Position numbers and translations under genes: made by a program
Part shown: piece by piece, positions 1 through 64,000 of the stretch
How the letters are laid out: each line of letters begins with the position of its first letter
Position numbering within the stretch: position 1 is the first letter of the stretch
The notes under the pieces: generated by a model
The model's input: the letters and a program-made list of their open reading frames with translations, nothing else
Told to the model about the DNA's origin: nothing
Databases searched by the model: none
Origin: an uncultured Phycisphaerales bacterium
Lineage (GTDB): Bacteria; Planctomycetota; Phycisphaerae; WQYP01
NCBI GenBank assembly: GCA_903845195.1
Contig: CAIMWO010000090.1
Span: forward strand, 62,001 to 126,000
Direction of reading: 5' to 3'
Length of the DNA stretch: 64,000 bases

Positions 1-102
1 GGTTGGCCTAAAACGCAGTTTTTGCGGTATTGGTGCATCGCGAAAGGGGGCCGGGCGTTGTAGGATATAGTGGCTGGTGGCAACCTTCTGGAGGACTCAT
101 TG

Positions 103-1428
103 GTGAGCGACACGTTGACGAGCATGGGGGGAACAATCGAGCAGGGAATTCCGGTGCAGGAATCGGTGGCGGTGCCGCTGGTGAAACGGGTGACGTGTCC
201 GCATTGCTGGCACGTGTTCCGTCCGGAGCAGATTCTGTGGGTGGCGCAGCACGAGGACCTGATGGGGGACTCGGTGCTGAAGGAGGAGCCGCAGCGGTTT
301 TTGCCGTCGCGGTTCACGATTGAAGGCCAGGCGATCGATTCGCGTGGAATGCCGTGCCATTCGCTGGCGTGTCCGGCGTGTCATTTGGTGTTGCCGCGGG
401 TGCTGCTGGAGAACGAAATCACGTTCATCAGTATCATCGGGAGCGCGGGGAGCGGGAAGAGTAATTTTCTGGCGGCGATGACGTGGGAACTGCGGCAGAA
501 GCTGGCGCGGGAATTTGCGATCATCTTTGCGGACGGCGACAAGGAAGCGAACTGGATTCTGAACCGGTATGAAGAGACGCTGTTCCTGCCGGACGATCCG
601 GACAAGCCGGTGGTGCTGGACAAGACACGGACGCAGGGGGATTTGTATCGGAGCGTGACGATTTCGGGGCAGGAGACGCAGTTGCCCAAGCCGTTCTTGT
701 TTTCGTTCCATCCGGGGGCGGAGCATCCGCGGGCGGCGCTGCGGGCCCGGCTGGGGCGGATCGTGTGTCTGTATGACAATGCGGGGGAGCATTACAACGT
801 CGGGCAGGATACGGCGCTATCGCCGGTGACGCGGCATCTGTCGCGCAGCCGGGTGCTGATGTTCCTGTTTGACCCGACGCAGGACCCGCGATTCCGTGCG
901 AAGTGCAAGGCGTTTTCCACTGATCCGCAGATTGTCGAGCCGATGCAGACGGTGCGCCAGGAAACGATTCTGAGCGAAGCGGCGATCCGGTTCCGCAAGC
1001 ATGCGAGTTTGAGCGCGTATCAGAAATGCGACCGGCCGCTGCTGGTGCTGGTGGCCAAGAGCGATATCTGGGGGCCGCTGCTGGCGGACGAGGATCTGGT
1101 GAGCGAGCCGATCGTGCGGGACGAGCCGGGCAAGGCGCATTTGAGCGTGCTGGATCTGGACCGGATCGAACGGGTGAGTATGAAGGTGCGGCAGTTGCTG
1201 CTGGAGCTCACGCCGGAGGTGGTGACGATCGCGGAGGACTTCTCCGACGAAGTTTTCTACATGCCGGTGAGCGCGCTGGGTCATTCGCCGGAGAAATATC
1301 CGGAGAAGAACGGCCTGCTGATCAAGCCGCGGGACGTGCATCCGCGGTGGGTGACGATCCCGCTGTTGTATTCGTATGCGCGCTGGGCGACGGGTCTGAT
1401 TGCGGGCATCCGCGGACTGAAAAAATAG
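103..1428 (+). CDS. Zinc-ribbon P-loop GTPase-like protein (double-GTPase type)
   Basis: A GTP-binding switch-type protein is the likely role. The N-terminus holds a zinc-ribbon-like pair, C32-x2-C35 and C90-x2-C93. A Walker A loop GSAGSGKSN lies at about residues 113-121, a G3-like DNAGE near residue 225, a G4-like AKSD in the C-terminal half, and a G5-like SALG after it. That order fits a TRAFAC-type GTPase; I recall the double-GTPase (DO-GTPase) families of GTPase-centred systems as the best match, but the family is inferred. I start at GTG 103 because GGAGG at 90-94 sits 8 bases upstream; an in-frame GTG at 70 lacks such a site. It is followed by a GAP1-like gene, the partner expected for this family. 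The stop codon lies inside an A-rich inverted repeat. Confidence 0.72.
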   Translation: MSDTLTSMGGTIEQGIPVQESVAVPLVKRVTCPHCWHVFRPEQILWVAQHEDLMGDSVLKEEPQRFLPSRFTIEGQAIDSRGMPCHSLACPACHLVLPRVLLENEITFISIIGSAGSGKSNFLAAMTWELRQKLAREFAIIFADGDKEANWILNRYEETLFLPDDPDKPVVLDKTRTQGDLYRSVTISGQETQLPKPFLFSFHPGAEHPRAALRARLGRIVCLYDNAGEHYNVGQDTALSPVTRHLSRSRVLMFLFDPTQDPRFRAKCKAFSTDPQIVEPMQTVRQETILSEAAIRFRKHASLSAYQKCDRPLLVLVAKSDIWGPLLADEDLVSEPIVRDEPGKAHLSVLDLDRIERVSMKVRQLLLELTPEVVTIAEDFSDEVFYMPVSALGHSPEKYPEKNGLLIKPRDVHPRWVTIPLLYSYARWATGLIAGIRGLKK

Positions 1429-1511
1429 AAAATAGAAAATGAAAAATAGAAAAACTTGATGCGTAGATCAATTGGGAAGAGTACAACGGCTTTTTCTATT
1501 TTCTATTTTTT
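1420..1511. repeat. AAAATAG heptamer repeats forming a 20-bp inverted repeat
   Basis: The gap after the GTPase-like gene carries A-rich heptamers (AAAATAG type) at 1420-1456 and their inverted copy at 1491-1511. Arms 1420-1439 and 1492-1511 are perfectly complementary over 20 bases. The right arm ends in a T-rich run, so the RNA could work as a terminator or processing hairpin between the first two genes. The left arm overlaps the stop codon of the upstream gene. Confidence 0.8.
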
Positions 1512-1531
1512 GCGGGCACGATTGAGCCGAC

Positions 1532-4039
1532 ATGAGTCATGAAATTTACTACACCTCCGCACCTGAAGGAATCAAGCGCGGCAGCAGCGGGTTCTGCACC
1601 GTAGGCGCGACGGAGAATATTCCGCGGGCGTTGTGGGAGCGGCTGGAGGCGTTGAGCGCGTATCGGCATCATGAAGGCGCCGGGGCGGGGGATTCGGGAG
1701 CCAATCCGGTGAGCTGGGCGCATTGGCTGCTGAACGTGGCGGGGATTCGTTATCACGTTTTGAGTCGGGTCAGTGATTCGGGCGTGGATCACACGCAGCG
1801 GACGAATGCTTTTGCCCATCACTTAGTTGTGGATGCAGCGGAGATGGCGGCGGGCGGGCCGGCGTGGATGCTGCAGCATGGCGTGATGGTGGAGAGTTGG
1901 AACGGGCAGGTGGGGACGATCGCGCGGCGAGCGAGTTTGCCGCGGGGAGACGCAGCGCCGGGCATTTGCCGAGGATGGGCGCAGGCGGCGGGTGATGCGG
2001 GATGGGGCGGGGCGCTGGCGGAAAGCGTTCTGAAGGGCAACGGGCGGCCGGTGTGCATATTGTTCAGCCCGGAGCAGGATGTGCTGGGGTTGGTGGCCGA
2101 GGCGCTGCGGCTACTGCCGGCGCGGCAGCGATGGAATGTGACGTTTAACACGTATTTTACGAGCATGCCGACGAGCGCAACGTGTTTGTGGCGCTGCTGT
2201 CTGAAGGGGACGCCGGCGGCGGATATCGGCTTGCGTTATGCGGCTAATGGATTGGTGCTGGATTTGACGGATCGGGGGAGTTTGGGTGCGCCGGCGGAGA
2301 GCGATTATGTGAAGCTGGCGCGGACGGGGACGATGTCGGCGGCGCTGCGGGCGGCACATTCCAGCACCGGCGGCGCTGCGGCAGCAAAGACGACTGCGCC
2401 GGTGTCGCGGGGGCCGGCGGCGGTGACGGCGGCGCGGAGTGCGCCCGTCGAGCAGCCGGTGGAAAGCGGCGGGGAGATTCCGTTTGCAGATGAGGCGGAG
2501 GCGGAACCGGCGGGGCGAGCGGACGATCGTGAATCGCCAGTGGCAGCTCCGCCGATCGCGCAACCGGCGCTGGTGGTGCCGGAGGGGGATATTCCGGTGG
2601 CGCGGCCGGCGCGCAAGAGCAGTTTTCTTCCCGCCAAGACCTTGGCCGAGACGATGCGAGAAGCCGAGGCGACACTGAGCCGCAACATGGACATCGAAGT
2701 GGGTGCGGCGAAGAAGCGGCGGCGGCAGGCGATGCTGCTTTACCTGGGTGCGATTCTGGCGCTTGCCATTGGTATGACGCTGATGTGGATCGTGTTTCAT
2801 GGGATGGGGCCGAGAGATCAGTCGTCGAATCCCTTGCCGCCGCAGCGAAATCCGGCGAATGTTGGGCCAAAGATTGCGGTGACGCCGGAGGTTATTCCGA
2901 CGCCGCCGACGAACACTGTTGCGACAAATACACCGCCGACGAATACGAACATCACCCCCCCACCGCCGATGGATAATGGGACGGGAAACGTGACCCAGGC
3001 ACCGCTAAATCCGGCACCGCACGTGATTCCGGTGGCGGCGCCCAAGACGATCGTGCTGCGGACGGCGCTGTTGCGGATGAAGCCGGGTAGCGGCATCGGT
3101 GACAAGTCGCAGACGATTCCTGTACCGGCGGGGGAATTCGCGGACCTCAAGGGAATCACCGGGTTGTCGATGACTCTCCAAGGAGCGCAAACGGAAATCC
3201 GGTATAAACTGGAAAGCCTTTCGGGCACGCTTGCGGCGGCGCAGGAGACGCGTCAGGGAAATCCCGGGGTGGCGTTGAAATGGACGGATGCGAGCGATTT
3301 GACGGGGCCGATTGAAGTGGCGTATGTGTCGCTAAATCGCGGCAAGGCGTCGGTGGAGCTGAGTTGGAAGATGGCGGTGGCGCTCAAGCGGCCGGAATTG
3401 CCGACAGTGGTTTACTGGGCGGTGCAGAATTCCTTCCTGACGGCGGAGATGGGCAGCAAGATGGGGCAGCGGATCGAATTCAAGCCGCTAGAGCTTAAGG
3501 CGATCAATCTGAAGGAAGCGACGTCGGCCCTGGGATTGCCGGCGGCCGTGCCCAATGAGGCCATCGTTACGCCTCTGGGTGCCTTGCCGACGGGTTGGAC
3601 GGTGACGTGGTATACGGACTGGGAAGTGAAGGACGCGGCATTGCGCACGGCGGAGAATGCCTCGCAGGTGCTGAAGTTCCGGAAAGGGACGAGCGCGCCG
3701 GGCGTGGAGGCGTGGTTTTTGGTGACCTTCCGTCCGGGCTGGGCGACGGTCGAGAGCACGATGGGCAAGCGTCAGGGCGCCGACGAGACGGAACTGGCCC
3801 GTGCAGAGAGCGATTTGCGGTCGGTCAACAGCGAAATTGCGCGGATCGACAGGGAATCCGGCGGGAAAGTGGCGGCACCGGATTCGCTGCAGCAGCAGGC
3901 AGCGGCGGGCAAGACGGCGATTGCAGGATACAAGGAAGCGATTGCCGGATATAACGATTTGACGAATGTAGAAGTTGCCTTGGATTTGCCTGATGGCATG
4001 CGGATAGCGATCATTCACTTCCGCGCGGATGGCAAGTAA
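1532..4039 (+). CDS. GAP1-like GTPase-associated membrane protein
   Basis: Probable partner of the upstream GTPase. The first 260 or so residues match what I recall of the GAP1 N-terminal domain: YYTSAPEGIKRGSSGFCTVG at the start, then SRVSDSGVDHTQRTN, then WNVTFNTYFTSMP. A low-complexity linker follows, then one transmembrane helix at about residues 398-421, a Pro/Thr/Asn-rich spacer (about 445-490), a beta-rich C-terminal domain, and a short coiled coil near residues 750-800. This topology puts the GAP1-like part in the cytoplasm and the C-terminal part outside it, or the reverse. No clear Shine-Dalgarno precedes ATG 1532. The domain call is from memory of the family; the exact role is not known to me. 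Confidence 0.68.
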   Translation: MSHEIYYTSAPEGIKRGSSGFCTVGATENIPRALWERLEALSAYRHHEGAGAGDSGANPVSWAHWLLNVAGIRYHVLSRVSDSGVDHTQRTNAFAHHLVVDAAEMAAGGPAWMLQHGVMVESWNGQVGTIARRASLPRGDAAPGICRGWAQAAGDAGWGGALAESVLKGNGRPVCILFSPEQDVLGLVAEALRLLPARQRWNVTFNTYFTSMPTSATCLWRCCLKGTPAADIGLRYAANGLVLDLTDRGSLGAPAESDYVKLARTGTMSAALRAAHSSTGGAAAAKTTAPVSRGPAAVTAARSAPVEQPVESGGEIPFADEAEAEPAGRADDRESPVAAPPIAQPALVVPEGDIPVARPARKSSFLPAKTLAETMREAEATLSRNMDIEVGAAKKRRRQAMLLYLGAILALAIGMTLMWIVFHGMGPRDQSSNPLPPQRNPANVGPKIAVTPEVIPTPPTNTVATNTPPTNTNITPPPPMDNGTGNVTQAPLNPAPHVIPVAAPKTIVLRTALLRMKPGSGIGDKSQTIPVPAGEFADLKGITGLSMTLQGAQTEIRYKLESLSGTLAAAQETRQGNPGVALKWTDASDLTGPIEVAYVSLNRGKASVELSWKMAVALKRPELPTVVYWAVQNSFLTAEMGSKMGQRIEFKPLELKAINLKEATSALGLPAAVPNEAIVTPLGALPTGWTVTWYTDWEVKDAALRTAENASQVLKFRKGTSAPGVEAWFLVTFRPGWATVESTMGKRQGADETELARAESDLRSVNSEIARIDRESGGKVAAPDSLQQQAAAGKTAIAGYKEAIAGYNDLTNVEVALDLPDGMRIAIIHFRADGK

Positions 4040-4054
4040 GAGGAAGCAGGTAGA

Positions 4055-4077
4055 ATAGACTCGTCGCAAGAGTCTAT
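4055..4077 (+). promoter_or_regulatory. Intercistronic hairpin
   Basis: ATAGACTC at 4055-4062 pairs perfectly with GAGTCTAT at 4070-4077 around a 7-base loop. It lies in the 68-base gap between the GAP1-like gene and the next gene. There is no T-run after it, so it is more likely an RNA stability or processing element than a terminator. Confidence 0.5.
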
Positions 4078-4107
4078 GGACGTGACGGCGTAAGCAGGAA
4101 AAAAATC

Positions 4108-7100
4108 ATGGCGGATTATCAACGTGTGGTGGAATTTCTCAGGGACGTGCGCCAGGCACCGCTGCAGGGCGTAACGGAGGAGATATCGCAGGCGGCGAAG
4201 GACTTTGCCACATTCTGCGTGGAGGCGAACGAACGTCTGCGCAAATGTTCGGGATTCCTGCAGCAGGGATTGCGGACCGAAGCGATTCACCTGGCGGACG
4301 AGAATCCGAACCTGTTGGACCTGGTGGCGGCGCTGGACCTGCCGGACCCGGAAGTATGGGCGGAATTCTGCGCCAACAACGGATTGCCGGTGCCTCCGCC
4401 ACTGCAACTGGACCGGGCGGAGCAGTTGAATGAAGCGTATGCGCAGGACCAGCCGATGGAGCATCTGCTGTCGCGGCATCGGCTGCTGGCGCTGGCGCGC
4501 GCGCCGATGCGCGAGCGGCTGGGGGTGATGCGGCAACTGATGGCGATCGATCCGGGAAATGCGGCGTGGGAAAAGGACATCCGGGGGTACGAGGCGGCGC
4601 GTATCCGCGAACTGCCGACGTCCTTTTACAACGCCATGAAGGATCACGATGATGCGGCGATTGTGGACCTGGCGCACGAGATGACGGAGAGCGCCTGGAT
4701 TGAGCCGCTGCCGCTAGACCTGGTGACGGCGGTGACCGACGCGAACGCGCGGATTCAGCGGCGCACGTTGGAAGACGAGTTGAAGAAGCTGGTACAGCCC
4801 TTGCGGGACGCTTTTGCGGCACAGACGCTAAAGGACTGCCAGTCGATCGTGGCACGGTGGAAGAAGCTGATGACTTCTGCCGGCGTGACGAACGTTTCGC
4901 ATGAATTGAGCGATGAAATCAAGCCGGTGATCGCGTGGATTGCCGAGGAAGAGAAGAAGGAAGACCGGCTGCGCAAGTACCGCGGCAGTTGCAAGGCGTT
5001 CGGCGACCTGCTGAACCGGGACGCAACGGACCGGGAGCTGGAGGCGGGTTACGCGCGGCTGAAGGAATTCGGCGAACCGGTACCGGAAGATTTCACGACG
5101 CGGTACGCGGACAAGCGCAAATCGCGGCAGCATGCCACGGAGCGCAAGCATAAGCTGCGTCTGGCGGCGATCGCAGGGATCGTGATTGTGATTGTCGTGG
5201 TGGTGCTGGGCGTGGGCATCACGATCATGCATGCATCGGCGGCCGAGCGATGGGCCAACGAGTTAAACTCTGCCGTAGCGGCCAAGGATATTGAAAAGAT
5301 CCGGCACTTGCTGGAGGAGTTGTCGAAAGCTTCAGCGCAGATCACGGGCGATCAGCGGGTCAGCACGGCGCGGGCCGAGGCGATGGCCAAGGAAGCGGAA
5401 TACGCCCGAGACCAGGATTCGCTCAAGGACACACTGGAAAAATATGATGGGCTGGAAAAGAGCGCCGGGCCGGTGGCGGCCAATACCGGTGCTTCGATGG
5501 ATGATTTGGTGAACGCGGCGGCATCGTTGAAGGAAGGCCTGGCTGCGGGGCGAGCCAAGGGCGACCTGTCATGGGTCGACACGGAGAAGAAACTTGGGGC
5601 GCAGGAAGGGCGGCTGGTCGATCTGCTGGCGCGACTGCAGACGCGCGCCTCATCGGGCGTGAAGGCCCGGGTGGATGCGCTGGCGGCGGAGGTCGACGGG
5701 TTGGCGTCGCTTTCGTCGGCGGATGCATCGGCAAAGTTATTGACGATCGGGCGTTCGCTGCGGGCGATGAAGGATCTGACGGGGATCGATGTCGACGCGA
5801 CGACGGCGATCGCCAATCTGCTGCAGCGCGCGGACAAGATGCGTGAAACGCTCGAAGCCACACGGGACATCACGACGGAACTGCAGAGCGTGCGTGCCGC
5901 GGCCATCAGCTCCGACGATCTCAAGCGGGCGCTGGAACATTTTGTGCAGCGGTTCCCCAATGCCCCGCAGACGCAGGAGTTCTCCACGGCCATCCAACGG
6001 ATGAACCTGGCCAAGGCGGTGGAGTCCTGGCGTGACATGGCCGCCGGTTTCGGCGGGCGATTCGGGCCCACCAGCCAGGCGGGTGCGCAGAAGCGCTTTG
6101 ACGCGCTGGCAGCGCATTTGACGGCATATCCGGATTCGCCGTTTATCAGCATCGCCACCGAGTATGAGGACTACCTGCGGCGGGCGATAGATGCGCTGGC
6201 CGAGAAGGGCACGTGGCAGACGGCCTTAACGGATCTGCTCAGCACGCCGATGGTTTCCGAGTTGTGCTACATGGAGAGCTCCGACGGCAAGCGCTATTAC
6301 GTGCTGGGCGACATCAAGATGCAGATCAAGCGGATCAACAACCAGGTGACGGTGACGTTCGAGGCGCTCAATCCCAAGGACCTGTCGAAGCGGATGATCG
6401 TCAACATCGATCCGCCGGTGAGGGTGCTGACGGACAAGCCGGTGCGGATGCCGCACGCGAAAGTTGCCGCGGACATGGCCGATGCGATCAAGTTGATCGA
6501 CGAATCCAACTGGGACACGTGGGGCATCGACATGAGCGACAAGCTGGTGAAGAACACGGAGATGGACATCGTGGTCAAGGCGATTTTGCTGCAGCCAGTG
6601 CTCAAGGCCAACGAGCAGGTGGCCGGTTGGGCGCTGGGCGATACGTATTCCAAGGCGATCACCGAACTGGCCCGGCAGAAGGCCGAGGAAATCCAGTGGA
6701 TCGATGCGGACAAGGTCACGGATGGCATGAAGAAAGCGTTTAAGTCGACGATGGACAATCTGCCGCCGGCGGTGACCGTCAAGCAACTGCTGCAGTCGCG
6801 CAAAGTGGCGTTGTTCAAAGCGGTGAAGATCGACATCGGCGGCACGGGCGTGCTGCTGCGGGACGATCACGGGAACTGGGATGTGAGCGCCCGGACGGGG
6901 ATCAGCGACGGCAATATCCTGTGGATCGTCAAGCCCGGGACGGTGCCGTTTACGCCTGCTGCAACCGTGCCACCGGCAGTGAATCTCACGGACGCCACTT
7001 CCGCAGCGGCGGCGGCGCCGGCAGCGGCAGCCATGCCCGGAATCATGGTGCAGATCGGCGTGGTGAAGGACGGCAGAATCGTGGTCGACGAATCGGCCAT

Positions 7101-7146
7101 CCGCGATATTCCGCAGGGGTCGATGGTTTTCCTGATGAGGCCGTAG
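4108..7146 (+). CDS. Large single-pass membrane protein, third gene of GTPase module
   Basis: I do not recognise this 1012-residue protein. The N-terminal 345 residues are charged and helical. A strong transmembrane segment (AIAGIVIVIVVVVLGVGITI) lies at about residues 353-372. The long C-terminal part has helical, coiled-coil-like stretches (about 375-640) and a mixed region to the end with an Ala-rich linker near residues 955-980. The overall plan (soluble N-part, one helix, long C-part) mirrors the GAP1-like protein before it, and the order GTPase, GAP1-like, membrane protein suggests all three act as one membrane-associated complex. An AGGA element 9 bases upstream supports ATG 4108. Confidence 0.6.
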   Translation: MADYQRVVEFLRDVRQAPLQGVTEEISQAAKDFATFCVEANERLRKCSGFLQQGLRTEAIHLADENPNLLDLVAALDLPDPEVWAEFCANNGLPVPPPLQLDRAEQLNEAYAQDQPMEHLLSRHRLLALARAPMRERLGVMRQLMAIDPGNAAWEKDIRGYEAARIRELPTSFYNAMKDHDDAAIVDLAHEMTESAWIEPLPLDLVTAVTDANARIQRRTLEDELKKLVQPLRDAFAAQTLKDCQSIVARWKKLMTSAGVTNVSHELSDEIKPVIAWIAEEEKKEDRLRKYRGSCKAFGDLLNRDATDRELEAGYARLKEFGEPVPEDFTTRYADKRKSRQHATERKHKLRLAAIAGIVIVIVVVVLGVGITIMHASAAERWANELNSAVAAKDIEKIRHLLEELSKASAQITGDQRVSTARAEAMAKEAEYARDQDSLKDTLEKYDGLEKSAGPVAANTGASMDDLVNAAASLKEGLAAGRAKGDLSWVDTEKKLGAQEGRLVDLLARLQTRASSGVKARVDALAAEVDGLASLSSADASAKLLTIGRSLRAMKDLTGIDVDATTAIANLLQRADKMRETLEATRDITTELQSVRAAAISSDDLKRALEHFVQRFPNAPQTQEFSTAIQRMNLAKAVESWRDMAAGFGGRFGPTSQAGAQKRFDALAAHLTAYPDSPFISIATEYEDYLRRAIDALAEKGTWQTALTDLLSTPMVSELCYMESSDGKRYYVLGDIKMQIKRINNQVTVTFEALNPKDLSKRMIVNIDPPVRVLTDKPVRMPHAKVAADMADAIKLIDESNWDTWGIDMSDKLVKNTEMDIVVKAILLQPVLKANEQVAGWALGDTYSKAITELARQKAEEIQWIDADKVTDGMKKAFKSTMDNLPPAVTVKQLLQSRKVALFKAVKIDIGGTGVLLRDDHGNWDVSARTGISDGNILWIVKPGTVPFTPAATVPPAVNLTDATSAAAAAPAAAAMPGIMVQIGVVKDGRIVVDESAIRDIPQGSMVFLMRP

Positions 7147-7165
7147 AGGCGGATTCATAACTCCA

Positions 7166-7191
7166 AAAGACCGCCGTAAACAGCGGGCTTT
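7166..7191 (+). promoter_or_regulatory. Hairpin between GTPase module and tad genes
   Basis: AAAG-a-CCGC (7166-7174) pairs with GCGG-g-CTTT (7183-7191) around an 8-base loop, with one internal mismatch. It ends in a short T-run and could be a weak terminator separating the first three genes from tadA. I see no clear sigma-70 promoter between it and tadA. Confidence 0.35.
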
Positions 7192-7251
7192 CACTACGTA
7201 ACCGGGGTTATGAAACAACTTGTAATCTGTAGAACAGGTACCGAGGTGCCC

Positions 7252-8430
7252 ATGAGCCGCATACCGCATCCAACGACGCCGCGTCCGGCAGCGAAATTCA
7301 GCGTAACCGAAGCGCCGGAGAGCGGGATACGCCTGGGGACGGGCACGCACGTGGCGTTCACGGCCAGCCTGGAATTTTTCCTGGCGCCGATCATGCCGTT
7401 CATGCTGGATGCGGAAGTCAACGAAATCATGGTGACGGCGTTCGATCGAATTTACATTGAAAAAGCCGGGCTGCTGCAACTGACAACGGCGCGCTTCGGC
7501 TCCGAGATGGACGTGCAGGCGGCGGCCAACAACATGGCGCAGTTCGTCGGTCAGCCGCTGACGATGGAGCGGCCGCTGCTGGACGGGCGGCTTCCCGACG
7601 GGTCGCGCGTGTGCATCGTGCTGGGGAATATTGCCTCGACGGGCACGCAGATCAACATTCGCCGGTTCGCCCGCAACACCGCAACGCCTGGGTTCCTGCT
7701 GGAGAAGCGGGCGCTGACGCCGATGGTGATGGAATTTCTGCTGCTGTCGGTGAAGGCGCATCGGAACATTCTGGTTTCGGGCGGGGCCGGTTCGGGCAAG
7801 ACGACGATGGTGAACGTGCTGACGAACGGTTTCGGCGAGGACGAACGCATCGTGGTCATCGAAGACACGCGCGAACTGCAGGTGCAGCGTCCGCATGTGG
7901 TGCAGATGGAAGCCCGGCCTGCCGACGCTTACGGCCGGGGGCAGATTACGGTGCGCGACCTGTTCATCACGGCGCTGCGGATGCGGCCGGACCGGATCGT
8001 GGTGGGCGAGGTAAGGCGCGGGGAGGCGCTGGACATGATTCAGGCGATGACGTCGGGGCATCACGGCAGCCTGACGACATTGCATGCGTCGAGTGCGGCG
8101 GACACGTGCTACCGGCTGGAGACGATGGCGCTGATGGCGGATGTGGGCATCCCGCTGTTTGCGCTCCGGCGCCAGGTGGCCAGCGCGATCGACTTGATCG
8201 TGCAGACGGCGCGGCTGACTTCCGGCCGGCGACTGGTTACCGAAGTGACCGAGGTGTCATTTGATGAACAGACGCAGAACTATTTGACCAAGGATATTTT
8301 TCGCTTAAGCGAAACACCGAATGGGCCGGAACTGGTTTGGACGGGTGAAAAACCTGAAATGTTGGAGCAACTTCGCTTCGAGGGGCTCGTTAATCAAATG
8401 GATCTCACAAAGCCCATGCTGGGGGCGTAG
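7252..8430 (+). CDS. tadA: Tad pilus assembly ATPase TadA/CpaF family
   Basis: Secretion ATPase of the PulE/VirB11 superfamily, expected to power assembly of Flp-type pili at the inner membrane. Visible motifs are Walker A GGAGSGKTT (about residues 177-185 from this start), an Asp box EDTREL, Walker B RPDRIVVGEV with its Glu, and the His box SGHHGSLTTLHA. Length of 392 residues is close to CpaF proteins. An ATG at 7210 would add 14 residues, but GAGG at 7243-7246 just before ATG 7252 favours the shorter form. It opens a run of Flp/Tad genes to 13121. The partner membrane proteins TadB and TadC are not in the window. Confidence 0.9.
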   Translation: MSRIPHPTTPRPAAKFSVTEAPESGIRLGTGTHVAFTASLEFFLAPIMPFMLDAEVNEIMVTAFDRIYIEKAGLLQLTTARFGSEMDVQAAANNMAQFVGQPLTMERPLLDGRLPDGSRVCIVLGNIASTGTQINIRRFARNTATPGFLLEKRALTPMVMEFLLLSVKAHRNILVSGGAGSGKTTMVNVLTNGFGEDERIVVIEDTRELQVQRPHVVQMEARPADAYGRGQITVRDLFITALRMRPDRIVVGEVRRGEALDMIQAMTSGHHGSLTTLHASSAADTCYRLETMALMADVGIPLFALRRQVASAIDLIVQTARLTSGRRLVTEVTEVSFDEQTQNYLTKDIFRLSETPNGPELVWTGEKPEMLEQLRFEGLVNQMDLTKPMLGA

Positions 8431-8459
8431 CCGATAGAGGATATGGTAGACTGTAGGGT

Positions 8460-8483
8460 GGTTACCCGAACGAACGGGTGGCC
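8460..8483 (+). promoter_or_regulatory. Hairpin before first Flp prepilin gene
   Basis: GGTTACCCG (8460-8468) pairs with CGGGTGGCC (8475-8483) around loop AACGAA, with two G-U pairs. It ends 15 bases before the flp start codon. It may protect or process the abundant prepilin mRNA apart from the tadA message. Confidence 0.45.
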
Positions 8484-8498
8484 GGTAATGAGGGTTGT

Positions 8499-8684
8499 AT
8501 GACCGCCAAAACGCCACGTAAGCAGGTTCGGCGACGCCGGCTGGGCGCGATGAGCGTTGAGTACTTGGCGATTCTGACGCTGGTGGTGTTGCCGCTGGCG
8601 CTGGGAGGGGTTCCGCTGTCGCTGAAAGCGATTCGGGCCTACACCCAACGGCTGGCGTACGTGCAGCAGCTTCCGTTCCCCTGA
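8499..8684 (+). CDS. flp: Flp-family prepilin (first copy)
   Basis: Small prepilin of the type IVb/Flp class, exported and cut by the TadV-type peptidase encoded downstream. The 61-residue protein has a basic leader of about 17 residues, then G-AMSVEY followed by a hydrophobic helix (LAILTLVVLPLALGG). With cleavage after the Gly, Glu falls at position +5 and Tyr at +6, the classic Flp signature. ATG 8499 is chosen over GTG 8478 because GAGGG lies just upstream. It carries almost nothing after the helix, so it may be a minor or structural pilin with a very short tail. Confidence 0.85.
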   Translation: MTAKTPRKQVRRRRLGAMSVEYLAILTLVVLPLALGGVPLSLKAIRAYTQRLAYVQQLPFP

Positions 8685-8789
8685 GAATTCGCAAAGAGTT
8701 GTAACAGATGCCGCCCAGCGGCGTTAGACGATACAGAAGGGAAGCACGAATTCCCGCTCTTGGCCCCTTACGTACGGAGGCGAAAGCCT

Positions 8790-8987
8790 ATGAAAAACCT
8801 CATGACCATGCTCAAAAAGCTGCATCGGGATGAAGCCGGCGCGATGTCGGTTGAGCAGGTGTTGATCCTGGCTTTGGTCGCTGTGCCGATCATCGTCGGG
8901 GTGATGCTCTTCAAGGACAAGATCAAGAGCTGGTTCACGGGTCAGACCGACAAGCTGAAGGACGACACCGGCGGCTGGGTGAACTAA
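8790..8987 (+). CDS. flp: Flp-family prepilin (second copy)
   Basis: Second Flp prepilin, 65 residues. A basic leader ends at G-AMSVEQ, giving Glu at +5 after cleavage, then the hydrophobic helix VLILALVAVPIIVGVMLF and a short hydrophilic tail ending GGWVN. Position +6 is Gln rather than the usual Tyr. GGAGG at 8776-8780 lies 9 bases before ATG 8790, a stronger ribosome site than that of the first copy, so this may be the major pilin. The same AMSVE motif in both copies suggests duplication. Confidence 0.87.
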   Translation: MKNLMTMLKKLHRDEAGAMSVEQVLILALVAVPIIVGVMLFKDKIKSWFTGQTDKLKDDTGGWVN

Positions 8988-9079
8988 GCCCTGCCTTACA
9001 CTGGCACGTGGTGGCGTACACCTGGATTCACATGCCGTAGGCTGGGGATGGAGGGTGCGCCTTGGTGCAAGGGATGGCG

Positions 9080-9106
9080 GCCTGCCCGCAAGCGAATGGG
9101 GCAGGC
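9080..9106 (+). promoter_or_regulatory. Hairpin between second flp and prepilin peptidase
   Basis: GCCTGCCC (9080-9087) pairs perfectly with GGGCAGGC (9099-9106) around an 11-base loop. It lies just before the GAGGAG ribosome site of the peptidase gene. It could lower read-through or stabilise the upstream prepilin mRNA. It would fall inside the peptidase gene if the upstream TTG 9062 or ATG 9074 were used, which argues for the later start. Confidence 0.5.
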
Positions 9107-9124
9107 GAAAGAGGAGAATCCATC

Positions 9125-9916
9125 GTGGAGTCCGTACGCGAACTGCCCGAAGGGATGGCTCCACCGGTTGCGGCGGGCGCGGGGGAAGGTGTGGGCGCGA
9201 AGGGGCAGGATTCCAACATTTCGTGGCCGGCGCTGTGGATTGGCATGATCAGTCTGAGTGCGGTGGTTGCGACGATTTGTTTGCTGGCCCCCCCACCGAA
9301 GGTTTCGACGATACAACCCACGGGGATGTATGTTTTCGGGCTTACGGGGATGATCTGCGTTGTGGCGGCGCTCATGGATGCGGCGACGCAACGGGTTCCC
9401 AATGCGCTGACGTATCCAGCGATACTTTGCGGGCTGTTGCTCAATTGCGTGCCGGTGGCGGCCAAGGTGATGGGGTTTGGTGAGGTTGAACGGTGGCTGG
9501 GGGCGGGGGGGCCGAACCAGTCGCTGATGGGCTTGGTGATGTGCGGGGGGATTGGATTTCTATCACTGCTGGTGGCGGGAATGGGCGGGGGCGATATGAA
9601 GCTGCTGGCGGCGGTGGGTGCGCTGCTGGGATTTGGGCAGGCGGGACTGGCATTAATCGCCGCATTGGTCGTGGCCGTGGTATATTCTCTGGTGAACCTG
9701 GCGCTGCGCGGGCGGCTGAATCCGGCGGTGCGTGCCGGGGCGGTACGGTTGGTGGAGATATTTTTTCTGAAGCAGTGGATCGCCGATCAACCGACACCGG
9801 TGCATGGGCGTGGATTGAGGGAACGAATTCCGCTGGCGGTGCCGCTGGCGATCGGTTTGGTGGCATCCCGTTTTGTGCCGCTGGATTGGCTGACGTTTGG
9901 ATTGATGAGCGCATGA
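9125..9916 (+). CDS. tadV: Prepilin peptidase, TadV/CpaA type
   Basis: Inner-membrane aspartic peptidase that removes the leader of Flp prepilins and TadE-like pseudopilins. The two catalytic aspartates are visible in MDAATQRVPN and GMGGGDMKLL, the A24 peptidase pattern, with about six hydrophobic segments around them. GTG 9125 is chosen because GAGGAG at 9111-9116 is 8 bases upstream; this gives 263 residues, with a hydrophilic N-terminus of about 40 residues before the first helix. The C-terminal part after NLALRGR is longer than in minimal CpaA proteins and ends in another hydrophobic stretch. It overlaps the next gene by ATGA. Confidence 0.87.
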   Translation: MESVRELPEGMAPPVAAGAGEGVGAKGQDSNISWPALWIGMISLSAVVATICLLAPPPKVSTIQPTGMYVFGLTGMICVVAALMDAATQRVPNALTYPAILCGLLLNCVPVAAKVMGFGEVERWLGAGGPNQSLMGLVMCGGIGFLSLLVAGMGGGDMKLLAAVGALLGFGQAGLALIAALVVAVVYSLVNLALRGRLNPAVRAGAVRLVEIFFLKQWIADQPTPVHGRGLRERIPLAVPLAIGLVASRFVPLDWLTFGLMSA

Positions 9917-10524
9917 GGAAGAAGCTGTCGCAGATTTTCAAACGGATGCGTGCGGATGAAGGCGCGATGGCGGTGGCGTTTGTGCTGGTGTTTCCAATCA
10001 TCCTGGGACTGATTGCCATCCTGGTGCAACTGGCGTTGCTGGTGAATGGGCGATTGATGGTCGAGCAGGCGGCGCAGGCGGCAGCACGTTCGGCCGTGAC
10101 CAGTTTGCCGGAGGATTATCCGGATCAGGTGAGCCGTGCGGCGTACATGGCGCTGACGCCGCTATCGCCGAAGGCGGACAGCGCGGATCAGGACGGCCAG
10201 GACATGATGGACGCATTGGGAACGCTGGGCGTGCAGCCGCTGCCGACATTTGCGTTTCGTTATACGTATGCCAAGGCCGCGACGAAAGTGACGTGGACAT
10301 CGCCGCTGGGTGCTTATCCGTCGAACCAAGGCCAGCCGATGGAATTGACGGTCGCGTATAAATTTCCGCTGATCGTGCCGATTGCACGGTTGATCGTGGC
10401 GGACCCGAATATCAGCGAGGTAGCGGGCATCACGGGGCATTTTGTGACGCTGAAGAGCACGGTGAAGGTGATGACCGCACATAGCCGCAAGGCCTCGGCC
10501 GATGGAAGCGGCTGGCCGGGATAG
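9913..10524 (+). CDS. TadE-like pseudopilin lacking the usual Glu
   Basis: A 203-residue membrane-anchored pseudopilin-like protein. A basic N-terminus ends at DEGAMAVAF, followed by the helix VLVFPIILGLIAILVQLALLV and then the AAARSAVTSLP segment typical of TadE/TadG proteins. Compared with the two Flp proteins, the +5 residue after the Gly is Ala instead of Glu. TadE proteins usually keep a Glu here (QALVEFAL-like), so processing or packing may differ. The start overlaps the peptidase stop codon (ATGA), which implies coupled translation. Confidence 0.75.
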   Translation: MRKKLSQIFKRMRADEGAMAVAFVLVFPIILGLIAILVQLALLVNGRLMVEQAAQAAARSAVTSLPEDYPDQVSRAAYMALTPLSPKADSADQDGQDMMDALGTLGVQPLPTFAFRYTYAKAATKVTWTSPLGAYPSNQGQPMELTVAYKFPLIVPIARLIVADPNISEVAGITGHFVTLKSTVKVMTAHSRKASADGSGWPG

Positions 10525-10558
10525 AGCTTTGGCGAACAAGAGAATGCAGGATGAAGCC

Positions 10559-12610
10559 ATGAAGAGCCAACAAAGACGTGCGTCTGATTCGCGGTGCGGC
10601 GGGGGAGAAGTGTGGGCGTTTTTTGCCGGAAGATTGCGTTGTGGGGCGCGGGCGGTTCACCGTGACGAGCGCGGCGCGATTGGATTCCTGGTGTTGTTCA
10701 TCATGTTTGCGTTGCTGGGATTGATGGCGATGGTGTGGAACACAGGCGACCTGGCCACGAAGCGCCAGCAGATTCAGAATGCTGCGGATGCCGATGCGCA
10801 TGCCGCGGAAATTTGGACGGCGCGTACGGCGAATCTCTTGAGCGCCACGAACATGCTGATCTGCGAGAACGGATCGGCCGAGGCGATTTACCGTTCGGTC
10901 AAGCCCACGGCCGACAGCATCGGGAACGAACTGATCAACGAACGGAATCGCGCCAACCGCGCCCTGACGAGGATTGCGAACCAGCGTGCGAGCGCCAATC
11001 TCTTTGGCTATCCGAGCGCGGCATACAAGGGCCTCGTGCTCGATCTCAAGGAACGCTGTCTGCAGGAAGTTCTCCGCAGTCTTCCTTTGCAGCAGTCGAT
11101 TCTTAACGAGTTTATCGCCCGCACCTCGCCGGCGTTGATGACTACGCAGGCGGATGATTTTGCCCAGCGCCGGGACCAGATGTTCCAGTACCAGGTGGAG
11201 ATCCATCGCATTACGCCGGAGGTGGTGAACGAACAGCGGGCGGCGATGGCTGATTTTTACAAGGTGCAGTTGACGCACGCACTGCCGAAAACGCCGGGAA
11301 GTGATTCGGGCGATCCGACTGTGAACGCACCGGTCAAGCGGATCGGCGGGACGGATGCGGTCGATATTGAGCAGCCACTGGGCCAGGATGAAGAACTCAA
11401 TCATCCCGGCGTGACGGTCGAAAAGGTGAATGTCGCGGGGTATGACGTGTTTGGGGGAACTTGGGGCGGGATACTTTGCCCGCCGCTGCGGCGTTATTTT
11501 TACGATCGCAACTGGCGCGACATTGGCCAGGGACGATCGGATTCGCTGTATGAAATACTGAAGCGGATCGATGATGAACGGGATCGCCTGGCGCTGGTGA
11601 TGGATGCGATCTGTGCGGATCCCGGAGGCGTTCCAGCCGCTTTGGCGGGGGCCTATCCGCAGGCGCGGCAGGAAATCGGCGTGATGGGCTTTGATGACCG
11701 CAATTACCCGGGATTTGGTCCGTTGCTTCCCGGTCAGAGTCGCGGAGGGTACACGACCGGTCACATGGCCACCGGAACCTACGTCAACATCGTTTACAGC
11801 TTCCGCGATCAGATTCTGGGCGATCTGGGCCGGCGGCCGATCTTCATGATGGCCACGTACGATCGCTACAATGTGCCGGACTGGGCCAAGTCCGGTGTGT
11901 ATAACAGCGCCAAGAATTACGTTTATAACGATATTTACTCGCGCGAATGGTTCAGGCTGGCGGAGATCAAGTGGCAGGAATTGTGGCGGGCGCGAAATCC
12001 CGTGGGGAATCCGAGTATGGATACCCGCCGGTGGACGGCGCAGGATTTCGCCGATTGGGCGACGGCGCTGGCGTGGGCGCAGCCGATTGCCCAGCAGGGC
12101 TGCACGATGATCGCGGAGCAGGCGGCGCAAGAGTGGATCGACAGAAAATGGCCGTACGAGATGAAGCCGCCGATCACGGAAGTGCCGCCGACGCAGGGAT
12201 TTTCGCAGGAAGAGCGTCATACGTATTTCACGCTTATCACCGGGGCCAAGACCAACGAAACGTATAAGCCGCGGCTGGCGACGCTTTCGGGCATCAAGGG
12301 TGCGCCGATGGTGGCCCTGACGCAGGCGGAGGTTTTCAACTGGATGGAATTCAACGGCGGCTACGGTGCCTCGGATCGTTACGATGTGTGGGCACCGCCG
12401 GAACCATGGCGGCTGTCGACGATCGGAGGTTGGAACTGGAATTCGCGTCTGACCACGTTCGTCAGTCCTGCGGAAAACGATGCCGGCAAGCTGACGGCCG
12501 AAGCGTTGTCCGAGGCGATACAGAATAATCCGCAGTTGCAGCAGATGTTGGAATCCGTTGGCATTACGGGAAATGATGCAGATGCATTATCAAAAGTTAT
12601 CCAGCACTAG
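10559..12610 (+). CDS. TadG-like Flp pilus-associated protein
   Basis: A 683-residue protein with a TadG-type N-terminus: a hydrophilic leader, then RGAIGFLVLFIMFALLGLMAMVW as a signal anchor, then GDLATKRQQIQNAADADAHAAE, the pattern of putative Flp pilus-assembly TadE/G-like proteins. The large extracytoplasmic remainder has no domain I recognise and no obvious MIDAS motif of a von Willebrand A domain. It begins 34 bases after the preceding pseudopilin gene, with AGG 8 bases upstream of ATG 10559; an in-frame ATG at 10502 would overlap that gene. It probably sits at the pilus base or envelope. Confidence 0.72.
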   Translation: MKSQQRRASDSRCGGGEVWAFFAGRLRCGARAVHRDERGAIGFLVLFIMFALLGLMAMVWNTGDLATKRQQIQNAADADAHAAEIWTARTANLLSATNMLICENGSAEAIYRSVKPTADSIGNELINERNRANRALTRIANQRASANLFGYPSAAYKGLVLDLKERCLQEVLRSLPLQQSILNEFIARTSPALMTTQADDFAQRRDQMFQYQVEIHRITPEVVNEQRAAMADFYKVQLTHALPKTPGSDSGDPTVNAPVKRIGGTDAVDIEQPLGQDEELNHPGVTVEKVNVAGYDVFGGTWGGILCPPLRRYFYDRNWRDIGQGRSDSLYEILKRIDDERDRLALVMDAICADPGGVPAALAGAYPQARQEIGVMGFDDRNYPGFGPLLPGQSRGGYTTGHMATGTYVNIVYSFRDQILGDLGRRPIFMMATYDRYNVPDWAKSGVYNSAKNYVYNDIYSREWFRLAEIKWQELWRARNPVGNPSMDTRRWTAQDFADWATALAWAQPIAQQGCTMIAEQAAQEWIDRKWPYEMKPPITEVPPTQGFSQEERHTYFTLITGAKTNETYKPRLATLSGIKGAPMVALTQAEVFNWMEFNGGYGASDRYDVWAPPEPWRLSTIGGWNWNSRLTTFVSPAENDAGKLTAEALSEAIQNNPQLQQMLESVGITGNDADALSKVIQH

Positions 12611-13121
12611 AGCCTGTGCGGCTTGGTCACGGGCGGATGTTCGCTGCCGCGGCGTCGCGGAGATCGAGGCGATCTTCTGCGCGGTGGTTTTGGCTTTGCT
12701 GATGCTCATGGGAATCGGCGCGCTGAAGATCGCGGGGACGCGGATGACCACTCAGAACGCCGCCATTTACGAGTCGTTCAAGGACAGCACGAATCGGCCG
12801 TCGCCCACGCTGGAGGGAGATTCGCTGCTCACGCCGATCGATGGAACGACCACGGTGCGGCCGGGCCTGCCGAACCGTACGCACGTTTCCCGGCAGGAGA
12901 CGCATTTGAACGTCAACGTGGATGCGGGGCAGACCATTCCCGCAGTCATCCAAGCGCTGGCCGGAACCATCGGACCGCAGTTGTCATATGGGGCTTATCC
13001 GAACCTGGATGATCGCGAAGATGGCGAAAAGAACGTGAAAGATTGGTTCAACGCCTACGTCGAGGAATCGCATTCCGAAGTGATCGATCCGCTGGGCCTG
13101 GCGCCGGCGTGGTCCCCCTGA
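12573..13121 (+). CDS. TadE-like pseudopilin with class III signal
   Basis: A protein of about 182 residues. The leader ends in RCRG, then VAEIEAIFCAVVLALLMLMGIGALKIAG. If TadV cuts after the Gly, Glu is at +5, as in true Flp and TadE substrates. The helix is followed by TTQNAAIYESF, similar in style to the other TadE-like proteins here. Start codons 12573, 12576 and 12582 are all in frame; no strong ribosome site separates them, and all overlap the 3' end of the TadG-like gene, so translation is probably coupled. The C-terminal 100 residues are not recognised. Confidence 0.68.
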   Translation: MMQMHYQKLSSTRACAAWSRADVRCRGVAEIEAIFCAVVLALLMLMGIGALKIAGTRMTTQNAAIYESFKDSTNRPSPTLEGDSLLTPIDGTTTVRPGLPNRTHVSRQETHLNVNVDAGQTIPAVIQALAGTIGPQLSYGAYPNLDDREDGEKNVKDWFNAYVEESHSEVIDPLGLAPAWSP

Positions 13122-13131
13122 TCAAGAGACA

Positions 13132-13160
13132 CTGACAATCCTCCCCTGACTTCTTATAAT
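13132..13160 (+). promoter_or_regulatory. Sigma-70-type promoter of glyA
   Basis: CTGACA at 13132-13137 and a perfect TATAAT at 13155-13160 are 17 bases apart, 60 bases before the glyA start codon. This is the best sigma-70 consensus match I found in the window. It begins just after the stop codon of the last tad-like gene. Confidence 0.7.
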
Positions 13161-13220
13161 GTCCGTTCACGCCCTGAAGCTTTGCGCGTGGGCGGACATG
13201 TTCTTTTCCAGGATGGTTTC

Positions 13221-14507
13221 ATGAATCCTATTGCCCAGTCGGACCCGGCACTTTGGCAGGCCATTGTGGATGAGCAGCGTCGGCAGGAAACGACGCTGGA
13301 GCTCATCGCCAGCGAAAACCATGTGACGCCTGCGGTGCTTGCCGCCGCGGCCACGCCGTTGACCAACAAATATGCTGAGGGGTATCCCGGCAAGCGTTAC
13401 TACGGCGGTTGCCAGTTTGTGGATGTCGTGGAGAATCTGGCCCGCGATCGCGCCAAGCAGTTGTTCGGCGTCGATCACGTCAACGTGCAGCCGCACTCGG
13501 GGAGCCAGGCCAATCAGGCGGTTTTTCTGGCGGCGCTGATGCCGGGCGACACGATCATGGGTCTGCACCTGGATCACGGCGGGCACCTGACCCACGGCAA
13601 GAGCGTCAACATGTCGGGCAAGTGGTTCAAGGCAGTGCATTACACGTTGAATCCGCAGACCGAGCGCATTGACATGGCCGACGTGCGCAAGGCGGCAGTC
13701 GAACACAAGCCGAAGTTGATCATCACGGGAGCCTCGGCATATCCGCGGGCATGGGAGTGGGAGAAGTTTGCGGAGATCGCCAAGGAAGTCGGGGCGTTGC
13801 TAATGGCGGATATCGCGCATGTCGCGGGCCTGGTGGCCACCGGACTCCACGATTCGCCCGTGCCGTATGCGGACTTTGTGACGACCACGACGCACAAGAC
13901 GCTGCGCGGCCCCCGCGGGGGCATGACCATGTGCAAGGCGGACTGGGCCAAGAAGATCGATTCGGCCATTTTCCCCGGCCTGCAGGGCGGGCCGCTGATG
14001 CACATCATTGCCGCCAAGGCCGCTGCGTTCGGCGAATGCCTCAAGCCGGAATTCAAGGTGTATTCCGCCCAGATCATCAAGAACGCCAAGACGCTTTCGG
14101 AGGAATTCCTGAAGCGCGGCTACCGACTGGTGACCGGAGGCACCGACAATCACCTCATGCTCATCGACCTGCGCGGCAAGGACGCCAACCTCACCGGCGC
14201 GGCGGTCGAAGGTTGGCTCCAGACGGCCGGCATCATCGTCAACAAGAATATGGTTCCTTACGATACGCGTAAGGCGATGGAAACGTCGGGCATCCGCGTG
14301 GGTACGCCGGCGCTGACCACGCGCGGTCTCAAGGAATCGGATATGAAACTCGTCGCCGCGTGGTTCGACCGAGCGGCTTCCAGCGCCGGCGACGCGGCGG
14401 TACTCGATCGCATCCGCCAGGAAGTGGAAGAGTTCACGCGCCAGTTCCCCCTTCCCCACATCAAGGTGGAGACCGAACAGCCCGAGGAAGCCCTGGCCGC
14501 CCATTGA
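13221..14507 (+). CDS. glyA: Serine hydroxymethyltransferase
   Basis: PLP enzyme converting serine and tetrahydrofolate to glycine and 5,10-methylene-THF, the main source of one-carbon units. Family signatures are [48 protein letters not shown] and the PLP-lysine motif [14 protein letters not shown]. Length of 428 residues is normal. ATG 13221 has AGGA 8 bases upstream; an earlier in-frame start at 13182 would add 13 non-homologous residues. It stands alone with a good promoter at 13132-13160 and a strong terminator after the stop. Confidence 0.97.
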
Positions 14508-14545
14508 TCCCCTGCCTGAAAGGGCTACGCAGATACAAACGTCAC

Positions 14546-14585
14546 AATGCCTCTGCAGCGGAATTCGCGGCAGAGGCATTTTTAT
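14546..14585 (+). terminator. Rho-independent terminator of glyA
   Basis: AATGCCTCTGC (14546-14556) pairs perfectly with GCAGAGGCATT (14570-14580), 11 base pairs around a 13-base loop, followed by a T-run. It lies 38 bases after the glyA stop codon, between convergent glyA and the E2 gene. Confidence 0.85.
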
Positions 14586-14611
14586 TGGCTTTTGGGCCTT
14601 TTCTGATCGTC

Positions 14612-14625
14612 ACTGACAACTGACC
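14612..14625. repeat. ACTGAC-type heptamer pair
   Basis: ACTGACA and ACTGACC stand in tandem in the short space between the glyA terminator and the E2 stop codon. Related CACTGAC/GTCAGTG strings recur near 59021-59091. Listed because it belongs to the window-wide family of 7-base repeats. Confidence 0.4.
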
Positions 14626-14632
14626 ACAATAC

Positions 14633-15964
14633 TCAAATCAGCATGGTCAGGGGATTCTCCAGGAGCTTCTTCAATTCCTGAAGGAATCGGGCGCCGGTGG
14701 CGCCGTCCACGACACGGTGATCGGCCGAGAGCGTCAGGTTCATGACCTGCCCGGCAACCACCTGCTTGTCTTTGACGATCGGTTGCCAACTCGTTCCGCC
14801 CACCGCCAGGATCGCGGTTTCCGGCGGGTTCACGATTGCCAGAAAATCTTTGATGCCATACATGCCGAGGTTGCTGATCGTAAATGTTGAGCCGGTCATC
14901 TGATCGGCCTTGAGCTTGCGATTGCGGCCGAGTTCGGCGAGTTGCTTGATTTCGGCAGAGATCTGCCGCACACCCTTCGTGTGCGCCTGGCGGATCACCG
15001 GCACGACCAAGCCGTCTTCTAATGCCACGGCGATGCCGAGTTCGACGGTTCCATGCTGAATGATCGCGGTCTCGGCGAAACTGGAATTGATCGCGGGAAT
15101 GTTCGTCAGCGCGATGGCACAGGCGCGGGCAATGAAGTCCGTCACGGAAAGCTTGTCCGGTGCGATCTGCTCGTTTGCCGACTGACGCAGCGCCAGGAGC
15201 GCGTCCATCACCACGTCGATCGACACGTAAAAATGCGGGATGTTCTGTTTCGACTGGAGCAATCTTCGGGCGATCGTCTGCCGCATGTTCGACAGCGGGA
15301 TGGTCTTCTTTTCGAGTTTCGACGCCAGATGCACGGGCGAGGCCTGGGCCGCGACGGACGGACCGAACGCCATCACCCGGCCCGGATGCACCGGTTCAGG
15401 CTTGGGAATGCGGCTGATGGCCTCGAGCACATCGCGTTTGATGATGCGGCCATCGGGCCCTGTGCCGCGGATTGTGGTCAGGTCGATTCCCTTTTCGTCG
15501 GCGATTTTTTGCGCCAGGGGGCTGACACGCACCTTGCCGTCGGAGGCAAGTACGGTCGGTTCGCTTCCTTCGTGATGATCTTCCACGGGTTCGACCGGCG
15601 CCGCCGCCGCTTTGGGGGCTGGGGCGGGTTCAGCGGGTGCTTCCGCTTTCGGCTCAGGCTTTGGCGCGGCCTGGGGCGCTGCGCCGGATACTTTTACGCT
15701 TGCGGCGACTTGTTTCACATCCTCCCCCGGCTTGGCCAGGACCACGATGAGGGCCCCTACCGGCGTCTTGCCGCCTTCCGGAATGACGATCTTGGCGATG
15801 GTGCCCGCCTCGAACGCCTCCAATTCCTGGGTGGCCTTATCGGTTTCGACTTCGGCGATCATGTCTCCGGGTTTGACCTGCTCGCCTTCCTTCTTCAGCC
15901 ACTTCGCGAGGGTGGCCTCGGTCATCGTATCGGTCAGCTTCGGCATCGTAATTTCAATGGGCAT
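14633..15964 (-). CDS. 2-oxoacid dehydrogenase E2, probable pyruvate dihydrolipoamide acetyltransferase
   Basis: E2 core of a 2-oxoacid dehydrogenase complex, transferring acyl groups from lipoamide to CoA. The lipoyl domain (residues 1-80) carries the lipoylation lysine in ETDKATQELE. An Ala/Pro/Glu linker follows, then the peripheral-subunit-binding domain (VRVSPLAQKIADEKGIDLT, about 145-180), and the catalytic acyltransferase domain with DHRVVDGATGA near the C-terminus. Length of 443 fits a single-lipoyl E2. Pyruvate is the likeliest substrate by similarity to PDH E2s, but branched-chain or 2-oxoglutarate cannot be excluded. The E1 and E3 genes are not adjacent. LipB at 62803 could supply its octanoyl group. 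Confidence 0.9.
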   Translation of the reverse strand: MPIEITMPKLTDTMTEATLAKWLKKEGEQVKPGDMIAEVETDKATQELEAFEAGTIAKIVIPEGGKTPVGALIVVLAKPGEDVKQVAASVKVSGAAPQAAPKPEPKAEAPAEPAPAPKAAAAPVEPVEDHHEGSEPTVLASDGKVRVSPLAQKIADEKGIDLTTIRGTGPDGRIIKRDVLEAISRIPKPEPVHPGRVMAFGPSVAAQASPVHLASKLEKKTIPLSNMRQTIARRLLQSKQNIPHFYVSIDVVMDALLALRQSANEQIAPDKLSVTDFIARACAIALTNIPAINSSFAETAIIQHGTVELGIAVALEDGLVVPVIRQAHTKGVRQISAEIKQLAELGRNRKLKADQMTGSTFTISNLGMYGIKDFLAIVNPPETAILAVGGTSWQPIVKDKQVVAGQVMNLTLSADHRVVDGATGARFLQELKKLLENPLTMLI

Positions 15965-16104
15965 GGATTCTTCCTTGCTTCACCGCTCAGTTTCGTAATT
16001 CAATTCACCACTTCAAACAGGTGCCATAGTTTACGCACAACCCCTCAGCCGCGAAAGCGCTGTAAGTGAGGTGCGTAATTCTTGCCATAACCAGGGTTTG
16101 GGAC

Positions 16105-16563
16105 TCAGAAATCCCCCGCCACGGATCGCAGGTCCGATCCCAGGCCGGATATGCTTATCGCCATTTCCCCCTGGGGCATGATCCCCTTGCGATCGTCCAG
16201 AATATCCTGGACCAGTTTGACAATTTTTCGGGGCGAAAAAGGCTTGTTGAGCACGTAGTCCACGCCCGCTTCAATCAACTGCTCGAACGTCGTTCGGAAA
16301 TCGTACGAGGTCAGCAGCAGCACCGGGACCCGGCGTTCGCCGCCCTTCAACTCCAGTTTCCGGCACATGGCCAGTCCGTCCAAGCCGGGCATCACGTAAT
16401 CGGTAATCAGAAATTCAATTGCGGGATTGGCCCGATACATCTCAAACCCCTCCCGGCCGTCTGCCGCGGTTATGACTCGGAACCCATGCCCTTGAAGCGC
16501 GAAGGACAGAACCCGCCGAATGTGTGGTTCATCGTCGACCACCAAGATCATCTCGCTGCCCAT
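16105..16563 (-). CDS. Single-domain response regulator receiver
   Basis: A CheY-like receiver of 152 residues without an output domain. Key residues are the acidic pair DDE in ILVVDDEPHIR, the phospho-acceptor Asp in LITDYVMPGLDG, the switch Thr/Ser in LLLTSYD, and the Lys in VLNKPFSPRK. The C-terminal 20 residues after the fold (GEMAISISGLGS) are not a known effector. No histidine kinase gene is adjacent, so it is an orphan here. It probably relays phosphate or controls a partner protein by contact. Confidence 0.9.
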   Translation of the reverse strand: MGSEMILVVDDEPHIRRVLSFALQGHGFRVITAADGREGFEMYRANPAIEFLITDYVMPGLDGLAMCRKLELKGGERRVPVLLLTSYDFRTTFEQLIEAGVDYVLNKPFSPRKIVKLVQDILDDRKGIMPQGEMAISISGLGSDLRSVAGDF

Positions 16564-16747
16564 CTAGTCGCGCCTTGAATGAAATGCATTTCCAAGCGTC
16601 GTACAACAACACGCCTAGGAAGATGGTCGGACCATTTTCCTATTCGCTTTATTACCTATCCAGGCTGTAATCTGAGCGATAAAATCGCTGTGCGAGGATT
16701 TTCCCCACCAGTACATGGACGTACGAGCATCTACAGAGTCCGATTAC
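16564..16747. promoter_or_regulatory. Gap with AGCGAT palindrome
   Basis: This 184-base gap holds no convincing gene. It is less GC-rich than its neighbours and contains a perfect 6-base-arm palindrome AGCGAT-aaa-ATCGCT at 16675-16689, about 110 bases upstream of the receiver gene. The palindrome could be an operator, but six-base arms occur by chance often enough that this is only a candidate. Confidence 0.25.
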
Positions 16748-17773
16748 CTATTCGGCAGCGTCCGGAATCTCCGGCTCCACGGCGGCAAACGGCGCCGCGC
16801 GGCCGGGCTTTACCCAGAGACGCTGGGCATAATCCATCAGAAACTCGACCTTGGGCGGGTGGGCCAGCTTTGCGGTTGCCTCGGCAAAGACCCGTTTGGC
16901 GAGTTTCAGATGCGTGCGACGGCTCACGTGGCTGATCAGGATCAGCTCGTTCCGCAGTTCCGGCAATGCCGCCATCAGATCGGTGACGTGCAGATGCTGG
17001 CCTACCGCGGCACGCTTGCGATGGTCGCGTTCCCAGAAGGTGCATTCGGTGATGAGCACCTTGGCGTCGCGGACGCCGTCCTGCGTCAAAGTCTCGGCCA
17101 TGCAGGTGTCACCGGTATAGGCGACCATCGGCACGTCCAGCGTGTAGGTGATTTTTTCGCCACGGTCCTTCATTTCCCGCAGAATGTGGCCAGGCAGGTT
17201 CTGTTCCAGCAGATCGGCACGCAGCTTTTCCCGACGATCGATGACCAGGAATCCGATCGACGGCACGGTATGCCGGGTGGCAAAGGCGCGGGCAATGAGG
17301 CCTTTGCGAAGCTCGAATTCATCGCCGACATTCATCGCGACGATCCGGTGCTCGGTTACTTTGCCTTCGAGGCCGGCCCAGGAGTGGATGATGTCGCTGA
17401 GGGGTTTGGCGATCTTGGCGGGACAGAGAATCGTTCCGGGCTTCATTCCCTGGAAGAAGCGCTGCGACAGGTAATAGGGGATTCCGGCGCTGTGATCGAT
17501 GTGGCCGTGGGTCAGAAGGCAGAAGTCTGCGGTCAATGCGGGGCGCGGGCACTTTCCGATGTCGAAGTTGATGTTCAACTCCGGCACCTGAACGACCGAC
17601 TCTTCTCCGGCAACGCTGTAGCCCACCACGTGAAAGTAGGGCGTCTTCACCACGGCCATCGCGGGCACCAAGGGATACTCCCGCGGCTTGTGGATGTGCT
17701 CGCCACCGGGTGTTGCACTTTGCTCTTTTGGGATATCCCCGCCCGCTGCAGGCTTTATTTGCTCGTCCGCCAT
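16748..17773 (-). CDS. Metallo-beta-lactamase-fold hydrolase, RNase Z-like
   Basis: A zinc hydrolase of the RNase Z/MBL family, 341 residues. The metal signature LTHGHIDHSAG is near residue 85, with later metal ligands plausible in AYTGDT and LILISHVSRRTH. The arrangement is like the tRNase Z class, but I do not see enough to assign tRNA 3' processing. The start at 17773 (MADEQ) is supported by GAGGAG 7 bases upstream; the in-frame start at 17788 is not. The N-terminal 45 residues look disordered. Confidence 0.8.
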   Translation of the reverse strand: MADEQIKPAAGGDIPKEQSATPGGEHIHKPREYPLVPAMAVVKTPYFHVVGYSVAGEESVVQVPELNINFDIGKCPRPALTADFCLLTHGHIDHSAGIPYYLSQRFFQGMKPGTILCPAKIAKPLSDIIHSWAGLEGKVTEHRIVAMNVGDEFELRKGLIARAFATRHTVPSIGFLVIDRREKLRADLLEQNLPGHILREMKDRGEKITYTLDVPMVAYTGDTCMAETLTQDGVRDAKVLITECTFWERDHRKRAAVGQHLHVTDLMAALPELRNELILISHVSRRTHLKLAKRVFAEATAKLAHPPKVEFLMDYAQRLWVKPGRAAPFAAVEPEIPDAAE

Positions 17774-17985
17774 GTCACGACTCCTCATTCAGTCGCGCAC
17801 AGCCGCCATGCAAATATCGCAGCCGATGCCTGACCGGCATCGCTCGATTCACAACGCTTTCTGCGTTTTCAATCCGACCTTACCGGTGTCCCGGCAAAAT
17901 CAGTTCATGGCCGCCTGCGCGACGCCTCCACATTAGCCCAATCGTGTCGCCGTAGCAATCGGGGCGAATCGGTGCCAAGAATATG

Positions 17986-18642
17986 CTAGATTCCGCCGCG
18001 CCATGCAGGTTGATCTGGAACGTAGACGGCCTGGACCGAAACGGGAATGCGGGCGGTGCGTTTGCGGCGAAAAAGGCGGAACGCTCTGATGAGAATCCAC
18101 ACCGCGATGACCAGGAAGAGCCCTGCCAAGATGGGAAAAAGCACGGCCAGCAGGGATGTCACGGTGGCGACGAGATCTTCAAGTGCCGAAACGATCGGAG
18201 CGCCGATGCCGAAAGAAGCGGTGTTGATCACGGGCCGGGAGAGGGCCTTGGCGGTATGCACCCCGCCGGCAAGAACGAGGCCGACGACGATCCACACGGC
18301 GGGATGAACGCCCTTGATGACGCCGATCTGGGAAGCGAAAAGAATCGCGCCGGCGGTGGGACGGATGAAGGATTGGACGATGTCGTTGATGTGATCGGCT
18401 CCGGGAATCTTGTCCACGATGATTTCGATGATGCAAAGAACAACCAGAAGGCATAGGCACCAGGTGCTGCCGAGGAGATCGTAGGGCGCGGCGAGATGAA
18501 TCGAACCGAGGCGTGCCATGATCGAAATAATCAGCAGGGGGATATACGCGTTCAGACCCGCGGAAGCGGAAAGACCGAAAGCGGAGGAGAGATGAAGCAG
18601 CACGGGCATGAGGGAATTATAGCCGAAAGGGTTATTGGTCAT
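17986..18642 (-). CDS. DUF4126-family membrane protein
   Basis: A 218-residue integral membrane protein with about five hydrophobic segments. The N-terminus (LSSAFGLSASAGLNAYIPLL) and the segment DKIPGADHINDIVQSFIRP match what I know of DUF4126 proteins, whose function is unknown. The C-terminus after the last helix is basic (RAFRLFRRKRTAR), so it should face the cytoplasm. It is transcribed away from the TSUP gene and may form a loose unit with the MBL gene downstream. Confidence 0.78.
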   Translation of the reverse strand: MTNNPFGYNSLMPVLLHLSSAFGLSASAGLNAYIPLLIISIMARLGSIHLAAPYDLLGSTWCLCLLVVLCIIEIIVDKIPGADHINDIVQSFIRPTAGAILFASQIGVIKGVHPAVWIVVGLVLAGGVHTAKALSRPVINTASFGIGAPIVSALEDLVATVTSLLAVLFPILAGLFLVIAVWILIRAFRLFRRKRTARIPVSVQAVYVPDQPAWRGGI

Positions 18643-18683
18643 TATGCGATTAGTTTTTCGGCAATGCTGTGTTTGGAAGGGAG

Positions 18684-18711
18684 TTGTGGGGAATTGATCG
18701 CTATCTATAAT
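18684..18711 (+). promoter_or_regulatory. Candidate promoter of TSUP gene
   Basis: A perfect TATAAT at 18706-18711 is preceded by TTGTGG at 18684-18689 with a 16-base spacer. The -35 match is weak. It lies 24 bases before the ATG of the TSUP gene, in a divergent intergenic region. Confidence 0.45.
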
Positions 18712-18735
18712 GCCCGCTGCTTTCGAAAGGTCTAA

Positions 18736-19686
18736 ATGATGTTTTTGGCGGCATTGGAAATTCCCTTCATGGATCAGCCGAACCCGACCCTGTCGTGGGT
18801 GCTGGCAGGATTGGCCGTGCTGATCCTGGGTATTGCCAAGTCCGGATTCGGCGGGGGCGTTGGCATCGTCGCGGTGCCGATGTTCGCGCTGGCGATGGGG
18901 GCGAAGGACGGGGCCGCGGCACTACTGCCACTCTTGATCGCTGCCGATGTCTTTTCCGTCTATCACCACTGGGGAACGTGGGACACACATATTTTGAAGG
19001 TGCTGGCGCCGGGGACGCTGACCGGCATTGCCATTGGCTCAATCGTGCTGTGGGTGCTGGTGGTGGCCATCCCGAGGAGCGCGCCACCGGCGAGATCGGA
19101 AACCCAGAGCGCCAACTCTGCGACGACAAGCCTCTCTGCCGCGCATCAGGCCAAAGCGGCCAAGAAATCCGGCGACAATGCCTTGAACCTGCTGACAGGA
19201 ATTGTGTCCGTGGGGTACGTCGTGTTGGACCAGGTGCGCCGAAAATTCGCACCGCGCTGGCATTTCAAACCCAACCACAAGAGTGGCTTCGTTGCCGGGA
19301 CCGCGGTGGGCGTCGTTTCGACCATTTCGCATGCCGCCGGACCAATCGCCGCGATCTTTCTTCTCGGACAGGGATTGGCGAGGCAGGTGTTCATCGGAAC
19401 TACGGTGATCTACTTTTTCGGCATCAACACAGTAAAGCTCATTCCCTACAGCTGTATTCCCAACTTAATGACCTGGGATACCTTGTGGATCGGCCTTTGG
19501 CTGCTGCCGCTGGTGCCGGTCGGCACGTTTCTTGGCGCGTGGTTGAATCGCCGGATGTCGGAAAGCGTTTTCCAGTTGGCCATCATGCTCACCGTATTGC
19601 TCACGGGGCTGCAGTTAATCGTCGAGAGCGTTTCCAGCGTGTCACTGGTCGGAATGCTGAAGGTAGCGGTCGGCGCCGGGGGATGA
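18736..19686 (+). CDS. TSUP (TauE/SafE) family permease
   Basis: A probable anion exporter of the sulfite exporter TauE/SafE family, 316 residues with about eight hydrophobic segments. Two repeated half-domains are visible: LAVLILGIAKSGFGGGVGIVAVP early, and GTAVGVVSTISHAAGPIAAIFLL in the second half. Both carry the GxG-rich signature loops of the family. A hydrophilic linker of about 65 residues (about 115-180) between the halves is longer than usual. The substrate is unknown. The next gene, on the same strand, is a cysteine-desulfurase-like enzyme, so a sulfur-related role is attractive but only inferred from context. Confidence 0.88.
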   Translation: MMFLAALEIPFMDQPNPTLSWVLAGLAVLILGIAKSGFGGGVGIVAVPMFALAMGAKDGAAALLPLLIAADVFSVYHHWGTWDTHILKVLAPGTLTGIAIGSIVLWVLVVAIPRSAPPARSETQSANSATTSLSAAHQAKAAKKSGDNALNLLTGIVSVGYVVLDQVRRKFAPRWHFKPNHKSGFVAGTAVGVVSTISHAAGPIAAIFLLGQGLARQVFIGTTVIYFFGINTVKLIPYSCIPNLMTWDTLWIGLWLLPLVPVGTFLGAWLNRRMSESVFQLAIMLTVLLTGLQLIVESVSSVSLVGMLKVAVGAGG

Positions 19687-19795
19687 GAAGTCAGTGATCG
19701 GAAAAGTGCTGTCGTGCTAGGTCGCCGGACTGCGACTGACACAAACAATATTTCATTGTCTTTCGCTAAAGTACCAAAGCGGGCCCCATCATTGA

Positions 19796-19809
19796 ACCCT
19801 CAACCCTCA
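19796..19809. repeat. ACCCTCA heptamer pair
   Basis: Two exact tandem copies of ACCCTCA in the leader of the cysteine-desulfurase-like gene. Alone it would not be notable; it is listed as a member of the window-wide set of 7-base repeats. Confidence 0.4.
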
Positions 19810-19845
19810 TCACCGTATGATTCACGCTTTGGAGGTGACGTAACT

Positions 19846-21051
19846 GTGAACGTTCAACGTGCCGGCAATGTCAGTCGGTTATATCTGGATAACGCCGCGA
19901 CGAGTTTTCCCAAGCCGCCGGAAGTGCTGCAGGCCATGGTGCATTATGCGACACAGATCGGCGCTTCGGCGGGTCGCGGCGCGTATGCCGAGGCCCAGGC
20001 GTCGGCCGCCGTGTTGCGCACCTGCCGCGAGCGGTTGTGCCAACTGTTTAATGGCGAAGAGGCCAACCAGTTTATTTTCACGTTGAATTGCACGGACGCG
20101 TTGAATACAGCCATCCAAGGACTGCTGCGGTCCGGGGACCATGCCATCACCACGTGGATGGATCACAACTCGGTGCTGCGGCCGTATAACGCACTGGCGG
20201 CGGAAAGAGGCATCGAGTACACGCACATTGCGGTCGATCCGGTCACGTGCGTGGCGGATCCGGCGGATATCAAGAAGGCGATTCGGCCGAATACCAAGCT
20301 GGTTGCGGTCGTTCATGGCAGCAACGTGACGGGGACTGTGCAACGCATCCGGGAGATCGGGAAGATCGCTCGGGAGGCGGGAATCGCGTTTCTGGTGGAT
20401 GCGGCGCAGAGCGCCGGCCACGTGCCGATCGATGTGCAGGCGGACTACATCGACCTGCTGGCGTTTCCGGGGCATAAAGGATTGCTGGGGCCGCTGGGTA
20501 CGGGCGGGTTGTACATTCGTCCGGGGCTGGAGAAGGTGTTGACGCCGCTGCGCTATGGCGGCACGGGAAGCATCTCCGAACAGGATGTGCAGCCGGAGTT
20601 CATGCCGGACAAATTTGAAGCAGGATCGCATAACGCGATCGGCATCGCAGGTTTGAGCGCCGGCGTGGAATGGGTTTTGAACAAGACGGTGAAAACGCTG
20701 TTCGAGCACGACCAGACGCTGTGCCGCACGTTCATGGAATGCGCGGAGAACGTGGATGGGCTGCGGTACCTGGGGCCGCAGGGGATCCGCGACCGGATGG
20801 GCGTGTTTTCCGTGCAGGTGGGGAATTACGAACCGCTGCAACTGGCGCAGAGATTGGAAAACGAGTTTGGCATTCTGACGCGTCCGGGACTGCATTGTGC
20901 CCCGCTGGCGCACAAGCATCTGGGCACTGTGAACGCCGGGGGAACGACGCGGCTGAGCTTCGGACCGTTCCTCACGCCACTGGATGTGAAGTACGCGGCG
21001 GATGCGCTGGCGACCATTGCACTGGAAAATTATTCCGTGGCGGAACGGTAG
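19846..21051 (+). CDS. Cysteine desulfurase / selenocysteine lyase-like enzyme
   Basis: A class V PLP aminotransferase-fold enzyme, 401 residues, expected to release sulfur or selenium from cysteine or selenocysteine. Visible motifs are YLDNAATSFPKP at the N-terminus, VHGSNVTGTVQ, LVDAAQSAGHVPIDV (PLP Asp and Gln), and FPGHKGLLGPLGTGGLY with the Schiff-base lysine. The C-terminal RPGLHCAPLAHK carries the likely catalytic Cys. The start is GTG 19846, preceded by a near-perfect GGAGGTGA at 19831-19838; longer in-frame starts give only non-homologous residues. No iron-sulfur scaffold genes are adjacent. Confidence 0.9.
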   Translation: MNVQRAGNVSRLYLDNAATSFPKPPEVLQAMVHYATQIGASAGRGAYAEAQASAAVLRTCRERLCQLFNGEEANQFIFTLNCTDALNTAIQGLLRSGDHAITTWMDHNSVLRPYNALAAERGIEYTHIAVDPVTCVADPADIKKAIRPNTKLVAVVHGSNVTGTVQRIREIGKIAREAGIAFLVDAAQSAGHVPIDVQADYIDLLAFPGHKGLLGPLGTGGLYIRPGLEKVLTPLRYGGTGSISEQDVQPEFMPDKFEAGSHNAIGIAGLSAGVEWVLNKTVKTLFEHDQTLCRTFMECAENVDGLRYLGPQGIRDRMGVFSVQVGNYEPLQLAQRLENEFGILTRPGLHCAPLAHKHLGTVNAGGTTRLSFGPFLTPLDVKYAADALATIALENYSVAER

Positions 21052-21066
21052 GCAAATCCCATTACG

Positions 21067-22128
21067 TCACTTACTGCGCGATTGCATCAGCAGCGCGATG
21101 ACGATTCCCTGCAGCGTCACGGAACCGATGAGCCACGCCAGGGCGCGGAGAAGGCCCAATACGGACGGGTACCATTTGTCGATCGTGGCGGGCGTGGAAA
21201 CCGCACTGTACAAGCCGACGAACAACATCAGCAGCGCGAGAATCTGAACGATCACCGCGGCCAGCCGTGCCAGCGAGAATTCCGGCATGTCGGATTGCCG
21301 ATTCTGATGGCGAAGCTGAACGACCAGTTCCTCCAGCGCCTTTTCGATCTTTGGATTTGCGGGAGCGGGTTGGGTGGCTGCCATCTTTTTCCCCAATCGT
21401 TCGGCGACTCTCGCGGTTAGCGATTCTTCATCGATTCGTGACTGCACCACTGCGGTGGCGGCGCTTGCGGCGGTGGTGGGAGGCAGGGCAGGTGGAACGG
21501 ACGCAGGTTCGGCCGGCACATTCAGCGGGGTCGGGACCGGATCACGATGATGACTGGCCCCTTCGCGGGCGATGATGCGGGCGGCGTCGGCCAGCGTCTT
21601 GACGATGAAATTCGGGCTCACATCCAGACTGTTGGTTTCATTCTCGGGAGCTGGGTGATTGGGATCCTTCAGCAAGATGGTGCGGCAACCGGCCGCGGCG
21701 CCGGAGGCGATGTCCCGCGGCATATCACCCACCGCCCAGCACTGCGAAAGATCGAGGCCGAAATCGGTCGCGGCCTGCTTGAACATTCCGGGCTTGGGCT
21801 TGCGCCAGTCGTGGTCCATGCGGTATTCGCGAATGACCGCCTCGGGATGGTAGGGGCAATAGTATGAGGCATCGATGTGCGCCCCGGCCTGCTCGCGGAG
21901 TTGGCGGCACATTTCCTGGTTGACGGATTCGACATCGGCCTCGGTGAACATGCCCCGGGCGACGCCGGACTGATTAGAGACCACCACCAGCCGATAGCCG
22001 AGGGAACGCAGTGCGGCCAGGGCCGTGGCGGCGCCGGTCAACAGTTTTACTTTGGAGGGATCACCGAGATAACCATCGTTGTCGATGATGGTGTTGTCGC
22101 GGTCAAGAAATACGGCACGTTCGGGCAT
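21067..22128 (-). CDS. gmhB: Heptose bisphosphate phosphatase with C-terminal membrane extension
   Basis: HAD-family D-glycero-D-manno-heptose 1,7-bisphosphate 7-phosphatase, a step toward ADP-heptose for LPS core. HAD motifs: FLDRDNTIIDND (nucleophile D9 and D11), VVSNQSGVARG, KPKPGM, and GDMPRDIASG. The phosphatase domain takes about 185 residues, the usual full length of GmhB. The remaining 165 residues are unusual: an Ala/Pro linker, a charged helical stretch (about 235-285) and two transmembrane helices (about 290-310 and 325-350). This should tether the enzyme to the inner membrane. It lies downstream of hldE in a shared minus-strand LPS cluster. Confidence 0.88.
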   Translation of the reverse strand: MPERAVFLDRDNTIIDNDGYLGDPSKVKLLTGAATALAALRSLGYRLVVVSNQSGVARGMFTEADVESVNQEMCRQLREQAGAHIDASYYCPYHPEAVIREYRMDHDWRKPKPGMFKQAATDFGLDLSQCWAVGDMPRDIASGAAAGCRTILLKDPNHPAPENETNSLDVSPNFIVKTLADAARIIAREGASHHRDPVPTPLNVPAEPASVPPALPPTTAASAATAVVQSRIDEESLTARVAERLGKKMAATQPAPANPKIEKALEELVVQLRHQNRQSDMPEFSLARLAAVIVQILALLMLFVGLYSAVSTPATIDKWYPSVLGLLRALAWLIGSVTLQGIVIALLMQSRSK

Positions 22129-22283
22129 GGGAGGATTCCGTTGTGAGAAAACGACGTTCTGCCGGGATCATCTGAGAGGGTGTAAGTTCAATGGAGTAAC
22201 TGCATGTCATGTTACACAGCAGAGAGCGAAGCGTCACGTGACTGGGCAGGAAAGTCTGTAGGGGCGGATCAATTCGAGGGGGA

Positions 22284-23798
22284 TCAGGCTTTCGTCTTGG
22301 TGATGATGTTCGTGGTGCTGCGGCCCTGGAGAAACGGGGCGAGGATGACCTTGCCGCCGCGGGCTTCGACGACATCGCGGCCGACGACCTCCTTGCCGGC
22401 GTAGTCATCGCCTTTGATAAGCACATCAGGAAGCACGGCCTTGATGAGATTGGCGGGGGTGTCTTCATCGAATGCGATGACGTAGTCGACGGACTGCAGG
22501 CCCGCCAGAACGGTCATGCGATCGGCGATGGGGTTGACGGGGCGCGCCGGCCCTTTGAGACGGGACGTGGACGCATCCGAATTGATGCCAACGACCAGCA
22601 GATCGCCCTGCTTGCGGGAGAAGTCGAGGTATTGCACGTGGCCCGCGTGGAGAATGTCGAAGACGCCGTTGGTGAAAACGATTTTTTGGCCGGCGCGGCG
22701 ATGACGATCGAGGTCCTTGAGCAAATCCGCGAGACTGCGAATTTTCCCGCGAGAATCGTGGTCCTGGCGGTACAGCTCGTCGATGATTTCTTCTCTTTTC
22801 AGCGGCACGATGCCGAATTTTTCCACTTCGAGGCCGCCGGCGATGTTGGCCAGGGCAGCGGCCTGCGACCAGTCGGCGCCGGAAGCGATCGCCATGGCGA
22901 GGGTGGCCAGCACCATATCGCCGGCGCCGGTCACGTCGTAGACGTTCCGCGGCCGCGTGGCGATGTGCTCTCCCGGCTTACCCCGTTCCAGCAGATAAAT
23001 GCCGTGCTTGTCGAGCGTGAGCAGGCAGGTTTCGAGGTTGAGGGTTTTGAGCAAGGTCTCGGCAAGCAGCGGGGCCGATTCGTGGGTGTCGGCCAAATTC
23101 AAGCCGGAGCCACGCTGGGCTTCATAGCGATTGGGCGTGATCGTCGATGCCCCGGTGTACTTCGAAAAATCAGAAATGAAGGCTGGATCGACGAGAATCG
23201 GCTTCTTTAATTCCCGGGCGATGGTAATCACGGCCCGGCAGAATTCCGGCGACAGGAGCCCTTTGTTGTAATCCTCCAGCGCCAGCGCGGCACACGAAGG
23301 AAGCTCCCGTTTGATGTACGCCAGCAGTTGCGCCTGTTGTTCGGCACTGAGGGGGGTGGTGACTTCCTGATCGAGACGCAACATCTGCTGAGGGTGACGA
23401 TGTTGCGCCAGGCCGATGAGGCGTGTTTTGGCGGTGGTGGGGCGATCCGCACAACGCAAGATGCCATCCGTTTGCACCCCCCCCACCCCCCCGCCGTTTC
23501 CGGTGCCGCCCATTTTCTGAAAGAGTTCGGTCAGCAGGCGACCTTGAAAATCATCGCCACAGACTGAGACCACGACGACTTTTGCGCCCAGCGTGGCGAG
23601 ACCGGCCGCGACGTTTCCCGCGCCGCCGGCGCGTTGTTCGCGATAGCGCTCCTGCACGACGGGGACGGGGGCTTCGGGAGAGAGCCGCTCGGCATCGCCG
23701 TAGATGTACTCGTCGACCATCACATCGCCGACGAGCATGATGCGCGGCGATCCAAAGCGTTCGACGAGAGCGGCAAGTTCGGTGGCGGAATGAGTCAT
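22284..23798 (-). CDS. hldE: Bifunctional heptose-7-phosphate kinase / heptose-1-phosphate adenylyltransferase
   Basis: HldE makes ADP-heptose for LPS. The N-terminal PfkB/ribokinase domain shows GGAGNVAAGLATLGA and the catalytic loop DVTGAGDMVLA. The C-terminal nucleotidyltransferase domain begins at KIVFTNGVFDILHAGHVQYL (about residue 370), with the HxGH motif and KGDDYAGKEVVG. Length of 504 is slightly longer than the usual 475. Part of the excess is a Gly-rich insert, GTGNGGGVGGV, near residues 95-110 of the kinase domain, encoded by a G7/G8 string that recurs in the GH39 gene; HRHP at about 131-134 may be another addition. Gene order lpxK-hldE-gmhB supports an LPS operon. Confidence 0.93.
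   Translation of the reverse strand: MTHSATELAALVERFGSPRIMLVGDVMVDEYIYGDAERLSPEAPVPVVQERYREQRAGGAGNVAAGLATLGAKVVVVSVCGDDFQGRLLTELFQKMGGTGNGGGVGGVQTDGILRCADRPTTAKTRLIGLAQHRHPQQMLRLDQEVTTPLSAEQQAQLLAYIKRELPSCAALALEDYNKGLLSPEFCRAVITIARELKKPILVDPAFISDFSKYTGASTITPNRYEAQRGSGLNLADTHESAPLLAETLLKTLNLETCLLTLDKHGIYLLERGKPGEHIATRPRNVYDVTGAGDMVLATLAMAIASGADWSQAAALANIAGGLEVEKFGIVPLKREEIIDELYRQDHDSRGKIRSLADLLKDLDRHRRAGQKIVFTNGVFDILHAGHVQYLDFSRKQGDLLVVGINSDASTSRLKGPARPVNPIADRMTVLAGLQSVDYVIAFDEDTPANLIKAVLPDVLIKGDDYAGKEVVGRDVVEARGGKVILAPFLQGRSTTNIITKTKA
23475..23495 (-). repeat. G-rich string shared with GH39 gene (site 1)
   Basis: On the + strand this reads C-A-C8-A-C7-GCC. It encodes GGGVGGV inside hldE. 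An identical 21-base string lies at 50576-50596 in the same frame of an unrelated gene. The G-strand has runs of seven and eight G and might fold as a quadruplex. Confidence 0.75.
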
Positions 23799-23837
23799 GT
23801 GCGATCCACGAAAGGTTGATAAAGGGCGGATGGCATT

Positions 23838-24899
23838 TTATCCGGAACTGCCCCGGTTCACGACTTCCAGGAGGCGATTGCGGAGGAGCTCGGTTTCGTA
23901 AGGGCGCAGGCGAGCCTCGATGCGGATGTGCCAGAGCGGAATGGGCGTCTGGGCCTGGCGCAGTTTGACGAAGTCTTTCAGGGTGGTGATCCACGCGTCG
24001 GGATGGCGTTGGCGCGTCAGCGATTCGAGGCGCGAGAGGTCGCCGGGCAACTGGTAATTGTGATGATCGGCGAACCAGCAGGCGGCGGAAACATTCATGC
24101 CGAGGGAACGAACGGTGTAGAGAAATCCATTGGGATTGCCGATGCCGGCAAATGCCAGCACGCGCGGGCCGCCGCCGGCGACCAGCGGCACCGGTTGGCC
24201 GTTGGAATCAAACACGCCGGAAATTTCCGTGCGCTGCTGAAAAATCGCCCGTGGGTTGACCCATTGCGTGAGAAGGCCGGAGGCGAAATCCGCCAGTTCC
24301 GGGCTTACTTGTTCGCAGCGCGTCAGCATGATCATGTTGGCGCGATGCAATGCTGCGGGCGGCTCGCGCCAGGTGCCCCGGGGAATTACGCCGGGAATGC
24401 CCATCGGTTCGGTGGCGTCGACAAGCACAATGTTCAGATCGCGCGCCAGGCGGCGATGCTGAAATCCGTCATCCAGCACCAGCACATCGGCGCCGTGTTT
24501 CTCGATGGCCTCGCGCCCGCCGGCGACGCGGTCGGGATTCACGACGACCGGCACGCCCGGGCACTCGTGCTCGATGACCATTACTTCGTCCGGCTTGCTC
24601 CCGGTTGCCGCACCGTAGCCCCGCGTAAGCACCGCGGGCTTGCGGCCCATGCGCTGCAATTCCTTGACGATCATGATCACAGTGGGCGTTTTACCCGTGC
24701 CGCCGGTGGTGATGTTGCCCACCGAAATCACCGGCACGGGAAGGCGATGCTGCTTTTTCAATCCCAGATCGAACAGCGCATTGCGTAGCACCACCGCGAC
24801 GGTATAGAACGCGGAGACCACCAGGAACAGCGCGCGTAAGATCGCCGGCCAGGCTCCTGCCCGCTCGCCGGAGATGATGCTGCGATATGTTTGTTCCAT
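23838..24899 (-). CDS. lpxK: Tetraacyldisaccharide 4'-kinase
   Basis: Membrane-associated kinase that phosphorylates the 4' position of the lipid A disaccharide. Signatures are the N-terminal hydrophobic anchor (LRALFLVVSAFYTVAVVL), the P-loop VGNITTGGTGKTP near residues 60-72, LTRGYGA, VLVLDDGFQHRRLARDLNIVLVD and ITTLKDFVKL. Length of 353 is normal. Its presence, with hldE and gmhB downstream on the same strand, shows that the organism makes lipid A with an ADP-heptose-derived core, hence an outer membrane with LPS. Confidence 0.94.
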   Translation of the reverse strand: MEQTYRSIISGERAGAWPAILRALFLVVSAFYTVAVVLRNALFDLGLKKQHRLPVPVISVGNITTGGTGKTPTVIMIVKELQRMGRKPAVLTRGYGAATGSKPDEVMVIEHECPGVPVVVNPDRVAGGREAIEKHGADVLVLDDGFQHRRLARDLNIVLVDATEPMGIPGVIPRGTWREPPAALHRANMIMLTRCEQVSPELADFASGLLTQWVNPRAIFQQRTEISGVFDSNGQPVPLVAGGGPRVLAFAGIGNPNGFLYTVRSLGMNVSAACWFADHHNYQLPGDLSRLESLTRQRHPDAWITTLKDFVKLRQAQTPIPLWHIRIEARLRPYETELLRNRLLEVVNRGSSG

Positions 24900-24918
24900 G
24901 AGTCTTCAACCGTTCTTT

Positions 24919-25012
24919 ACCACAGAGTCACAGAGAAACTGAGGACGCACAGAGAGGTTTCTAAAGAATTAACTGGCTCGGTGAGATCTCGGTGCCTCTG
25001 TGACTCTGTGGT
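24919..25012. repeat. ACCACAGAG-type inverted repeat
   Basis: ACCACAGAGTCACAGAG at 24919-24935 and its exact reverse complement at 24996-25012 form 17-base arms around 60 bases that hold another CACAGAG copy. It fills the gap between leuS and lpxK, both on the minus strand. It may act as a transcript end or processing site. The CACAGAG units are heptamers like other repeats here. Confidence 0.8.
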
Positions 25013-25020
25013 GAAATATG

Positions 25021-27744
25021 TCACACCACCAAATTGACCATTCGGCCCTTCACGTAAATCTTCTTCTTCGGCTCCTTGCCGGCCAGATGCTTTTGCACTT
25101 CTGCATCGGCCAATGCTGCGGCTAGTGCGGTGGCCTCGTCGGCGCCGTTGGGGATGGTGATGCGTCCGCGCAGCTTTCCATTCACCTGCACCGGCACCTC
25201 AATCGTCGCGTCGATCAGCATTGCAGGATCATACTCGGGCCAGGGTAAATGACTGACACTCACTACTGTCGAATTCTGAATTCTGAATTCTGAACTCTGA
25301 ATTCGTGCATAGACTTCTTCCGCAAAGTGCGGGGCGTACGGCTCCATGATGCGAATAAGCGTGAGCGCGACCTCACGGCTGACCGATGGAGCTTTGCCGA
25401 GCACGTTGTTGAATTCCATCATCGCCGCGATGGCGGTGTTGAAGCTCAGGCGTTCGATGTCGTCGCCGACTTTCTTGATGAGCTTGTGGAGGGCGCGGCG
25501 AATCGCTTCATCCTGCGGTGCCACAACAATCTTGAGCGCGTCATTCTCATCAAACAGATTCCGCCAAACGCGCTGCAGGAAACGGTACACGCCTTCGACG
25601 CCGGCGGTCGACCACGGCTTTACCTGCTCCAGCGGGCCCATGAACATCTCGAACATCCGCAGCGAATCGGCCCCGTAATCCCGCACGACATCATCGGGAT
25701 TCACCACGTTGCCGCGGGATTTCGACATCTTCTGGCTGTCTTCGCCCAGGATCAGGCCTTGGTTGACCAGCCGGCGGAATGGCTCATCGCAGGTCACCAA
25801 CCCGCGATCGAACAGCACCTTGTGCCAGAAACGCGAGTAGAGCAGATGTAGCACGGCGTGTTCGACGCCGCCGACGTACAGATCGACACCACCAGAATTC
25901 AATTCTGAATTCTGAATTCTGAATTCTGAATTTCCCAGCCAATATTTCTCGACCGCGGGATCGACAAACGCATTCTCATTCCGCGGATCCAGGTAGCGAA
26001 TGTAATACCAGCAGCTTCCGGCCCACTGCGGCATCGTGTTCAATTCGCGGCGTGCTTTGACTGCGCCCGGCGTGCCTGGCGGAACGACGCGTGCGCTATT
26101 GTCGGCACTCACTACCACGTGAACATTCACCCATTCGGCCGCCTTGCTCAGCGGAGGATCGATCGTTCCTGTCGGCTTGAAATCCTCCAACTCCGGCAGC
26201 CGCAGCGGCAATTCGCTGTCGGCCAGGCGCACCGTCGTGCCATCTTCCAGATGCACAATCGGGAACGGCTCGCCCCAATAGCGCTGGCGGGAAAAGAGCC
26301 AGTCGCGGATTTTATAATTGATCTGCCGCTTGCCGATGCCCTTTTCTTCGAGCATCGCGGTGATCTTTGCTTTCGCCTCGGCGGTCGGAAGGCCTTCAAT
26401 CCAGGGCGAGTTGACCGCCATGCCTTCCTCGCAGAACGCCTCTTTCTGCACGTTCACTTCTTGCTTCTTGCTGCTTGCTTCCTGCTTCTTCCCCACCACC
26501 TGTACGATCGACAGTTTGAACTTGGTCGCGAACTCATAGTCGCGCTCATCGTGCGCCGGCACGGCCATGATCGCGCCTGTGCCGTAGCCCATCAGGACGT
26601 AGTCGGAGACCCAGATCGGAATCCGCTGCTCGTTCACCGGATTGATTGCGTACGTGCCGGTAAATTCTCCGGTCTTTTTCGTATCTTCCTGCCGCTCGCG
26701 GTCCGATCGCGATGCCGCCCACTTTCGATAGGCCTCTACCTTTGCCAACTGATCGGGCGTGGTAATTCCGGGCACCATCGGATGCTCTGGGGCCAGCACC
26801 ATGTAAGTGGCGCCGAACAGCGTATCCGGCCGCGTCGTAAAGACCGTGATCGTTTCGGATGTGCCATCAACTTTGAACTGGACCTCCGCCCCCTCGCTGC
26901 GGCCGATCCAATTCCGCTGCATTTCCTTCAGCGAGTCGGACCACTGCAACTGATCCAGTCCGCCGATCAGGCGCTGGGCATAGGCGGTGATGCGGAGCAT
27001 CCATTGTCGCATCGGCCGGCGCTCCACGGGAAAATGCCCTACCTCCGATTTCCCATCGATCACTTCTTCGTTGGCCAGCACGGTGCCGAGGCCTTGGCAC
27101 CAGTTCACCGGGACCTCGGCCTCATACGCCAGCCGATACCCCGCGAGCACTTTCCGCTGCTGGGTGGCATTCAAATCCCGCCAGCGTATTGCCTCGGCCA
27201 GTCCCAATTCTGAATTCTGAATTCTGAATTCTGAATTTCCCTTTTCAAACTCCTCGACCAACTCGCTGATCGGCCGCCCCTTCTGCTGCTGCTCATCAAA
27301 CCACGTGTCATAGAGCTTCAGAAAGATCCACTGCGTCCACTTGTAGTATCCCGGATCGGTCGTATCTACTTCGCGATCCCAGTCGTACGAGAAGCCCAGC
27401 GACTGCAACTGCTTGCGAAACCGATCGATATTGTTCTGCGTGAAAACGCTGGGATGTTTCTGTTCCTTGATCGCATACTGTTCGGCGGGCAGGCCGAACG
27501 CATCCCACCCCATCGGGTGCATCACATTGAAACCCTTGGCCCGTTTGTAGCGCGCGATGATGTCGGTGGCCGTGTACCCTTCCGGATGGCCCACGTGCAG
27601 TCCCTGGCCGCTGGGATAGGGGAACATATCGAGCACGTAGTACTTCGGCTTCGCCGTATCCTTCACATTCGTGGCGTAAACCTTCTTTTCGTTCCAATAC
27701 TGCTGCCATTTCTTTTCGATGGCACTGGGGTTGTAACCGGGCAT
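25021..27744 (-). CDS. leuS: Leucyl-tRNA synthetase with four low-complexity inserts
   Basis: Class I synthetase charging tRNA-Leu. The HIGH motif appears as GLHVGHPEGY near residue 52 and KMSKS near residue 672. The CP1 editing domain (TTRPDTLFGATYMVLAPEHP, GYGTGAIMAVPAHDERD) is intact. At 907 residues it is longer than typical bacterial LeuRS. Much of the excess is four inserts: NSEFRIQNSEL near 168-180 and 603-616, SSEFRIQNS near 813-824, and KKQEASSKKQE near 416-428, all coded by tandem heptamers. The second sits between YWL and VDLYVGG, normally a tight conserved stretch of the catalytic domain. No frameshift is seen, so the gene looks functional. GGAG 6 bases before ATG supports the start. 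Confidence 0.95.
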   Translation of the reverse strand: MPGYNPSAIEKKWQQYWNEKKVYATNVKDTAKPKYYVLDMFPYPSGQGLHVGHPEGYTATDIIARYKRAKGFNVMHPMGWDAFGLPAEQYAIKEQKHPSVFTQNNIDRFRKQLQSLGFSYDWDREVDTTDPGYYKWTQWIFLKLYDTWFDEQQQKGRPISELVEEFEKGNSEFRIQNSELGLAEAIRWRDLNATQQRKVLAGYRLAYEAEVPVNWCQGLGTVLANEEVIDGKSEVGHFPVERRPMRQWMLRITAYAQRLIGGLDQLQWSDSLKEMQRNWIGRSEGAEVQFKVDGTSETITVFTTRPDTLFGATYMVLAPEHPMVPGITTPDQLAKVEAYRKWAASRSDRERQEDTKKTGEFTGTYAINPVNEQRIPIWVSDYVLMGYGTGAIMAVPAHDERDYEFATKFKLSIVQVVGKKQEASSKKQEVNVQKEAFCEEGMAVNSPWIEGLPTAEAKAKITAMLEEKGIGKRQINYKIRDWLFSRQRYWGEPFPIVHLEDGTTVRLADSELPLRLPELEDFKPTGTIDPPLSKAAEWVNVHVVVSADNSARVVPPGTPGAVKARRELNTMPQWAGSCWYYIRYLDPRNENAFVDPAVEKYWLGNSEFRIQNSELNSGGVDLYVGGVEHAVLHLLYSRFWHKVLFDRGLVTCDEPFRRLVNQGLILGEDSQKMSKSRGNVVNPDDVVRDYGADSLRMFEMFMGPLEQVKPWSTAGVEGVYRFLQRVWRNLFDENDALKIVVAPQDEAIRRALHKLIKKVGDDIERLSFNTAIAAMMEFNNVLGKAPSVSREVALTLIRIMEPYAPHFAEEVYARIQSSEFRIQNSTVVSVSHLPWPEYDPAMLIDATIEVPVQVNGKLRGRITIPNGADEATALAAALADAEVQKHLAGKEPKKKIYVKGRMVNLVV
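25271..25305 (-). repeat. GAATTCT heptamer insert in leuS (third)
   Basis: About five GAATTCT-type heptamers, one degenerate (GAACTCT). Translated in frame as SSEFRIQNS in the anticodon-binding part of LeuRS. Confidence 0.9.
25895..25934 (-). repeat. GAATTCT heptamer insert in leuS (second)
   Basis: Tandem GAATTCT copies translated as NSEFRIQNSELNS. It interrupts the catalytic-domain stretch that normally reads YWLPVDLYVGG in LeuRS. Confidence 0.92.
26457..26492 (-). repeat. TTCTTGC-type heptamer insert in leuS
   Basis: On the + strand a run of TTCTTGC, TTCTTGC, TGCTTGC, TTCCTGC and TTCTTCC. It encodes KKQEASSKKQE in a variable loop at the end of the CP1 editing domain. The same TTCTTGC unit recurs twice after apaG. 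Confidence 0.85.
27206..27240 (-). repeat. GAATTCT heptamer insert in leuS (first)
   Basis: Tandem GAATTCT copies translated as GNSEFRIQNSEL between the FEK helix and GLAEAIRW, ahead of the CP1 region. Confidence 0.92.
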
Positions 27745-28169
27745 AAAGCACTCCGACCGTGGTGAGGTGAGGGAAAAGCAAACCGTTAACGATAATTCCA
27801 GATTTCTGATGCGGCAAGGATTCGGGTGAGCCCTGCAGGCTCCCCGCAGCCCTCAAGTTCATTGAGGGTCAAAGTCGAAACGGCTGGAAGATCGACTGCA
27901 CCGTCATCATGCCCCGCAGTATACCGTCCTGGGTTTCTCCCGTCACCCCCGCTCACGGCACCGCAAAATCGGACACAGCGTCTCCATCCCACCCCTCCCC
28001 GGCCTGCGCCTCCAAAAGCCATCGCGACTTTCTCCTGTAATCCGGCAACCCGAATAACCGCAAAAATGTGCGAACTCTGGACCCGAATGACGCGTAGTGG
28101 AGAGAACATGTGAACGCGTCGGATCAAGGAATCGCGTGTTTTTTCGCAGTATTTGTGAGAGATTTCACC
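27745..28169. other. Intergenic region between divergent leuS and DUF4405-like gene
   Basis: No convincing gene is seen in these 425 bases; the possible reading frames have no recognisable homology or ribosome site. Two small hairpins stand close together: GAGCC-ctgca-GGCTC at about 27828-27842 and CCCTCAA-gttca-TTGAGGG at 27850-27868. They lie in the leader of leuS. I looked for T-box features (specifier loop, conserved antiterminator bulge) and do not see them. Promoters for both divergent genes must lie here but none matches consensus well. Confidence 0.5.
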
Positions 28170-28541
28170 ATGAAAGCTTTGGCCCTCAGAGTCAGTAACG
28201 TACTGCTTTACCTGGTTTCATGCAGTCTGGCCGCCACTGGCCTGCTGCTGGAATTCCGTATGGAAGGGCGTGGCAGCGCCGCCGTCTGGGGAATACCGCG
28301 CCATGAGTGGACGGAACTGCACCTGATCATCGCACTGGTATTCCTGGCGCTGGCGGTGCTGCACGTTGCGCTCAATTGGAACTGGATCAAAGGGCTTTTC
28401 CATGGACCCCGACGCTGGGCGTTTCTGGCCGCGGGTTGCGCCGGCTTGATCCTTTTTACGGCAATCCTCGCGGGACCATCCGGACCTTCTGGTTCCCAGG
28501 GCCCCTTGCGCGAGCAACACCACGGATTGGCTGAAGATTGA
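28170..28541 (+). CDS. DUF4405-like small membrane protein
   Basis: A 123-residue protein with three hydrophobic segments: LYLVSCSLAATGLLLEF, LIIALVFLALAVLHVALNW, and AFLAAGCAGLILFTAIL. The HEWTELHLIIALVFLALAVLHVALNWNWIKGLF stretch, with spaced His residues on two helices, resembles DUF4405 and cytochrome b561-like heme-binding proteins. Heme binding is possible but only inferred. ATG 28170 is preferred over the in-frame start at 28110, which adds a non-homologous leader. It heads a short run of small stress or envelope genes. Confidence 0.65.
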   Translation: MKALALRVSNVLLYLVSCSLAATGLLLEFRMEGRGSAAVWGIPRHEWTELHLIIALVFLALAVLHVALNWNWIKGLFHGPRRWAFLAAGCAGLILFTAILAGPSGPSGSQGPLREQHHGLAED

Positions 28542-28587
28542 TCTGACGTATTCATCGGAAATTGTTCCACCACACACAGGAGGCATC

Positions 28588-28887
28588 ATGAAAATCCAAA
28601 TCACGACGCAGCGGATCGTGCTACGGCGCCTGCTACGCACCTTCATCGAGGATCACGTCATGTCCTCACTCCGGCAATTCATCGCGGACATCACGCTGGC
28701 GCACGTGGAGCTTTCCGATCGCAACGGACGCCGAGGCGGAGGCGACAAACGTTGCCGCATCCGTATTGTTCCCAAAATCGGCGACGCGATTGTCGTGGAA
28801 GACACCGAAGCCAATCCGAAGCGCGCCATCCGGCAGGCGGCCCTCTTGGCGCAAGTGGCGATCAAACGCCAATTGCGCCTGGCCTAA
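28588..28887 (+). CDS. HPF/RaiA-like ribosome-associated protein
   Basis: A 99-residue protein that looks like a short hibernation-promoting factor. The pattern VELSDRNGRRGGGDKRCRIRIVPKIG followed by VVEDTEANPKRAIRQAALLAQVAIKRQL resembles HPF/RaiA proteins, which bind the 30S subunit in stationary phase. It lacks the C-terminal dimerisation domain of long HPFs. AGGAGG at 28578-28583 stands just before ATG 28588. Ribosome binding is inferred from the motif alone. Confidence 0.7.
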   Translation: MKIQITTQRIVLRRLLRTFIEDHVMSSLRQFIADITLAHVELSDRNGRRGGGDKRCRIRIVPKIGDAIVVEDTEANPKRAIRQAALLAQVAIKRQLRLA

Positions 28888-28910
28888 TTTGACCCCCGCC
28901 GGAGAGAACC

Positions 28911-29330
28911 ATGATTGGCTGGCTCGTTCACAACGTATGGTGGCTCACCGCTGGTTCCATCATCCTGTCGGTCTCGGGCCTGTTCGTCGGGCTGATGGTT
29001 GTTCTCAGGTTGCCTGCCGACTATTTCCTGCACGACACCCGGCAACCGGTACTTGCCTCGAGCAGGCATCCGCTCCTGCGTATCCTGCTCCTAGTGCTCA
29101 AGAACATTGCGGGCGTGCTAATGCTGATCCTGGGCATCATCATGGCCGTTCCGATGATCCCCGGCCCCGGTCTCATTTTCATGCTAATGGCCGTCTCGCT
29201 GCTCGACATTCCCGGAAAATATGCCGCCGAACGCTACTTGATCCACAGACCGTTCGTGCTGCATTCCATCAACACCCTGCGCACCCGCTGGAACCGTCCA
29301 CCCCTTGCCGCCCCCAAAAAAACCGCCTGA
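28911..29330 (+). CDS. PGPGW-like transmembrane protein
   Basis: A 139-residue protein with an N-terminal helix (WWLTAGSIILSVSGLFVGLMVVL) and a pair of helices around VLKNIAGVLMLILGIIMAVPMIPGPGLIFMLMAVSLLDIPGK. The MIPGPGLIF core and following DIPGKYAAERYL match PGPGW-type putative membrane proteins of unknown function. It ends with a basic tail. It follows the HPF-like gene by 23 bases and likely shares its message. Confidence 0.65.
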   Translation: MIGWLVHNVWWLTAGSIILSVSGLFVGLMVVLRLPADYFLHDTRQPVLASSRHPLLRILLLVLKNIAGVLMLILGIIMAVPMIPGPGLIFMLMAVSLLDIPGKYAAERYLIHRPFVLHSINTLRTRWNRPPLAAPKKTA

Positions 29331-29387
29331 TTCCCCGCCCCACCACTCATCCGCCTTGCCGCATGTTCACCAGTGGCGTACACTTAT

Positions 29388-31034
29388 ATGACTATGACTG
29401 AAAACCCCCAGAATTCGTTTACTCCTCCCACGTCACACTCTTCTCCGGCCTCTCAAGGTGCTCCAAGCTCCCATAGCAGCCCTGCAGGTGGCCCCTATTC
29501 GCAGCGAAATCGCGGAAGGCACGGCGGCGGTGGCGGCGGACGCAACCGCGGACGCGGGCAACGCCCCATGATGCAGCCCTCCGCACCAGCGCCGATGCGC
29601 GCCGATGGCACGATCGACCCCTCGGAAGACCAAAGCCTGGATACCCCGCATAATCTTTCGCATATCGCGGTGCCCATTCCCCACCACACGAAGATCGAAC
29701 TCCCCCAGGCATTTGCCGCCTTGGGTCTGGAGACTTCGCTCCTTTATGCCTTGGCGGACATCCACTTCCATACTCCCTCGGAAATTCAGGAAAAGTTGAT
29801 TCCCGTCGCCCTTGCCGGCACTGATGTCCTCGGCCAGGCGCGTACCGGCACTGGAAAAACGGCCGCCTTCGGCCTGCCCATCCTCCAGAAGCTCGATTTG
29901 AATGTGCCCTTCCAGGCGATCGTCGTCGTCCCGACGCGCGAACTGGCCGTGCAGGTCGAAGCCGAAATGGTGCGTTTCGCCAAGCACAAGCCCGTCCGCT
30001 TCGGCCTCTGCTATGGTGGGACGAAAATCTCCGGCCAGCTCAAACTGCTCGGCCGGCAACCGCACGTGATCGTCGGCACGCCCGGGCGCATCATCGATCT
30101 GATGGATCGCGGCGTTCTTCCGCTCAACAACATGCGTTTTGTCGTCTGCGATGAAGTGGACCGCATGTTCGACATCGGTTTCCGCGACGACATCCGCAAA
30201 ATCCTGGCCGGCTGCACCGCCCCGCACCAGACCATGTTCGTGTCCGCAACGATCAGCGACGACATCGAGCGCATGGTTCACAGGCACATGACCAATCCCA
30301 CGCGGATCTTCACGACGAACAAGGAAGAGCAACTCACAGTTGCTGCGGCCACGCAATACGTCGTCGCCGTGAATCCGTGGGACAAACAGCGTGCGATCAA
30401 GATGCTTCTCCGGCAGGAAAAGCCGACGCTGGCGCTCATTTTCTGCCGCACCAAGCGCAGTGTTGATAAAGTTGCCGCGGGACTCAGCCAGGACGGCATC
30501 GCCGCTTCGCCGATTCACGGCGATCTCATGCAGAATAAGCGTGAACGGGTCATGCGCGGTTTCAAGACGGGAAAGATTCACGTGCTGGTCGCGACCGACC
30601 TCGCCAGCCGCGGCATCGATGTCCACGAAATCACGCACGTGGTCAATTACGACATCCCGGAAGACCCGGAAGTGTACGTGCACCGCGTCGGCCGCACGGC
30701 ACGCATGGGCGCTACCGGCAAGGCCTTCACCTTCGTCGCGCACGGCCAGGGTCAATTGCAGACGGAAATTGAAAAACTGATCAACCAGTTGCTAGAAGAA
30801 TACAAGATTGAAGCCTTCAAGCCTTCACCCGAACCCGCCCGCCGGCATCATGAAGACGGCGATGACCACGGTTCTGGGCACAATGCGGAAGCGGCTGCCC
30901 CCGCGGCACAGACGCCCACCGAACCCGCCAAACCCATCGTCGAAGGATATCAGCCGACGGGATTTGGTGAAGTGCAACCGAGCGCGTCGGTACGTCCGCT
31001 CACCGGCAAATTCTACAAGAAGCGCCGCCGGTAA
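29388..31034 (+). CDS. DEAD-box-type ATP-dependent RNA helicase (RhlE-like)
   Basis: An RNA helicase of superfamily 2. A Gly/Arg/Pro-rich N-terminal extension of about 100 residues precedes the core. Motifs in order: Q motif with LYALADIHFHTPSEIQEKLIP, motif I ARTGTGKTAAF, Ia PTRELAVQ, Ib TPGR, motif II DEVD in place of DEAD, motif III SAT, motif IV LIFCRTKRSVD, motif V ATDLASRGIDV and motif VI HRVGRTARMG. The C-terminal tail after residue 470 is acidic then Lys/Arg-rich. Start is uncertain: ATG 29388 or 29394, or GTG 29373, all without a clear ribosome site. Confidence 0.92.
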   Translation: MTMTENPQNSFTPPTSHSSPASQGAPSSHSSPAGGPYSQRNRGRHGGGGGGRNRGRGQRPMMQPSAPAPMRADGTIDPSEDQSLDTPHNLSHIAVPIPHHTKIELPQAFAALGLETSLLYALADIHFHTPSEIQEKLIPVALAGTDVLGQARTGTGKTAAFGLPILQKLDLNVPFQAIVVVPTRELAVQVEAEMVRFAKHKPVRFGLCYGGTKISGQLKLLGRQPHVIVGTPGRIIDLMDRGVLPLNNMRFVVCDEVDRMFDIGFRDDIRKILAGCTAPHQTMFVSATISDDIERMVHRHMTNPTRIFTTNKEEQLTVAAATQYVVAVNPWDKQRAIKMLLRQEKPTLALIFCRTKRSVDKVAAGLSQDGIAASPIHGDLMQNKRERVMRGFKTGKIHVLVATDLASRGIDVHEITHVVNYDIPEDPEVYVHRVGRTARMGATGKAFTFVAHGQGQLQTEIEKLINQLLEEYKIEAFKPSPEPARRHHEDGDDHGSGHNAEAAAPAAQTPTEPAKPIVEGYQPTGFGEVQPSASVRPLTGKFYKKRRR

Positions 31035-31056
31035 GCGTCCGTCAAAAAATCATCCG

Positions 31057-31635
31057 TTAATTGTGCGGCGCATTACCTTGGCGCCACCGGCCATCCGTCG
31101 GATCGTCGGCGTGCGCCCCGGCTTCGGCCGGTTGCGCGGAAGGTTTGCCGGAAACGCCTTCGATCCACGCGTGGATCACCTGCATCACATCCACCTTGGA
31201 AAGCAGCAGCGTCAACGCTTCAATAACCACAATTTTAAGCAGGCGATCAATCCGGCCTTGCGGATGTTCTTCGGGGATCGGCTTTTCTGATGAAGATTTG
31301 TGGCTGTGACCGTTATTTGTATGCGGCGCGAGCCACTTTTCGGCACCAGGAATAACTTTCGCCACCGCCTCAAAGAACCACGAATGATTACGCGTCTCGG
31401 CAGGCGAATCCTTGGCCTGTTCATCCCGAACGACGATGAAGCGCGGCGAGCGCCGCGGGACAATCAAATAGCCCACAGCCGCCGCCACGCTCATCGCCGC
31501 TATGGGATGCGCGCGTACTAACTGCGCCGGAGCCAGATTTCTCTTAGTCCGGCAGAACGCGTCATGGAGGTTCTTGACCTCACTTGAATGCTCATCTTCC
31601 AGTTCCTGAAGTTGTCTTCGAAGGCCGATCATCAA
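31057..31635 (-). CDS. Hypothetical protein, last gene of YqjD/YqjE-like cluster
   Basis: A 192-residue protein. It starts with a charged helix (LRRQLQELEDEHSSEVKNLHDAF) and has a short hydrophobic stretch VRAHPIAAMSVAAAVGYLIVPRRSPRF that resembles the C-terminal anchor of DUF883/YqjD proteins. The remainder is a low-complexity polar region and a helix (LLKIVVIEALTLLLSKVDVMQVIHAW). It overlaps the upstream gene by ATGA. Position and partial pattern suggest a counterpart of YqjK, but the sequence alone does not prove it. Confidence 0.55.
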   Translation of the reverse strand: MMIGLRRQLQELEDEHSSEVKNLHDAFCRTKRNLAPAQLVRAHPIAAMSVAAAVGYLIVPRRSPRFIVVRDEQAKDSPAETRNHSWFFEAVAKVIPGAEKWLAPHTNNGHSHKSSSEKPIPEEHPQGRIDRLLKIVVIEALTLLLSKVDVMQVIHAWIEGVSGKPSAQPAEAGAHADDPTDGRWRQGNAPHN

Positions 31636-32129
31636 TTGCTCTCCGGTTTGGCGTCTTCATGCGTTGCTGAGGTTGGGGGTTTTTTGTCCCGCGTATCTTT
31701 GGCGGAGAGCCAGTGAACGCCGATGAACGCCAGCACCGCCGCTACGATCGCGTGGACGCCGCCGAAAATGAGGAAGGCCCATGCGGTGGGGATGCCGACG
31801 AAGTCCGTTAACACGCGAAACAGGCCGATGTAGAGGAAGACGATCGCCAGGACGCCGACGAGCAGGGCCACGATCCAAAGCGTTGCAAAGAGGGCCAGCC
31901 GCAATGCCGTGAGTTTGGCGCGGGTCAGCCAGATGCGATAGCGGATATCGACCAGGCGCAGAAGCGACTGGACGATTGCCTTAATGCCGAGCCCTTCGGC
32001 CGCATCGTCGGGAGTTGGCATCTTGGCGTCTGCGGGGGCGGAGGGCTGCACTTCGTGCGTAGACGCACCACCGTCCGGAGCATTTGGCTCGGAGAGGGGA
32101 TTGGCAGTCGGATCGGATGTCTGATCCAT
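31632..32129 (-). CDS. Phage-holin-family (YqjE-like) membrane protein
   Basis: A protein of about 165 residues with a disordered acidic/Pro N-terminus, then a helix LLRLVDIRYRIWLTRAKLTALRLALFATLWIVALLVGVLAIVFLYIGLF and a second hydrophobic hairpin (AWAFLIFGGVHAIVAAVLAFIGVHWL). The order, a helix-rich region then two transmembrane pairs, fits the YqjE / phage holin family (Actinobacterial Holin-X), which in enterobacteria lies beside YqjD. ATG 32129 is preferred; the longer frame to 32225 has an unlikely Cys/Tyr-rich leader. It lies between a DUF883-like gene and a third small gene. Confidence 0.7.
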   Translation of the reverse strand: MDQTSDPTANPLSEPNAPDGGASTHEVQPSAPADAKMPTPDDAAEGLGIKAIVQSLLRLVDIRYRIWLTRAKLTALRLALFATLWIVALLVGVLAIVFLYIGLFRVLTDFVGIPTAWAFLIFGGVHAIVAAVLAFIGVHWLSAKDTRDKKPPTSATHEDAKPESN

Positions 32130-32253
32130 AGTAGTCCCACAGTACCCGCAGCGCACGGCGTAATACGCCCACGTGGCGCAAGACGGCACGTGCGACGACT
32201 CACCAGCATACAGCGCCGCCATCAATACAGGGAATGCACGGCGCCGGCGGCGC

Positions 32254-32559
32254 TCAGCGACGCTTGATGAGCAGGCCGGCGATCAAACCAACACCGGCCG
32301 CTATCGCCAGCGACTTGTACGGATTCCGCCGCACGAAACCGGTCACCGCCTCATTGGCGTTGCCCGCCTTCTCCTTGGCATCGTGGGCCCAGTCCACGGC
32401 ATGCCCACGAAGGTCTGACATGCGGCCCGAAGCATAGCGCTTCGCCTCGCCCGCCAGATCCGCCACGGCTTCCTTGGCCGCGACCACCTTCTGCTTCAGT
32501 GCCTCCCGTTCCGAAGACGAGGTTGACACTCCACCCAACGTACTGTTCATCTCGGTCAT
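32254..32559 (-). CDS. DUF883 (YqjD/ElaB-like) membrane-anchored protein
   Basis: A 101-residue protein. The middle is an amphipathic helix (EREALKQKVVAAKEAVADLAGEAKRYASGRM), and the C-terminus ends with VRRNPYKSLAIAAGVGLIAGLLIKRR, the typical inner-membrane anchor of the YqjD/ElaB family; those bind ribosomes in stationary phase in E. coli. AAGGAGAT just before ATG 32559 sets the start. It is the first gene of a YqjD-YqjE-like trio, and the HPF-like gene lies 3.4 kb away. Confidence 0.83.
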   Translation of the reverse strand: MTEMNSTLGGVSTSSSEREALKQKVVAAKEAVADLAGEAKRYASGRMSDLRGHAVDWAHDAKEKAGNANEAVTGFVRRNPYKSLAIAAGVGLIAGLLIKRR

Positions 32560-32928
32560 GACGATCTCCTTGTCCCATGCAAGAAACGCCCGCACACCGC
32601 GACGCTTGTAAACAACCAAAAGAAATGCAAGTAGCCCCTACAAAGAACTATTGGCCCGAAATGGCTTCAAGGCAAGTGGTATCTCTGATTTTTCAAATAT
32701 TTTTTTCAGCAGGCGTGGGAAGCCCGTAACGGAGTGCAGTGGATTCCTAGCACGGCGAATACTGGATATCGGTATCCCTACGGGATTTCGGGGCAGAAAT
32801 GAGCGGACCAAGATTCCCATTCAATGCACGCCATCGCTATCTGCCTCCGGCATAGGAGCCGCGACAATGTTTCGCGGCGCAGAACTTCGCGGTATCCTAC
32901 CCCGGCTGAAAAGACTGGAGATTTCATC
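32560..32928. other. Gap without a convincing gene
   Basis: These 369 bases between the divergent DUF883 and homoserine dehydrogenase genes hold no gene I can support. The stretch around 32640-32780 is clearly lower in GC than its surroundings and contains short open frames without ribosome sites. It may be the remnant of a transferred or decayed sequence. Promoters for both neighbours are expected here; none is clear. Confidence 0.45.
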
Positions 32929-34224
32929 ATGCCCAAGGGTTCAATTGGCGTTGCGGTAGTGGGTTGCGGGATTATCGGCTCTGCTGTGTCGGAGGCCCTG
33001 CGAAACGAAACGGCGTTGTTCAAGCAGCGGGCCGGCGTAACGCTGCAACTCCGCCATGTGATCGAGCGTGACAAGGATCGCGCCCGCCAGGCCGCCATCC
33101 CTGAAAAACTGATCTCCGATGACTTCAGCATCGCCTTGAAAGACCCACAAACGCACGTCATTGTGGAACTCATCGGGGGACTTGAGCCGGCTCGCACCTT
33201 CGTGCTCCAGGCGCTCAAGGCTGGCAAGCACGTCGTGACGGCCAACAAGTACCTGCTGGCGACCCACGGCAAGGAAATCCTCGCCGCCGCGAAAAAGGCC
33301 GGCACCTGCGTGCAGTTCGAAGCGTCCTGTGGCGGTGCGATCCCGATCATCGCCGCCCTGACCGAAAGTCTGCTGGCCAATGACATCAGCCGGGTGGTGG
33401 GCATCGTCAACGGCACGTGCAACTACATCCTGACCCAGATGACGCAGAACGGCCAGAGCTACGAAGCCGCCCTCAAAGGGGCGCAGGACGCCGGCTATGC
33501 CGAGCGCGATCCGACATTCGACGTCAACGGCACCGACTCGGCCCACAAACTCGCCATCCTCAGCAGCCTGGCCTTCGGCGCGGAAGTCCCGTTCGACAAG
33601 ATCGAAGTCTCGGGCATCGACAAGCTGTCGGATGTCGATCTGAAATACGCCCGCGATCTCGGCTACGTCTGCAAGCTGCTGGCCATCGGCGAAAAGACGG
33701 AAGGCGGCCTGAGCCTGCGCGTCCACCCGACTTTCGTCAGTGTCGATCAGATGCTTGCCAACGTCCACGGTTCATTCAACGCCATCAGCGTCTATGGACA
33801 CGCGGCGGGCCAGACCCTGTACTACGGCCGCGGCGCCGGCGGCAAGCCCACCAGCAGCGCCGTCATTTCGGACATCCTGGAGATCGCCCTGGGCACGGCC
33901 CAACTGCTCTTTGCCAACCTGCCGATTCTGACCGACAAGAAGAAATTGAACTTTCTTCCCAGCAGCCAGATCATCTCGCGAAACTACCTCCGCGTGACGG
34001 CTCTGGACGTCCCCGGCGTCCTGGCGCACATCACGAATATCCTCAGCAAGCACGGCATCTCGCTGGCGGCGATCAACCAGCCCGAGAGCAAGGTCGGCCA
34101 TTCCGTCCCCATCGTGATCACCACCCACGAAGCCAAGGACGGTGCGGTGCTCAAGGCGATCAAGGAGATCGACCAACTGAAAACGATCACCGCCCCTACC
34201 GTCCGTATCCGCGTCCTTCAGTAG
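32929..34224 (+). CDS. hom: Homoserine dehydrogenase
   Basis: Reduces aspartate semialdehyde to homoserine for threonine and methionine synthesis. The NAD(P)-binding loop VAVVGCGIIGSAV is at the N-terminus. Catalytic-domain signatures are HVVTANKYLLA, FEASCGGAIPII, NGTCNYILTQM, GYAERDPTFDVNGTDSAHKLAIL. A C-terminal ACT domain (LDVPGVLAHITNILSKHGISLAAINQPE) should give feedback control, usually by threonine. Length is 431 residues from ATG 32929, which has GGAG 8 bases upstream; the in-frame start at 32824 is not supported. It is followed 55 bases later by an ApgM-type gene. Confidence 0.96.
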   Translation: MPKGSIGVAVVGCGIIGSAVSEALRNETALFKQRAGVTLQLRHVIERDKDRARQAAIPEKLISDDFSIALKDPQTHVIVELIGGLEPARTFVLQALKAGKHVVTANKYLLATHGKEILAAAKKAGTCVQFEASCGGAIPIIAALTESLLANDISRVVGIVNGTCNYILTQMTQNGQSYEAALKGAQDAGYAERDPTFDVNGTDSAHKLAILSSLAFGAEVPFDKIEVSGIDKLSDVDLKYARDLGYVCKLLAIGEKTEGGLSLRVHPTFVSVDQMLANVHGSFNAISVYGHAAGQTLYYGRGAGGKPTSSAVISDILEIALGTAQLLFANLPILTDKKKLNFLPSSQIISRNYLRVTALDVPGVLAHITNILSKHGISLAAINQPESKVGHSVPIVITTHEAKDGAVLKAIKEIDQLKTITAPTVRIRVLQ

Positions 34225-34279
34225 ATTAAGCACCCAAAGCTCGAAAACTCGCAAAAATCAAACAACGGAAGAAAAAGAA

Positions 34280-35503
34280 ATGAAATACGCCCTAATCATC
34301 CCGGACGGCGCCGCTGATACCCCTATCGATGACCTCAAGGGCAAGACGCCCCTTGAAGTCGCAAAAAAGCCCAACATGGATTGGGTGGCCAAGAACGGCA
34401 AGCTCGGAACGGTCCGCACCACACCGCCCGGGTACTCCGCGGGCTCCGATGTCTGCACGCTTTGTCTGCTGGGATATGAACCGGCCAAGTACCATCCCGG
34501 CCGCGCGCCCCTCGAAGCTGCTGCTATGGGGCTTCAACTTGATGCGGAGCAGGATTGGGTCTTCCGCTGCAACCTCGTCACCATCATCGACGGCGTCATG
34601 ATGGATCACTCCGCCGGCCACATCGGCGATAAGGAAGCACGCATCCTCCTCGATGAAGTCCGCAAAGTGCTCGCCCCCGATCCCGGCACCACGCCGCTGA
34701 CCTTCTATCCTGGCGTCAGCTACCGCCACCTGATGACCTACCGCGGCGGCGATTTCACCGGGCTCAAATGCACCCCGCCTCACGACATCCCCGAGCAACC
34801 CATCAAGGGACACATGCCCAAGGGCAAGGGTTCTGAAATCCTCACCGCGCTGATCAACAAGAGCCACGAGGTGCTCAAAAATCATGAGATCAATCTGACC
34901 CGCCATGATCTCGGCGAAAACCCGGCCACCCACATCTGGCTCTGGGGTCAGGGCAAGGCCGCCAATGTGCCGCCGTTCAAGGAACGCTTCGGCAAACAGG
35001 GCGCGATGATCACCGCTGTTGATTTGCTCCGCGGCATCGCGAACCTTCTCGGCTGGCAAAACCTCGATTGCCCCGGCATCACCAGCTATCACGACACCGA
35101 TTACGCCATGCAGGGAAAAGTCACCTGCGATGCGCTCGACAATTACGACATCGTCTGCTGCCACGTTGAGGCGCCGGACGAAGCCTCGCATGCCGCCAAC
35201 TACAACGAAAAAATCGCCTCCATTGAGGCGATCGATACGCATGTGGTCGGCCCGGTGCTTAAGAAGCTACAGACCTATCCGGAATGGCGAATGCTGATCA
35301 TGCCGGACCATGCCACGCAGTGCATGACACGGAAGCACTACGATGAGCCGGTTCCGTTCGCAATCGCGGGCACCGCCATGCCGCCCCGGCAAGACAAGGC
35401 TCTTCCCTATACCGAATCCGCCGCCCGGCAGAGTGATCTGCACATCCAGCAAGGCTTCGACCTGATGGAATATTTTCTTTACGGCAATCAGAAGAAGTGG
35501 TAA
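34280..35503 (+). CDS. ApgM-family cofactor-independent phosphoglycerate mutase; possible homoserine kinase analogue
   Basis: A metalloenzyme of the alkaline-phosphatase superfamily. Signatures are the N-terminal LIIPDGAADTP, GSDVCTLCLLGYEP with the phospho-acceptor Ser of the family, HVEAPDEASHAANYNEKIASIEAID, and LIMPDHATQ; metal ligands are visible in DGAAD, HVEAPDEASH and PDHAT. 407 residues is normal for the archaeal-type ApgM family. Members next to threonine-pathway genes have been proposed to act as functional analogues of homoserine kinase. Location directly after hom, with no thrB in view, makes that reading attractive, but glycolytic mutase activity is equally possible by sequence. 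Confidence 0.85.
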   Translation: MKYALIIPDGAADTPIDDLKGKTPLEVAKKPNMDWVAKNGKLGTVRTTPPGYSAGSDVCTLCLLGYEPAKYHPGRAPLEAAAMGLQLDAEQDWVFRCNLVTIIDGVMMDHSAGHIGDKEARILLDEVRKVLAPDPGTTPLTFYPGVSYRHLMTYRGGDFTGLKCTPPHDIPEQPIKGHMPKGKGSEILTALINKSHEVLKNHEINLTRHDLGENPATHIWLWGQGKAANVPPFKERFGKQGAMITAVDLLRGIANLLGWQNLDCPGITSYHDTDYAMQGKVTCDALDNYDIVCCHVEAPDEASHAANYNEKIASIEAIDTHVVGPVLKKLQTYPEWRMLIMPDHATQCMTRKHYDEPVPFAIAGTAMPPRQDKALPYTESAARQSDLHIQQGFDLMEYFLYGNQKKW

Positions 35504-35613
35504 ACGTTGCTACTATCGTAGATGCTTCCTCCGTGATCGTTAGGCGGAAGTGACGGCATTTACGTTTTGACACCGTCGGTTCACCGAATGTCCCTTGCCC
35601 GGAGGAGACGCTC

Positions 35614-37014
35614 ATGGTGGAACCAGTGGGGCTGCCTGTACATCCGTACGATCCGTTCGTGCCGACGCAAAATGATCCCTTTGACAACCGTTGGTTGGGG
35701 CATCTGCTCCGCCGCACCGCGTTCGGACTCACCGCCGAGCGCATGGACCGCTTTGCCGGCAAGTCGCCCAGCGAGGTTCTCGATTGGCTCTTCGCCTACG
35801 ACCCCAACGACGATCCGATGAATCCGTTGCTCGACCAGCTCGAAGGGTTCATGTCCCCGTTCACCAAGCCGGATGCCGCCCAGCAATGGTGGGTCTATCG
35901 CATGCTCCGCTCGCCGCGGCCTATGCAGGAACGCATCGCCCTTTTCTGGCACAACCATTTCGCCACCAGCCTCGGAAAGATCGACAACCCGATGCACATG
36001 CATCGGCAGATCGAGTTGTTCCGCCGACTGGGACTGGCCAACTTCCGCGATCTGCTCGTGGCCGTCGGACGCGATCCGGCCATGCTCATCTGGCTCGACG
36101 GACAATTCAACCGCAAGGGCAAACCCAACGAAAACTATGCCCGCGAACTGATGGAGCTTTTCTCCCTCGGCATCGGCAACTACAGCGAACAGGATGTCAA
36201 AGAAGTCGCCCGCGCCAGCACCGGCTGGAGCATCCGCGCCGATGCGGGGAAGCTCGATCCCAAGCTTTTCGATGATGGCGAGAAGGAAATTTTCGGCAAT
36301 CGCGGCAAGTTCGGTTCTGACGAGGTGGTGGATTTGATCCTCGCCCGGCCCGAATCCGCAAAACACATCAGCCGCAAAATGCTTCGCGAATTCGTACATC
36401 CCGCACCGGGGGATGAGGTCATCGCCCACTATGTCCAGCGTCTCATCGACAGCAAATGGGAAATCAAACCCGTGCTCCGCGAAATGCTGCAGAGTCGCAT
36501 GTTTTTCAGCGCCTGGGCGTATCGCAGCAAGATCAAGGGGCCATGCGAGCTGGTGATCTCCGCGGACCTTGCCATGTCTGCAATGGGCGGCAAGCCGAGT
36601 GTGGAGAACTCGCTCAAATCCATGACCACCATGGGGCAGCCCATCATGTATCCGCCCAGCGTGAAAGGTTGGGACGGCGAAGAGGCCTGGATCAACGCCA
36701 ATACCCTGCTGATGCGTTACAACTTCGGCATGGCCATGGCCCACCAGCATGGCAAAGAGTTCACCCGCAGGAACGATGTGCGGGGATTCCTCGACCAACG
36801 AAAGATCACAACCTCCGAGCAGATCGTCGCTCATTTCTCGGCCGTGCTGCTCGACGGGCAAATCACTTCCGAAGAGCGCGAAAAGTTTATCGCGTTCCTC
36901 AACCGCGACGCCCACGGCAAGCCCGCCGCGTTCGTGTTTAACGCCGCCGCGGACACCTCCATTCGCAACCTGATTCATCTCATGATGGCCACGCCCGAAT
37001 ACCAGTTGTGCTGA
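35614..37014 (+). CDS. DUF1800 family protein
   Basis: A 466-residue helical protein of unknown function. DUF1800 features are NRWLGHLLRRTAFG at the start, then ERIALFWHNHFATS, QFNRKGKPNENYARELMELFSLGIGNYSEQDVKEVARASTGW, and the C-terminal AADTSIRNLIHLMMATPEYQL. GGAGGAG at 35601-35607 supports ATG 35614. It is followed by a DUF1501 gene; this pair is commonly co-encoded and is thought to act outside the cytoplasm, though this protein has no obvious signal peptide. Confidence 0.93.
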   Translation: MVEPVGLPVHPYDPFVPTQNDPFDNRWLGHLLRRTAFGLTAERMDRFAGKSPSEVLDWLFAYDPNDDPMNPLLDQLEGFMSPFTKPDAAQQWWVYRMLRSPRPMQERIALFWHNHFATSLGKIDNPMHMHRQIELFRRLGLANFRDLLVAVGRDPAMLIWLDGQFNRKGKPNENYARELMELFSLGIGNYSEQDVKEVARASTGWSIRADAGKLDPKLFDDGEKEIFGNRGKFGSDEVVDLILARPESAKHISRKMLREFVHPAPGDEVIAHYVQRLIDSKWEIKPVLREMLQSRMFFSAWAYRSKIKGPCELVISADLAMSAMGGKPSVENSLKSMTTMGQPIMYPPSVKGWDGEEAWINANTLLMRYNFGMAMAHQHGKEFTRRNDVRGFLDQRKITTSEQIVAHFSAVLLDGQITSEEREKFIAFLNRDAHGKPAAFVFNAAADTSIRNLIHLMMATPEYQLC

Positions 37015-37049
37015 TCGTGCCACGTTCTGCCATGCACAAGGAGCCTGGG

Positions 37050-38288
37050 ATGCAAACGACCCGTCGAGACTTGCTGAAAGTCGGCCTGCAGGGACTCTCC
37101 GTCGTAAGCCTGGCCGGATCCATGCCTGCGTTCCTACAGCGCTTCGCCTTCGCCGAGAACGCCGGCAATGCCGATGTCTCCAATGACAACGTGCTGGTCG
37201 TCGTGCAACTCTCCGGCGGGAACGACGGGCTCAACACCGTCGTACCCCTGGGCAACGACGCCTATTTCAAGGCCCGGCCCAAGATCGCCATCAAAGACCG
37301 CCTGCTGAAACTCGACGATCAACTGGCCCTGAATCCCGGCATGACCGGCTTCAAACAACTCTTCGACGACGGCAAACTCGCCATCGTCAACGGCTGCGGC
37401 TACCCCCAGCCCAACCGCTCCCACTTCCGCTCCATGGAAATCTGGCACACCGCCAACCCGAAAAAATTCGAACCCTGCGGCTGGCTCGGCCACTATCTCG
37501 ACCATTGCCTGAAGGGCACCAATTCGCCCATCGTGGCGGCCAACATCGGCAGCGAGCTGCCCCAGGCCCTCGTAGCCGATGGCGCCCCCGTCCCCTCCAT
37601 CAGTTCGCTGGAGGATTTCCGCCTGCGTATCGACGGGGCCAATCCGCTCGATGCGAAACTGACCGACGAATTCATCCGCGAGATTAACGCTGCTAGAGCG
37701 GAGTCTCCCGCCCTCCAATACCTCTCGCGCCAGGCCACGAATGCCATCATCTCGGCCGACAAAATCCGCAAACTCTCCGCCGGCTACAAGCCCGATGCCG
37801 TCTACCCCTACGGTGGCCTCGGGCCGTCGCTGAAACTCATCGCCCAGATGATCCACGCCAACTTCGGCACGCGTTTGTTCTATTGCCAGATCGGCGGCTT
37901 CGATACCCATGCCAACCAGGTCGCCGGCCACGAATCCCTGCTCGGCCATGTCGCGACCAGTCTCGCCGCCTTTATGAAGGACCTGGGCGCCAAGGGGCTC
38001 GACAGTAAAGTGACCGCCATGTGCTTTTCGGAATTCGGGCGGCGCGTCAACCAGAATGATTCCAACGGCACCGACCACGGCGCCGCGGCGCCCATGTTCG
38101 TTCTCGGCGGCAAAGTGAAGGCCGGCCTCTACGGCACGTACCCGTCACTCACTCAGTTGGACGACGGCGACCTGAAATACACAGTCGACTTCCGCCAGAT
38201 CTACGCCACCATCCTCGACAAATGGCTCAACGCTGACGCCGAGAAAGTTCTCAACGGCAAGTTCACCGGACTGCCACTCTACGGATGA
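37050..38288 (+). CDS. DUF1501 family protein with Tat signal
   Basis: A 412-residue protein of the DUF1501 family (alkaline phosphatase-like superfamily), exported by the Tat system. The leader is TRRDLLKVGLQGLSVVSLAG, a twin-arginine signal with hydrophobic stretch and an AFA-E cleavage region. Core motifs are VVVQLSGGNDGLNTVVPL, NGCGYPQPNRSHFRSMEIWHTA, QIGGFDTHANQ, CFSEFGRRVNQNDSNGTDHGAAAPMFVLGGKV. AAGGAG at 37038-37043 supports ATG 37050. Translation is probably linked to the DUF1800 gene, whose stop is 35 bases upstream. Precise function unknown. Confidence 0.94.
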   Translation: MQTTRRDLLKVGLQGLSVVSLAGSMPAFLQRFAFAENAGNADVSNDNVLVVVQLSGGNDGLNTVVPLGNDAYFKARPKIAIKDRLLKLDDQLALNPGMTGFKQLFDDGKLAIVNGCGYPQPNRSHFRSMEIWHTANPKKFEPCGWLGHYLDHCLKGTNSPIVAANIGSELPQALVADGAPVPSISSLEDFRLRIDGANPLDAKLTDEFIREINAARAESPALQYLSRQATNAIISADKIRKLSAGYKPDAVYPYGGLGPSLKLIAQMIHANFGTRLFYCQIGGFDTHANQVAGHESLLGHVATSLAAFMKDLGAKGLDSKVTAMCFSEFGRRVNQNDSNGTDHGAAAPMFVLGGKVKAGLYGTYPSLTQLDDGDLKYTVDFRQIYATILDKWLNADAEKVLNGKFTGLPLYG

Positions 38289-38293
38289 CGCCA

Positions 38294-39952
38294 TCAATAC
38301 GAAACGCTGTGCAATGACACATCCATTCGTACGCCCTTCTCGGTCGTGCCAGCGCGGATCTCCAGCGGCTCACCGGCTTTCACCTCGCACTCCCCCACCG
38401 CCCAGCTCAGGGCGCTCCAGATCACCTTGTCGTAATTGATGCGTACAGGAATCTCTGCACCGGTCGAAGCGTTTCGCACCGCGAGAGTCAGGACTTTTCC
38501 CAGCGAAGTGCCTGTGGGACCCTTGCCGCCGTTGATACGTTTGGGCACGAAGACGTTGCGTGACCAGTGCGTCTGCCGCATGACGATGCGCAGGGTTCCG
38601 GTAAACGACGGCGTCAGGGTGGTCGAGGTGGCGAGGTCGGTTTGTTTGAACGTGGCCGCAACCGGCGCGATGGCTTTCACAATCCGCACATCCGGTTCGA
38701 GACCGAGATCACACGCGGCGTCGGCAAATCCGCCAACGCCCAGTAACACCATCTGTTCCGGTCCCAGCTTCACCTTACCGCCGCGAAGTTCCGGCAGCCG
38801 CTCATCGGCAAACAGAATTCGAGCGCCGGCAGGCACCGCGATCTCAACGAATTCCTGCGTGGGATTCACCCATGTCAGCAGCGTGCCGCGTTCATCCCAT
38901 GCCTCATATCCGTAGGGCACGAAGTCGCCGGGCATTCCGCCCAGCAGGCGAATGGATTGCCGTTGAATCGCCGGCCAGAAGAAGGACTGCGCTTTGGCGG
39001 CCCAGCGTCCCTCCTCATCCGTGAGCAGGTCGAGATTCCCGTAGTAGGTGTTGCAGTTGCCGCCGCGCGCCAGCGACAGCAGCAGCATTGCCTTCCACGC
39101 CTCCTTGCCGCGGCAGTAGCAGGTGAGCGTCGTGCCTATCATGAAGCCAGCATTGTCGATGCGCGCCAGCGGATAACCGTTGAATTCGTACACCCGCACC
39201 ATGTGATCGGTGTAGATATCCTTGGACCGCCAGAAATTCATCGCGGGCACATCGGCCGGGCGCGGATCGCCGCAGTAGAGCGAATCGAAAATATCGAGCC
39301 ACTCGGTACTGATCGCCTTGCACAGCGGCACGCCGGTGCCGCTCTGAATGTCGCACTGTTCATAGCCGTTGTAGCCGATGTGCAGGCAGTCCGGGTGGCT
39401 GCGGCGGAACTCCAGCATCGCCGTGCGAAAGGCCGAAATGTTGGCCGCGCGAATTTCCTCCGGCAGCAGCGATCGCCGCATCGCGGGCGTCGCGGCGTCG
39501 AGCGCCGCGAAATCCCACTTGTACATCCGCACCCCGCGGCGATACCACATATCCAGCGTGGCAAAGAGATGCTCGCGGTAACCGCCCTCAGCGAACGTCA
39601 GGCGTCCCGAGGTCGGATCGAGCGAAGACTGCCACTCCGGCAGAACATCGATGTTGCACCAGGTCGAGTTCGTCGCCAGCCACAGCCCCGGCTTGATGCC
39701 TTCCTCCGCGCAGCGGCTCAGCCAGCGGTCCGGCCCATCCGGCCAGTGCGGCTTGCGAAAGGTGCGGTAGCCGCCGTCGCGTGCATACCAGAAGGCGTCC
39801 ATCATGTAATAATCCAGGCGGGCACCGAGCTTTCGCAGCCGGATCATGTGCTCCAACTGCGTCATGGCAATCTCTTCGGTGAGCTCAACTCTATCGGAGA
39901 GCTCATCGTAAGCGGACCAGTTAATGTAGATTCCCACCGGATAAGTAAGCAT
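38294..39952 (-). CDS. Putative alpha-galactosidase-like (GH36/GH31-type) hydrolase
   Basis: A 552-residue protein without signal peptide. A TIM-barrel is suggested by KLGARLDYYMMDAFWYARDGG, then GIKPGLWLATNS, then GVRMYKWDFAALDAA with an Asp in the KWDF position used as nucleophile in GH36/GH27-type enzymes, and HIGYNGYEQCDI. Residues after about 370 look like a beta-sandwich. Substrate is unknown, and it could be a member of a family I do not recognise. It is the last of a minus-strand row that includes yraN and the mgtE-like gene, and its stop is 5 bases from the convergent DUF1501 stop. Confidence 0.6.
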   Translation of the reverse strand: MLTYPVGIYINWSAYDELSDRVELTEEIAMTQLEHMIRLRKLGARLDYYMMDAFWYARDGGYRTFRKPHWPDGPDRWLSRCAEEGIKPGLWLATNSTWCNIDVLPEWQSSLDPTSGRLTFAEGGYREHLFATLDMWYRRGVRMYKWDFAALDAATPAMRRSLLPEEIRAANISAFRTAMLEFRRSHPDCLHIGYNGYEQCDIQSGTGVPLCKAISTEWLDIFDSLYCGDPRPADVPAMNFWRSKDIYTDHMVRVYEFNGYPLARIDNAGFMIGTTLTCYCRGKEAWKAMLLLSLARGGNCNTYYGNLDLLTDEEGRWAAKAQSFFWPAIQRQSIRLLGGMPGDFVPYGYEAWDERGTLLTWVNPTQEFVEIAVPAGARILFADERLPELRGGKVKLGPEQMVLLGVGGFADAACDLGLEPDVRIVKAIAPVAATFKQTDLATSTTLTPSFTGTLRIVMRQTHWSRNVFVPKRINGGKGPTGTSLGKVLTLAVRNASTGAEIPVRINYDKVIWSALSWAVGECEVKAGEPLEIRAGTTEKGVRMDVSLHSVSY

Positions 39953-39961
39953 GTGTTTCCT

Positions 39962-40363
39962 TTACCAATTTGAAAGCGCCAGCGCCGCACGGTGATGGCG
40001 AAGCGTCGGCGTTGCCGCGCCGTTCGGCCACACAATGGCCACCGCGTCGATCCGCGGCTTGAGCGTACGAATATGCCGGCTCGTCATCACATGCCGGGCC
40101 GCCCGCAGCATCGCCTGCTGCTTGTCGTGACGAATCGATCCTTCCGGCGTCAGAAACTCCTCGGAACTCCGCGACCGCACTTCCACGAAGACCAATTCGT
40201 CGCCCTCCACCGCCAGGATGTCGATCTCGCCGCCCGGACACAGAACATTCTGCGCCAAAATCTTCATCCCCTGCTTGCGAAGGTGTCGTGCCGCAAAACG
40301 TTGTCCCCTCTTGTCGAGCGATAGCGGCGGCTTGCGGAAAATCCTGAGGACTCGTTCAAACAT
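39962..40363 (-). CDS. YraN family (UPF0102) endonuclease-like protein
   Basis: A 133-residue protein of the UPF0102 family. Signatures are GQRFAARHLRKQGMKILAQNVLCPGGEIDILAVEGDELVFVEVRSRS, that is the PD-(D/E)xK-like GEIDI ... VFVEVRxR core of archaeal Holliday-resolvase-like nucleases. No activity is established for most members. It lies directly upstream of the glycoside-hydrolase-like gene (10 bases). Confidence 0.93.
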   Translation of the reverse strand: MFERVLRIFRKPPLSLDKRGQRFAARHLRKQGMKILAQNVLCPGGEIDILAVEGDELVFVEVRSRSSEEFLTPEGSIRHDKQQAMLRAARHVMTSRHIRTLKPRIDAVAIVWPNGAATPTLRHHRAALALSNW

Positions 40364-40384
40364 GGCGAGAGTGTAAAGGCGCGA

Positions 40385-41365
40385 TCAATGTTTAAGCAAG
40401 AAGAGCGTCGCTGCCGAAAGATAAACGGTCACCGTCGTGATATCGACCGCCGCCAGCGTCACCGGACCCGACGCAATCCGCGGATTCAGCTTCAGCAGGT
40501 AAATCAGCTTCGGAACGGCCCGGCCCAGCAGCCCGGCGAAGAGCATCGACACCGCCACCGATCCGCCAATCACCACCGGCACAATGAACGGCTGTTTCCA
40601 GAACAGCGAGATCCCCGCCACCAGCAGGCCGCACCCGGCACCCAGCAGCAGCGCGGTGAGCGCCTCCCGCATCAAGCCCGCCGCGGATTTTGATTTCGAT
40701 GCCGCTGCTTCAATCGCCAAGGTCATCGATTGCACCGACAGCGACTCCGCCAACGTCAATATCATGGGAATGAATAACGCCAGAATAATGAATTGCTGCA
40801 CCACCTGATCGAACAGCGCCCCCAGTCCTGCACAGGCCAATCCCCCCACAATATTGCACAACAACCACGGCAGCCTGACGCGCAAACCCTTCAGCGGAGA
40901 CCCGTGTCGAAACTCCTCCAGATGCAATCCGATGAGCTGAAAGACTTCGTTGAGCTGGCGGTTCTGCGCCAGGTCATACACTTCGTCGGTATACGTGGAC
41001 ACATCGAGAATCCCCAGGAATTTCCCCGCACGATCGACCACCGGGATCGCCAGTAACCGATGCATCGCAAACAGCTCGAGCGCATCAAAAAGCGTGTCCG
41101 ATTCCCGCAGCGTGATCAGACCCGGCGCCACGAGATCCCGAATTGCCGCCCCCGCCGGAGAGAGCAGGAGCCGGCGCGTCGGCAATACCCCGACCAGCAT
41201 GCCTTGGGCATCAATCACATAGAAATAAACAATCTGCGATTCGCCCGCCATCGGCTGCCCACGCAGTTGCGCCAGCGCCTGATCGACCGTCATGTCATCC
41301 CGCAGCGTGATCGCATTGCTGGAAAGAAATCGCGACACCGGCTTGTCATAAGGCACATCGCTCAT
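40385..41365 (-). CDS. CBS-domain MgtE-like magnesium transporter without N domain
   Basis: A 326-residue protein. A pair of CBS domains fills residues 1-130 (SRFLSSNAITLRDDMTVDQALAQL, then LVAPGLITLRESDTLFDALELFAMHRLLAIPVVD). A linker follows, then about five transmembrane helices with the family-like ALFIPMILTLAESLSVQSMTLAIEA and the C-terminal GPVTLAAVDITTVTVYL. This is the MgtE plan but without the N-terminal superhelical domain that precedes the CBS pair in full-length MgtE (about 450 residues). The consensus GNxGxQ of the pore helix reads ESLSVQ here, so magnesium transport may be altered. Confidence 0.8.
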   Translation of the reverse strand: MSDVPYDKPVSRFLSSNAITLRDDMTVDQALAQLRGQPMAGESQIVYFYVIDAQGMLVGVLPTRRLLLSPAGAAIRDLVAPGLITLRESDTLFDALELFAMHRLLAIPVVDRAGKFLGILDVSTYTDEVYDLAQNRQLNEVFQLIGLHLEEFRHGSPLKGLRVRLPWLLCNIVGGLACAGLGALFDQVVQQFIILALFIPMILTLAESLSVQSMTLAIEAAASKSKSAAGLMREALTALLLGAGCGLLVAGISLFWKQPFIVPVVIGGSVAVSMLFAGLLGRAVPKLIYLLKLNPRIASGPVTLAAVDITTVTVYLSAATLFLLKH

Positions 41366-41419
41366 GCTGCCGATTCTAGGGGAGACCTCTGTTCGATGCC
41401 ACGTCGCGGGCCCGGTCCA

Positions 41420-42262
41420 TCAAAACGGCGAAGGCGCATGCCAAACCGTTATGACCACGGCCGGAGCAAGCACACCTGCCGAAAACGCGGCGATTACCCC
41501 CAGACACCACCACTTGCGATTCTGCAATGCCGGAAGAAATCCGACGATCGCCACCAGCGGCGCCGCCGCCAGAAGCGGAAACACCACCAGCGGCACCGCC
41601 TCGTTATAGTAGACCGCTATGGCACAAAGGATCGTCAGAAGAATCGCCGAAAAACCCACCCCGCCACGCACGACCGTCTCGCTGATCCGCAGCAACCCCA
41701 GCAAAGCCGCAATCCCCATCGCGGCCGAGAAAATCGCCAGCATCTGTCCCAATCGCTGATCGATCGCATAAAGCACGACAAACGCCGACGCTGCAGCCGC
41801 CAGACAAAACGCCAGCGGCACCGCCCCGGCCGTGATGCGGCTCCGCGCCAGCGGCTTGAGGGTCAGCAGCATCAACACCTGTGTGCCGACCAGCAGTGCA
41901 AACGTGAACCAGCGATGCTCAAAGTTACTGCGGCCCACGGCGATCAAGCTGCACACGACAACCAGAAACAACCGGATCGGCCCGGCCACGAGCTTCCGCG
42001 GAAACGCAATCGCCGGCACTGATGCACCGCCGATCAGCACCGCGATGAGCAGCGGCATCTGCCAAAGCTCCGCGAAGAACTTCCGCGGCATCTCGAAGAG
42101 GAGCAGATACCCCACGACAAAGCCCGCCGCCAATGCCAGCGGCATCAGCGAAGCCTGTCGCTCCGGCGAGGCCTTGCGCGTGGCCACCGCCGCGAGCAGC
42201 GTTACCGCGGCGACACACCCCATCGCAGCCAACAATGCCAACGCAAACTTGGTGGGATCCAT
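41420..42262 (-). CDS. Hypothetical polytopic membrane protein
   Basis: A 280-residue protein of about nine hydrophobic segments with short loops. I do not recognise a family. Charged motifs in the loops include MPRKFFAELWQM and GRSNFEHRWF. It lies upstream of the mgtE-like gene on the same strand and could be co-transcribed with it. Confidence 0.6.
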   Translation of the reverse strand: MDPTKFALALLAAMGCVAAVTLLAAVATRKASPERQASLMPLALAAGFVVGYLLLFEMPRKFFAELWQMPLLIAVLIGGASVPAIAFPRKLVAGPIRLFLVVVCSLIAVGRSNFEHRWFTFALLVGTQVLMLLTLKPLARSRITAGAVPLAFCLAAAASAFVVLYAIDQRLGQMLAIFSAAMGIAALLGLLRISETVVRGGVGFSAILLTILCAIAVYYNEAVPLVVFPLLAAAPLVAIVGFLPALQNRKWWCLGVIAAFSAGVLAPAVVITVWHAPSPF

Positions 42263-42324
42263 GAATGCAGGTCCAATCTCACTCTGATCGCAAACCGGGC
42301 ATCACCAATTCGTAGCCGTACGCC

Positions 42325-42891
42325 TTACTTCTGGTCCGCCTCCATGGCGACGGTGATACGCACTTCATCGCCCACGACACCGGCGAATTCCTTCATGCCG
42401 AAGTCGGACCGCTTGATCGTGAAAGTCGACTCAAAGCCGATGATCGGCTTGCCCTTCATGTCCTTGCCCGTGCCCGCCACTTCCAGCGAAATCGTCACCG
42501 ACTTCGTCACCCCATGAATCGTCAGATCGCCCGTCACGTCCAGATGGGTGTCATCAGCCTTCTTGACGCTCGTCGACTTGAACGTCAGCGTCGGATATTC
42601 CTTGGCATTGAAGAACGTCGGCGACTTGAGATGGTTATCGCGCGCCGCCACGGCCGTATCAATATTCTCAGCCTTCAGCGTGATTTCAAAACTCGACTTC
42701 TCCGGCGCCGCCGCATCGTAACTGATCGTCCCCTCCGGCCCGTTGATCCGCCCATAGACGCACGAAGTGTTCATGTGCCGTATGCGGAACATGGCGAACG
42801 AATGCACCGGATCGACGGCATACGTGTCGGCAAAGACCAGCGAAGATGCCAGAACAACAACGGCCGCGAACACCGAAGCAGCAAGTTTCAT
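42325..42891 (-). CDS. YceI family periplasmic protein
   Basis: A 188-residue YceI-like lipocalin-type protein that should bind an isoprenoid or other lipid in the periplasm. The signal peptide is MKLAASVFAAVVVLASSLVFA, cut before DTYAVDP. The domain runs from YAVDPVHSFAMFRIRHMN through FFNAKEYPTLTFKST and DLTIHGVTKSVTISLEV, the classic YceI pattern, to RSDFGMKEFAGVVGDEVRI. GGAAG just upstream supports ATG 42891; longer in-frame starts add no signal. A TATAAT in the minus-strand direction at 42934-42929 could be its -10. Confidence 0.93.
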   Translation of the reverse strand: MKLAASVFAAVVVLASSLVFADTYAVDPVHSFAMFRIRHMNTSCVYGRINGPEGTISYDAAAPEKSSFEITLKAENIDTAVAARDNHLKSPTFFNAKEYPTLTFKSTSVKKADDTHLDVTGDLTIHGVTKSVTISLEVAGTGKDMKGKPIIGFESTFTIKRSDFGMKEFAGVVGDEVRITVAMEADQK

Positions 42892-42959
42892 GATTCTTCC
42901 TTCTACAAGAACAAGAAAAGGTTTGTTGATTATAGGCAGGCTACTTGACGTCGTGGCCA

Positions 42960-42986
42960 TTGCGGGCCGCCGGAATGGTATATAAT
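42960..42986 (+). promoter_or_regulatory. Candidate promoter of apaG
   Basis: TATAAT at 42981-42986 with a weak -35 TTGCGG at 42960-42965 (15-base spacer), 30 bases before the apaG start codon. The -10 is perfect, the -35 and spacer are not, so confidence is modest. Confidence 0.4.
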
Positions 42987-43016
42987 GGCGTTCCGAGTCA
43001 CATGGGAGATCAACGC

Positions 43017-43412
43017 ATGCCTTCGCCGGAACTGAGCGATACAAGTACGCAGGGCATCCGCGTCGGCGCCACCGCTTATTACCTGCCCGATGAATCCTCG
43101 CCCGACGACCACCGCTACGTCTTCGGCTACCGCATCGTCATCGTCAACGAATCCCCCCGCACCGTCACACTGCGCAACCGCCACTGGATCATCATCGACG
43201 GCACCGGCACCACCGAAGAAGTCCGCGGCGAAGGCGTCATCGGACAACAGCCCCGCCTCGCCCCCGGCGAAGGTTTCAAATACACCAGCTTCTGCCCCCT
43301 CCGCACCGAATGGGGCACGATGGAAGGCGAATACCAGTTCGAAACCGACACCGGCGAATTCATTGACGCCAAGATCGGCCGCTTCTACCTCGCCAAGAAT
43401 AAACGCGAGTAA
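43017..43412 (+). CDS. apaG: ApaG domain protein
   Basis: A 131-residue protein of the ApaG family, which folds as a fibronectin-like beta sandwich and has been tied to cobalt and magnesium resistance and diadenosine tetraphosphate levels. Family features are IRVGATAYYLPDESSP, VFGYRIVIVNESPRTVTLRNRHWIIIDG, GEGVIGQQPRLAPGEGFKYTSFCPLRTEWGTMEGEY. The start is ATG 43017, preceded by GGGAGA with a 7-base spacer; ATG 43002 is in frame but less well placed. Confidence 0.94.
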   Translation: MPSPELSDTSTQGIRVGATAYYLPDESSPDDHRYVFGYRIVIVNESPRTVTLRNRHWIIIDGTGTTEEVRGEGVIGQQPRLAPGEGFKYTSFCPLRTEWGTMEGEYQFETDTGEFIDAKIGRFYLAKNKRE

Positions 43413-43437
43413 CCCCCCCCGTATTCTTGCTTCTTGC
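43413..43437. repeat. C-tract and TTCTTGC heptamer pair
   Basis: Immediately after the apaG stop codon stand eight C, then GTA, then two exact TTCTTGC copies (43424-43430, 43431-43437). The same heptamer is the unit of the LeuRS insert at 26457-26492. Confidence 0.7.
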
Positions 43438-43444
43438 TACCGCC

Positions 43445-44182
43445 CTACCACTGCGCCTCATCAAACGGCGTCAACGGCGTCTTGGGCTTCGGCTTGGGCA
43501 TGCGATCAATCAGGTCCTTGGCGAGCTTCAACGCATCATCCGAATCGATCCGCTGATTGAATCGCGATCCCGCAATCGTCAGGATCTTGCCGCCATGCGC
43601 CAGAATCATCTCCGCGTCATCCACATAACTCGCTTCCTTGTCGCGCTTGGCATACGCAGCGTCCAGCGCCTTACGCGAAAAGATCTGCGGCGACTGCACC
43701 TCGCTCACCGCCGACATATCGATGTACTCCACCACCGCCTTTCCACCCCCCATATCCGCAAATCCACAACGCGTCGGCATCACGGGCACGATCCCCGCGA
43801 CACCCTTGGCCTTCTCAAACGCCTCCTCCAGCGCATCCAGCAACGTAAACGGCACCGCCGGGCAGCACGCATCATGAATGATGACCGCCTCCACCTCGGG
43901 GTTCAGCTTCTCCAGCGCCCGCGCCACACAGGAAAACCAGTCCGCCCCGCCACCCGCCACCGAAACGCCCTGAAACCCCAAATGTGCCGCAAATTTCTGT
44001 TGGATCGTTCCCAGGTCGTCCGGCGGCACCACCACGATCCGCTGCTCGATCCGCTCCCGCGGCGCATACAACTCCACCGTCCGCAGGAAAATCTCGCGAT
44101 TATCCACCTTCACAAACGGCTTCGCCGCCGATTTCGCCGCAAACGGCGGCGCCACCACCGGAAAAATCACAGCCAGTTTCAT
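43445..44182 (-). CDS. Divergent IspD-like cytidylyltransferase
   Basis: A 245-residue protein in the IspD (MEP pathway cytidylyltransferase) superfamily. Recognisable parts are HDACCPAVPFTLLDALEEAF (IspD: HDAARP), EVQSPQIFSRKAL (IspD: QTPQ) and DDAEMI-AHGGKILTIAGSRFNQRIDSDDALKLAKDLI. The N-terminal nucleotide loop, normally AAGxGxRM then PKQ, reads FPVVAPPFAAKSAAKPFVKV, without the usual Gly-rich loop and its Arg. The active-site Lys of NIKIT reads as Arg in NQRID. It may therefore use another substrate or be impaired. GGAGGGA before ATG 44182 supports the start. If it is the only IspD of the genome, these residues need explaining. Confidence 0.68.
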   Translation of the reverse strand: MKLAVIFPVVAPPFAAKSAAKPFVKVDNREIFLRTVELYAPRERIEQRIVVVPPDDLGTIQQKFAAHLGFQGVSVAGGGADWFSCVARALEKLNPEVEAVIIHDACCPAVPFTLLDALEEAFEKAKGVAGIVPVMPTRCGFADMGGGKAVVEYIDMSAVSEVQSPQIFSRKALDAAYAKRDKEASYVDDAEMILAHGGKILTIAGSRFNQRIDSDDALKLAKDLIDRMPKPKPKTPLTPFDEAQW

Positions 44183-44313
44183 GTGTCCCTCCAACTGCAG
44201 TTGATGATGTCCCGGATTCTATCGTCCCCATCAAATACCGTCACCCCCACCATCATCTTCGCCTTCCTACATGAACTTCGCGTCATGCGGCGCACTTCAT
44301 GCCCCCCGCATAG

Positions 44314-44342
44314 TGGATACTCGCCCTCTGCCCCTGTATCAT
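44314..44342 (+). promoter_or_regulatory. Candidate promoter of clpP
   Basis: TGGATA at 44314-44319 and TATCAT at 44337-44342 are separated by 17 bases, 31 bases before the clpP start codon. The -10 has five of six consensus bases and a preceding TG, giving an extended -10. Confidence 0.45.
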
Positions 44343-44373
44343 TCTCGGTCAACCATTGAACAAGGATGGACGA

Positions 44374-45135
44374 ATGGCTCTTTACGATTCTCAAGGCAAG
44401 TTGATCCTCCCCACACAGTCCCGGATTGCCGACACCCCCGGCGCCGCGTATCAGGTCGAAGCGCTGGGCAACATTGCCCCGCATCTCCTGCCGCTGGCGC
44501 CCGGCCACCTCGGCAACTCCCCGCGTAACGCCGGTGAATACCAGCGCTACCGCGAGATGACCGTCGACCAGATGCTTCTGGAAAACCGCGTTGTCTTCCT
44601 CGTCGGTGAAATCAACTACGCCTCCTCCTACAACGTCATCATGCGTCTGCTCTACCTCCAGAGCATCCGCAAAGACACGGACATCATGCTCTACATCAAT
44701 TCCCCCGGCGGTTCCGTCGATGACACCCTCGCCATGTACGACACCATGAAGTTCCTCACCTGCGACGTCCAGACCTTTGTCATCGGCCAGGCTATGAGTG
44801 GCGGCGCCGTCGTCCTCGCGGCCGGTACCAAGGGCAAACGCTACGCCCTGCCGCACGCCAAGGTCATGATCCACCAGCCATTCGGCGGCATCTGGGGCCA
44901 GACCGAGGACATCGCCATCCAGGCGCAGGAAATCCTCAAGACCAAGAAAACCCTCACCGACCTGCTCGCCAAACTCACCGGCCAGCCCGCGGAAAGAGTC
45001 GCTGAAGACCAGGAACGCGATAAATATTTCGACGCCTACGAAGCGAAAGCCTACGGACTCGTCGACGACGTGCTCGGCGAAGATGACAAAACCAAGAAGG
45101 AAGCCATCGCCTCGCAGCAGCAAACGAAGCCGTGA
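44374..45135 (+). CDS. clpP: ATP-dependent Clp protease proteolytic subunit ClpP
   Basis: Serine protease subunit of the Clp complex, working with ClpX/ClpA-type unfoldases in the cytoplasm. Features are the N-terminal core DQMLLENRVVFLVGEINY, oxyanion/handle part YINSPGGSVDDTLAMYDTM, nucleophile Ser in GQAMSGGAVVLAAG, catalytic His in KVMIHQPFGG, and Asp in ERDKYFDAYEAKAYGLVDDV. The GQAMSGG context differs from the usual GQAAS(M/A)G. Compared with a typical 195-210-residue ClpP it has a long N-terminal extension of about 50 residues. ATG 44374 is preceded by AAGGA with a 7-base spacer. ClpX is not adjacent. Confidence 0.93.
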   Translation: MALYDSQGKLILPTQSRIADTPGAAYQVEALGNIAPHLLPLAPGHLGNSPRNAGEYQRYREMTVDQMLLENRVVFLVGEINYASSYNVIMRLLYLQSIRKDTDIMLYINSPGGSVDDTLAMYDTMKFLTCDVQTFVIGQAMSGGAVVLAAGTKGKRYALPHAKVMIHQPFGGIWGQTEDIAIQAQEILKTKKTLTDLLAKLTGQPAERVAEDQERDKYFDAYEAKAYGLVDDVLGEDDKTKKEAIASQQQTKP

Positions 45136-45142
45136 TGCGCCC

Positions 45143-45595
45143 TTACCCTTGCCGCGTAATCGCCATGTACCCCGTGCACATGGTGAGCAGCCGCGCGTGG
45201 TCGATCGGCTTTTCCAGGTAATCCGTGCATCCCGCCGCCAGGCAGCGTACGCGGTCCCCTTCCATAGCGTAGGCCGTGAGCGCAATGATCGGCCCGCGAA
45301 ACCCCTGCTTCCGCAGAATCTTCGTCGCCGTGTATCCATCCATCTCCGGCATCTGAATGTCCATCAAAATGAGATCAAACGGCCTCTTGGCCGCCACGCT
45401 CGCCTCGACGGCCCGCACCCCTTCGGTACCATTGCCCGCAATCACCACTTCCGCCCCCGTTGTCCGCAACAGCAGATCGAGCAATCGCTGAATGTCCGGC
45501 GTATCCTCCACCACCAAGATGCGACCGTTCATCTGCCGCTCCAACGGCTTCTCTCTCGGCAAACCCTCCGCCCCGTTAAGCCGTGCATCTTCCAT
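45143..45595 (-). CDS. Single-domain response regulator receiver
   Basis: A receiver of 150 residues, without output domain. Key residues: acidic pair ED in ILVVEDTPDIQR, phospho-acceptor Asp in LILMDIQMPEMDGY, Thr in ALTAYAM, and Lys in YLEKPIDHARLL. The style (MDIQMPEMDG, ALTAYAMEGDRVRC) resembles receivers of hybrid histidine kinases. The N-terminal 20 residues are an extra tail; MNGRIL at residue 22 is an alternative start. No kinase gene is adjacent. Confidence 0.9.
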   Translation of the reverse strand: MEDARLNGAEGLPREKPLERQMNGRILVVEDTPDIQRLLDLLLRTTGAEVVIAGNGTEGVRAVEASVAAKRPFDLILMDIQMPEMDGYTATKILRKQGFRGPIIALTAYAMEGDRVRCLAAGCTDYLEKPIDHARLLTMCTGYMAITRQG

Positions 45596-45741
45596 GACAA
45601 CCTCAACGTCACTGATCTTCGCAATCCCCTCATTATAGGAAACCAGTGCAAGACATAGGCGATCGTCTCAAAGGAGAATGTCACGCTACGCACACATCCT
45701 GGCATTCCCGCTATTGAACCATTCGCCGTGACCAAGCAGCG

Positions 45742-47850
45742 TCATGCTGTTACCCGCACCACCCGGCATGGTGGCAATGACTCAATAAACTGCTTCCCGT
45801 ACGCCTTGGTCGCGATCCGCTTATCCAGGACCACCACGATCCCTGTATCGCTCTTCGATCGAATCAGCCGCCCAAATCCCTGCTTGAACTTGATGATCGC
45901 CTCCGGCAGCGAGTAATCGTTGAACGGATTTCCGCCCGAATCCCGGATCGCATCCAGCCGCGCCTCGACCAGAGGCTTATCCGGCACCGTGAACGGCAAC
46001 TTCGTGATGATCACATTCGACAACGCCTCCCCCTGCACATCCACTCCCTGCCAGAACGAATCCGTCCCCAAAAGCACCGCATTTGGCGTGCTTTTGAACC
46101 GCGTCAACAACTGGCTTCGCGTCAGTTGGCTCCCCTGCGAAAACATCGGATACCCCAACCGTTCCAGCGCCGGCTCCAGAATCTTCGCCGCCCGATCCAA
46201 CATCGCATAACTCGTGAACAGCACAAACGCCCGCCCCTGCGTCTGCTCGATGTAATGCAGCGCCCGTTCCATCGCCTGATCCAAAAACCCCACCTCATCC
46301 GGCGCCGGCAACCCCGTTTCCAGATACAGCGTCATCTGCTTCTCATAATCAAACGGCGACCCCAGCAACAACTCGCTCCCCGTCTCCAACCCCACCCGCG
46401 ACCGCAAATAACTGAACGGCGTCCGCCGCGCCACCGGCTCAAACGCCTCCTCATCAATTTCCACCCCGGCCCGCGTCTTCTTTGCCGCCTTCCCCCTCTG
46501 TCCCGTCGCCAGCGTCGCACTCGTCAGAATCACACTCCCCACCTCATCAAACAGATTCTCCTTCAGATGCCCCGCCACATTGATCGGACTGCACGTCCAC
46601 TTCAGCCGCCGGCTCGTCCGCCCCGTCGACTCCACCCAATACACCGAATCCTTCAACTCCTGCGTCAGCAGCGTCGCCACCGCCTCCTGGATCCCCCCCA
46701 CGCGATTGATATAACTCTGCAATTCGTACCGGTTCTTCTCGATCTCATATTCCTCAGGCCGCAACTTGTCCCCCTCCTGCGGATCATCTTCCACCGGCCG
46801 GGCCAACCCCTTCGACTTCGCCGACAACTGCAGCAGCAACCCCTTCAACGACGCCGCCAACTGCTCCAGCGCCCCGCCCAACTTATTCTCAATGATATTC
46901 TTCTCTCGCACCCGTCCATTCGATGGCCCGCGCGTTTTCAGCCATTCATCCAAATCCTCAAACATCCGATCGCACGCCCCCTCCACCGCTTCCACAGCCG
47001 CCACCGCCCCGAGCACCTCCAGATCGTCCAGCGTCGCGAGAAATCCCCGATGCGTCCTCGCCGAATGCAGCGAGTGCAACAGATACCGCACCTGTGATTC
47101 CGACACGCTGATCCCAAAATGATCCGATGCCACCCCCTCCACCGTGTGCCCTTCATCCAGGATCACAAAATCATACTTCGGCAAGATCGACCCGCCCGCA
47201 CGCCGCAGCGCCAGATCACTGAAGAACAACGCATGATTGCAGATCAGCAACTGCCCGTTCGCGATCCGCCTCCGTGACGCCTGGTAAAAACACCCGTCAA
47301 AATACCGGCACCGCCGTCCCAGGCAGTTCCCGTGCTCCGCACACACTTTGTCCCACACCTGCCACGCCGGTTGCCGCGGCAAGTCCGACAGCGACCCCTC
47401 TTTCGTCGTCCCAGCCCACTCCTCGATCATCACCAGATCATTCACGGTTTTGGGATCGGGAAATAGCGTCAGGCCCTTGCGGCTCGCCTGTTCCAGCCGC
47501 CGCATGCACAGATAATTGGACCTTCCCTTGCAGAGCACGGCCGAAAATTCCTGCCCGCTCACCGCCCGCAAAAACGGAATGTCCTTCTCGATCAACTGTT
47601 CCTGCAAGCTGATCGTCTGCGTCGAAATGACGACCTTTTTTCCCTTGGCCACCTGGGCGATCGCCGGTATCAAATACGCGAAACTCTTCCCCACCCCTGT
47701 CCCCGCCTCTACGATCAGATGCTCCCCCTTCTCAAACGCGGCGTCCACCGCCTCGGCCATCTGCAACTGCTCCGGCCGCAGTTCAAACCCCGCCATCCGC
47801 CGCGCCACCGGCCCGGTCATCGAAAGAAATTCACCAACCTTCACACTCAT
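45742..47850 (-). CDS. dinG: DinG-family ATP-dependent DNA helicase
   Basis: Superfamily 2 5'-3' helicase of the XPD/DinG group, 702 residues. Walker A is [14 protein letters not shown] near residues 48-60, and Walker B is DEGH in [12 protein letters not shown]. Between them lie Cys residues likely to bind an iron-sulfur cluster: [13 protein letters not shown], then [20 protein letters not shown]-terminal motifs include [15 protein letters not shown] and [14 protein letters not shown]. It likely resolves R-loops, D-loops or damage-linked structures. Confidence 0.93.
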
Positions 47851-47915
47851 CCCCCGAGCCTACCAGATGCACCACAAACTTGAAACGGCACAATCACCCA
47901 CGCCCCAATCCGCAA

Positions 47916-47955
47916 GGTCATTGGTCATTGGTCATTGGTCATTCGCCCCCCCCCA
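47916..47955. repeat. Four GGTCATT heptamers and a C9 tract
   Basis: Four exact tandem copies of GGTCATT (47916-47943) followed by nine C (47946-47954). Just downstream come further CAATGA-type copies (47969-47991). The stretch fills the gap between the S10 peptidase gene and dinG. It is the clearest tandem heptamer array in an intergenic gap. Confidence 0.9.
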
Positions 47956-47983
47956 CTTACCAAGTCTCCAATGACGCAATGAA

Positions 47984-49597
47984 TCAATGAACCGCTGACT
48001 CAATCATCCGCGCCACATCCCTCTCCAACTGCTCAGCCGCCGTGCGTTCGTGATACACCATGTGCCCACCCGCGTAATACGTCTGCGTGATGTTCTTCCG
48101 CAGATCCTTGGCCAGACCCAGATGATTCGCCGTGTAATCCACCCCAAAGTACGGCGTGGCCAGGTCGTACCACCCCGCCGCAATCAGCAATTTCAAATTC
48201 GGATTCCGCGTCATCGCATTCCGCATATTATCCCCGACATACAAGTACCCGCTCCATCCCCCGCTGTTGTAATTCCATGGATTCACCTTCCCCGTCAGCA
48301 CCTCGTACGGCAAATCATTCTCATACTTCAGCGTCCCGCGCGCATACTCATTCATCGCTGACGTATACGCCGTCAGAAAGCCATCAAACGAAGGATCCCA
48401 CTCCGCCGAATCATTCGCCGGATCGGTGGCCCAGCCCGTCAACCGACCGTCAAACCTCCCCACCACTTTCCCATCTCCGCGCAATAACTCCTTCTCAAAC
48501 CGCGACGGCTCGATCCGCAGATCGCACGCCAGTACGTACTCTTTGGTCAGTCCGGTCAGTTCCGCGATCTTCCCCGCCGCCTTTCCCCGATCCTCCTCGC
48601 TCAGGCTGGCCCCCTTCGCCAGTGCCACCGTATACTCGTTCAATGCAAACCGCTCAGCCTCCTTCAGCAGATCCTCACGTTTTCCCTTGATCTTCCCGTG
48701 ATACCACGCCACCGCCGTGTATGTCGGCAGATAGGTCAGGTACGGCAAATCGTTCCCCTCATGGGGCGCCAGCATCGCAAAATTCAGTACCGTTGAAATC
48801 AGCACCACCCCGCTGACATTCACCCCGACGTTCTGCTGCAAATGCTCCGCCAACCCCGCCGCCCGCGTGGTGCCGTAGCTCTCGCCCGCCAGAAAGATCG
48901 GTGAATCCCAGCGCTGATTTTTCGTCAAATACAATCGCACAAACTCGCCGATCGATGAAATATCCTCGTGGAATCCGTGAAATTCCTTCCCCTGCTCCGG
49001 CGTCGCCGGCCGCGAATACCCCGTGCTCACCGGATCCACAAACACCAGATCCGTCGCCGGCAACCATGACGCGTCATTATCCACCAACCGGTACGGCGCC
49101 TTCGGAGCCGTACCATCCGCTGGTATATCGATCCGCTTCGGCCCCGCCGCGCCCAAGTGCAGCCACACGGCTGCCGATCCCGGGCCACCATTAAACACAA
49201 ACATCAGCGGCCGCGCGGCCGGTGCGGGAGCCGCCGCCGGGATCGTCGTCGCCGTTCCTATCTGGCCGCTGACCAATGTCAGCGAACCACTCGCCGCCGC
49301 CTGACCCTTGACCGTGCCCCCCGCCGTGTAGGCGACGAAGAACACGTTGGCCCTGGGCTTACCTGCTTCATCCTTGAGGGACATGTATCCGGCGGTGGCG
49401 GTGTAGTTCAGGGATTTGCCCGCGATGGTGAGTGTGCCGTTGGTGATGGCGAGTTTGTCGGAAGGCGTAAGTCCGGGTTTGCCCGAGACTGACTCGCTGG
49501 ACACCGTGACGCTCGGCTGCGTCGTCTCCTCGGCCGCGACTGCCGCAGCCAGGACAAGAACAGCAAACAAGCAGGCCATGGGTTTCAAATACCGCAT
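47984..49597 (-). CDS. Serine carboxypeptidase-like (S10) exported protein
   Basis: A 537-residue alpha/beta-hydrolase of the S10 carboxypeptidase family. The signal peptide is MRYLKPMACLFAVLVLAAAVAAE. Motifs: FNGGPGSAAVWLHLGAAGPKR (oxyanion region), nucleophile in FLAGESYGTTRAAGLAEHL, Asp in GWYDLATPYFG, and His in GGHMVYHE. An extra beta-rich region of about 100 residues precedes the hydrolase core. GGAGGAA upstream supports ATG 49597; the longer frame to 49738 is not supported. It likely trims peptides in the periplasm. Confidence 0.92.
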   Translation of the reverse strand: MRYLKPMACLFAVLVLAAAVAAEETTQPSVTVSSESVSGKPGLTPSDKLAITNGTLTIAGKSLNYTATAGYMSLKDEAGKPRANVFFVAYTAGGTVKGQAAASGSLTLVSGQIGTATTIPAAAPAPAARPLMFVFNGGPGSAAVWLHLGAAGPKRIDIPADGTAPKAPYRLVDNDASWLPATDLVFVDPVSTGYSRPATPEQGKEFHGFHEDISSIGEFVRLYLTKNQRWDSPIFLAGESYGTTRAAGLAEHLQQNVGVNVSGVVLISTVLNFAMLAPHEGNDLPYLTYLPTYTAVAWYHGKIKGKREDLLKEAERFALNEYTVALAKGASLSEEDRGKAAGKIAELTGLTKEYVLACDLRIEPSRFEKELLRGDGKVVGRFDGRLTGWATDPANDSAEWDPSFDGFLTAYTSAMNEYARGTLKYENDLPYEVLTGKVNPWNYNSGGWSGYLYVGDNMRNAMTRNPNLKLLIAAGWYDLATPYFGVDYTANHLGLAKDLRKNITQTYYAGGHMVYHERTAAEQLERDVARMIESAVH

Positions 49598-49688
49598 AGA
49601 CAATTCCTCCACCGCCGAATTGTCGCTGGAAAAGAAACGAAACGCAAAGAGCCGCGACGACTCACGGTTCCACCAGTGGAGACGACTT

Positions 49689-50102
49689 TCAGTGGGGTTG
49701 GGCAGCGAGTTGGAGGATCGCGGCCAATTGAGCGTCACTGGTCGGGACGACCGAGAGCCGCCCGATGCGGAGAAGGTCCCAACCAGCGAAACGTTTGTCG
49801 CCTTTGATCTGGGCGAGAGTGACGGGGTGGGCCAGGGGCCGATCCGGGGCGAGATCGATGACGACCAGTTTGGGGTCGGATTGCTTGGGATCGGGGTAGG
49901 CGGCGCGGATCACTTTGGCAAGGCCGACCGCGGCCTTCTCAGATCCGGTATGGTAGATGATCAGCGTATCGCCTTTCTTCATGGCGCGAAGATTCTGCAG
50001 CGCGGTGGGATTGGCGACGCCATCCCACGTGGCTTTCTTATCGCCCACGAGATCGGCGAAAGAGTAAGTGGAGGGTTCGGTTTTGAGAAGCCAGGTCGAC
50101 AT
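49689..50102 (-). CDS. EVE domain protein
   Basis: A 137-residue EVE (PUA-like) domain protein, related to human thymocyte nuclear protein THYN1 and predicted to bind modified nucleic-acid bases. Signatures are WLLKTEPSTYSFADLVGDKKATWDGVANPTALQNLRAMKKGDTLIIYHTGSEKAAVGLAKV. Start ATG 50102 is chosen because the protein begins at MSTWLLKTEP as usual; an upstream frame to 50351 has no homology. It is a free-standing EVE domain, not fused to a restriction module, and no restriction system is adjacent. Confidence 0.92.
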   Translation of the reverse strand: MSTWLLKTEPSTYSFADLVGDKKATWDGVANPTALQNLRAMKKGDTLIIYHTGSEKAAVGLAKVIRAAYPDPKQSDPKLVVIDLAPDRPLAHPVTLAQIKGDKRFAGWDLLRIGRLSVVPTSDAQLAAILQLAAQPH

Positions 50103-50114
50103 CCGATCTATTCT

Positions 50115-50142
50115 AACCACGAGGACACGAAGGCGCAAAGAG
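50115..50142. repeat. AACCACGAGGACACGAAGG-type repeat
   Basis: Short direct repeat block of 7-base units CGAGGAC/CGAAGGC/CAAAGAG, in the gap between the EVE gene and the GH39 gene. Strings of this kind (encoding NHEDTKA-like peptides) are familiar to me from planctomycete and other genomes. Confidence 0.5.
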
Positions 50143-50182
50143 TTTGATGGAAAGACATGATTGCAGCTTTTACTGTCCACTC

Positions 50183-51769
50183 TTACACCTCGCGCACGCT
50201 CATCACCCCCCAGGCGTCCAACTCCCGCTTCACTATCAGGCGGCCCGTCCCGTCCGCCTGGGCCTGCTCCTTTAATGTTGCCTGTCCGGCATGGCGCACG
50301 GCGTCGGTTTGTTCGCGGGACAATACGGCCGGCATTCCCATGGCACGCCATGTCGCCATCACGTCACCGTTGCCGCGACTTAGCGTTTCAATCATCACGG
50401 GGGCTCCGGGCCGGAGGCCGGTGAGTTTAAGCTCAACGAGTTCTGCGTGGCCGCGGGTTAATGTCTGATCGGCGATGTCACGCGTATCAAACGAGGCGGG
50501 GACCGCCTGTTTTACTTCTGCCGGATAGTTGTAGACCAGTGCCGCGATCTTGCCCGTGGCCTTCGCACGAGTGATCACCCCCCCCACCCCCCCGCCCGTG
50601 TGGCGTGCCAGCAACTCGTCGCCCAAGGTGTTCAGAAGCCGGTAGGCATGAAAACTCGGCTTCCAGATTCCCTGGTAGTTGATCATGCCAAATCCGCCGT
50701 GGAATGGGACATCTCCGGCACCGCTTTCCTCAAAGACATCGGTAAACGTCCAATACGCCAGCGAATCCACGAGGCCGATCGACTCCAGATTGACCTTCAC
50801 AATGAACGTCGCGGCCTGCAGATAGTCATGCGTGAAATCCCTGGGCGATGGGCTCGAATTCCACTCCGTCAGATGAATTTCGGCCTTGGGAAAAGCACTC
50901 GCCCGTATCATGTCATTGAGTAGGGACAAATCCTTCCGTGTCGCATCCACGCCGCGGATGTAGGTGCTGCCGCGTCCCTTTTCATCCAGCGCCCAATCCG
51001 TCGGATAGGGATGTGTGGAAACAAAATCCACCGGCAGCTTTTCGCGAGCGCAGAAACTGAGGAACTCGTTTATCCAGACGGGCCGCCACGGCCGCGACTC
51101 CATATCTGTTCCTTCGCTTCTCTCGCCGGCGGCTCCTTCGGTCTCTCCATCGAAGCGTCCGTCGGAGACAAAATTGCTCGTGGCGGGGCCACCCACGCGG
51201 AGTTGGCTGTCCACGGCCTTGATCGCCTGCACACTCACGCGGTAGAGCTCAAAATACTCGGCCCGTGTCCCCTTGAAGAAGAAGCTCAGGTTCGGCTCGT
51301 TCCACACCTCAAAGTACCATGTTCGCACTTCCTCAATCCCGTATCGTTCCACCCAGTGACGCACTGTTCGACCTACCAGCTCCCCCCATTGTGCATAGTC
51401 TGTGGGCGGCGCGCCATTGGCTTTCCACCAGAACACGGTGCCTCGGTCGCGCGCGAGACTCGAGGGACAAAAACCCAACTCGACAAACGGCCGAATGCCC
51501 ATCTCCAGCAACGCATCAAAAAGATCATCCACGTACTGAAAGTTGTAGACGACTTTGCCTGACACGATACGGTAAACAAACATGTCATCGTGAAACAAGC
51601 CGTGGAACCGGATATACCGAAAGCCGCACGCGCGGACTGCTTCCTTGAGTTGTTGCCGCCATCCGGCCCTGAGGCCTTCATTCGCCCGGCCCGCCCCCAC
51701 GCACAGACTCCAGAAATGTGCCAGATTCACTCCTGCCGTTTTTGCATCCGCTGTTAGCTCAATCGCCAT
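50183..51769 (-). CDS. GH39 family glycoside hydrolase
   Basis: A 528-residue enzyme of the GH39 type (beta-xylosidase or related). Visible are the N-terminal HGLFHDDMFVY, the acid/base Glu in WYFEVWNEPNLSFFF near residue 155, VDFVSTHPYP, and the nucleophile Glu in KAEIHLTEWNSSP near residue 295. No signal peptide is seen, so cytoplasmic action is likely unless exported otherwise. Oddities are a polar loop (residues about 205-230) before VWINEFLSFC, and a Gly-rich TGGGVGGVITRA stretch near residue 390, encoded by the same 21-base G-rich string found in hldE. AAGG 7 bases upstream supports the start. Confidence 0.88.
   Translation of the reverse strand: MAIELTADAKTAGVNLAHFWSLCVGAGRANEGLRAGWRQQLKEAVRACGFRYIRFHGLFHDDMFVYRIVSGKVVYNFQYVDDLFDALLEMGIRPFVELGFCPSSLARDRGTVFWWKANGAPPTDYAQWGELVGRTVRHWVERYGIEEVRTWYFEVWNEPNLSFFFKGTRAEYFELYRVSVQAIKAVDSQLRVGGPATSNFVSDGRFDGETEGAAGERSEGTDMESRPWRPVWINEFLSFCAREKLPVDFVSTHPYPTDWALDEKGRGSTYIRGVDATRKDLSLLNDMIRASAFPKAEIHLTEWNSSPSPRDFTHDYLQAATFIVKVNLESIGLVDSLAYWTFTDVFEESGAGDVPFHGGFGMINYQGIWKPSFHAYRLLNTLGDELLARHTGGGVGGVITRAKATGKIAALVYNYPAEVKQAVPASFDTRDIADQTLTRGHAELVELKLTGLRPGAPVMIETLSRGNGDVMATWRAMGMPAVLSREQTDAVRHAGQATLKEQAQADGTGRLIVKRELDAWGVMSVREV
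50576..50596 (-). repeat. G-rich string shared with hldE (site 2)
   Basis: Identical over 21 bases to 23475-23495 (C-A-C8-A-C7-GCC on the + strand), coding GGGVGGV in the same frame, here in GH39. Confidence 0.75.
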
Positions 51770-51893
51770 GCCGAAACCTTCCGACTCGCAGAAAGAAAAG
51801 AGCCATCATACTACGCGGTTTGTTGGGCAGTCGACTAGGACGGACGCACCAATCTTCATTGTTTCATCAAACATGGATATTGGGATCGTGTCG

Positions 51894-52286
51894 CTAGACG
51901 ATTCTGGCTTTGATGCTTTTCTGTTCGAGGAAGGCGACGGTTTTCTGGGAGTGGTTGCCCTGGAGCTCGATATTGCGGGATTGGACGGAACCGCCGCAGC
52001 CGAGGGAGGATTTGAGTTCGGTGAGCAGCTTGGGGAGGTCGTTGGCGGGGTGCTCAAGGCCAGTGATGAGGGTGACTTCGCGGTTGCCTTTGCGTTTCTC
52101 GATGCGGATTCTGGCGACCTGATCTTTCGGCGGTATGGCGGTTTCGGGAGAGAGGGTGAGGCCGGTGGAGAGAGTGTTCTTCTTCTTGGGCGGAAGCGTG
52201 AGGCAGCGGCACTCAGGCTGCGGTTTGCCACAGCGATCGCAGATGGGTGGGCGGTCGAAGGATGTGCCGGAGAAGAGGCGGGACAT
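51894..52286 (-). CDS. yciH: SUI1/YciH-like translation factor
   Basis: A 130-residue protein of the SUI1 (eIF1) family, which in eukaryotes checks start-codon choice and whose bacterial member is YciH. The SUI1 domain is residues 55-125: RIRIEKRKGNREVTLITGLEHPANDLPKLLTELKSSLGCGGSVQ, ending in IELQGNHSQKTVAFLEQK. The first 40 residues carry a zinc-binding-like CDRCGKPQPECRC motif, an unusual extension. Start is ATG 52286. The role in the cell is inferred from the family. Confidence 0.92.
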   Translation of the reverse strand: MSRLFSGTSFDRPPICDRCGKPQPECRCLTLPPKKKNTLSTGLTLSPETAIPPKDQVARIRIEKRKGNREVTLITGLEHPANDLPKLLTELKSSLGCGGSVQSRNIELQGNHSQKTVAFLEQKSIKARIV

Positions 52287-52299
52287 AGGCGTCTTCCGA

Positions 52300-52331
52300 G
52301 AAGCAAGAAGAAGGAAACAAGAAGAAAGAAG
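52300..52331. repeat. GAAGCAA-type heptamer array
   Basis: GAAGCAA, GAAGAAG, GAAACAA, GAAGAAA and a partial GAAG follow each other in the gap between the ankyrin gene and the SUI1 gene. Period is exactly seven. Confidence 0.75.
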
Positions 52332-52348
52332 TCCGGATGGACGGCGGC

Positions 52349-52819
52349 CTACGCGGCTTTGCGGCGTTTGGGTTTGGGGGCAGGTTTGGATTTTGCGGCG
52401 GGGTGGCGCGCGTGGTTCTTCTTCTCGGGGTGAAGGAGGGACTTGAGGTAGGTGATAGTTTCGCGATTCTTACCGGCCTCAGCATGTGCGACGAGGGAGA
52501 TGCCGTGGGGGCCGGTGGCGTGGAGAACGTCGGGATTGTCCTGAATAAACGCTTTGACGAGGGCGGTTTTGCCGAGGGTGGCGGCAGCGAAGAGGTCGAT
52601 CTTGGCGCCGTGATTGAGGAGAAATTCGGCAATATCTTTGCGACCGGAATGGCACGCGGCGCCGAGGGCGGTTTCGTAATCGCCGTTGCCCCAATCCCAG
52701 GAAGCGTTAATGACGGAGGGGTAAGCGCCGAGAATTTCGGTGACGCGGACGAGGTCATCGTGGGCCCGGCCGACGAATTCGCCGACGATTGCGGGGGGCA
52801 GCGGAAGGAGGCTAGCCAT
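52349..52819 (-). CDS. Ankyrin-repeat protein
   Basis: A 156-residue cytoplasmic protein with three or four ankyrin-type repeats: ETALGAACHSGRKDIAEFLLNHGAKID, then AATLGKTALVKAFIQDNPDVLHATGPHGISLVAHAEAG. The C-terminus is a basic Lys/Pro/Ala tail (KSKPAPKPKRRKAA) that might bind nucleic acid or acidic partners. GGAG 8 bases upstream supports the start. The binding partner is unknown. It is followed on the same strand by the SUI1-like gene, separated by a heptamer array. Confidence 0.85.
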   Translation of the reverse strand: MASLLPLPPAIVGEFVGRAHDDLVRVTEILGAYPSVINASWDWGNGDYETALGAACHSGRKDIAEFLLNHGAKIDLFAAATLGKTALVKAFIQDNPDVLHATGPHGISLVAHAEAGKNRETITYLKSLLHPEKKNHARHPAAKSKPAPKPKRRKAA

Positions 52820-52944
52820 GTCGGGATCTCCAGGACAGGCGAAATGTTATACCTATTATGTTATGCAGGGCGCAGTGATTGGGGAAGCGAAATATTGGAG
52901 GAGTGTGTATGTGTCGCTATTTTGAATTCGCAAGGGGGGATTAT

Positions 52945-52983
52945 CGGACGGGACCGCCCGGAAGGGCGGTTTCGGGGCGTCCG
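52945..52983. terminator. Two-tier hairpin after the small membrane protein gene
   Basis: Inner arms ACCGCCC (52953-52959) and GGGCGGT (52964-52970) with loop GGAA, outer arms CGGACG (52945-52950) and CGTCCG (52978-52983). It lies 3' of the minus-strand gene that ends at 53018. There is no T-run on that strand, so it is a hairpin of uncertain terminator strength. Confidence 0.5.
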
Positions 52984-53017
52984 TGTACGGGCCTAACGGG
53001 TGTCAAATGCGGGGATT

Positions 53018-53437
53018 TTACGGAGTTGGGGAAGTCTGCGACGGGGGAAGCGCGATAGGTGGCGGAGTGATCGGATTGAATTCGCGGGGCTGAATCTGGG
53101 GAACGCGGGTAGCGGTGATGAGGTCGGCAGCCGCGATGGGAGATGTCTGCATGGAGGAGGGACTGGAAGGGAGGGCAAGGATGACGGCGGTCCAGGTGGG
53201 AAAAAGGTCGAGGCCGGGAATGAGCTCAAACAGGAAGGCGAGGACGAATTGCCATTTCCAGCCGCAGATGAAGACGAGGATGAGTGCGGTAACCAGGTCG
53301 ATGACGTCGTCGAGAACATAGCCGATGCCGAGGAGTGGCAGAAAGACAATCTGCAGGAGGTCGGCGGCGCCGGCCACGGAAATGGCCAGGGCTTTTTGGC
53401 GATGCGAAAGAGGCGGCTTGGCAATGAACGGGAGCAT
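53018..53437 (-). CDS. Small hypothetical membrane protein
   Basis: A 139-residue protein with three hydrophobic segments (ALAISVAGAADLLQIVFLPLLGIGYVL, DVIDLVTALILVFICGWKWQFVLAFLFELI, TWTAVILALP) and a Pro/Thr-rich tail. I do not recognise it. ATG 53437 is chosen because GGAG lies 5-6 bases upstream; the frame extends to 53533 without better support. Confidence 0.55.
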   Translation of the reverse strand: MLPFIAKPPLSHRQKALAISVAGAADLLQIVFLPLLGIGYVLDDVIDLVTALILVFICGWKWQFVLAFLFELIPGLDLFPTWTAVILALPSSPSSMQTSPIAAADLITATRVPQIQPREFNPITPPPIALPPSQTSPTP

Positions 53438-53577
53438 GGGAACTCCGGGCGCGCACAAACACAACATGATGTGATGATAGGCGTGATAGAGCGGGAAAGT
53501 CCGCAAGAGAAATGGAGAGGGACAGTCGCGCAAGGCATGGAATTCGGGAAAATCCCGGTGCGTCTTTGGGAACTCGA

Positions 53578-54711
53578 TCAGCTCTGCGGCAAGGCGATGT
53601 GGAAAGTGGTGCCGGTGTTGGGGGCCGTGGTGAACCAGACTTTTCCGCGGAGAATGCGGGTGCCGAGGAGCTTGATGGAGTAAGTGCCCAGGCCGCGGCC
53701 TTTCCCTTTGGTGGAGAAGGTGCGAATGAATACCTGGAGTTGAATATCTCGCGGCATGAATTGGTGATTGTGCACCCAGAAATCAAGTTGGCCGCCGCCG
53801 GCGGTGACGCCGATGGTGACAGGTTGATTGAGCGCATCAAGCGGGGTGGCTTCGAGGGCGTTCTTGAGCATGTTGCTGAGTATGCGATTGAGGATGCGGC
53901 GATCGACGAAAATGGTGCAATCGACGGCCTTGGGGTCGATGACGAGGGATTTGCCCGCGGCGCAAGGATGATTGGCGTAGAGCGAAACGATGTTATGGAG
54001 CGCGGCAAGCGTGGAACAGGGCTCGATCTGCGAAGCGAGTTCCAGGCGTTCGGCAAGCTGGAGATCGCGCTGAGCTTCGATTTCGTCGACGACGGTGCCG
54101 GCAAGTCGCGAGATGGCGTTGGTGATTGCCGGGGCTTCCTCGGGTCCGACGAGCGGCAGCAACCGGCCATATTCACGCAGCGAGCCGGCGGAGTTCAGGA
54201 GGTCGTGGAAGAAGATACGTTCAAGTTGGTGGCTCCATAATTCCGCGCTGATATCGGTTAGCGTGAGCACGGTGAGATTTTCGCCATCCAGTTCGATGGG
54301 TGTGGCCGATACGCGGTAGTCGAGGGCTTTCCCGGAACGGAGTTGAACGATGTGGCACTCCTGGACGGAGGCACAATGCTGTTCCGCTATACCGATGGCT
54401 TTGGCGGCACCGCAGACGGTGCATTCTTCGGAAGTACCGCAGCCGGAGCAGCCCTTGGGGACGTTCTGGCAGTCGAGGATTTCGCCGGGGCGGAGACCGT
54501 AGGGAGAGACGTGGCGTTCGCCGGCGAAGATTTCGCGCGCGTTGCGGTTGGCAAAGATGATTTGGCGGTGGGCATTGAGAATGACGACAATCACCGGCAG
54601 GGCATCGAGCAATACGGCGAGGTGTGGCAGTCTCTGCAGGTATGCGACTTGCGCGGCAATAGCCTCGGAGGAATCACGCTGGGCGAGGTGGGAGATGTCA
54701 TTCATGAGCAT
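53578..54711 (-). CDS. PAS-domain histidine kinase
   Basis: A sensor histidine kinase of about 377 residues. A PAS-type domain (ALPVIVVILNAHRQIIFANRNAREIFA) carries an unusual Cys-rich loop (CQNVPKGCSGCGTSEECTVCGAAKA) that could bind a metal or redox cofactor. The phospho-acceptor His is likely in FFHDLLNSAGSL, the N box is RILNRILSNMLKNALEATP, and the G box is FSTKGKGRGLGTYSIKLLG. The start is uncertain: MLMNDISHL at 54711 is assumed, while the frame runs back to 54774 and could add a hydrophobic segment. No partner receiver is adjacent; the receivers at 16563 and 45595 are candidates only by being in the same window. Confidence 0.85.
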   Translation of the reverse strand: MLMNDISHLAQRDSSEAIAAQVAYLQRLPHLAVLLDALPVIVVILNAHRQIIFANRNAREIFAGERHVSPYGLRPGEILDCQNVPKGCSGCGTSEECTVCGAAKAIGIAEQHCASVQECHIVQLRSGKALDYRVSATPIELDGENLTVLTLTDISAELWSHQLERIFFHDLLNSAGSLREYGRLLPLVGPEEAPAITNAISRLAGTVVDEIEAQRDLQLAERLELASQIEPCSTLAALHNIVSLYANHPCAAGKSLVIDPKAVDCTIFVDRRILNRILSNMLKNALEATPLDALNQPVTIGVTAGGGQLDFWVHNHQFMPRDIQLQVFIRTFSTKGKGRGLGTYSIKLLGTRILRGKVWFTTAPNTGTTFHIALPQS

Positions 54712-54924
54712 GGCGGCAGTCCGGTCAATGACGAGCAGCAACGACGCGACAAACAATGCAAGTTGGCAGTACAAGCCCCAGTGTTGAATTCGGCTCTATT
54801 TTACGCAAAGTTGAGGGAGAAACAAACCCTTGTCAGGGGGGAAGGAACAAAGAGAAAGCTTCTGTCGTATGCGACGCTGACGCCAATACCGGATTTGAAG
54901 TCTGCCCGCTGAAGATTATATAAG

Positions 54925-56085
54925 CTATTGCGGAGCAAGAGCATAAGTGGCGGAATCATAAAAAGGTTGGAACGTTTCAAGGACAAATTTGCCAACCGCG
55001 CTTTCAGGCTTGAGCATGACAATCGCCATTCGCCAGCCGTGGGAGTCTGCAAAAGTTTTGTGTGGTGACATTAGGTCATCAAGTTCGTCGATGGGTTTTC
55101 CCTCGGAATGGAGCATGATAAACAGATTTGGGGGATCCGAAGAGTTCTTGTCGACAGTTAGAACCAAATATGCTGCCTTCACCGTTTTGCAGAGTGAAAG
55201 CGCTCTGGAGAAATCAACGTAAAATTGTGAGAAATCACCGGCGGGGGTTCCGAAAGAAATACCTTCGATTTCCATCACTTGAGTTTGTGATTTGTAGGGG
55301 CCTTCAATTGGGCGGTCGAATATGCTGGTCAGGACGGCCGAAGAAAGACCCAGCCCGTAGGGTTTGTGTGGTTCCAGAAAGAGTGACGCGCCCTTGGGTA
55401 GAATTGGGAAAAGATCACGCGCCAATAATTCGGCGAATGGCGAATTGGGGAGGTGTCTTTGCAGTGAGTGAAGAGTTGTATAGACAGGAACAGTTACTGC
55501 ACCGTTATTCTCCCAGCAGCGTAACTGTAGGCGTGTCGAACCGTCCGGCAATTTTGCGGTGGTGGCCGATTTGAGGGGGACAAATATCTTGGATATATAG
55601 AGCTGATGGAGTACTGGGCTGACGGCGCTGGCAGGCCGACCGTATGCCTGTTTGAGAGCGGATTCCAGGTCTATATTTGTTGACGCTGTCGACTTAGTAC
55701 GAAAGACGAGATAAATGCCCGCAACGCTAAGCAGCGCCGTGAGAAGCATGGCAACTACCGCAAGCAAACGCCAGTCTCTTAACTCTTCAGGAATTACGAC
55801 AAAGGCGCCAGCTCCGCACAGGGCCTGCGTGGCGACCAGAAGGATATAGACGGCGAGTGTGATCGGCCGCCAGAAACCAGGATTCGAATGATACTTTGCG
55901 GTGGCAAGAATGAGGATTGGGATCGCTATCAAGACTGGCCCGAGTCGCACGCTCAATGCTGCCCATGCCTGCCAATATCCTTGTCGATGAATCTGAAACA
56001 AGTCCAATACAGCAGCCGCGATTTGTACGAAGGACAATAGAACGACCGTCGAGTTGAGTGTATTTATCTTCCGCGTAGGGGTCAT
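54925..56085 (-). CDS. SseB-like domain protein with N-terminal membrane segments
   Basis: A 386-residue protein. The first 150 residues hold about four hydrophobic segments (STVVLLSFVQIAAAVLDLF, LGPVLIAIPILILATAKY, ITLAVYILLVATQALCGAGAFVVI, LAVVAMLLTALLSVAGIYLVF). The cytoplasmic part looks like two SseB-type halves: AVTVPVYTTLHSLQRHLP ... LFPILPKGASLFLEPHKPYGLGLSSAVLTSI, then ALSLCKTVKAAYLVLTVDKNSSDPPNLFIML. SseB is tied to serine sensitivity and to type III/VI secretion. A membrane-fused SseB is unusual to me. Base composition here is lower in GC than in neighbours, hinting at transfer. Start ATG 56085 is provisional. Confidence 0.6.
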   Translation of the reverse strand: MTPTRKINTLNSTVVLLSFVQIAAAVLDLFQIHRQGYWQAWAALSVRLGPVLIAIPILILATAKYHSNPGFWRPITLAVYILLVATQALCGAGAFVVIPEELRDWRLLAVVAMLLTALLSVAGIYLVFRTKSTASTNIDLESALKQAYGRPASAVSPVLHQLYISKIFVPLKSATTAKLPDGSTRLQLRCWENNGAVTVPVYTTLHSLQRHLPNSPFAELLARDLFPILPKGASLFLEPHKPYGLGLSSAVLTSIFDRPIEGPYKSQTQVMEIEGISFGTPAGDFSQFYVDFSRALSLCKTVKAAYLVLTVDKNSSDPPNLFIMLHSEGKPIDELDDLMSPHKTFADSHGWRMAIVMLKPESAVGKFVLETFQPFYDSATYALAPQ

Positions 56086-56134
56086 TGAAGTATGTCGCTC
56101 CACGTTGACCTGGTGCCGCGATGTCAGTTCCGTA

Positions 56135-57940
56135 TCAGTCGCCCGGTTCGAGGATGGCCATGAAGGCTTTTTGGGGGATCTCAACTCGGCCGACCTGTTT
56201 CATCCGCTTCTTACCTTCTTTTTGCTTCTCCAGGAGTTTGCGTTTACGCGAGATATCGCCGCCATAGCACTTGCTGGTGACATCCTTGCGGAGGGCGGAG
56301 ACGGTTTCGCGGGCGATGACGCGGGAGCCGACGGCAGCCTGGATGGAGATTTCAAAAAGGTGGCGCGAGATTTCCTGTTTGAGTTTCTTGATGATGGCGC
56401 GGCCGCGGGAGTCCGCCTTGGTCTTGTGCACGATGAGGGAGAGGGCGGAAATCTTGTCGCCGGCGACGAGGATATCCATTTTGACCAGGTCATCGACTTT
56501 GAAGCCAAGGAGGTCGTAGTCGAGGGTGCCGTAACCCTGGGTGACGGTTTTGAGTTTGTCGAAGAAATCGAAGATAACCTCGGCCAGGGGCATTTCATAC
56601 TCGATGATGACGCGGTCGGTGGTGATGAATTCGGTCTTCTTGTAGACGCCGCGGCGATCCTGGCAGAGCTTGGAGACGTCGCCGATGTTCTTGGCCGGGA
56701 CGATGATCGAGGCACGGATCATGGGCTCGCGGATTTCCAGCAGCGCTGAGGGATCGGGCAGTTCCGAGGCGGAGTCGATCATCTTAACGGTGCCGTCAGA
56801 GGTGACGACTTCGTAAGGAACCGTCGGCGCAGTCTGAATGACTTCGATTTTATGTTCGCGTTCGAGGCGTTCCTGGACGATTTCCATGTGGAGGAGGCCG
56901 AGGAAGCCGCAGCGGAAGCCGAAGCCGAGGGCGTCGGAGGTTTCGGGTTCGAAGGTGAAGGAGGAGTCATTGAGGCGGAGTTTTTCGAGCGCATCACGCA
57001 GCTGGGTGTACTCGGTATCGGCGCCGGGATAAAAGTCGCAGAAGACCATCTGTTTCGGGGGGCGATAACCGGGGAGAGGTTCAGCGGCGGGTGCGGCGGA
57101 GTCGGTGACGGTGTCGCCGATGGTGACGTCCTGGATGGTCTTGATGTTGGCGATGATGAAGCCGACCTCTCCGGCGCCGATAGATTCGACGGGTTTGGCC
57201 TTGGGCATGAACTTGCCGAGGTCCGTGATGGCATAGATGGTGTTCTTGCCCATCATGCGGATCTTCTGCCCTCTGATGAGGCGGCCGTTGATGACGCGGA
57301 CGTAGACGACGACGCCGCGGTAATCATCGTATTTGGAATCGAAGATCAGGGCCTGCAGGGGCGCATCAGACGAGCCCGCGGGCGCAGGAAGCTTCTCCGC
57401 GATCGCTTTGAGGAGTTCATCAATGCCGATGCCCGTCTTGGCGGAGATGGGCACACAGGCGAGGGCATCAATACCGAGGACCTGTTCCATTTCCTCCGCG
57501 ACGGCATCAGGCCGGGCCGAGGGAAGATCAACCTTGTTGATGACGGGAATGATTTCGAGATCGGCATCGATGGCGGCATAGGCGTTGGCGACGGTCTGGG
57601 CCTGGACGCCCTGGGTCGCATCGCATAGCAGCAGAGCGCCTTCGCAAGCCTGAAGAGCCTTGGCGACTTCGTAGTGAAAATCGACGTGGCCGGGAGTGTC
57701 GATGAGGTTGAGCATGTACTTCTGGCCGGTGCCGGGGTGGGTGTAGCTGACGGTGACGGCGGAGGCCTTGATGGTAATGCCGCGTTCCTTTTCGAGGTCC
57801 ATGTCATCGAGGAACTGGGCGTTCATTTCGCGTTGGGTGATGGCGCCGGTGCGTTCGAGCAGGCGATCGGCGAGCGTGGACTTGCCATGGTCAATGTGGG
57901 CGATGATGCAGAAATTACGGATGAGGATGTCGTCGGGCAT
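56135..57940 (-). CDS. lepA: Translation elongation factor 4 (LepA)
   Basis: Ribosomal GTPase LepA/EF4. The P-loop is AHIDHGKSTLADRLL (residues 14-28), G2 and G3 follow as RGITIKASAV and DTPGHVDF, and G4 is NKVDLPSA. C-terminal signatures are QGYGTLDYDLLGFK and CYGGDISRKRKLLEKQKEGKKRMKQVGRVEIPQKAFM. Length of 601 is the usual one. It stands alone between an SseB-like gene and a gap that reads toward DUF3309. Confidence 0.97.
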   Translation of the reverse strand: MPDDILIRNFCIIAHIDHGKSTLADRLLERTGAITQREMNAQFLDDMDLEKERGITIKASAVTVSYTHPGTGQKYMLNLIDTPGHVDFHYEVAKALQACEGALLLCDATQGVQAQTVANAYAAIDADLEIIPVINKVDLPSARPDAVAEEMEQVLGIDALACVPISAKTGIGIDELLKAIAEKLPAPAGSSDAPLQALIFDSKYDDYRGVVVYVRVINGRLIRGQKIRMMGKNTIYAITDLGKFMPKAKPVESIGAGEVGFIIANIKTIQDVTIGDTVTDSAAPAAEPLPGYRPPKQMVFCDFYPGADTEYTQLRDALEKLRLNDSSFTFEPETSDALGFGFRCGFLGLLHMEIVQERLEREHKIEVIQTAPTVPYEVVTSDGTVKMIDSASELPDPSALLEIREPMIRASIIVPAKNIGDVSKLCQDRRGVYKKTEFITTDRVIIEYEMPLAEVIFDFFDKLKTVTQGYGTLDYDLLGFKVDDLVKMDILVAGDKISALSLIVHKTKADSRGRAIIKKLKQEISRHLFEISIQAAVGSRVIARETVSALRKDVTSKCYGGDISRKRKLLEKQKEGKKRMKQVGRVEIPQKAFMAILEPGD

Positions 57941-58353
57941 GGGGGCGGATTACCTCAGAAAATAGTCGCGGACGCACACCGACTTACACAGGCGTTTTTC
58001 GCGATAGAGGCGGTGCGTGTCGAGCAGGGCATTTTATCGCATGGTGTGTCCGAATGACAGCGGAGCGCGGAAGTGAGCATTTCCGGCTTGCAGGTTCCCG
58101 TGGCACGGGAGAGTTCATTCAACGCAAGCAATAGCGGGCAGAATTGCGCATGACAGGATGACGGGGATTTGCGTTGCGATCTGCGAAATTTCTGCAGATT
58201 CGATTGCGGAGCATCGCGAGTACGGGTGACGCCGCCGCACGACTTATGGTGTTCACAAAAGTGACTTGCGTAGGTCGAGCGGCGGTTCGAGGAAATTATT
58301 ACTTCCTAATGAGGCGCATGTCATGGAGATGAATTTACTAATGGAGGTGACTT
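57941..58353. other. Gap between divergent lepA and DUF3309 gene
   Basis: About 410 bases without a gene I can support. It holds the leader and promoters of both neighbours; I find no good -10/-35 pair. A small hairpin AGGAA ... TTCCT lies around 58291-58310. The space could host a small RNA but nothing shows it. Confidence 0.5.
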
Positions 58354-58518
58354 GTGAATTCCACCTTGCGTACAGTGATCTTGATCCTCCTTGTGCTACT
58401 GCTTCTGGGCATGTTGCCGACCTGGCCCTACAGCATGAACTGGGGCTACTACCCCAGTGGCGGTTTGAGTGTGGTGTTGGTGGTTGTGTTGATTCTGGTA
58501 CTGGTGGGGAGATTGTGA
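58354..58518 (+). CDS. DUF3309 small membrane protein
   Basis: A 54-residue protein beginning MNSTLRTVILILLVLLLLGMLPTWPYSMNWGYYPSGG and ending with a second hydrophobic segment (LSVVLVVVLILVLVGRL). The WPYS-x-WGYYPSGG core is the DUF3309 signature. It starts with GTG 58354, preceded by GGAGGTGA at 58343-58350. Function unknown; members are often near stress-linked genes. It is followed by a lipoprotein gene about 100 bases away. Confidence 0.88.
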   Translation: MNSTLRTVILILLVLLLLGMLPTWPYSMNWGYYPSGGLSVVLVVVLILVLVGRL

Positions 58519-58571
58519 GTGGGCGTTGACGCGTCCGGAGCGTTACGGGCGCGAAGAGATAGAGAGACAGG

Positions 58572-58599
58572 GGCCGCGGTCGAATTGGCGGCCGCGGCC
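58572..58599 (+). promoter_or_regulatory. Hairpin between DUF3309 and lipoprotein genes
   Basis: GGCCGCGG (58572-58579) pairs perfectly with CCGCGGCC (58592-58599) around a 12-base loop. It lies just before the AAAGGAG site of the lipoprotein gene. Without a T-run it is more likely a processing element than a terminator. Confidence 0.5.
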
Positions 58600-58619
58600 A
58601 CGATTCGAAAGGAGCAATC

Positions 58620-59006
58620 ATGAGATCTTCTTTTCTTGCCGCAAGTGTCATTGGACTAGGGATTTCTCTGACGGCACTGAATGGGTGCCAGAGTTCGGCC
58701 TCGCAGCCGGAGGTAAAAAATCTGCTGGGGACGTACTCGGTAATGCTGGACGCCTCGCCCGACAAGGTGACCAAGGCTGCCCAGCGGGCATTGGATGATC
58801 TGAAGTTCACGGACGTGCAGGCCACTCTGTCCAAGGTGGATGGCCACCTGACCGCTCAGACCGCGCAGAAAGACCAGATCAACATTAATGTGGAACAAGG
58901 TGGCGAAAATATCAGCAAGATGTCGATTCGCGTCGGCACGACCGGCGACGAGACGATCAGCAAGCAGATCGTCGAGAAGACCAAGAGCCATCTGCACTGG
59001 TTCTGA
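58620..59006 (+). CDS. DUF3568-like lipoprotein
   Basis: A 128-residue exported lipoprotein. The lipobox is LNGC in SLTALNGCQSSAS, so the mature N-terminus is Cys 23 or so and the protein should be tethered to a membrane. The rest (GTYSVMLDASPDKVTKAAQRALDDLKFTDVQATLSKVDGHLTAQTAQKDQININVEQ ... ISIRVGT-like) resembles DUF3568 proteins of unknown function. AAAGGAG is 5 bases upstream of ATG 58620. Confidence 0.78.
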   Translation: MRSSFLAASVIGLGISLTALNGCQSSASQPEVKNLLGTYSVMLDASPDKVTKAAQRALDDLKFTDVQATLSKVDGHLTAQTAQKDQININVEQGGENISKMSIRVGTTGDETISKQIVEKTKSHLHWF

Positions 59007-59020
59007 TGGGAGTGACCGGC

Positions 59021-59091
59021 GGTCAGCTGTCAGTGGCCAGGGGAGGGAGGGATAGCGCATCCGATGGGCCACTGACAAATCAGTGCTGACC
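59021..59091. repeat. CACTGAC/GTCAGTG inverted repeat
   Basis: Nested inverted repeat just after the lipoprotein gene: GGTCAGC (59021-59027) with GCTGACC (59085-59091), and GTCAGTGGCC (59029-59038) with GGCCACTGAC (59067-59076). It is likely part of the transcript end. The unit belongs to the ACTGAC heptamer family, another copy of which lies inside lipB. Confidence 0.7.
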
Positions 59092-59099
59092 GCGTTAAG

Positions 59100-59142
59100 A
59101 TACTCCGCACGAGGTGTAGTTATCCTTGTGCGGAGTATTTTT
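59100..59142 (+). terminator. Strong terminator-like hairpin next to the pyrophosphorylase start codon
   Basis: ATACTCCGCAC (59100-59110) pairs perfectly with GTGCGGAGTAT (59128-59138); a further four pairs (GAGG with CCTT) leave a 9-base loop. A T-run follows (59138-59142). The next start codon, ATG 59146, is three bases after the T-run and has no ribosome site. This may end the lipoprotein transcript, attenuate the next gene, or show that the next gene starts further in. Confidence 0.8.
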
Positions 59143-59145
59143 CGT

Positions 59146-60576
59146 ATGGGTTATGCGTCGGAAATCAGCGTGGCGAATGTGGCGGCCAAGGTGAATGCCG
59201 TCGGGCAGGGGCATGTGTTGAAGTTTCTGCCGGAGCTTTCGCCGGGACAACAGCAGGCTTACCTGGAACAACTGGCGGGGCTGGACTGGGATCTCATCAA
59301 TAAGCTGGTGCAGTCGGTGGTGAAGCATCCGGAGAAGTTTACGATCTCCGGCGATGTGAAGCCGGCACCGTTTTACGAGAACAAGCCGGCGGATGCGGCC
59401 AAGAAGCAGAAGTTGTGCGATGCCTTCGGCCGCGGCGAACAGTTGCTTCGCGAGGGGAAGATCGCGGCGTTTGTGGTGGCGGGCGGCCAGGGGACGCGGC
59501 TGGGATGGGATGGCCCCAAGGGGACGTTTCCGTCGACGCCTATAAAGAAGAAGCCGCTGTTTCAGTGCTTTGCGGAATATCTGCTGGCGCTGGGAAACCG
59601 CTACGGCAAGCCGATTGCGTTCTACATCATGACGAGCCCGCAGAACGATGGGCCGACGCGGGAATTCTGGAAAAAGCATCAGTATTTCGGGATGGACCCG
59701 AAGAACGTGATGTTCTTTCCGCAGGACCAGATGCCGGCGATTGCGTTTGACGGCCGCGTGCTACTGGAACGGAAAGATTCGCTGGCGCTCTCGCCGAACG
59801 GCCATGGCGGCTCGCTGCTAGCGCTGTGGAAGTCCGGCGCAATTGCGGACATGAAGAAACGGGGCATCACCCAGATCAGCTATTTCCAGGTGGACAATCC
59901 GATCGTACGCTGCATCGATCCGCTGTTCATCGGGCTGCACGATATGGATGGGGCCCAGATGTCGAGCAAGATGCTGCCCAAGGCGTATTCGAAAGAGAAG
60001 CTGGGAAATTTCTGCATCATCGACGGAAAGCTGACCGTGATTGAATACAGCGATCTGCCGGATGAGCTGGCGGAACAACGACTGCCGGATGGCGAATTAC
60101 GTTTTCGGGCGGGGTCGATTGCGCTCCATGCGTTGAAGGTCGAATTTGTGGAACAGCTCAACAGCAAGGGCTTTGCGCTGCCGTTCCATCGGGCTGAAAA
60201 GAAGATTCAGTGTGTGGATTTCGAGACGGGCCAGCCGCTGAAGATCGAGAAACCCAACGCGGTGAAGCTGGAGACGTTTGTGTTTGATGCGTTGCCGCTG
60301 ACGGGTAAGAGCATCATCTATGAAACCGACCGGCAGGATGAGTTCGGACCGATCAAGGCGATGGAGGGGAACGATTCGGTCGTGACGAGCGAGGCGACGA
60401 CGACGACGCGGAATGCGGCCTGGCTGGAGGCGGCGGGCGTGAAAGTGCCGCGGAAGGCGGACGGAACGCCGGATTGCGTAATCGAGATCGCCTCGAGCTT
60501 CGCTTTGTATCCGCAGGATGTAGTGGACAAGAGAGTAGCTGAGATCAAGGCGGGGGCACACGTTTATCTGGAATGA
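59146..60576 (+). CDS. UDP-N-acetylhexosamine / UDP-sugar pyrophosphorylase family protein
   Basis: A 476-residue nucleotidyltransferase of the UDPGP family, closest to UAP1-like UDP-N-acetylglucosamine pyrophosphorylases, forming a UDP-sugar from UTP and a sugar 1-phosphate. The uridine-binding loop is VVAGGQGTRLGWDGPKG, followed by FYIMTSPQNDGPTREFW, NGHGGSLLALWKSGAI, ISYFQVDNPIVRCIDPLFIG and SSKMLPKAYSKEKLGNF. Sugar specificity is not resolved. ATG 59146 lacks a ribosome site because it follows a terminator T-run directly; the in-frame ORF begins at 59083, upstream of that hairpin. This region should be checked for the true start. Confidence 0.85.
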   Translation: MGYASEISVANVAAKVNAVGQGHVLKFLPELSPGQQQAYLEQLAGLDWDLINKLVQSVVKHPEKFTISGDVKPAPFYENKPADAAKKQKLCDAFGRGEQLLREGKIAAFVVAGGQGTRLGWDGPKGTFPSTPIKKKPLFQCFAEYLLALGNRYGKPIAFYIMTSPQNDGPTREFWKKHQYFGMDPKNVMFFPQDQMPAIAFDGRVLLERKDSLALSPNGHGGSLLALWKSGAIADMKKRGITQISYFQVDNPIVRCIDPLFIGLHDMDGAQMSSKMLPKAYSKEKLGNFCIIDGKLTVIEYSDLPDELAEQRLPDGELRFRAGSIALHALKVEFVEQLNSKGFALPFHRAEKKIQCVDFETGQPLKIEKPNAVKLETFVFDALPLTGKSIIYETDRQDEFGPIKAMEGNDSVVTSEATTTTRNAAWLEAAGVKVPRKADGTPDCVIEIASSFALYPQDVVDKRVAEIKAGAHVYLE

Positions 60577-60588
60577 GAAGTCTTTCAT

Positions 60589-60610
60589 CACCAGGCGCCA
60601 AGACACCAGG
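60589..60610. repeat. CACCAGG heptamer repeat
   Basis: CACCAGG (60589-60595), CGCCAAG, and CACCAGG (60604-60610) in the gap before the sigma-factor gene. Again units of about seven bases. Confidence 0.45.
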
Positions 60611-60658
60611 GATTGCTAGGAAAGTTGTGGATACGACGTAATTGCCGGGAGACTATTC

Positions 60659-61243
60659 GTGGGCAAGAAGGCAGCCGGTTTGACTCCGTTGCAGGAGGCG
60701 CTGCGCAAGGCGGCTCAGGGGGAGCATCCCGCGCTCGCCACGTGTTATGACTTGATCGGGCCGGTGGTCTTCTCGCTGGCGGTGCGGATGCTGCGGGATC
60801 GGCAGGGGGCCGAGGATGTGACCCAGGATATTTTTGTGCAGGTGTGGCGCCAGGCAGGGGCTTACGATACGGGCCGGGGGAGCGCCGAAGCGTGGGTCAT
60901 GATGATCGCACGAAGCCGCATCCTCGATCGGCTGCGGAGTCGTGCGGCAGGGGTGAAGGTGAAGGCGGTTGGGGACGCGCTGCCGGAGGCGCCGGATGCA
61001 GAGGATTGGCCCGAGGATTTGGCGATAAGCCGGGAGCAGGCGGTGGCGGTTCGCCGGGCCTTGGCAGAGTTGGCCGCGGACCAGCGGGTGCCGGTGGAAA
61101 TGGCATTTTTTGATGGTCTGACGCATACGGAAGTGGCCGAGAAACTTGGAGTTCCGCTCGGAACGGTGAAAACGCGAATAAGGCTGGGATTGATGCGAAT
61201 CCGCGAGGCGTTGGGAGACGTAATTGGAGATGAGGGTCAATGA
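60659..61243 (+). CDS. ECF-family RNA polymerase sigma factor
   Basis: A 194-residue sigma factor with region 2 in AVRMLRDRQGAEDVTQDIFVQVWRQ and AWVMMIARSRILDRLRSR, and region 4 in LTHTEVAEKLGVPLGTVKTRIRLGLMRIREAL (helix-turn-helix). It starts at GTG 60659 with GGGAGA upstream. The downstream gene, 46 bases away, encodes a RskA-like membrane anti-sigma factor, so this sigma is probably held at the membrane until a signal arrives. The target promoters are unknown. Confidence 0.93.
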   Translation: MGKKAAGLTPLQEALRKAAQGEHPALATCYDLIGPVVFSLAVRMLRDRQGAEDVTQDIFVQVWRQAGAYDTGRGSAEAWVMMIARSRILDRLRSRAAGVKVKAVGDALPEAPDAEDWPEDLAISREQAVAVRRALAELAADQRVPVEMAFFDGLTHTEVAEKLGVPLGTVKTRIRLGLMRIREALGDVIGDEGQ

Positions 61244-61289
61244 CCAAGGTTCAGGTGGGTGTGTTTGAACTTTGGACGAAAGGGTGTTG

Positions 61290-62036
61290 ATGATGGACGG
61301 GAACATGGAACAGGATCGAAACGACCTATTGGATGCGGCAGCCGGCGAGGCCTTGGGGGCGAATTCGAAAACGGATTCAGAAACGTTTCGAGCGGCGCTG
61401 AACGAGGGGGCGAATGAACAGACCCTGCGCACGGAACGGGCATTGCGCGAGACCGTGGCGCGGCTGGCGGCAGTGAGTCCCTATATGAATCCTCCGGAAG
61501 CATTGCGCGGCAAGGTGCTGCAGGCGACGGCTCCACAGACGTTCAGAATGGAAGCGTATCGCAAAGCAACTCACGAGACGGGACGGTTCTATCGCTGGGG
61601 ATTGGTGGCGGCGACGCTCTTCCTGGTGGCGGCGGCATGGTACAACATGAGCTTGCAGAAGACGCTCCAGGCCACTCAACAACAATTGGCCGTCGCGGCA
61701 CATGCGGCCGATGCGCGTGGAGAGGTGCTGGCAAAATTGATCAACCCCAAGACGGATCAGATTAAGCTCATGCGAGACGGGAAAGTTGCCGCCACGGCGT
61801 TTGTGGATGATGCGACGAGTTCGGCGCTGCTGGTGGTGCCGGATGGGACGATCCCCGCGGGTAAGACGATACGGGAAATCACGCTCGAACGTGACGGCGT
61901 ACCCAAGGTGTTTAAGACGATTGTGGTCGCGATGCCGGCGGATGGAACCGGGCCGAATAAAGCGATCGATGAGGGCATGCGGGTGCGCAATATTCAGCCG
62001 GCCGCCAAGCCGGTCTATGAAGCGACATTTCGCTGA
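61290..62036 (+). CDS. RskA-like anti-sigma factor
   Basis: A 248-residue single-pass membrane protein. The cytoplasmic N-terminal part (about 1-105) has charged helices that could hold the sigma factor, without a clear zinc-finger HxxxCxxC. A transmembrane helix (RWGLVAATLFLVAAAWYNM) lies near residues 110-130. The outer C-terminal part (ATAFVDDATSSALLVVPDGTIPAGKTIREITLERDGVPKVFKTIVVAMP) resembles the RskA C-terminal domain. ATG 61290 or 61293 has AAAGGG just upstream; the longer frame begins with a TTG at 61272. It pairs with the ECF gene before it. Confidence 0.85.
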   Translation: MMDGNMEQDRNDLLDAAAGEALGANSKTDSETFRAALNEGANEQTLRTERALRETVARLAAVSPYMNPPEALRGKVLQATAPQTFRMEAYRKATHETGRFYRWGLVAATLFLVAAAWYNMSLQKTLQATQQQLAVAAHAADARGEVLAKLINPKTDQIKLMRDGKVAATAFVDDATSSALLVVPDGTIPAGKTIREITLERDGVPKVFKTIVVAMPADGTGPNKAIDEGMRVRNIQPAAKPVYEATFR

Positions 62037-62086
62037 GACCTCTCTACCGCTACCGCTCAACGGGAACACGAATTCAAAGCCCTGCA

Positions 62087-62803
62087 TCAAGACGATGCGG
62101 GGCTTTGGCGTTTTTGCGCATCGAGGAGTGACTTGAAGGCGGCAGCCATCGTGTCTTTAACCTGCTGCATCGATGGAGTCTGATCGCCGAGGAGCTTTTG
62201 CAGGGACGTGACGGGGCGCGAGAGACCGCACGGGTTGATGAGGCCGAAATAGGAAAGATCCGTAGTGACGTTCAGGGCCAGGCCGTGAAAGGTAACCCAG
62301 CGACGGAGCTTCACGCCCATGGCACAAATCTTGGCCAAATCAGTGGTCAGCGGCTGGCGGCCAGAAGAGGACGAAGGCCTGACCCATACGCCCGTGGCCC
62401 CTTCAGAGCGTTCGCCGCGGACCCCGTAATGGCCCAGCGTGGTGATGACGATTTCTTCGAGCAGCCGCATGTACGCGTGAAGGTTGAGGTGATAGTGGTT
62501 GAGGTCAAGGATGGGATAGGCGACGAGTTGCCCGGGCCCGTGGAAGGTGATGTCGCCCCCGCGGTCGGTTTCGATAACTTCGACGCCGCGGGCGCGGAGG
62601 AGGGCTTCACCGGCCAGTAGGTGTTTTGCTGAACCCGGATGGCGGCCGATGGTGACAACGGGGGGATGCTCGACAAACAACAGCGTGCCAGCGGCGAATT
62701 TGCCGTCAGATACCTGGGCGTGGATTTCGAGTTGTTTATCCCACGCAGGCTTGTAGGCCATGACGCCGAGATCGAGGATTTCGAGGAACGCGGGATTGTT
62801 CAT
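62087..62803 (-). CDS. lipB: Lipoyl(octanoyl) transferase
   Basis: Transfers octanoyl from acyl carrier protein to lipoyl domains, first step of lipoate attachment. Motifs are LLFVEHPPVVTIGRHP, TDRGGDITFHGPGQLVAYPI, MGVKLRRWVTFHGLALNV with the Lys, and INPCGL with the catalytic Cys. A stretch of about 18 residues (RPSSSSGRQPLTTDLAK) between GVWV and KICAMG is longer than the few residues usual there; it is coded by a CAGTGGTCAG-type repeat. It overlaps the GH78-like gene by ATGA. The E2 at 14633 is a likely target. Confidence 0.95.
   Translation of the reverse strand: MNNPAFLEILDLGVMAYKPAWDKQLEIHAQVSDGKFAAGTLLFVEHPPVVTIGRHPGSAKHLLAGEALLRARGVEVIETDRGGDITFHGPGQLVAYPILDLNHYHLNLHAYMRLLEEIVITTLGHYGVRGERSEGATGVWVRPSSSSGRQPLTTDLAKICAMGVKLRRWVTFHGLALNVTTDLSYFGLINPCGLSRPVTSLQKLLGDQTPSMQQVKDTMAAAFKSLLDAQKRQSPASS
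62337..62358 (-). repeat. CAGTGGTCAG-type insert in lipB
   Basis: AATCAGTGGTCAGCGG on the + strand, coding part of RQPLTTDLA in LipB. It is the same class of string as the repeats at 14612-14625 and 59021-59091, here inside a gene. Confidence 0.5.
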
Positions 62804-64000
62804 ACTGGCACCACCGAAAAAACGTAGCGGCCCGGCGAAGCGATGAACTGGGCGGCGCTGCCGGTGTCGGAGGTGGGCGCGACCGGGAAGGTGACCGGCT
62901 GGAGACGCGTGTTGGGTGCATCGCGAGGGGGAAGGATTTCGGCAGCGGTGTTGGGAGGAAGATGCACTTCCAGCAGCGACTGCTGAGGATCCCAGAGAAC
63001 AAACAGCAGGCCGGTGGGGACGGCGGAATGGCCGGCGACGTAGGGAAGTCCGGCAGCATCGGGAGTGATACGCAGCCGCGAGCCGCCAGGAGTGAGAATC
63101 TGGATGCCTAGGAGATGCTCGTGGAAGAAGAGCAACGGGAGCGCGCCCCAGCCGTGGGAGCCGGTTTCGTCCACGGGCTGCGTCGAATTGAGTTGGTCCG
63201 GCGCGAGGCCAAGGTCTTCGCGGCTGATCCAGTATTCCGGCAACGGGCCGCTGAACGGAGATTGGAGCGGCTCGGGCGTCAGGTTGCGATACGAGCCGGT
63301 CAGGTAGGGCTCGTATCGTTCGAGCAAGTGCCGGACGGCTCGATTGGAAAGGCCATTGTGCGCAAGGGCCGCCAGAGCGACGTAACCGGACGTCGGATTA
63401 TTCCAGCGAACGACGCCCGGCGGCGGCGACCCGAAGGGCTCTGCAAATACGTAGTCACACTCGGCACGGGCTTCAGCGGGCGTGAGAAGACCGGTGACGA
63501 TGGCGAGAACCTGCGCGCCCTGCGAATGGCCGCGGGTAAGCGCGGGGTCGTCAGGATCGGTGCGGTCGGCAACGTGAAGCGGGACGCCATCGCGAGGTTG
63601 GATGAGATGATGCGTACGGAATGCGGTGACCATGCGATCGTGAAGAGCCTGCCATGTTGCGGCCAGGTCGTGTGCGCCAAGCGCACGGGCGAGTTCCACC
63701 GAATGGCCGAGACGCTGAATGACCCGCGGCGTCACCATGCCGGAGGACTGACGCTCGCTTGCGGGCGGGAGGTTAGCACGGATATCGCACAGGACGTGAT
63801 TGGTTCGCCAAAGGCCCACCGGATCGACAGGCCGCAAAACGGTTTGCCAGTATTTGATGAGATTGGGCCAGACTTGGCGAACCAGGTCGAGGTCGGCAGT
63901 CCAGCGGTAATGATCATAGATCGCGCCGACCCATTGCACGGACCAATCGTAATGCGCCGGGCCGAAAGGATAGTTGCTGGGAGCAAAGGGGTGGAGATCG
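62800..64000 (-). CDS. GH78-like alpha-L-rhamnosidase, partial (5' end beyond window)
   Basis: C-terminal part of a glycosidase with an (alpha/alpha)6-barrel, running off the right edge; the reading frame stays open to base 64000. Visible are YPFGPAHYDWSVQWVGAIYDHYRWTADLDLVRQVWPNLIKYWQ, NHVLCDIRANLPPASE, TRGHSQGAQVLAIVTGLLTPAEA, and a C-terminal beta-domain (TPGGSRLRITPDAAGLPYVAG). The pattern is like GH78 rhamnosidases, but related six-hairpin families cannot be ruled out without the N-terminus. It overlaps lipB by ATGA, implying co-transcription. Confidence 0.65.
   Translation of the reverse strand, partial: DLHPFAPSNYPFGPAHYDWSVQWVGAIYDHYRWTADLDLVRQVWPNLIKYWQTVLRPVDPVGLWRTNHVLCDIRANLPPASERQSSGMVTPRVIQRLGHSVELARALGAHDLAATWQALHDRMVTAFRTHHLIQPRDGVPLHVADRTDPDDPALTRGHSQGAQVLAIVTGLLTPAEARAECDYVFAEPFGSPPPGVVRWNNPTSGYVALAALAHNGLSNRAVRHLLERYEPYLTGSYRNLTPEPLQSPFSGPLPEYWISREDLGLAPDQLNSTQPVDETGSHGWGALPLLFFHEHLLGIQILTPGGSRLRITPDAAGLPYVAGHSAVPTGLLFVLWDPQQSLLEVHLPPNTAAEILPPRDAPNTRLQPVTFPVAPTSDTGSAAQFIASPGRYVFSVVPV

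Follow-up and report, generated by a model that had tools for sequence, protein, structure and literature searches.

What does a conserved trio of GTPase, GAP1-type protein and large membrane protein do, and which machinery does it serve? We address this question for three open reading frames that lie head to tail on the plus strand at positions 103-7146 of a 64,000-nucleotide stretch of Phycisphaerales DNA (the window). We find that the trio recurs as a unit across related genomes and that it sits here among the genes of a predicted Tad/Flp pilus.

The conserved trio and its three proteins

The first gene (103..1428, plus strand) encodes a zinc-ribbon GTPase of 441 aa, assigned to the DO-GTPase kind from motifs in 15 relatives and Pfam DO-GTPase2. 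Its start is the GTG at 103, which has a good Shine-Dalgarno sequence (GGAGGA) 7 nt upstream and corresponds to the same start residue in a close relative. The N-terminus carries one CxxC..CxxC zinc ribbon. Across the 15 relatives, the ribbon (CPHCW..CPxCH), the P-loop (GxxGSGKS) and the YDNAGE, K-x-D and SA motifs are invariant or nearly so. DNAGE, with its conserved Glu in the Walker B region, is invariant, and together with the conserved P-loop and K-x-D this places TRAFAC-type motifs in the protein. The Pfam DO-GTPase2 match lies just under its cut-off (E = 1e-4, 22.5 bits, cut-off 27) and covers the P-loop stretch only. The zinc-ribbon GTPase-like protein described in the first-pass annotation is thus borne out by the four-Cys ribbon and the DO-GTPase motifs.

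The second gene (1532..4039, plus strand) encodes GAP1, in which Pfam, AlphaFold and hydropathy delineate a cytoplasmic GAP1-N2 domain (residues 1-128), a GAP1-M domain (148-245), a proline-rich linker, a transmembrane segment (TM) and a divergent periplasmic part. Both Pfam domains score over cut-off (GAP1-N2, 1.5e-24; GAP1-M, 6.4e-14) and are also found in 33 of 33 relatives scanned. Hydropathy, from which all TM segments were taken, places a single TM at about 399-426, in agreement with the earlier description of a GAP1-type protein with one membrane helix; topology was assigned from positive-inside reasoning. The AlphaFold model is confident to about residue 283; beyond it confidence is mostly low, and the exceptions are the TM helix and a stretch close to the C-terminus. 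GAP1-C is absent from the matches listed for 33 GAP1 members, and such a part may sit in residues 246-285.

The best PDB match of the predicted GAP1 structure is Acinetobacter TagF (E = 1.3e-3, probability 0.97, target TM-score only 0.35), followed by four P. aeruginosa TagF chains and soon afterwards by SMCR8 from the ARF1 complex. We rejected homology with TagF, as GAP1 has no Pfam TagF_N match and comparisons with profiles from 20 planctomycete TagF sequences (L190-L209) gave an hhalign probability of 0.1% and hmmsearch E values above 0.7. Because these comparisons are negative, the likeness of fold is treated as a lead only. The TagF family occurs in 44 of 392 Planctomycetota genomes and is absent from the genome that hosts the window.

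The third gene (4108..7146, plus strand) encodes P3, a protein of 1012 aa for which AlphaFold, hydropathy and conservation indicate a helical cytoplasmic domain (1-345), one clear TM (about 347-380) and a large periplasmic part that is helical and beta. A predicted structure, which the first-pass annotation had proposed as a check, has a mean pLDDT of 86, with helices to about residue 357, a low-confidence TM region, a further helical part and lastly a beta C-terminal part. Conservation is highest in the N-terminal helical domain, where E58, R125, W154 and E162 are invariant across the 45 rows of the alignment. No Pfam match is found in 19 members of the family, and against the PDB there is neither a convincing sequence match nor a Foldseek match under 1e-3. 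Membership of a known family was rejected, the long helical Foldseek matches being meaningless (rmsd mostly above 20). The original description of the protein as unrecognised and single-pass stands.

The three genes run in one direction with hairpins in the gaps, just as had been noted, and these hairpins exceed dinucleotide shuffles (z = -3.8 at 1415-1531, -2.6 at 4036-4107 and -2.6 at 7141-7215). Across the region, terminator-like sites show no excess (9 found against 10.0 expected). The GTPase-GAP1 gap contains an A/T-rich palindrome (1420..1511, unstranded; z = -3.8) that is one copy of a dispersed genomic repeat with copies on many contigs. Its arms, like GAAAATAGAAAATGAAAAATAGAAAA and the complement, flank a variable spacer, and about 30 further matches lie on many contigs of the genome. 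The inspected copies are apparently intergenic, and the element thus appears to be a dispersed intergenic repeat. Hairpins acting as operon-breaking terminators are unsupported, given the lack of terminator-like excess and the identity of the first hairpin as a dispersed repeat. The short stretch after P3 (7144-7200) has weaker matches elsewhere in the genome (C63, 82%; C75, 77%).

A search of GTDB genomes yielded at least 563 relatives. We compared the loci of the best 80, those most similar to the query, and locus frequencies given here describe those 80; most genomes are metagenome-assembled with short contigs. In 48 of these loci at least 7 kb of sequence lies downstream of the GTPase: 46 carry both GAP1 and P3 behind it, and the other two, L121 and L136, carry neither. 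Every testable locus with GAP1 (46 of 46) thus has P3 after it, in Planctomycetota as well as in Lentisphaerota (Victivallales). Across the 392 Planctomycetota genomes, P3 is found in 24, the GTPase in 26 and both in 22 (hypergeometric p ~7e-30, uncorrected for ancestry). P3 was counted as present at E < 1e-25, a cut set after viewing the match list, and many weak P3-profile matches at positions ~340-480 in other genomes were treated as TM or coiled-coil noise and left uncounted. Of the four genomes with a GTPase and no P3, three have contigs that break off shortly behind the GTPase gene, and the GTPase of the fourth is a distant one. Within the host's bacterial family, the distributions of GAP1, P3 and the GTPase over genomes largely coincide, except in two fragmented assemblies, G009 and G023.

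The first-pass annotation had let its module depend on a family profile match and on a conserved three-gene neighbourhood, and had suggested counting co-occurrence in related genomes; the GAP1 profiles match, the order is conserved and the counts are those above. Its pairing of GTPase and GAP1 in the double-GTPase manner is confirmed as a GAP1-N2 type pair, with the third protein as part of the set. It had also suggested that P3 may be a new effector or scaffold. Constant adjacency to GAP1 and co-occurrence rule against a stray or variable effector, and a protein so constantly present in the core looks more like a membrane scaffold or transducer. As one element of an explanation that we hold, as a whole, at about even confidence, the GTPase, GAP1 and P3 would constitute the constant core of a Planctomycetota/Lentisphaerota branch of DO-GTPase/GAP1-N2 systems.

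The Tad/Flp pilus cluster around the trio

About 15 closely spaced genes, all read from the same strand, make up the cluster; the trio occupies its middle and has Tad/Flp genes on either side. The first letter of the window is base 62001 of a contig 196,864 bases long, and the upstream half of the Tad cluster precedes it. Upstream genes, all on the trio's strand, are given in the numbering of locus L009, and calls outside the window were made by our own script. They comprise RcpC/CpaB (L009 13079-13837), an FHA-T2SSE protein (FHA-CpaF, 13935-15830), TadB (15956-16804) and TadC (16841-17803), all over Pfam cut-offs, followed by an FHA-membrane protein (17872-18642) and a Ser/Thr kinase with a C-terminal GYF-like domain (18709-19953). 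The GYF-like domain scores under cut-off in Pfam (GYF_2, 4e-4) and reaches 7e-30 with our own GYF model, which includes the kinase sequence itself.

Downstream on the plus strand, P3 is followed by a second CpaF/TadA-type ATPase (CpaF2; 7210..8430; T2SSE 2e-45; TIGR03819 7e-74, below its strict cut-off) that is 43% identical to the upstream FHA-CpaF. Next come a small Flp-pilin-like protein of 61 aa (8499..8684), which has no Pfam match and resembles its 65-aa neighbour (41%, 8e-5), and that neighbour, a Flp pilin-like protein (8790..8987; Flp1_like 9e-5 and Flp_Fap 1e-4, both under cut-off). A type IV prepilin peptidase of the TadV/CpaA type (9062..9916; Peptidase_A24, 2.3e-14), a TadE-like protein with its start set by inspection (9913..10524; TadE 1.5e-5, over cut-off) and a TadG-like protein (10502..12610; Pfam Tad, TadE/G-like, 7e-5, over cut-off) complete the series. 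CpaF, TadB, TadC, CpaB, the prepilin peptidase and TadE/G are thus all present over Pfam cut-offs. The Tad locus has no secretin, and four secretins are encoded elsewhere in the genome. These surroundings were overlooked in the first-pass annotation.

A chimeric assembly as the source of this arrangement was rejected, since each of two other assemblies backs one junction. In Phycisphaerales bacterium Emb289P4bin17 (G008, loci L102/L077), FHA-CpaF, TadB, TadC, FHA, kinase, GTPase and GAP1 lie on one contig, and G009 carries P3, CpaF, Flp and A24 on one contig. The Tad-embedded trio is found in three genomes of three genera, all in one family, and gene order is constant over these genera at identities of ~81% for the GTPase, ~48% for P3 and ~70% for CpaF2. 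Two further members of the host's family (G007 and G015) have a Tad-type CpaF and TadB with no trio, kinase or FHA protein in the truncated stretches available for reading, which argues that the trio is not a basic part of the Tad machinery.

Neighbours of the core in other genomes

In most relatives the core lies away from pilus genes. The common order is GTPase, GAP1, P3 and a GYF protein with TM segments or trypsin, so that the GYF domain, fused to the kinase in the locus studied here, is a separate gene adjoining P3. In 24 of the best 80 loci there is in addition a MotA/TolQ/ExbB protein (Pfam 8e-12 for one) together with two proteins of ~280-300 aa, each with one N-terminal TM. The Asp at the start of this TM is invariant in 59 of 59 sequences. 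An Asp in this position is the mark of MotB/ExbD/TolR-type B subunits, and the three neighbours may together form a stator that has two types of B subunit. In locus L088 (751-3358), and likewise in L091, L108 and L152, the MotA/ExbB-like protein is followed by two different B-subunit-like proteins beside the GTPase-GAP1-P3-GYF core. L152 belongs to Rhodopirellula solitaria CA85, a cultured planctomycete; among the loci compared, the Tad-embedded form came from no cultured strain. Using one query, which may miss distant forms, we find the stator A subunit in three sister genomes from the host's family and in none of the three Tad-embedded genomes.

A second clade fuses GYF_2 to a full-length T2SSE (GspE/PilB-like) ATPase, as in L149 (13797-15689) and L092 (5256-7247). 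Here GAP1 and P3 are about 370-390 aa long and end just after the TM, and the irreducible core therefore looks like the cytoplasmic halves of GAP1 and P3 plus a membrane anchor. A tree of the GTPases resolves the Tad-embedded members and the GYF-T2SSE members as one branch each (100/100), widely separated from one another. Stator and T2SSE/CpaF genes occur at 24 and 7 of the 80 loci, respectively, and never together, a pattern suggestive of mutual exclusion from counts too few for significance. We further note that L104 (13815-15050) and same-family relatives encode, between GAP1 and P3 of non-Tad loci, a protein of 411-478 aa that has no Pfam match and resembles a portion of the C-terminal region of GAP1.

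Function of the trio and comparison with known systems

Starting from the observed gene content, order, conservation, motifs and Tad setting, we favour, at about an even level of belief, a reading in which the trio is a GTP-gated, envelope-spanning regulator of a motor, acting here as a regulatory switch in a predicted Tad pilus operon. The cytoplasmic zinc-ribbon GTPase would cycle between GTP and GDP and dock on GAP1 and P3 at their cytoplasmic halves, and these single-pass proteins would relay a signal that comes from the divergent periplasmic part of each. The upstream kinase, by way of its GYF-like domain, could couple the Tad motor to this switch together with the two FHA proteins, of which one is fused to the main CpaF. 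Extension or retraction of the pilus might then depend on GTP state and threonine phosphorylation.

This reading is supported by the place of the trio between CpaB/FHA-CpaF/TadB/TadC/FHA/kinase and CpaF2/Flp/A24/TadE/TadG, by the recurrence of both junctions in other assemblies and by the conservation of the core (46 of 46 loci, 22 shared genomes). It is further supported by the two GYF fusions, with a kinase here and with a T2SSE ATPase in a remote clade, by the reduction of GAP1 and P3 to cytoplasmic halves and anchor in that clade, and by the contrast in stator A subunits between sister and Tad-embedded genomes. The kinase/FHA setting resembles both Myxococcus Kil and the kinase-Fha-TagF control of T6SS. 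The Kil Tad system has FHA fused to CpaF (PMC8460266), and the same paper cites the activation of type IV pili by the MglA GTPase. The reading is weakened by the restriction of the Tad-embedded form to three genomes of one family, by the distance of the core from pilus genes in most relatives, by the Tad loci without a trio and by the score of the kinase GYF domain under the Pfam cut-off.

Known Tad/Flp loci and Myxococcus Kil (PMC8460266, PMC12075869) share CpaB, CpaF, TadB/C, prepilin peptidase and TadE with this cluster, and Kil also shares the FHA-CpaF fusion and further FHA proteins. The locus here differs in its two CpaF-type ATPases, its GYF-kinase and the GTPase-GAP1-P3 trio, and in having no secretin of its own. 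The threonine phosphorylation pathway of T6SS (PpkA, Fha, TagF; PMC5995506) likewise combines a kinase, FHA proteins and a third protein. That third protein, TagF, gives the best PDB match to the predicted fold of the GAP1 N-terminal part but shows no sequence relation to it, and the pathway serves a different machine whose TagF family the host genome lacks.

More tentatively, we suggest that the Planctomycetota DO-GTPase-GAP1-P3 core is a GTP-gated envelope module for interchangeable motors and is not primarily immune. Depending on the locus, the motor would be that of the Tad pilus (as in the window), a T2SSE ATPase or a proton-driven stator that resembles MotAB/ExbBD and contains two types of B subunit. 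The relatives' loci share with MotAB, ExbBD and ZorAB stators an A subunit with MotA_ExbB and a pair of B-like proteins, each bearing a single N-terminal TM and the invariant Asp. They differ in placing two different B-like proteins side by side and in giving weak ZorA/ZorB matches only, and the stator is not in the window.

The 2020 description of GAP1-N2 systems (PMC7159879), in the text considered here, presents them as envelope-near, predicted conflict systems, whose GTPases usually carry two N-terminal zinc ribbons and whose planctomycete cases have GYF partners. Those systems share with the present locus a zinc-ribbon GTPase with the Walker B Glu, a following TM-anchored GAP1 with GAP1-N2 and GAP1-M, and the planctomycete GYF partner, whereas the constant P3, the fusion of GYF to a kinase and the Tad setting set this locus apart. 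No FNIII-repeat or variable effector component is found among the neighbours scanned. We nevertheless file the locus as a variant of GAP1-N2 systems because the same text lists planctomycete systems with GYF partners instead of that component. In the literature searched after this prediction, we found no experimental test of DO-GTPase/GAP1 function.

From this family-level prediction derives a less likely alternative, namely an anti-phage conflict system, in which envelope sensing of an invader would trip the GTPase and lead to cell death or pilus shutdown. Its place inside the Tad locus would perhaps reflect the fact that phages can use Tad pili as receptors. The patchy distribution of GAP1-N2 (36 of 392 genomes; 9 of 41 relatives), the fast divergence of the periplasmic parts and the weak PADLOC matches of the relatives' stator A subunit to ZorA are consistent with it. 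For the trio itself, PADLOC gives weak P-loop matches to the GTPase, one weak and chance-like match to GAP1 and none to P3. No effector domain is recognised in the locus, the component set is constant and not variable, and the neighbours are structural pilus genes. Of the possible defence role raised in the first-pass annotation, only the 2020 family prediction speaks for it; the PADLOC result and the Tad or motor-type neighbours speak against it.

We consider it unlikely that the trio is an envelope transducer in its own right, driven by force or ion flow, stator-powered in most relatives and merely co-expressed with the Tad genes, with a non-pilus output such as envelope tension or adhesion signalling. 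Most relatives do have the core beside MotA/ExbB-like and two B-like subunits with no pilus genes, but the stator A subunit was not found by our query in the Tad-embedded genomes, and the kinase-GYF fusion and the place between two CpaF genes argue for a tie to the Tad machinery. A chance neighbourhood, in which the module was inserted once into a Tad operon with no functional tie, would fit the single family and single tree branch of the Tad clade but is highly improbable in view of the order kept across three diverged genera, the GYF-kinase fusion and the independent link with a secretion-type ATPase seen in a different clade.

The regulation of a Tad motor thus remains our preferred reading, and the presence of the trio in a pilus cluster with a kinase and FHA proteins gives DO-GTPase/GAP1 systems, whose function has hitherto only been predicted, a concrete and testable phenotype. 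The constant third component, P3, is not named in the text of PMC7159879 considered here. That text likewise makes no mention of pili, of MotA/ExbB or of a possible two-B-subunit stator beside the core. If the motor reading is true, it would add GTPase control to Tad pili and would link a predicted immune system to envelope motors.
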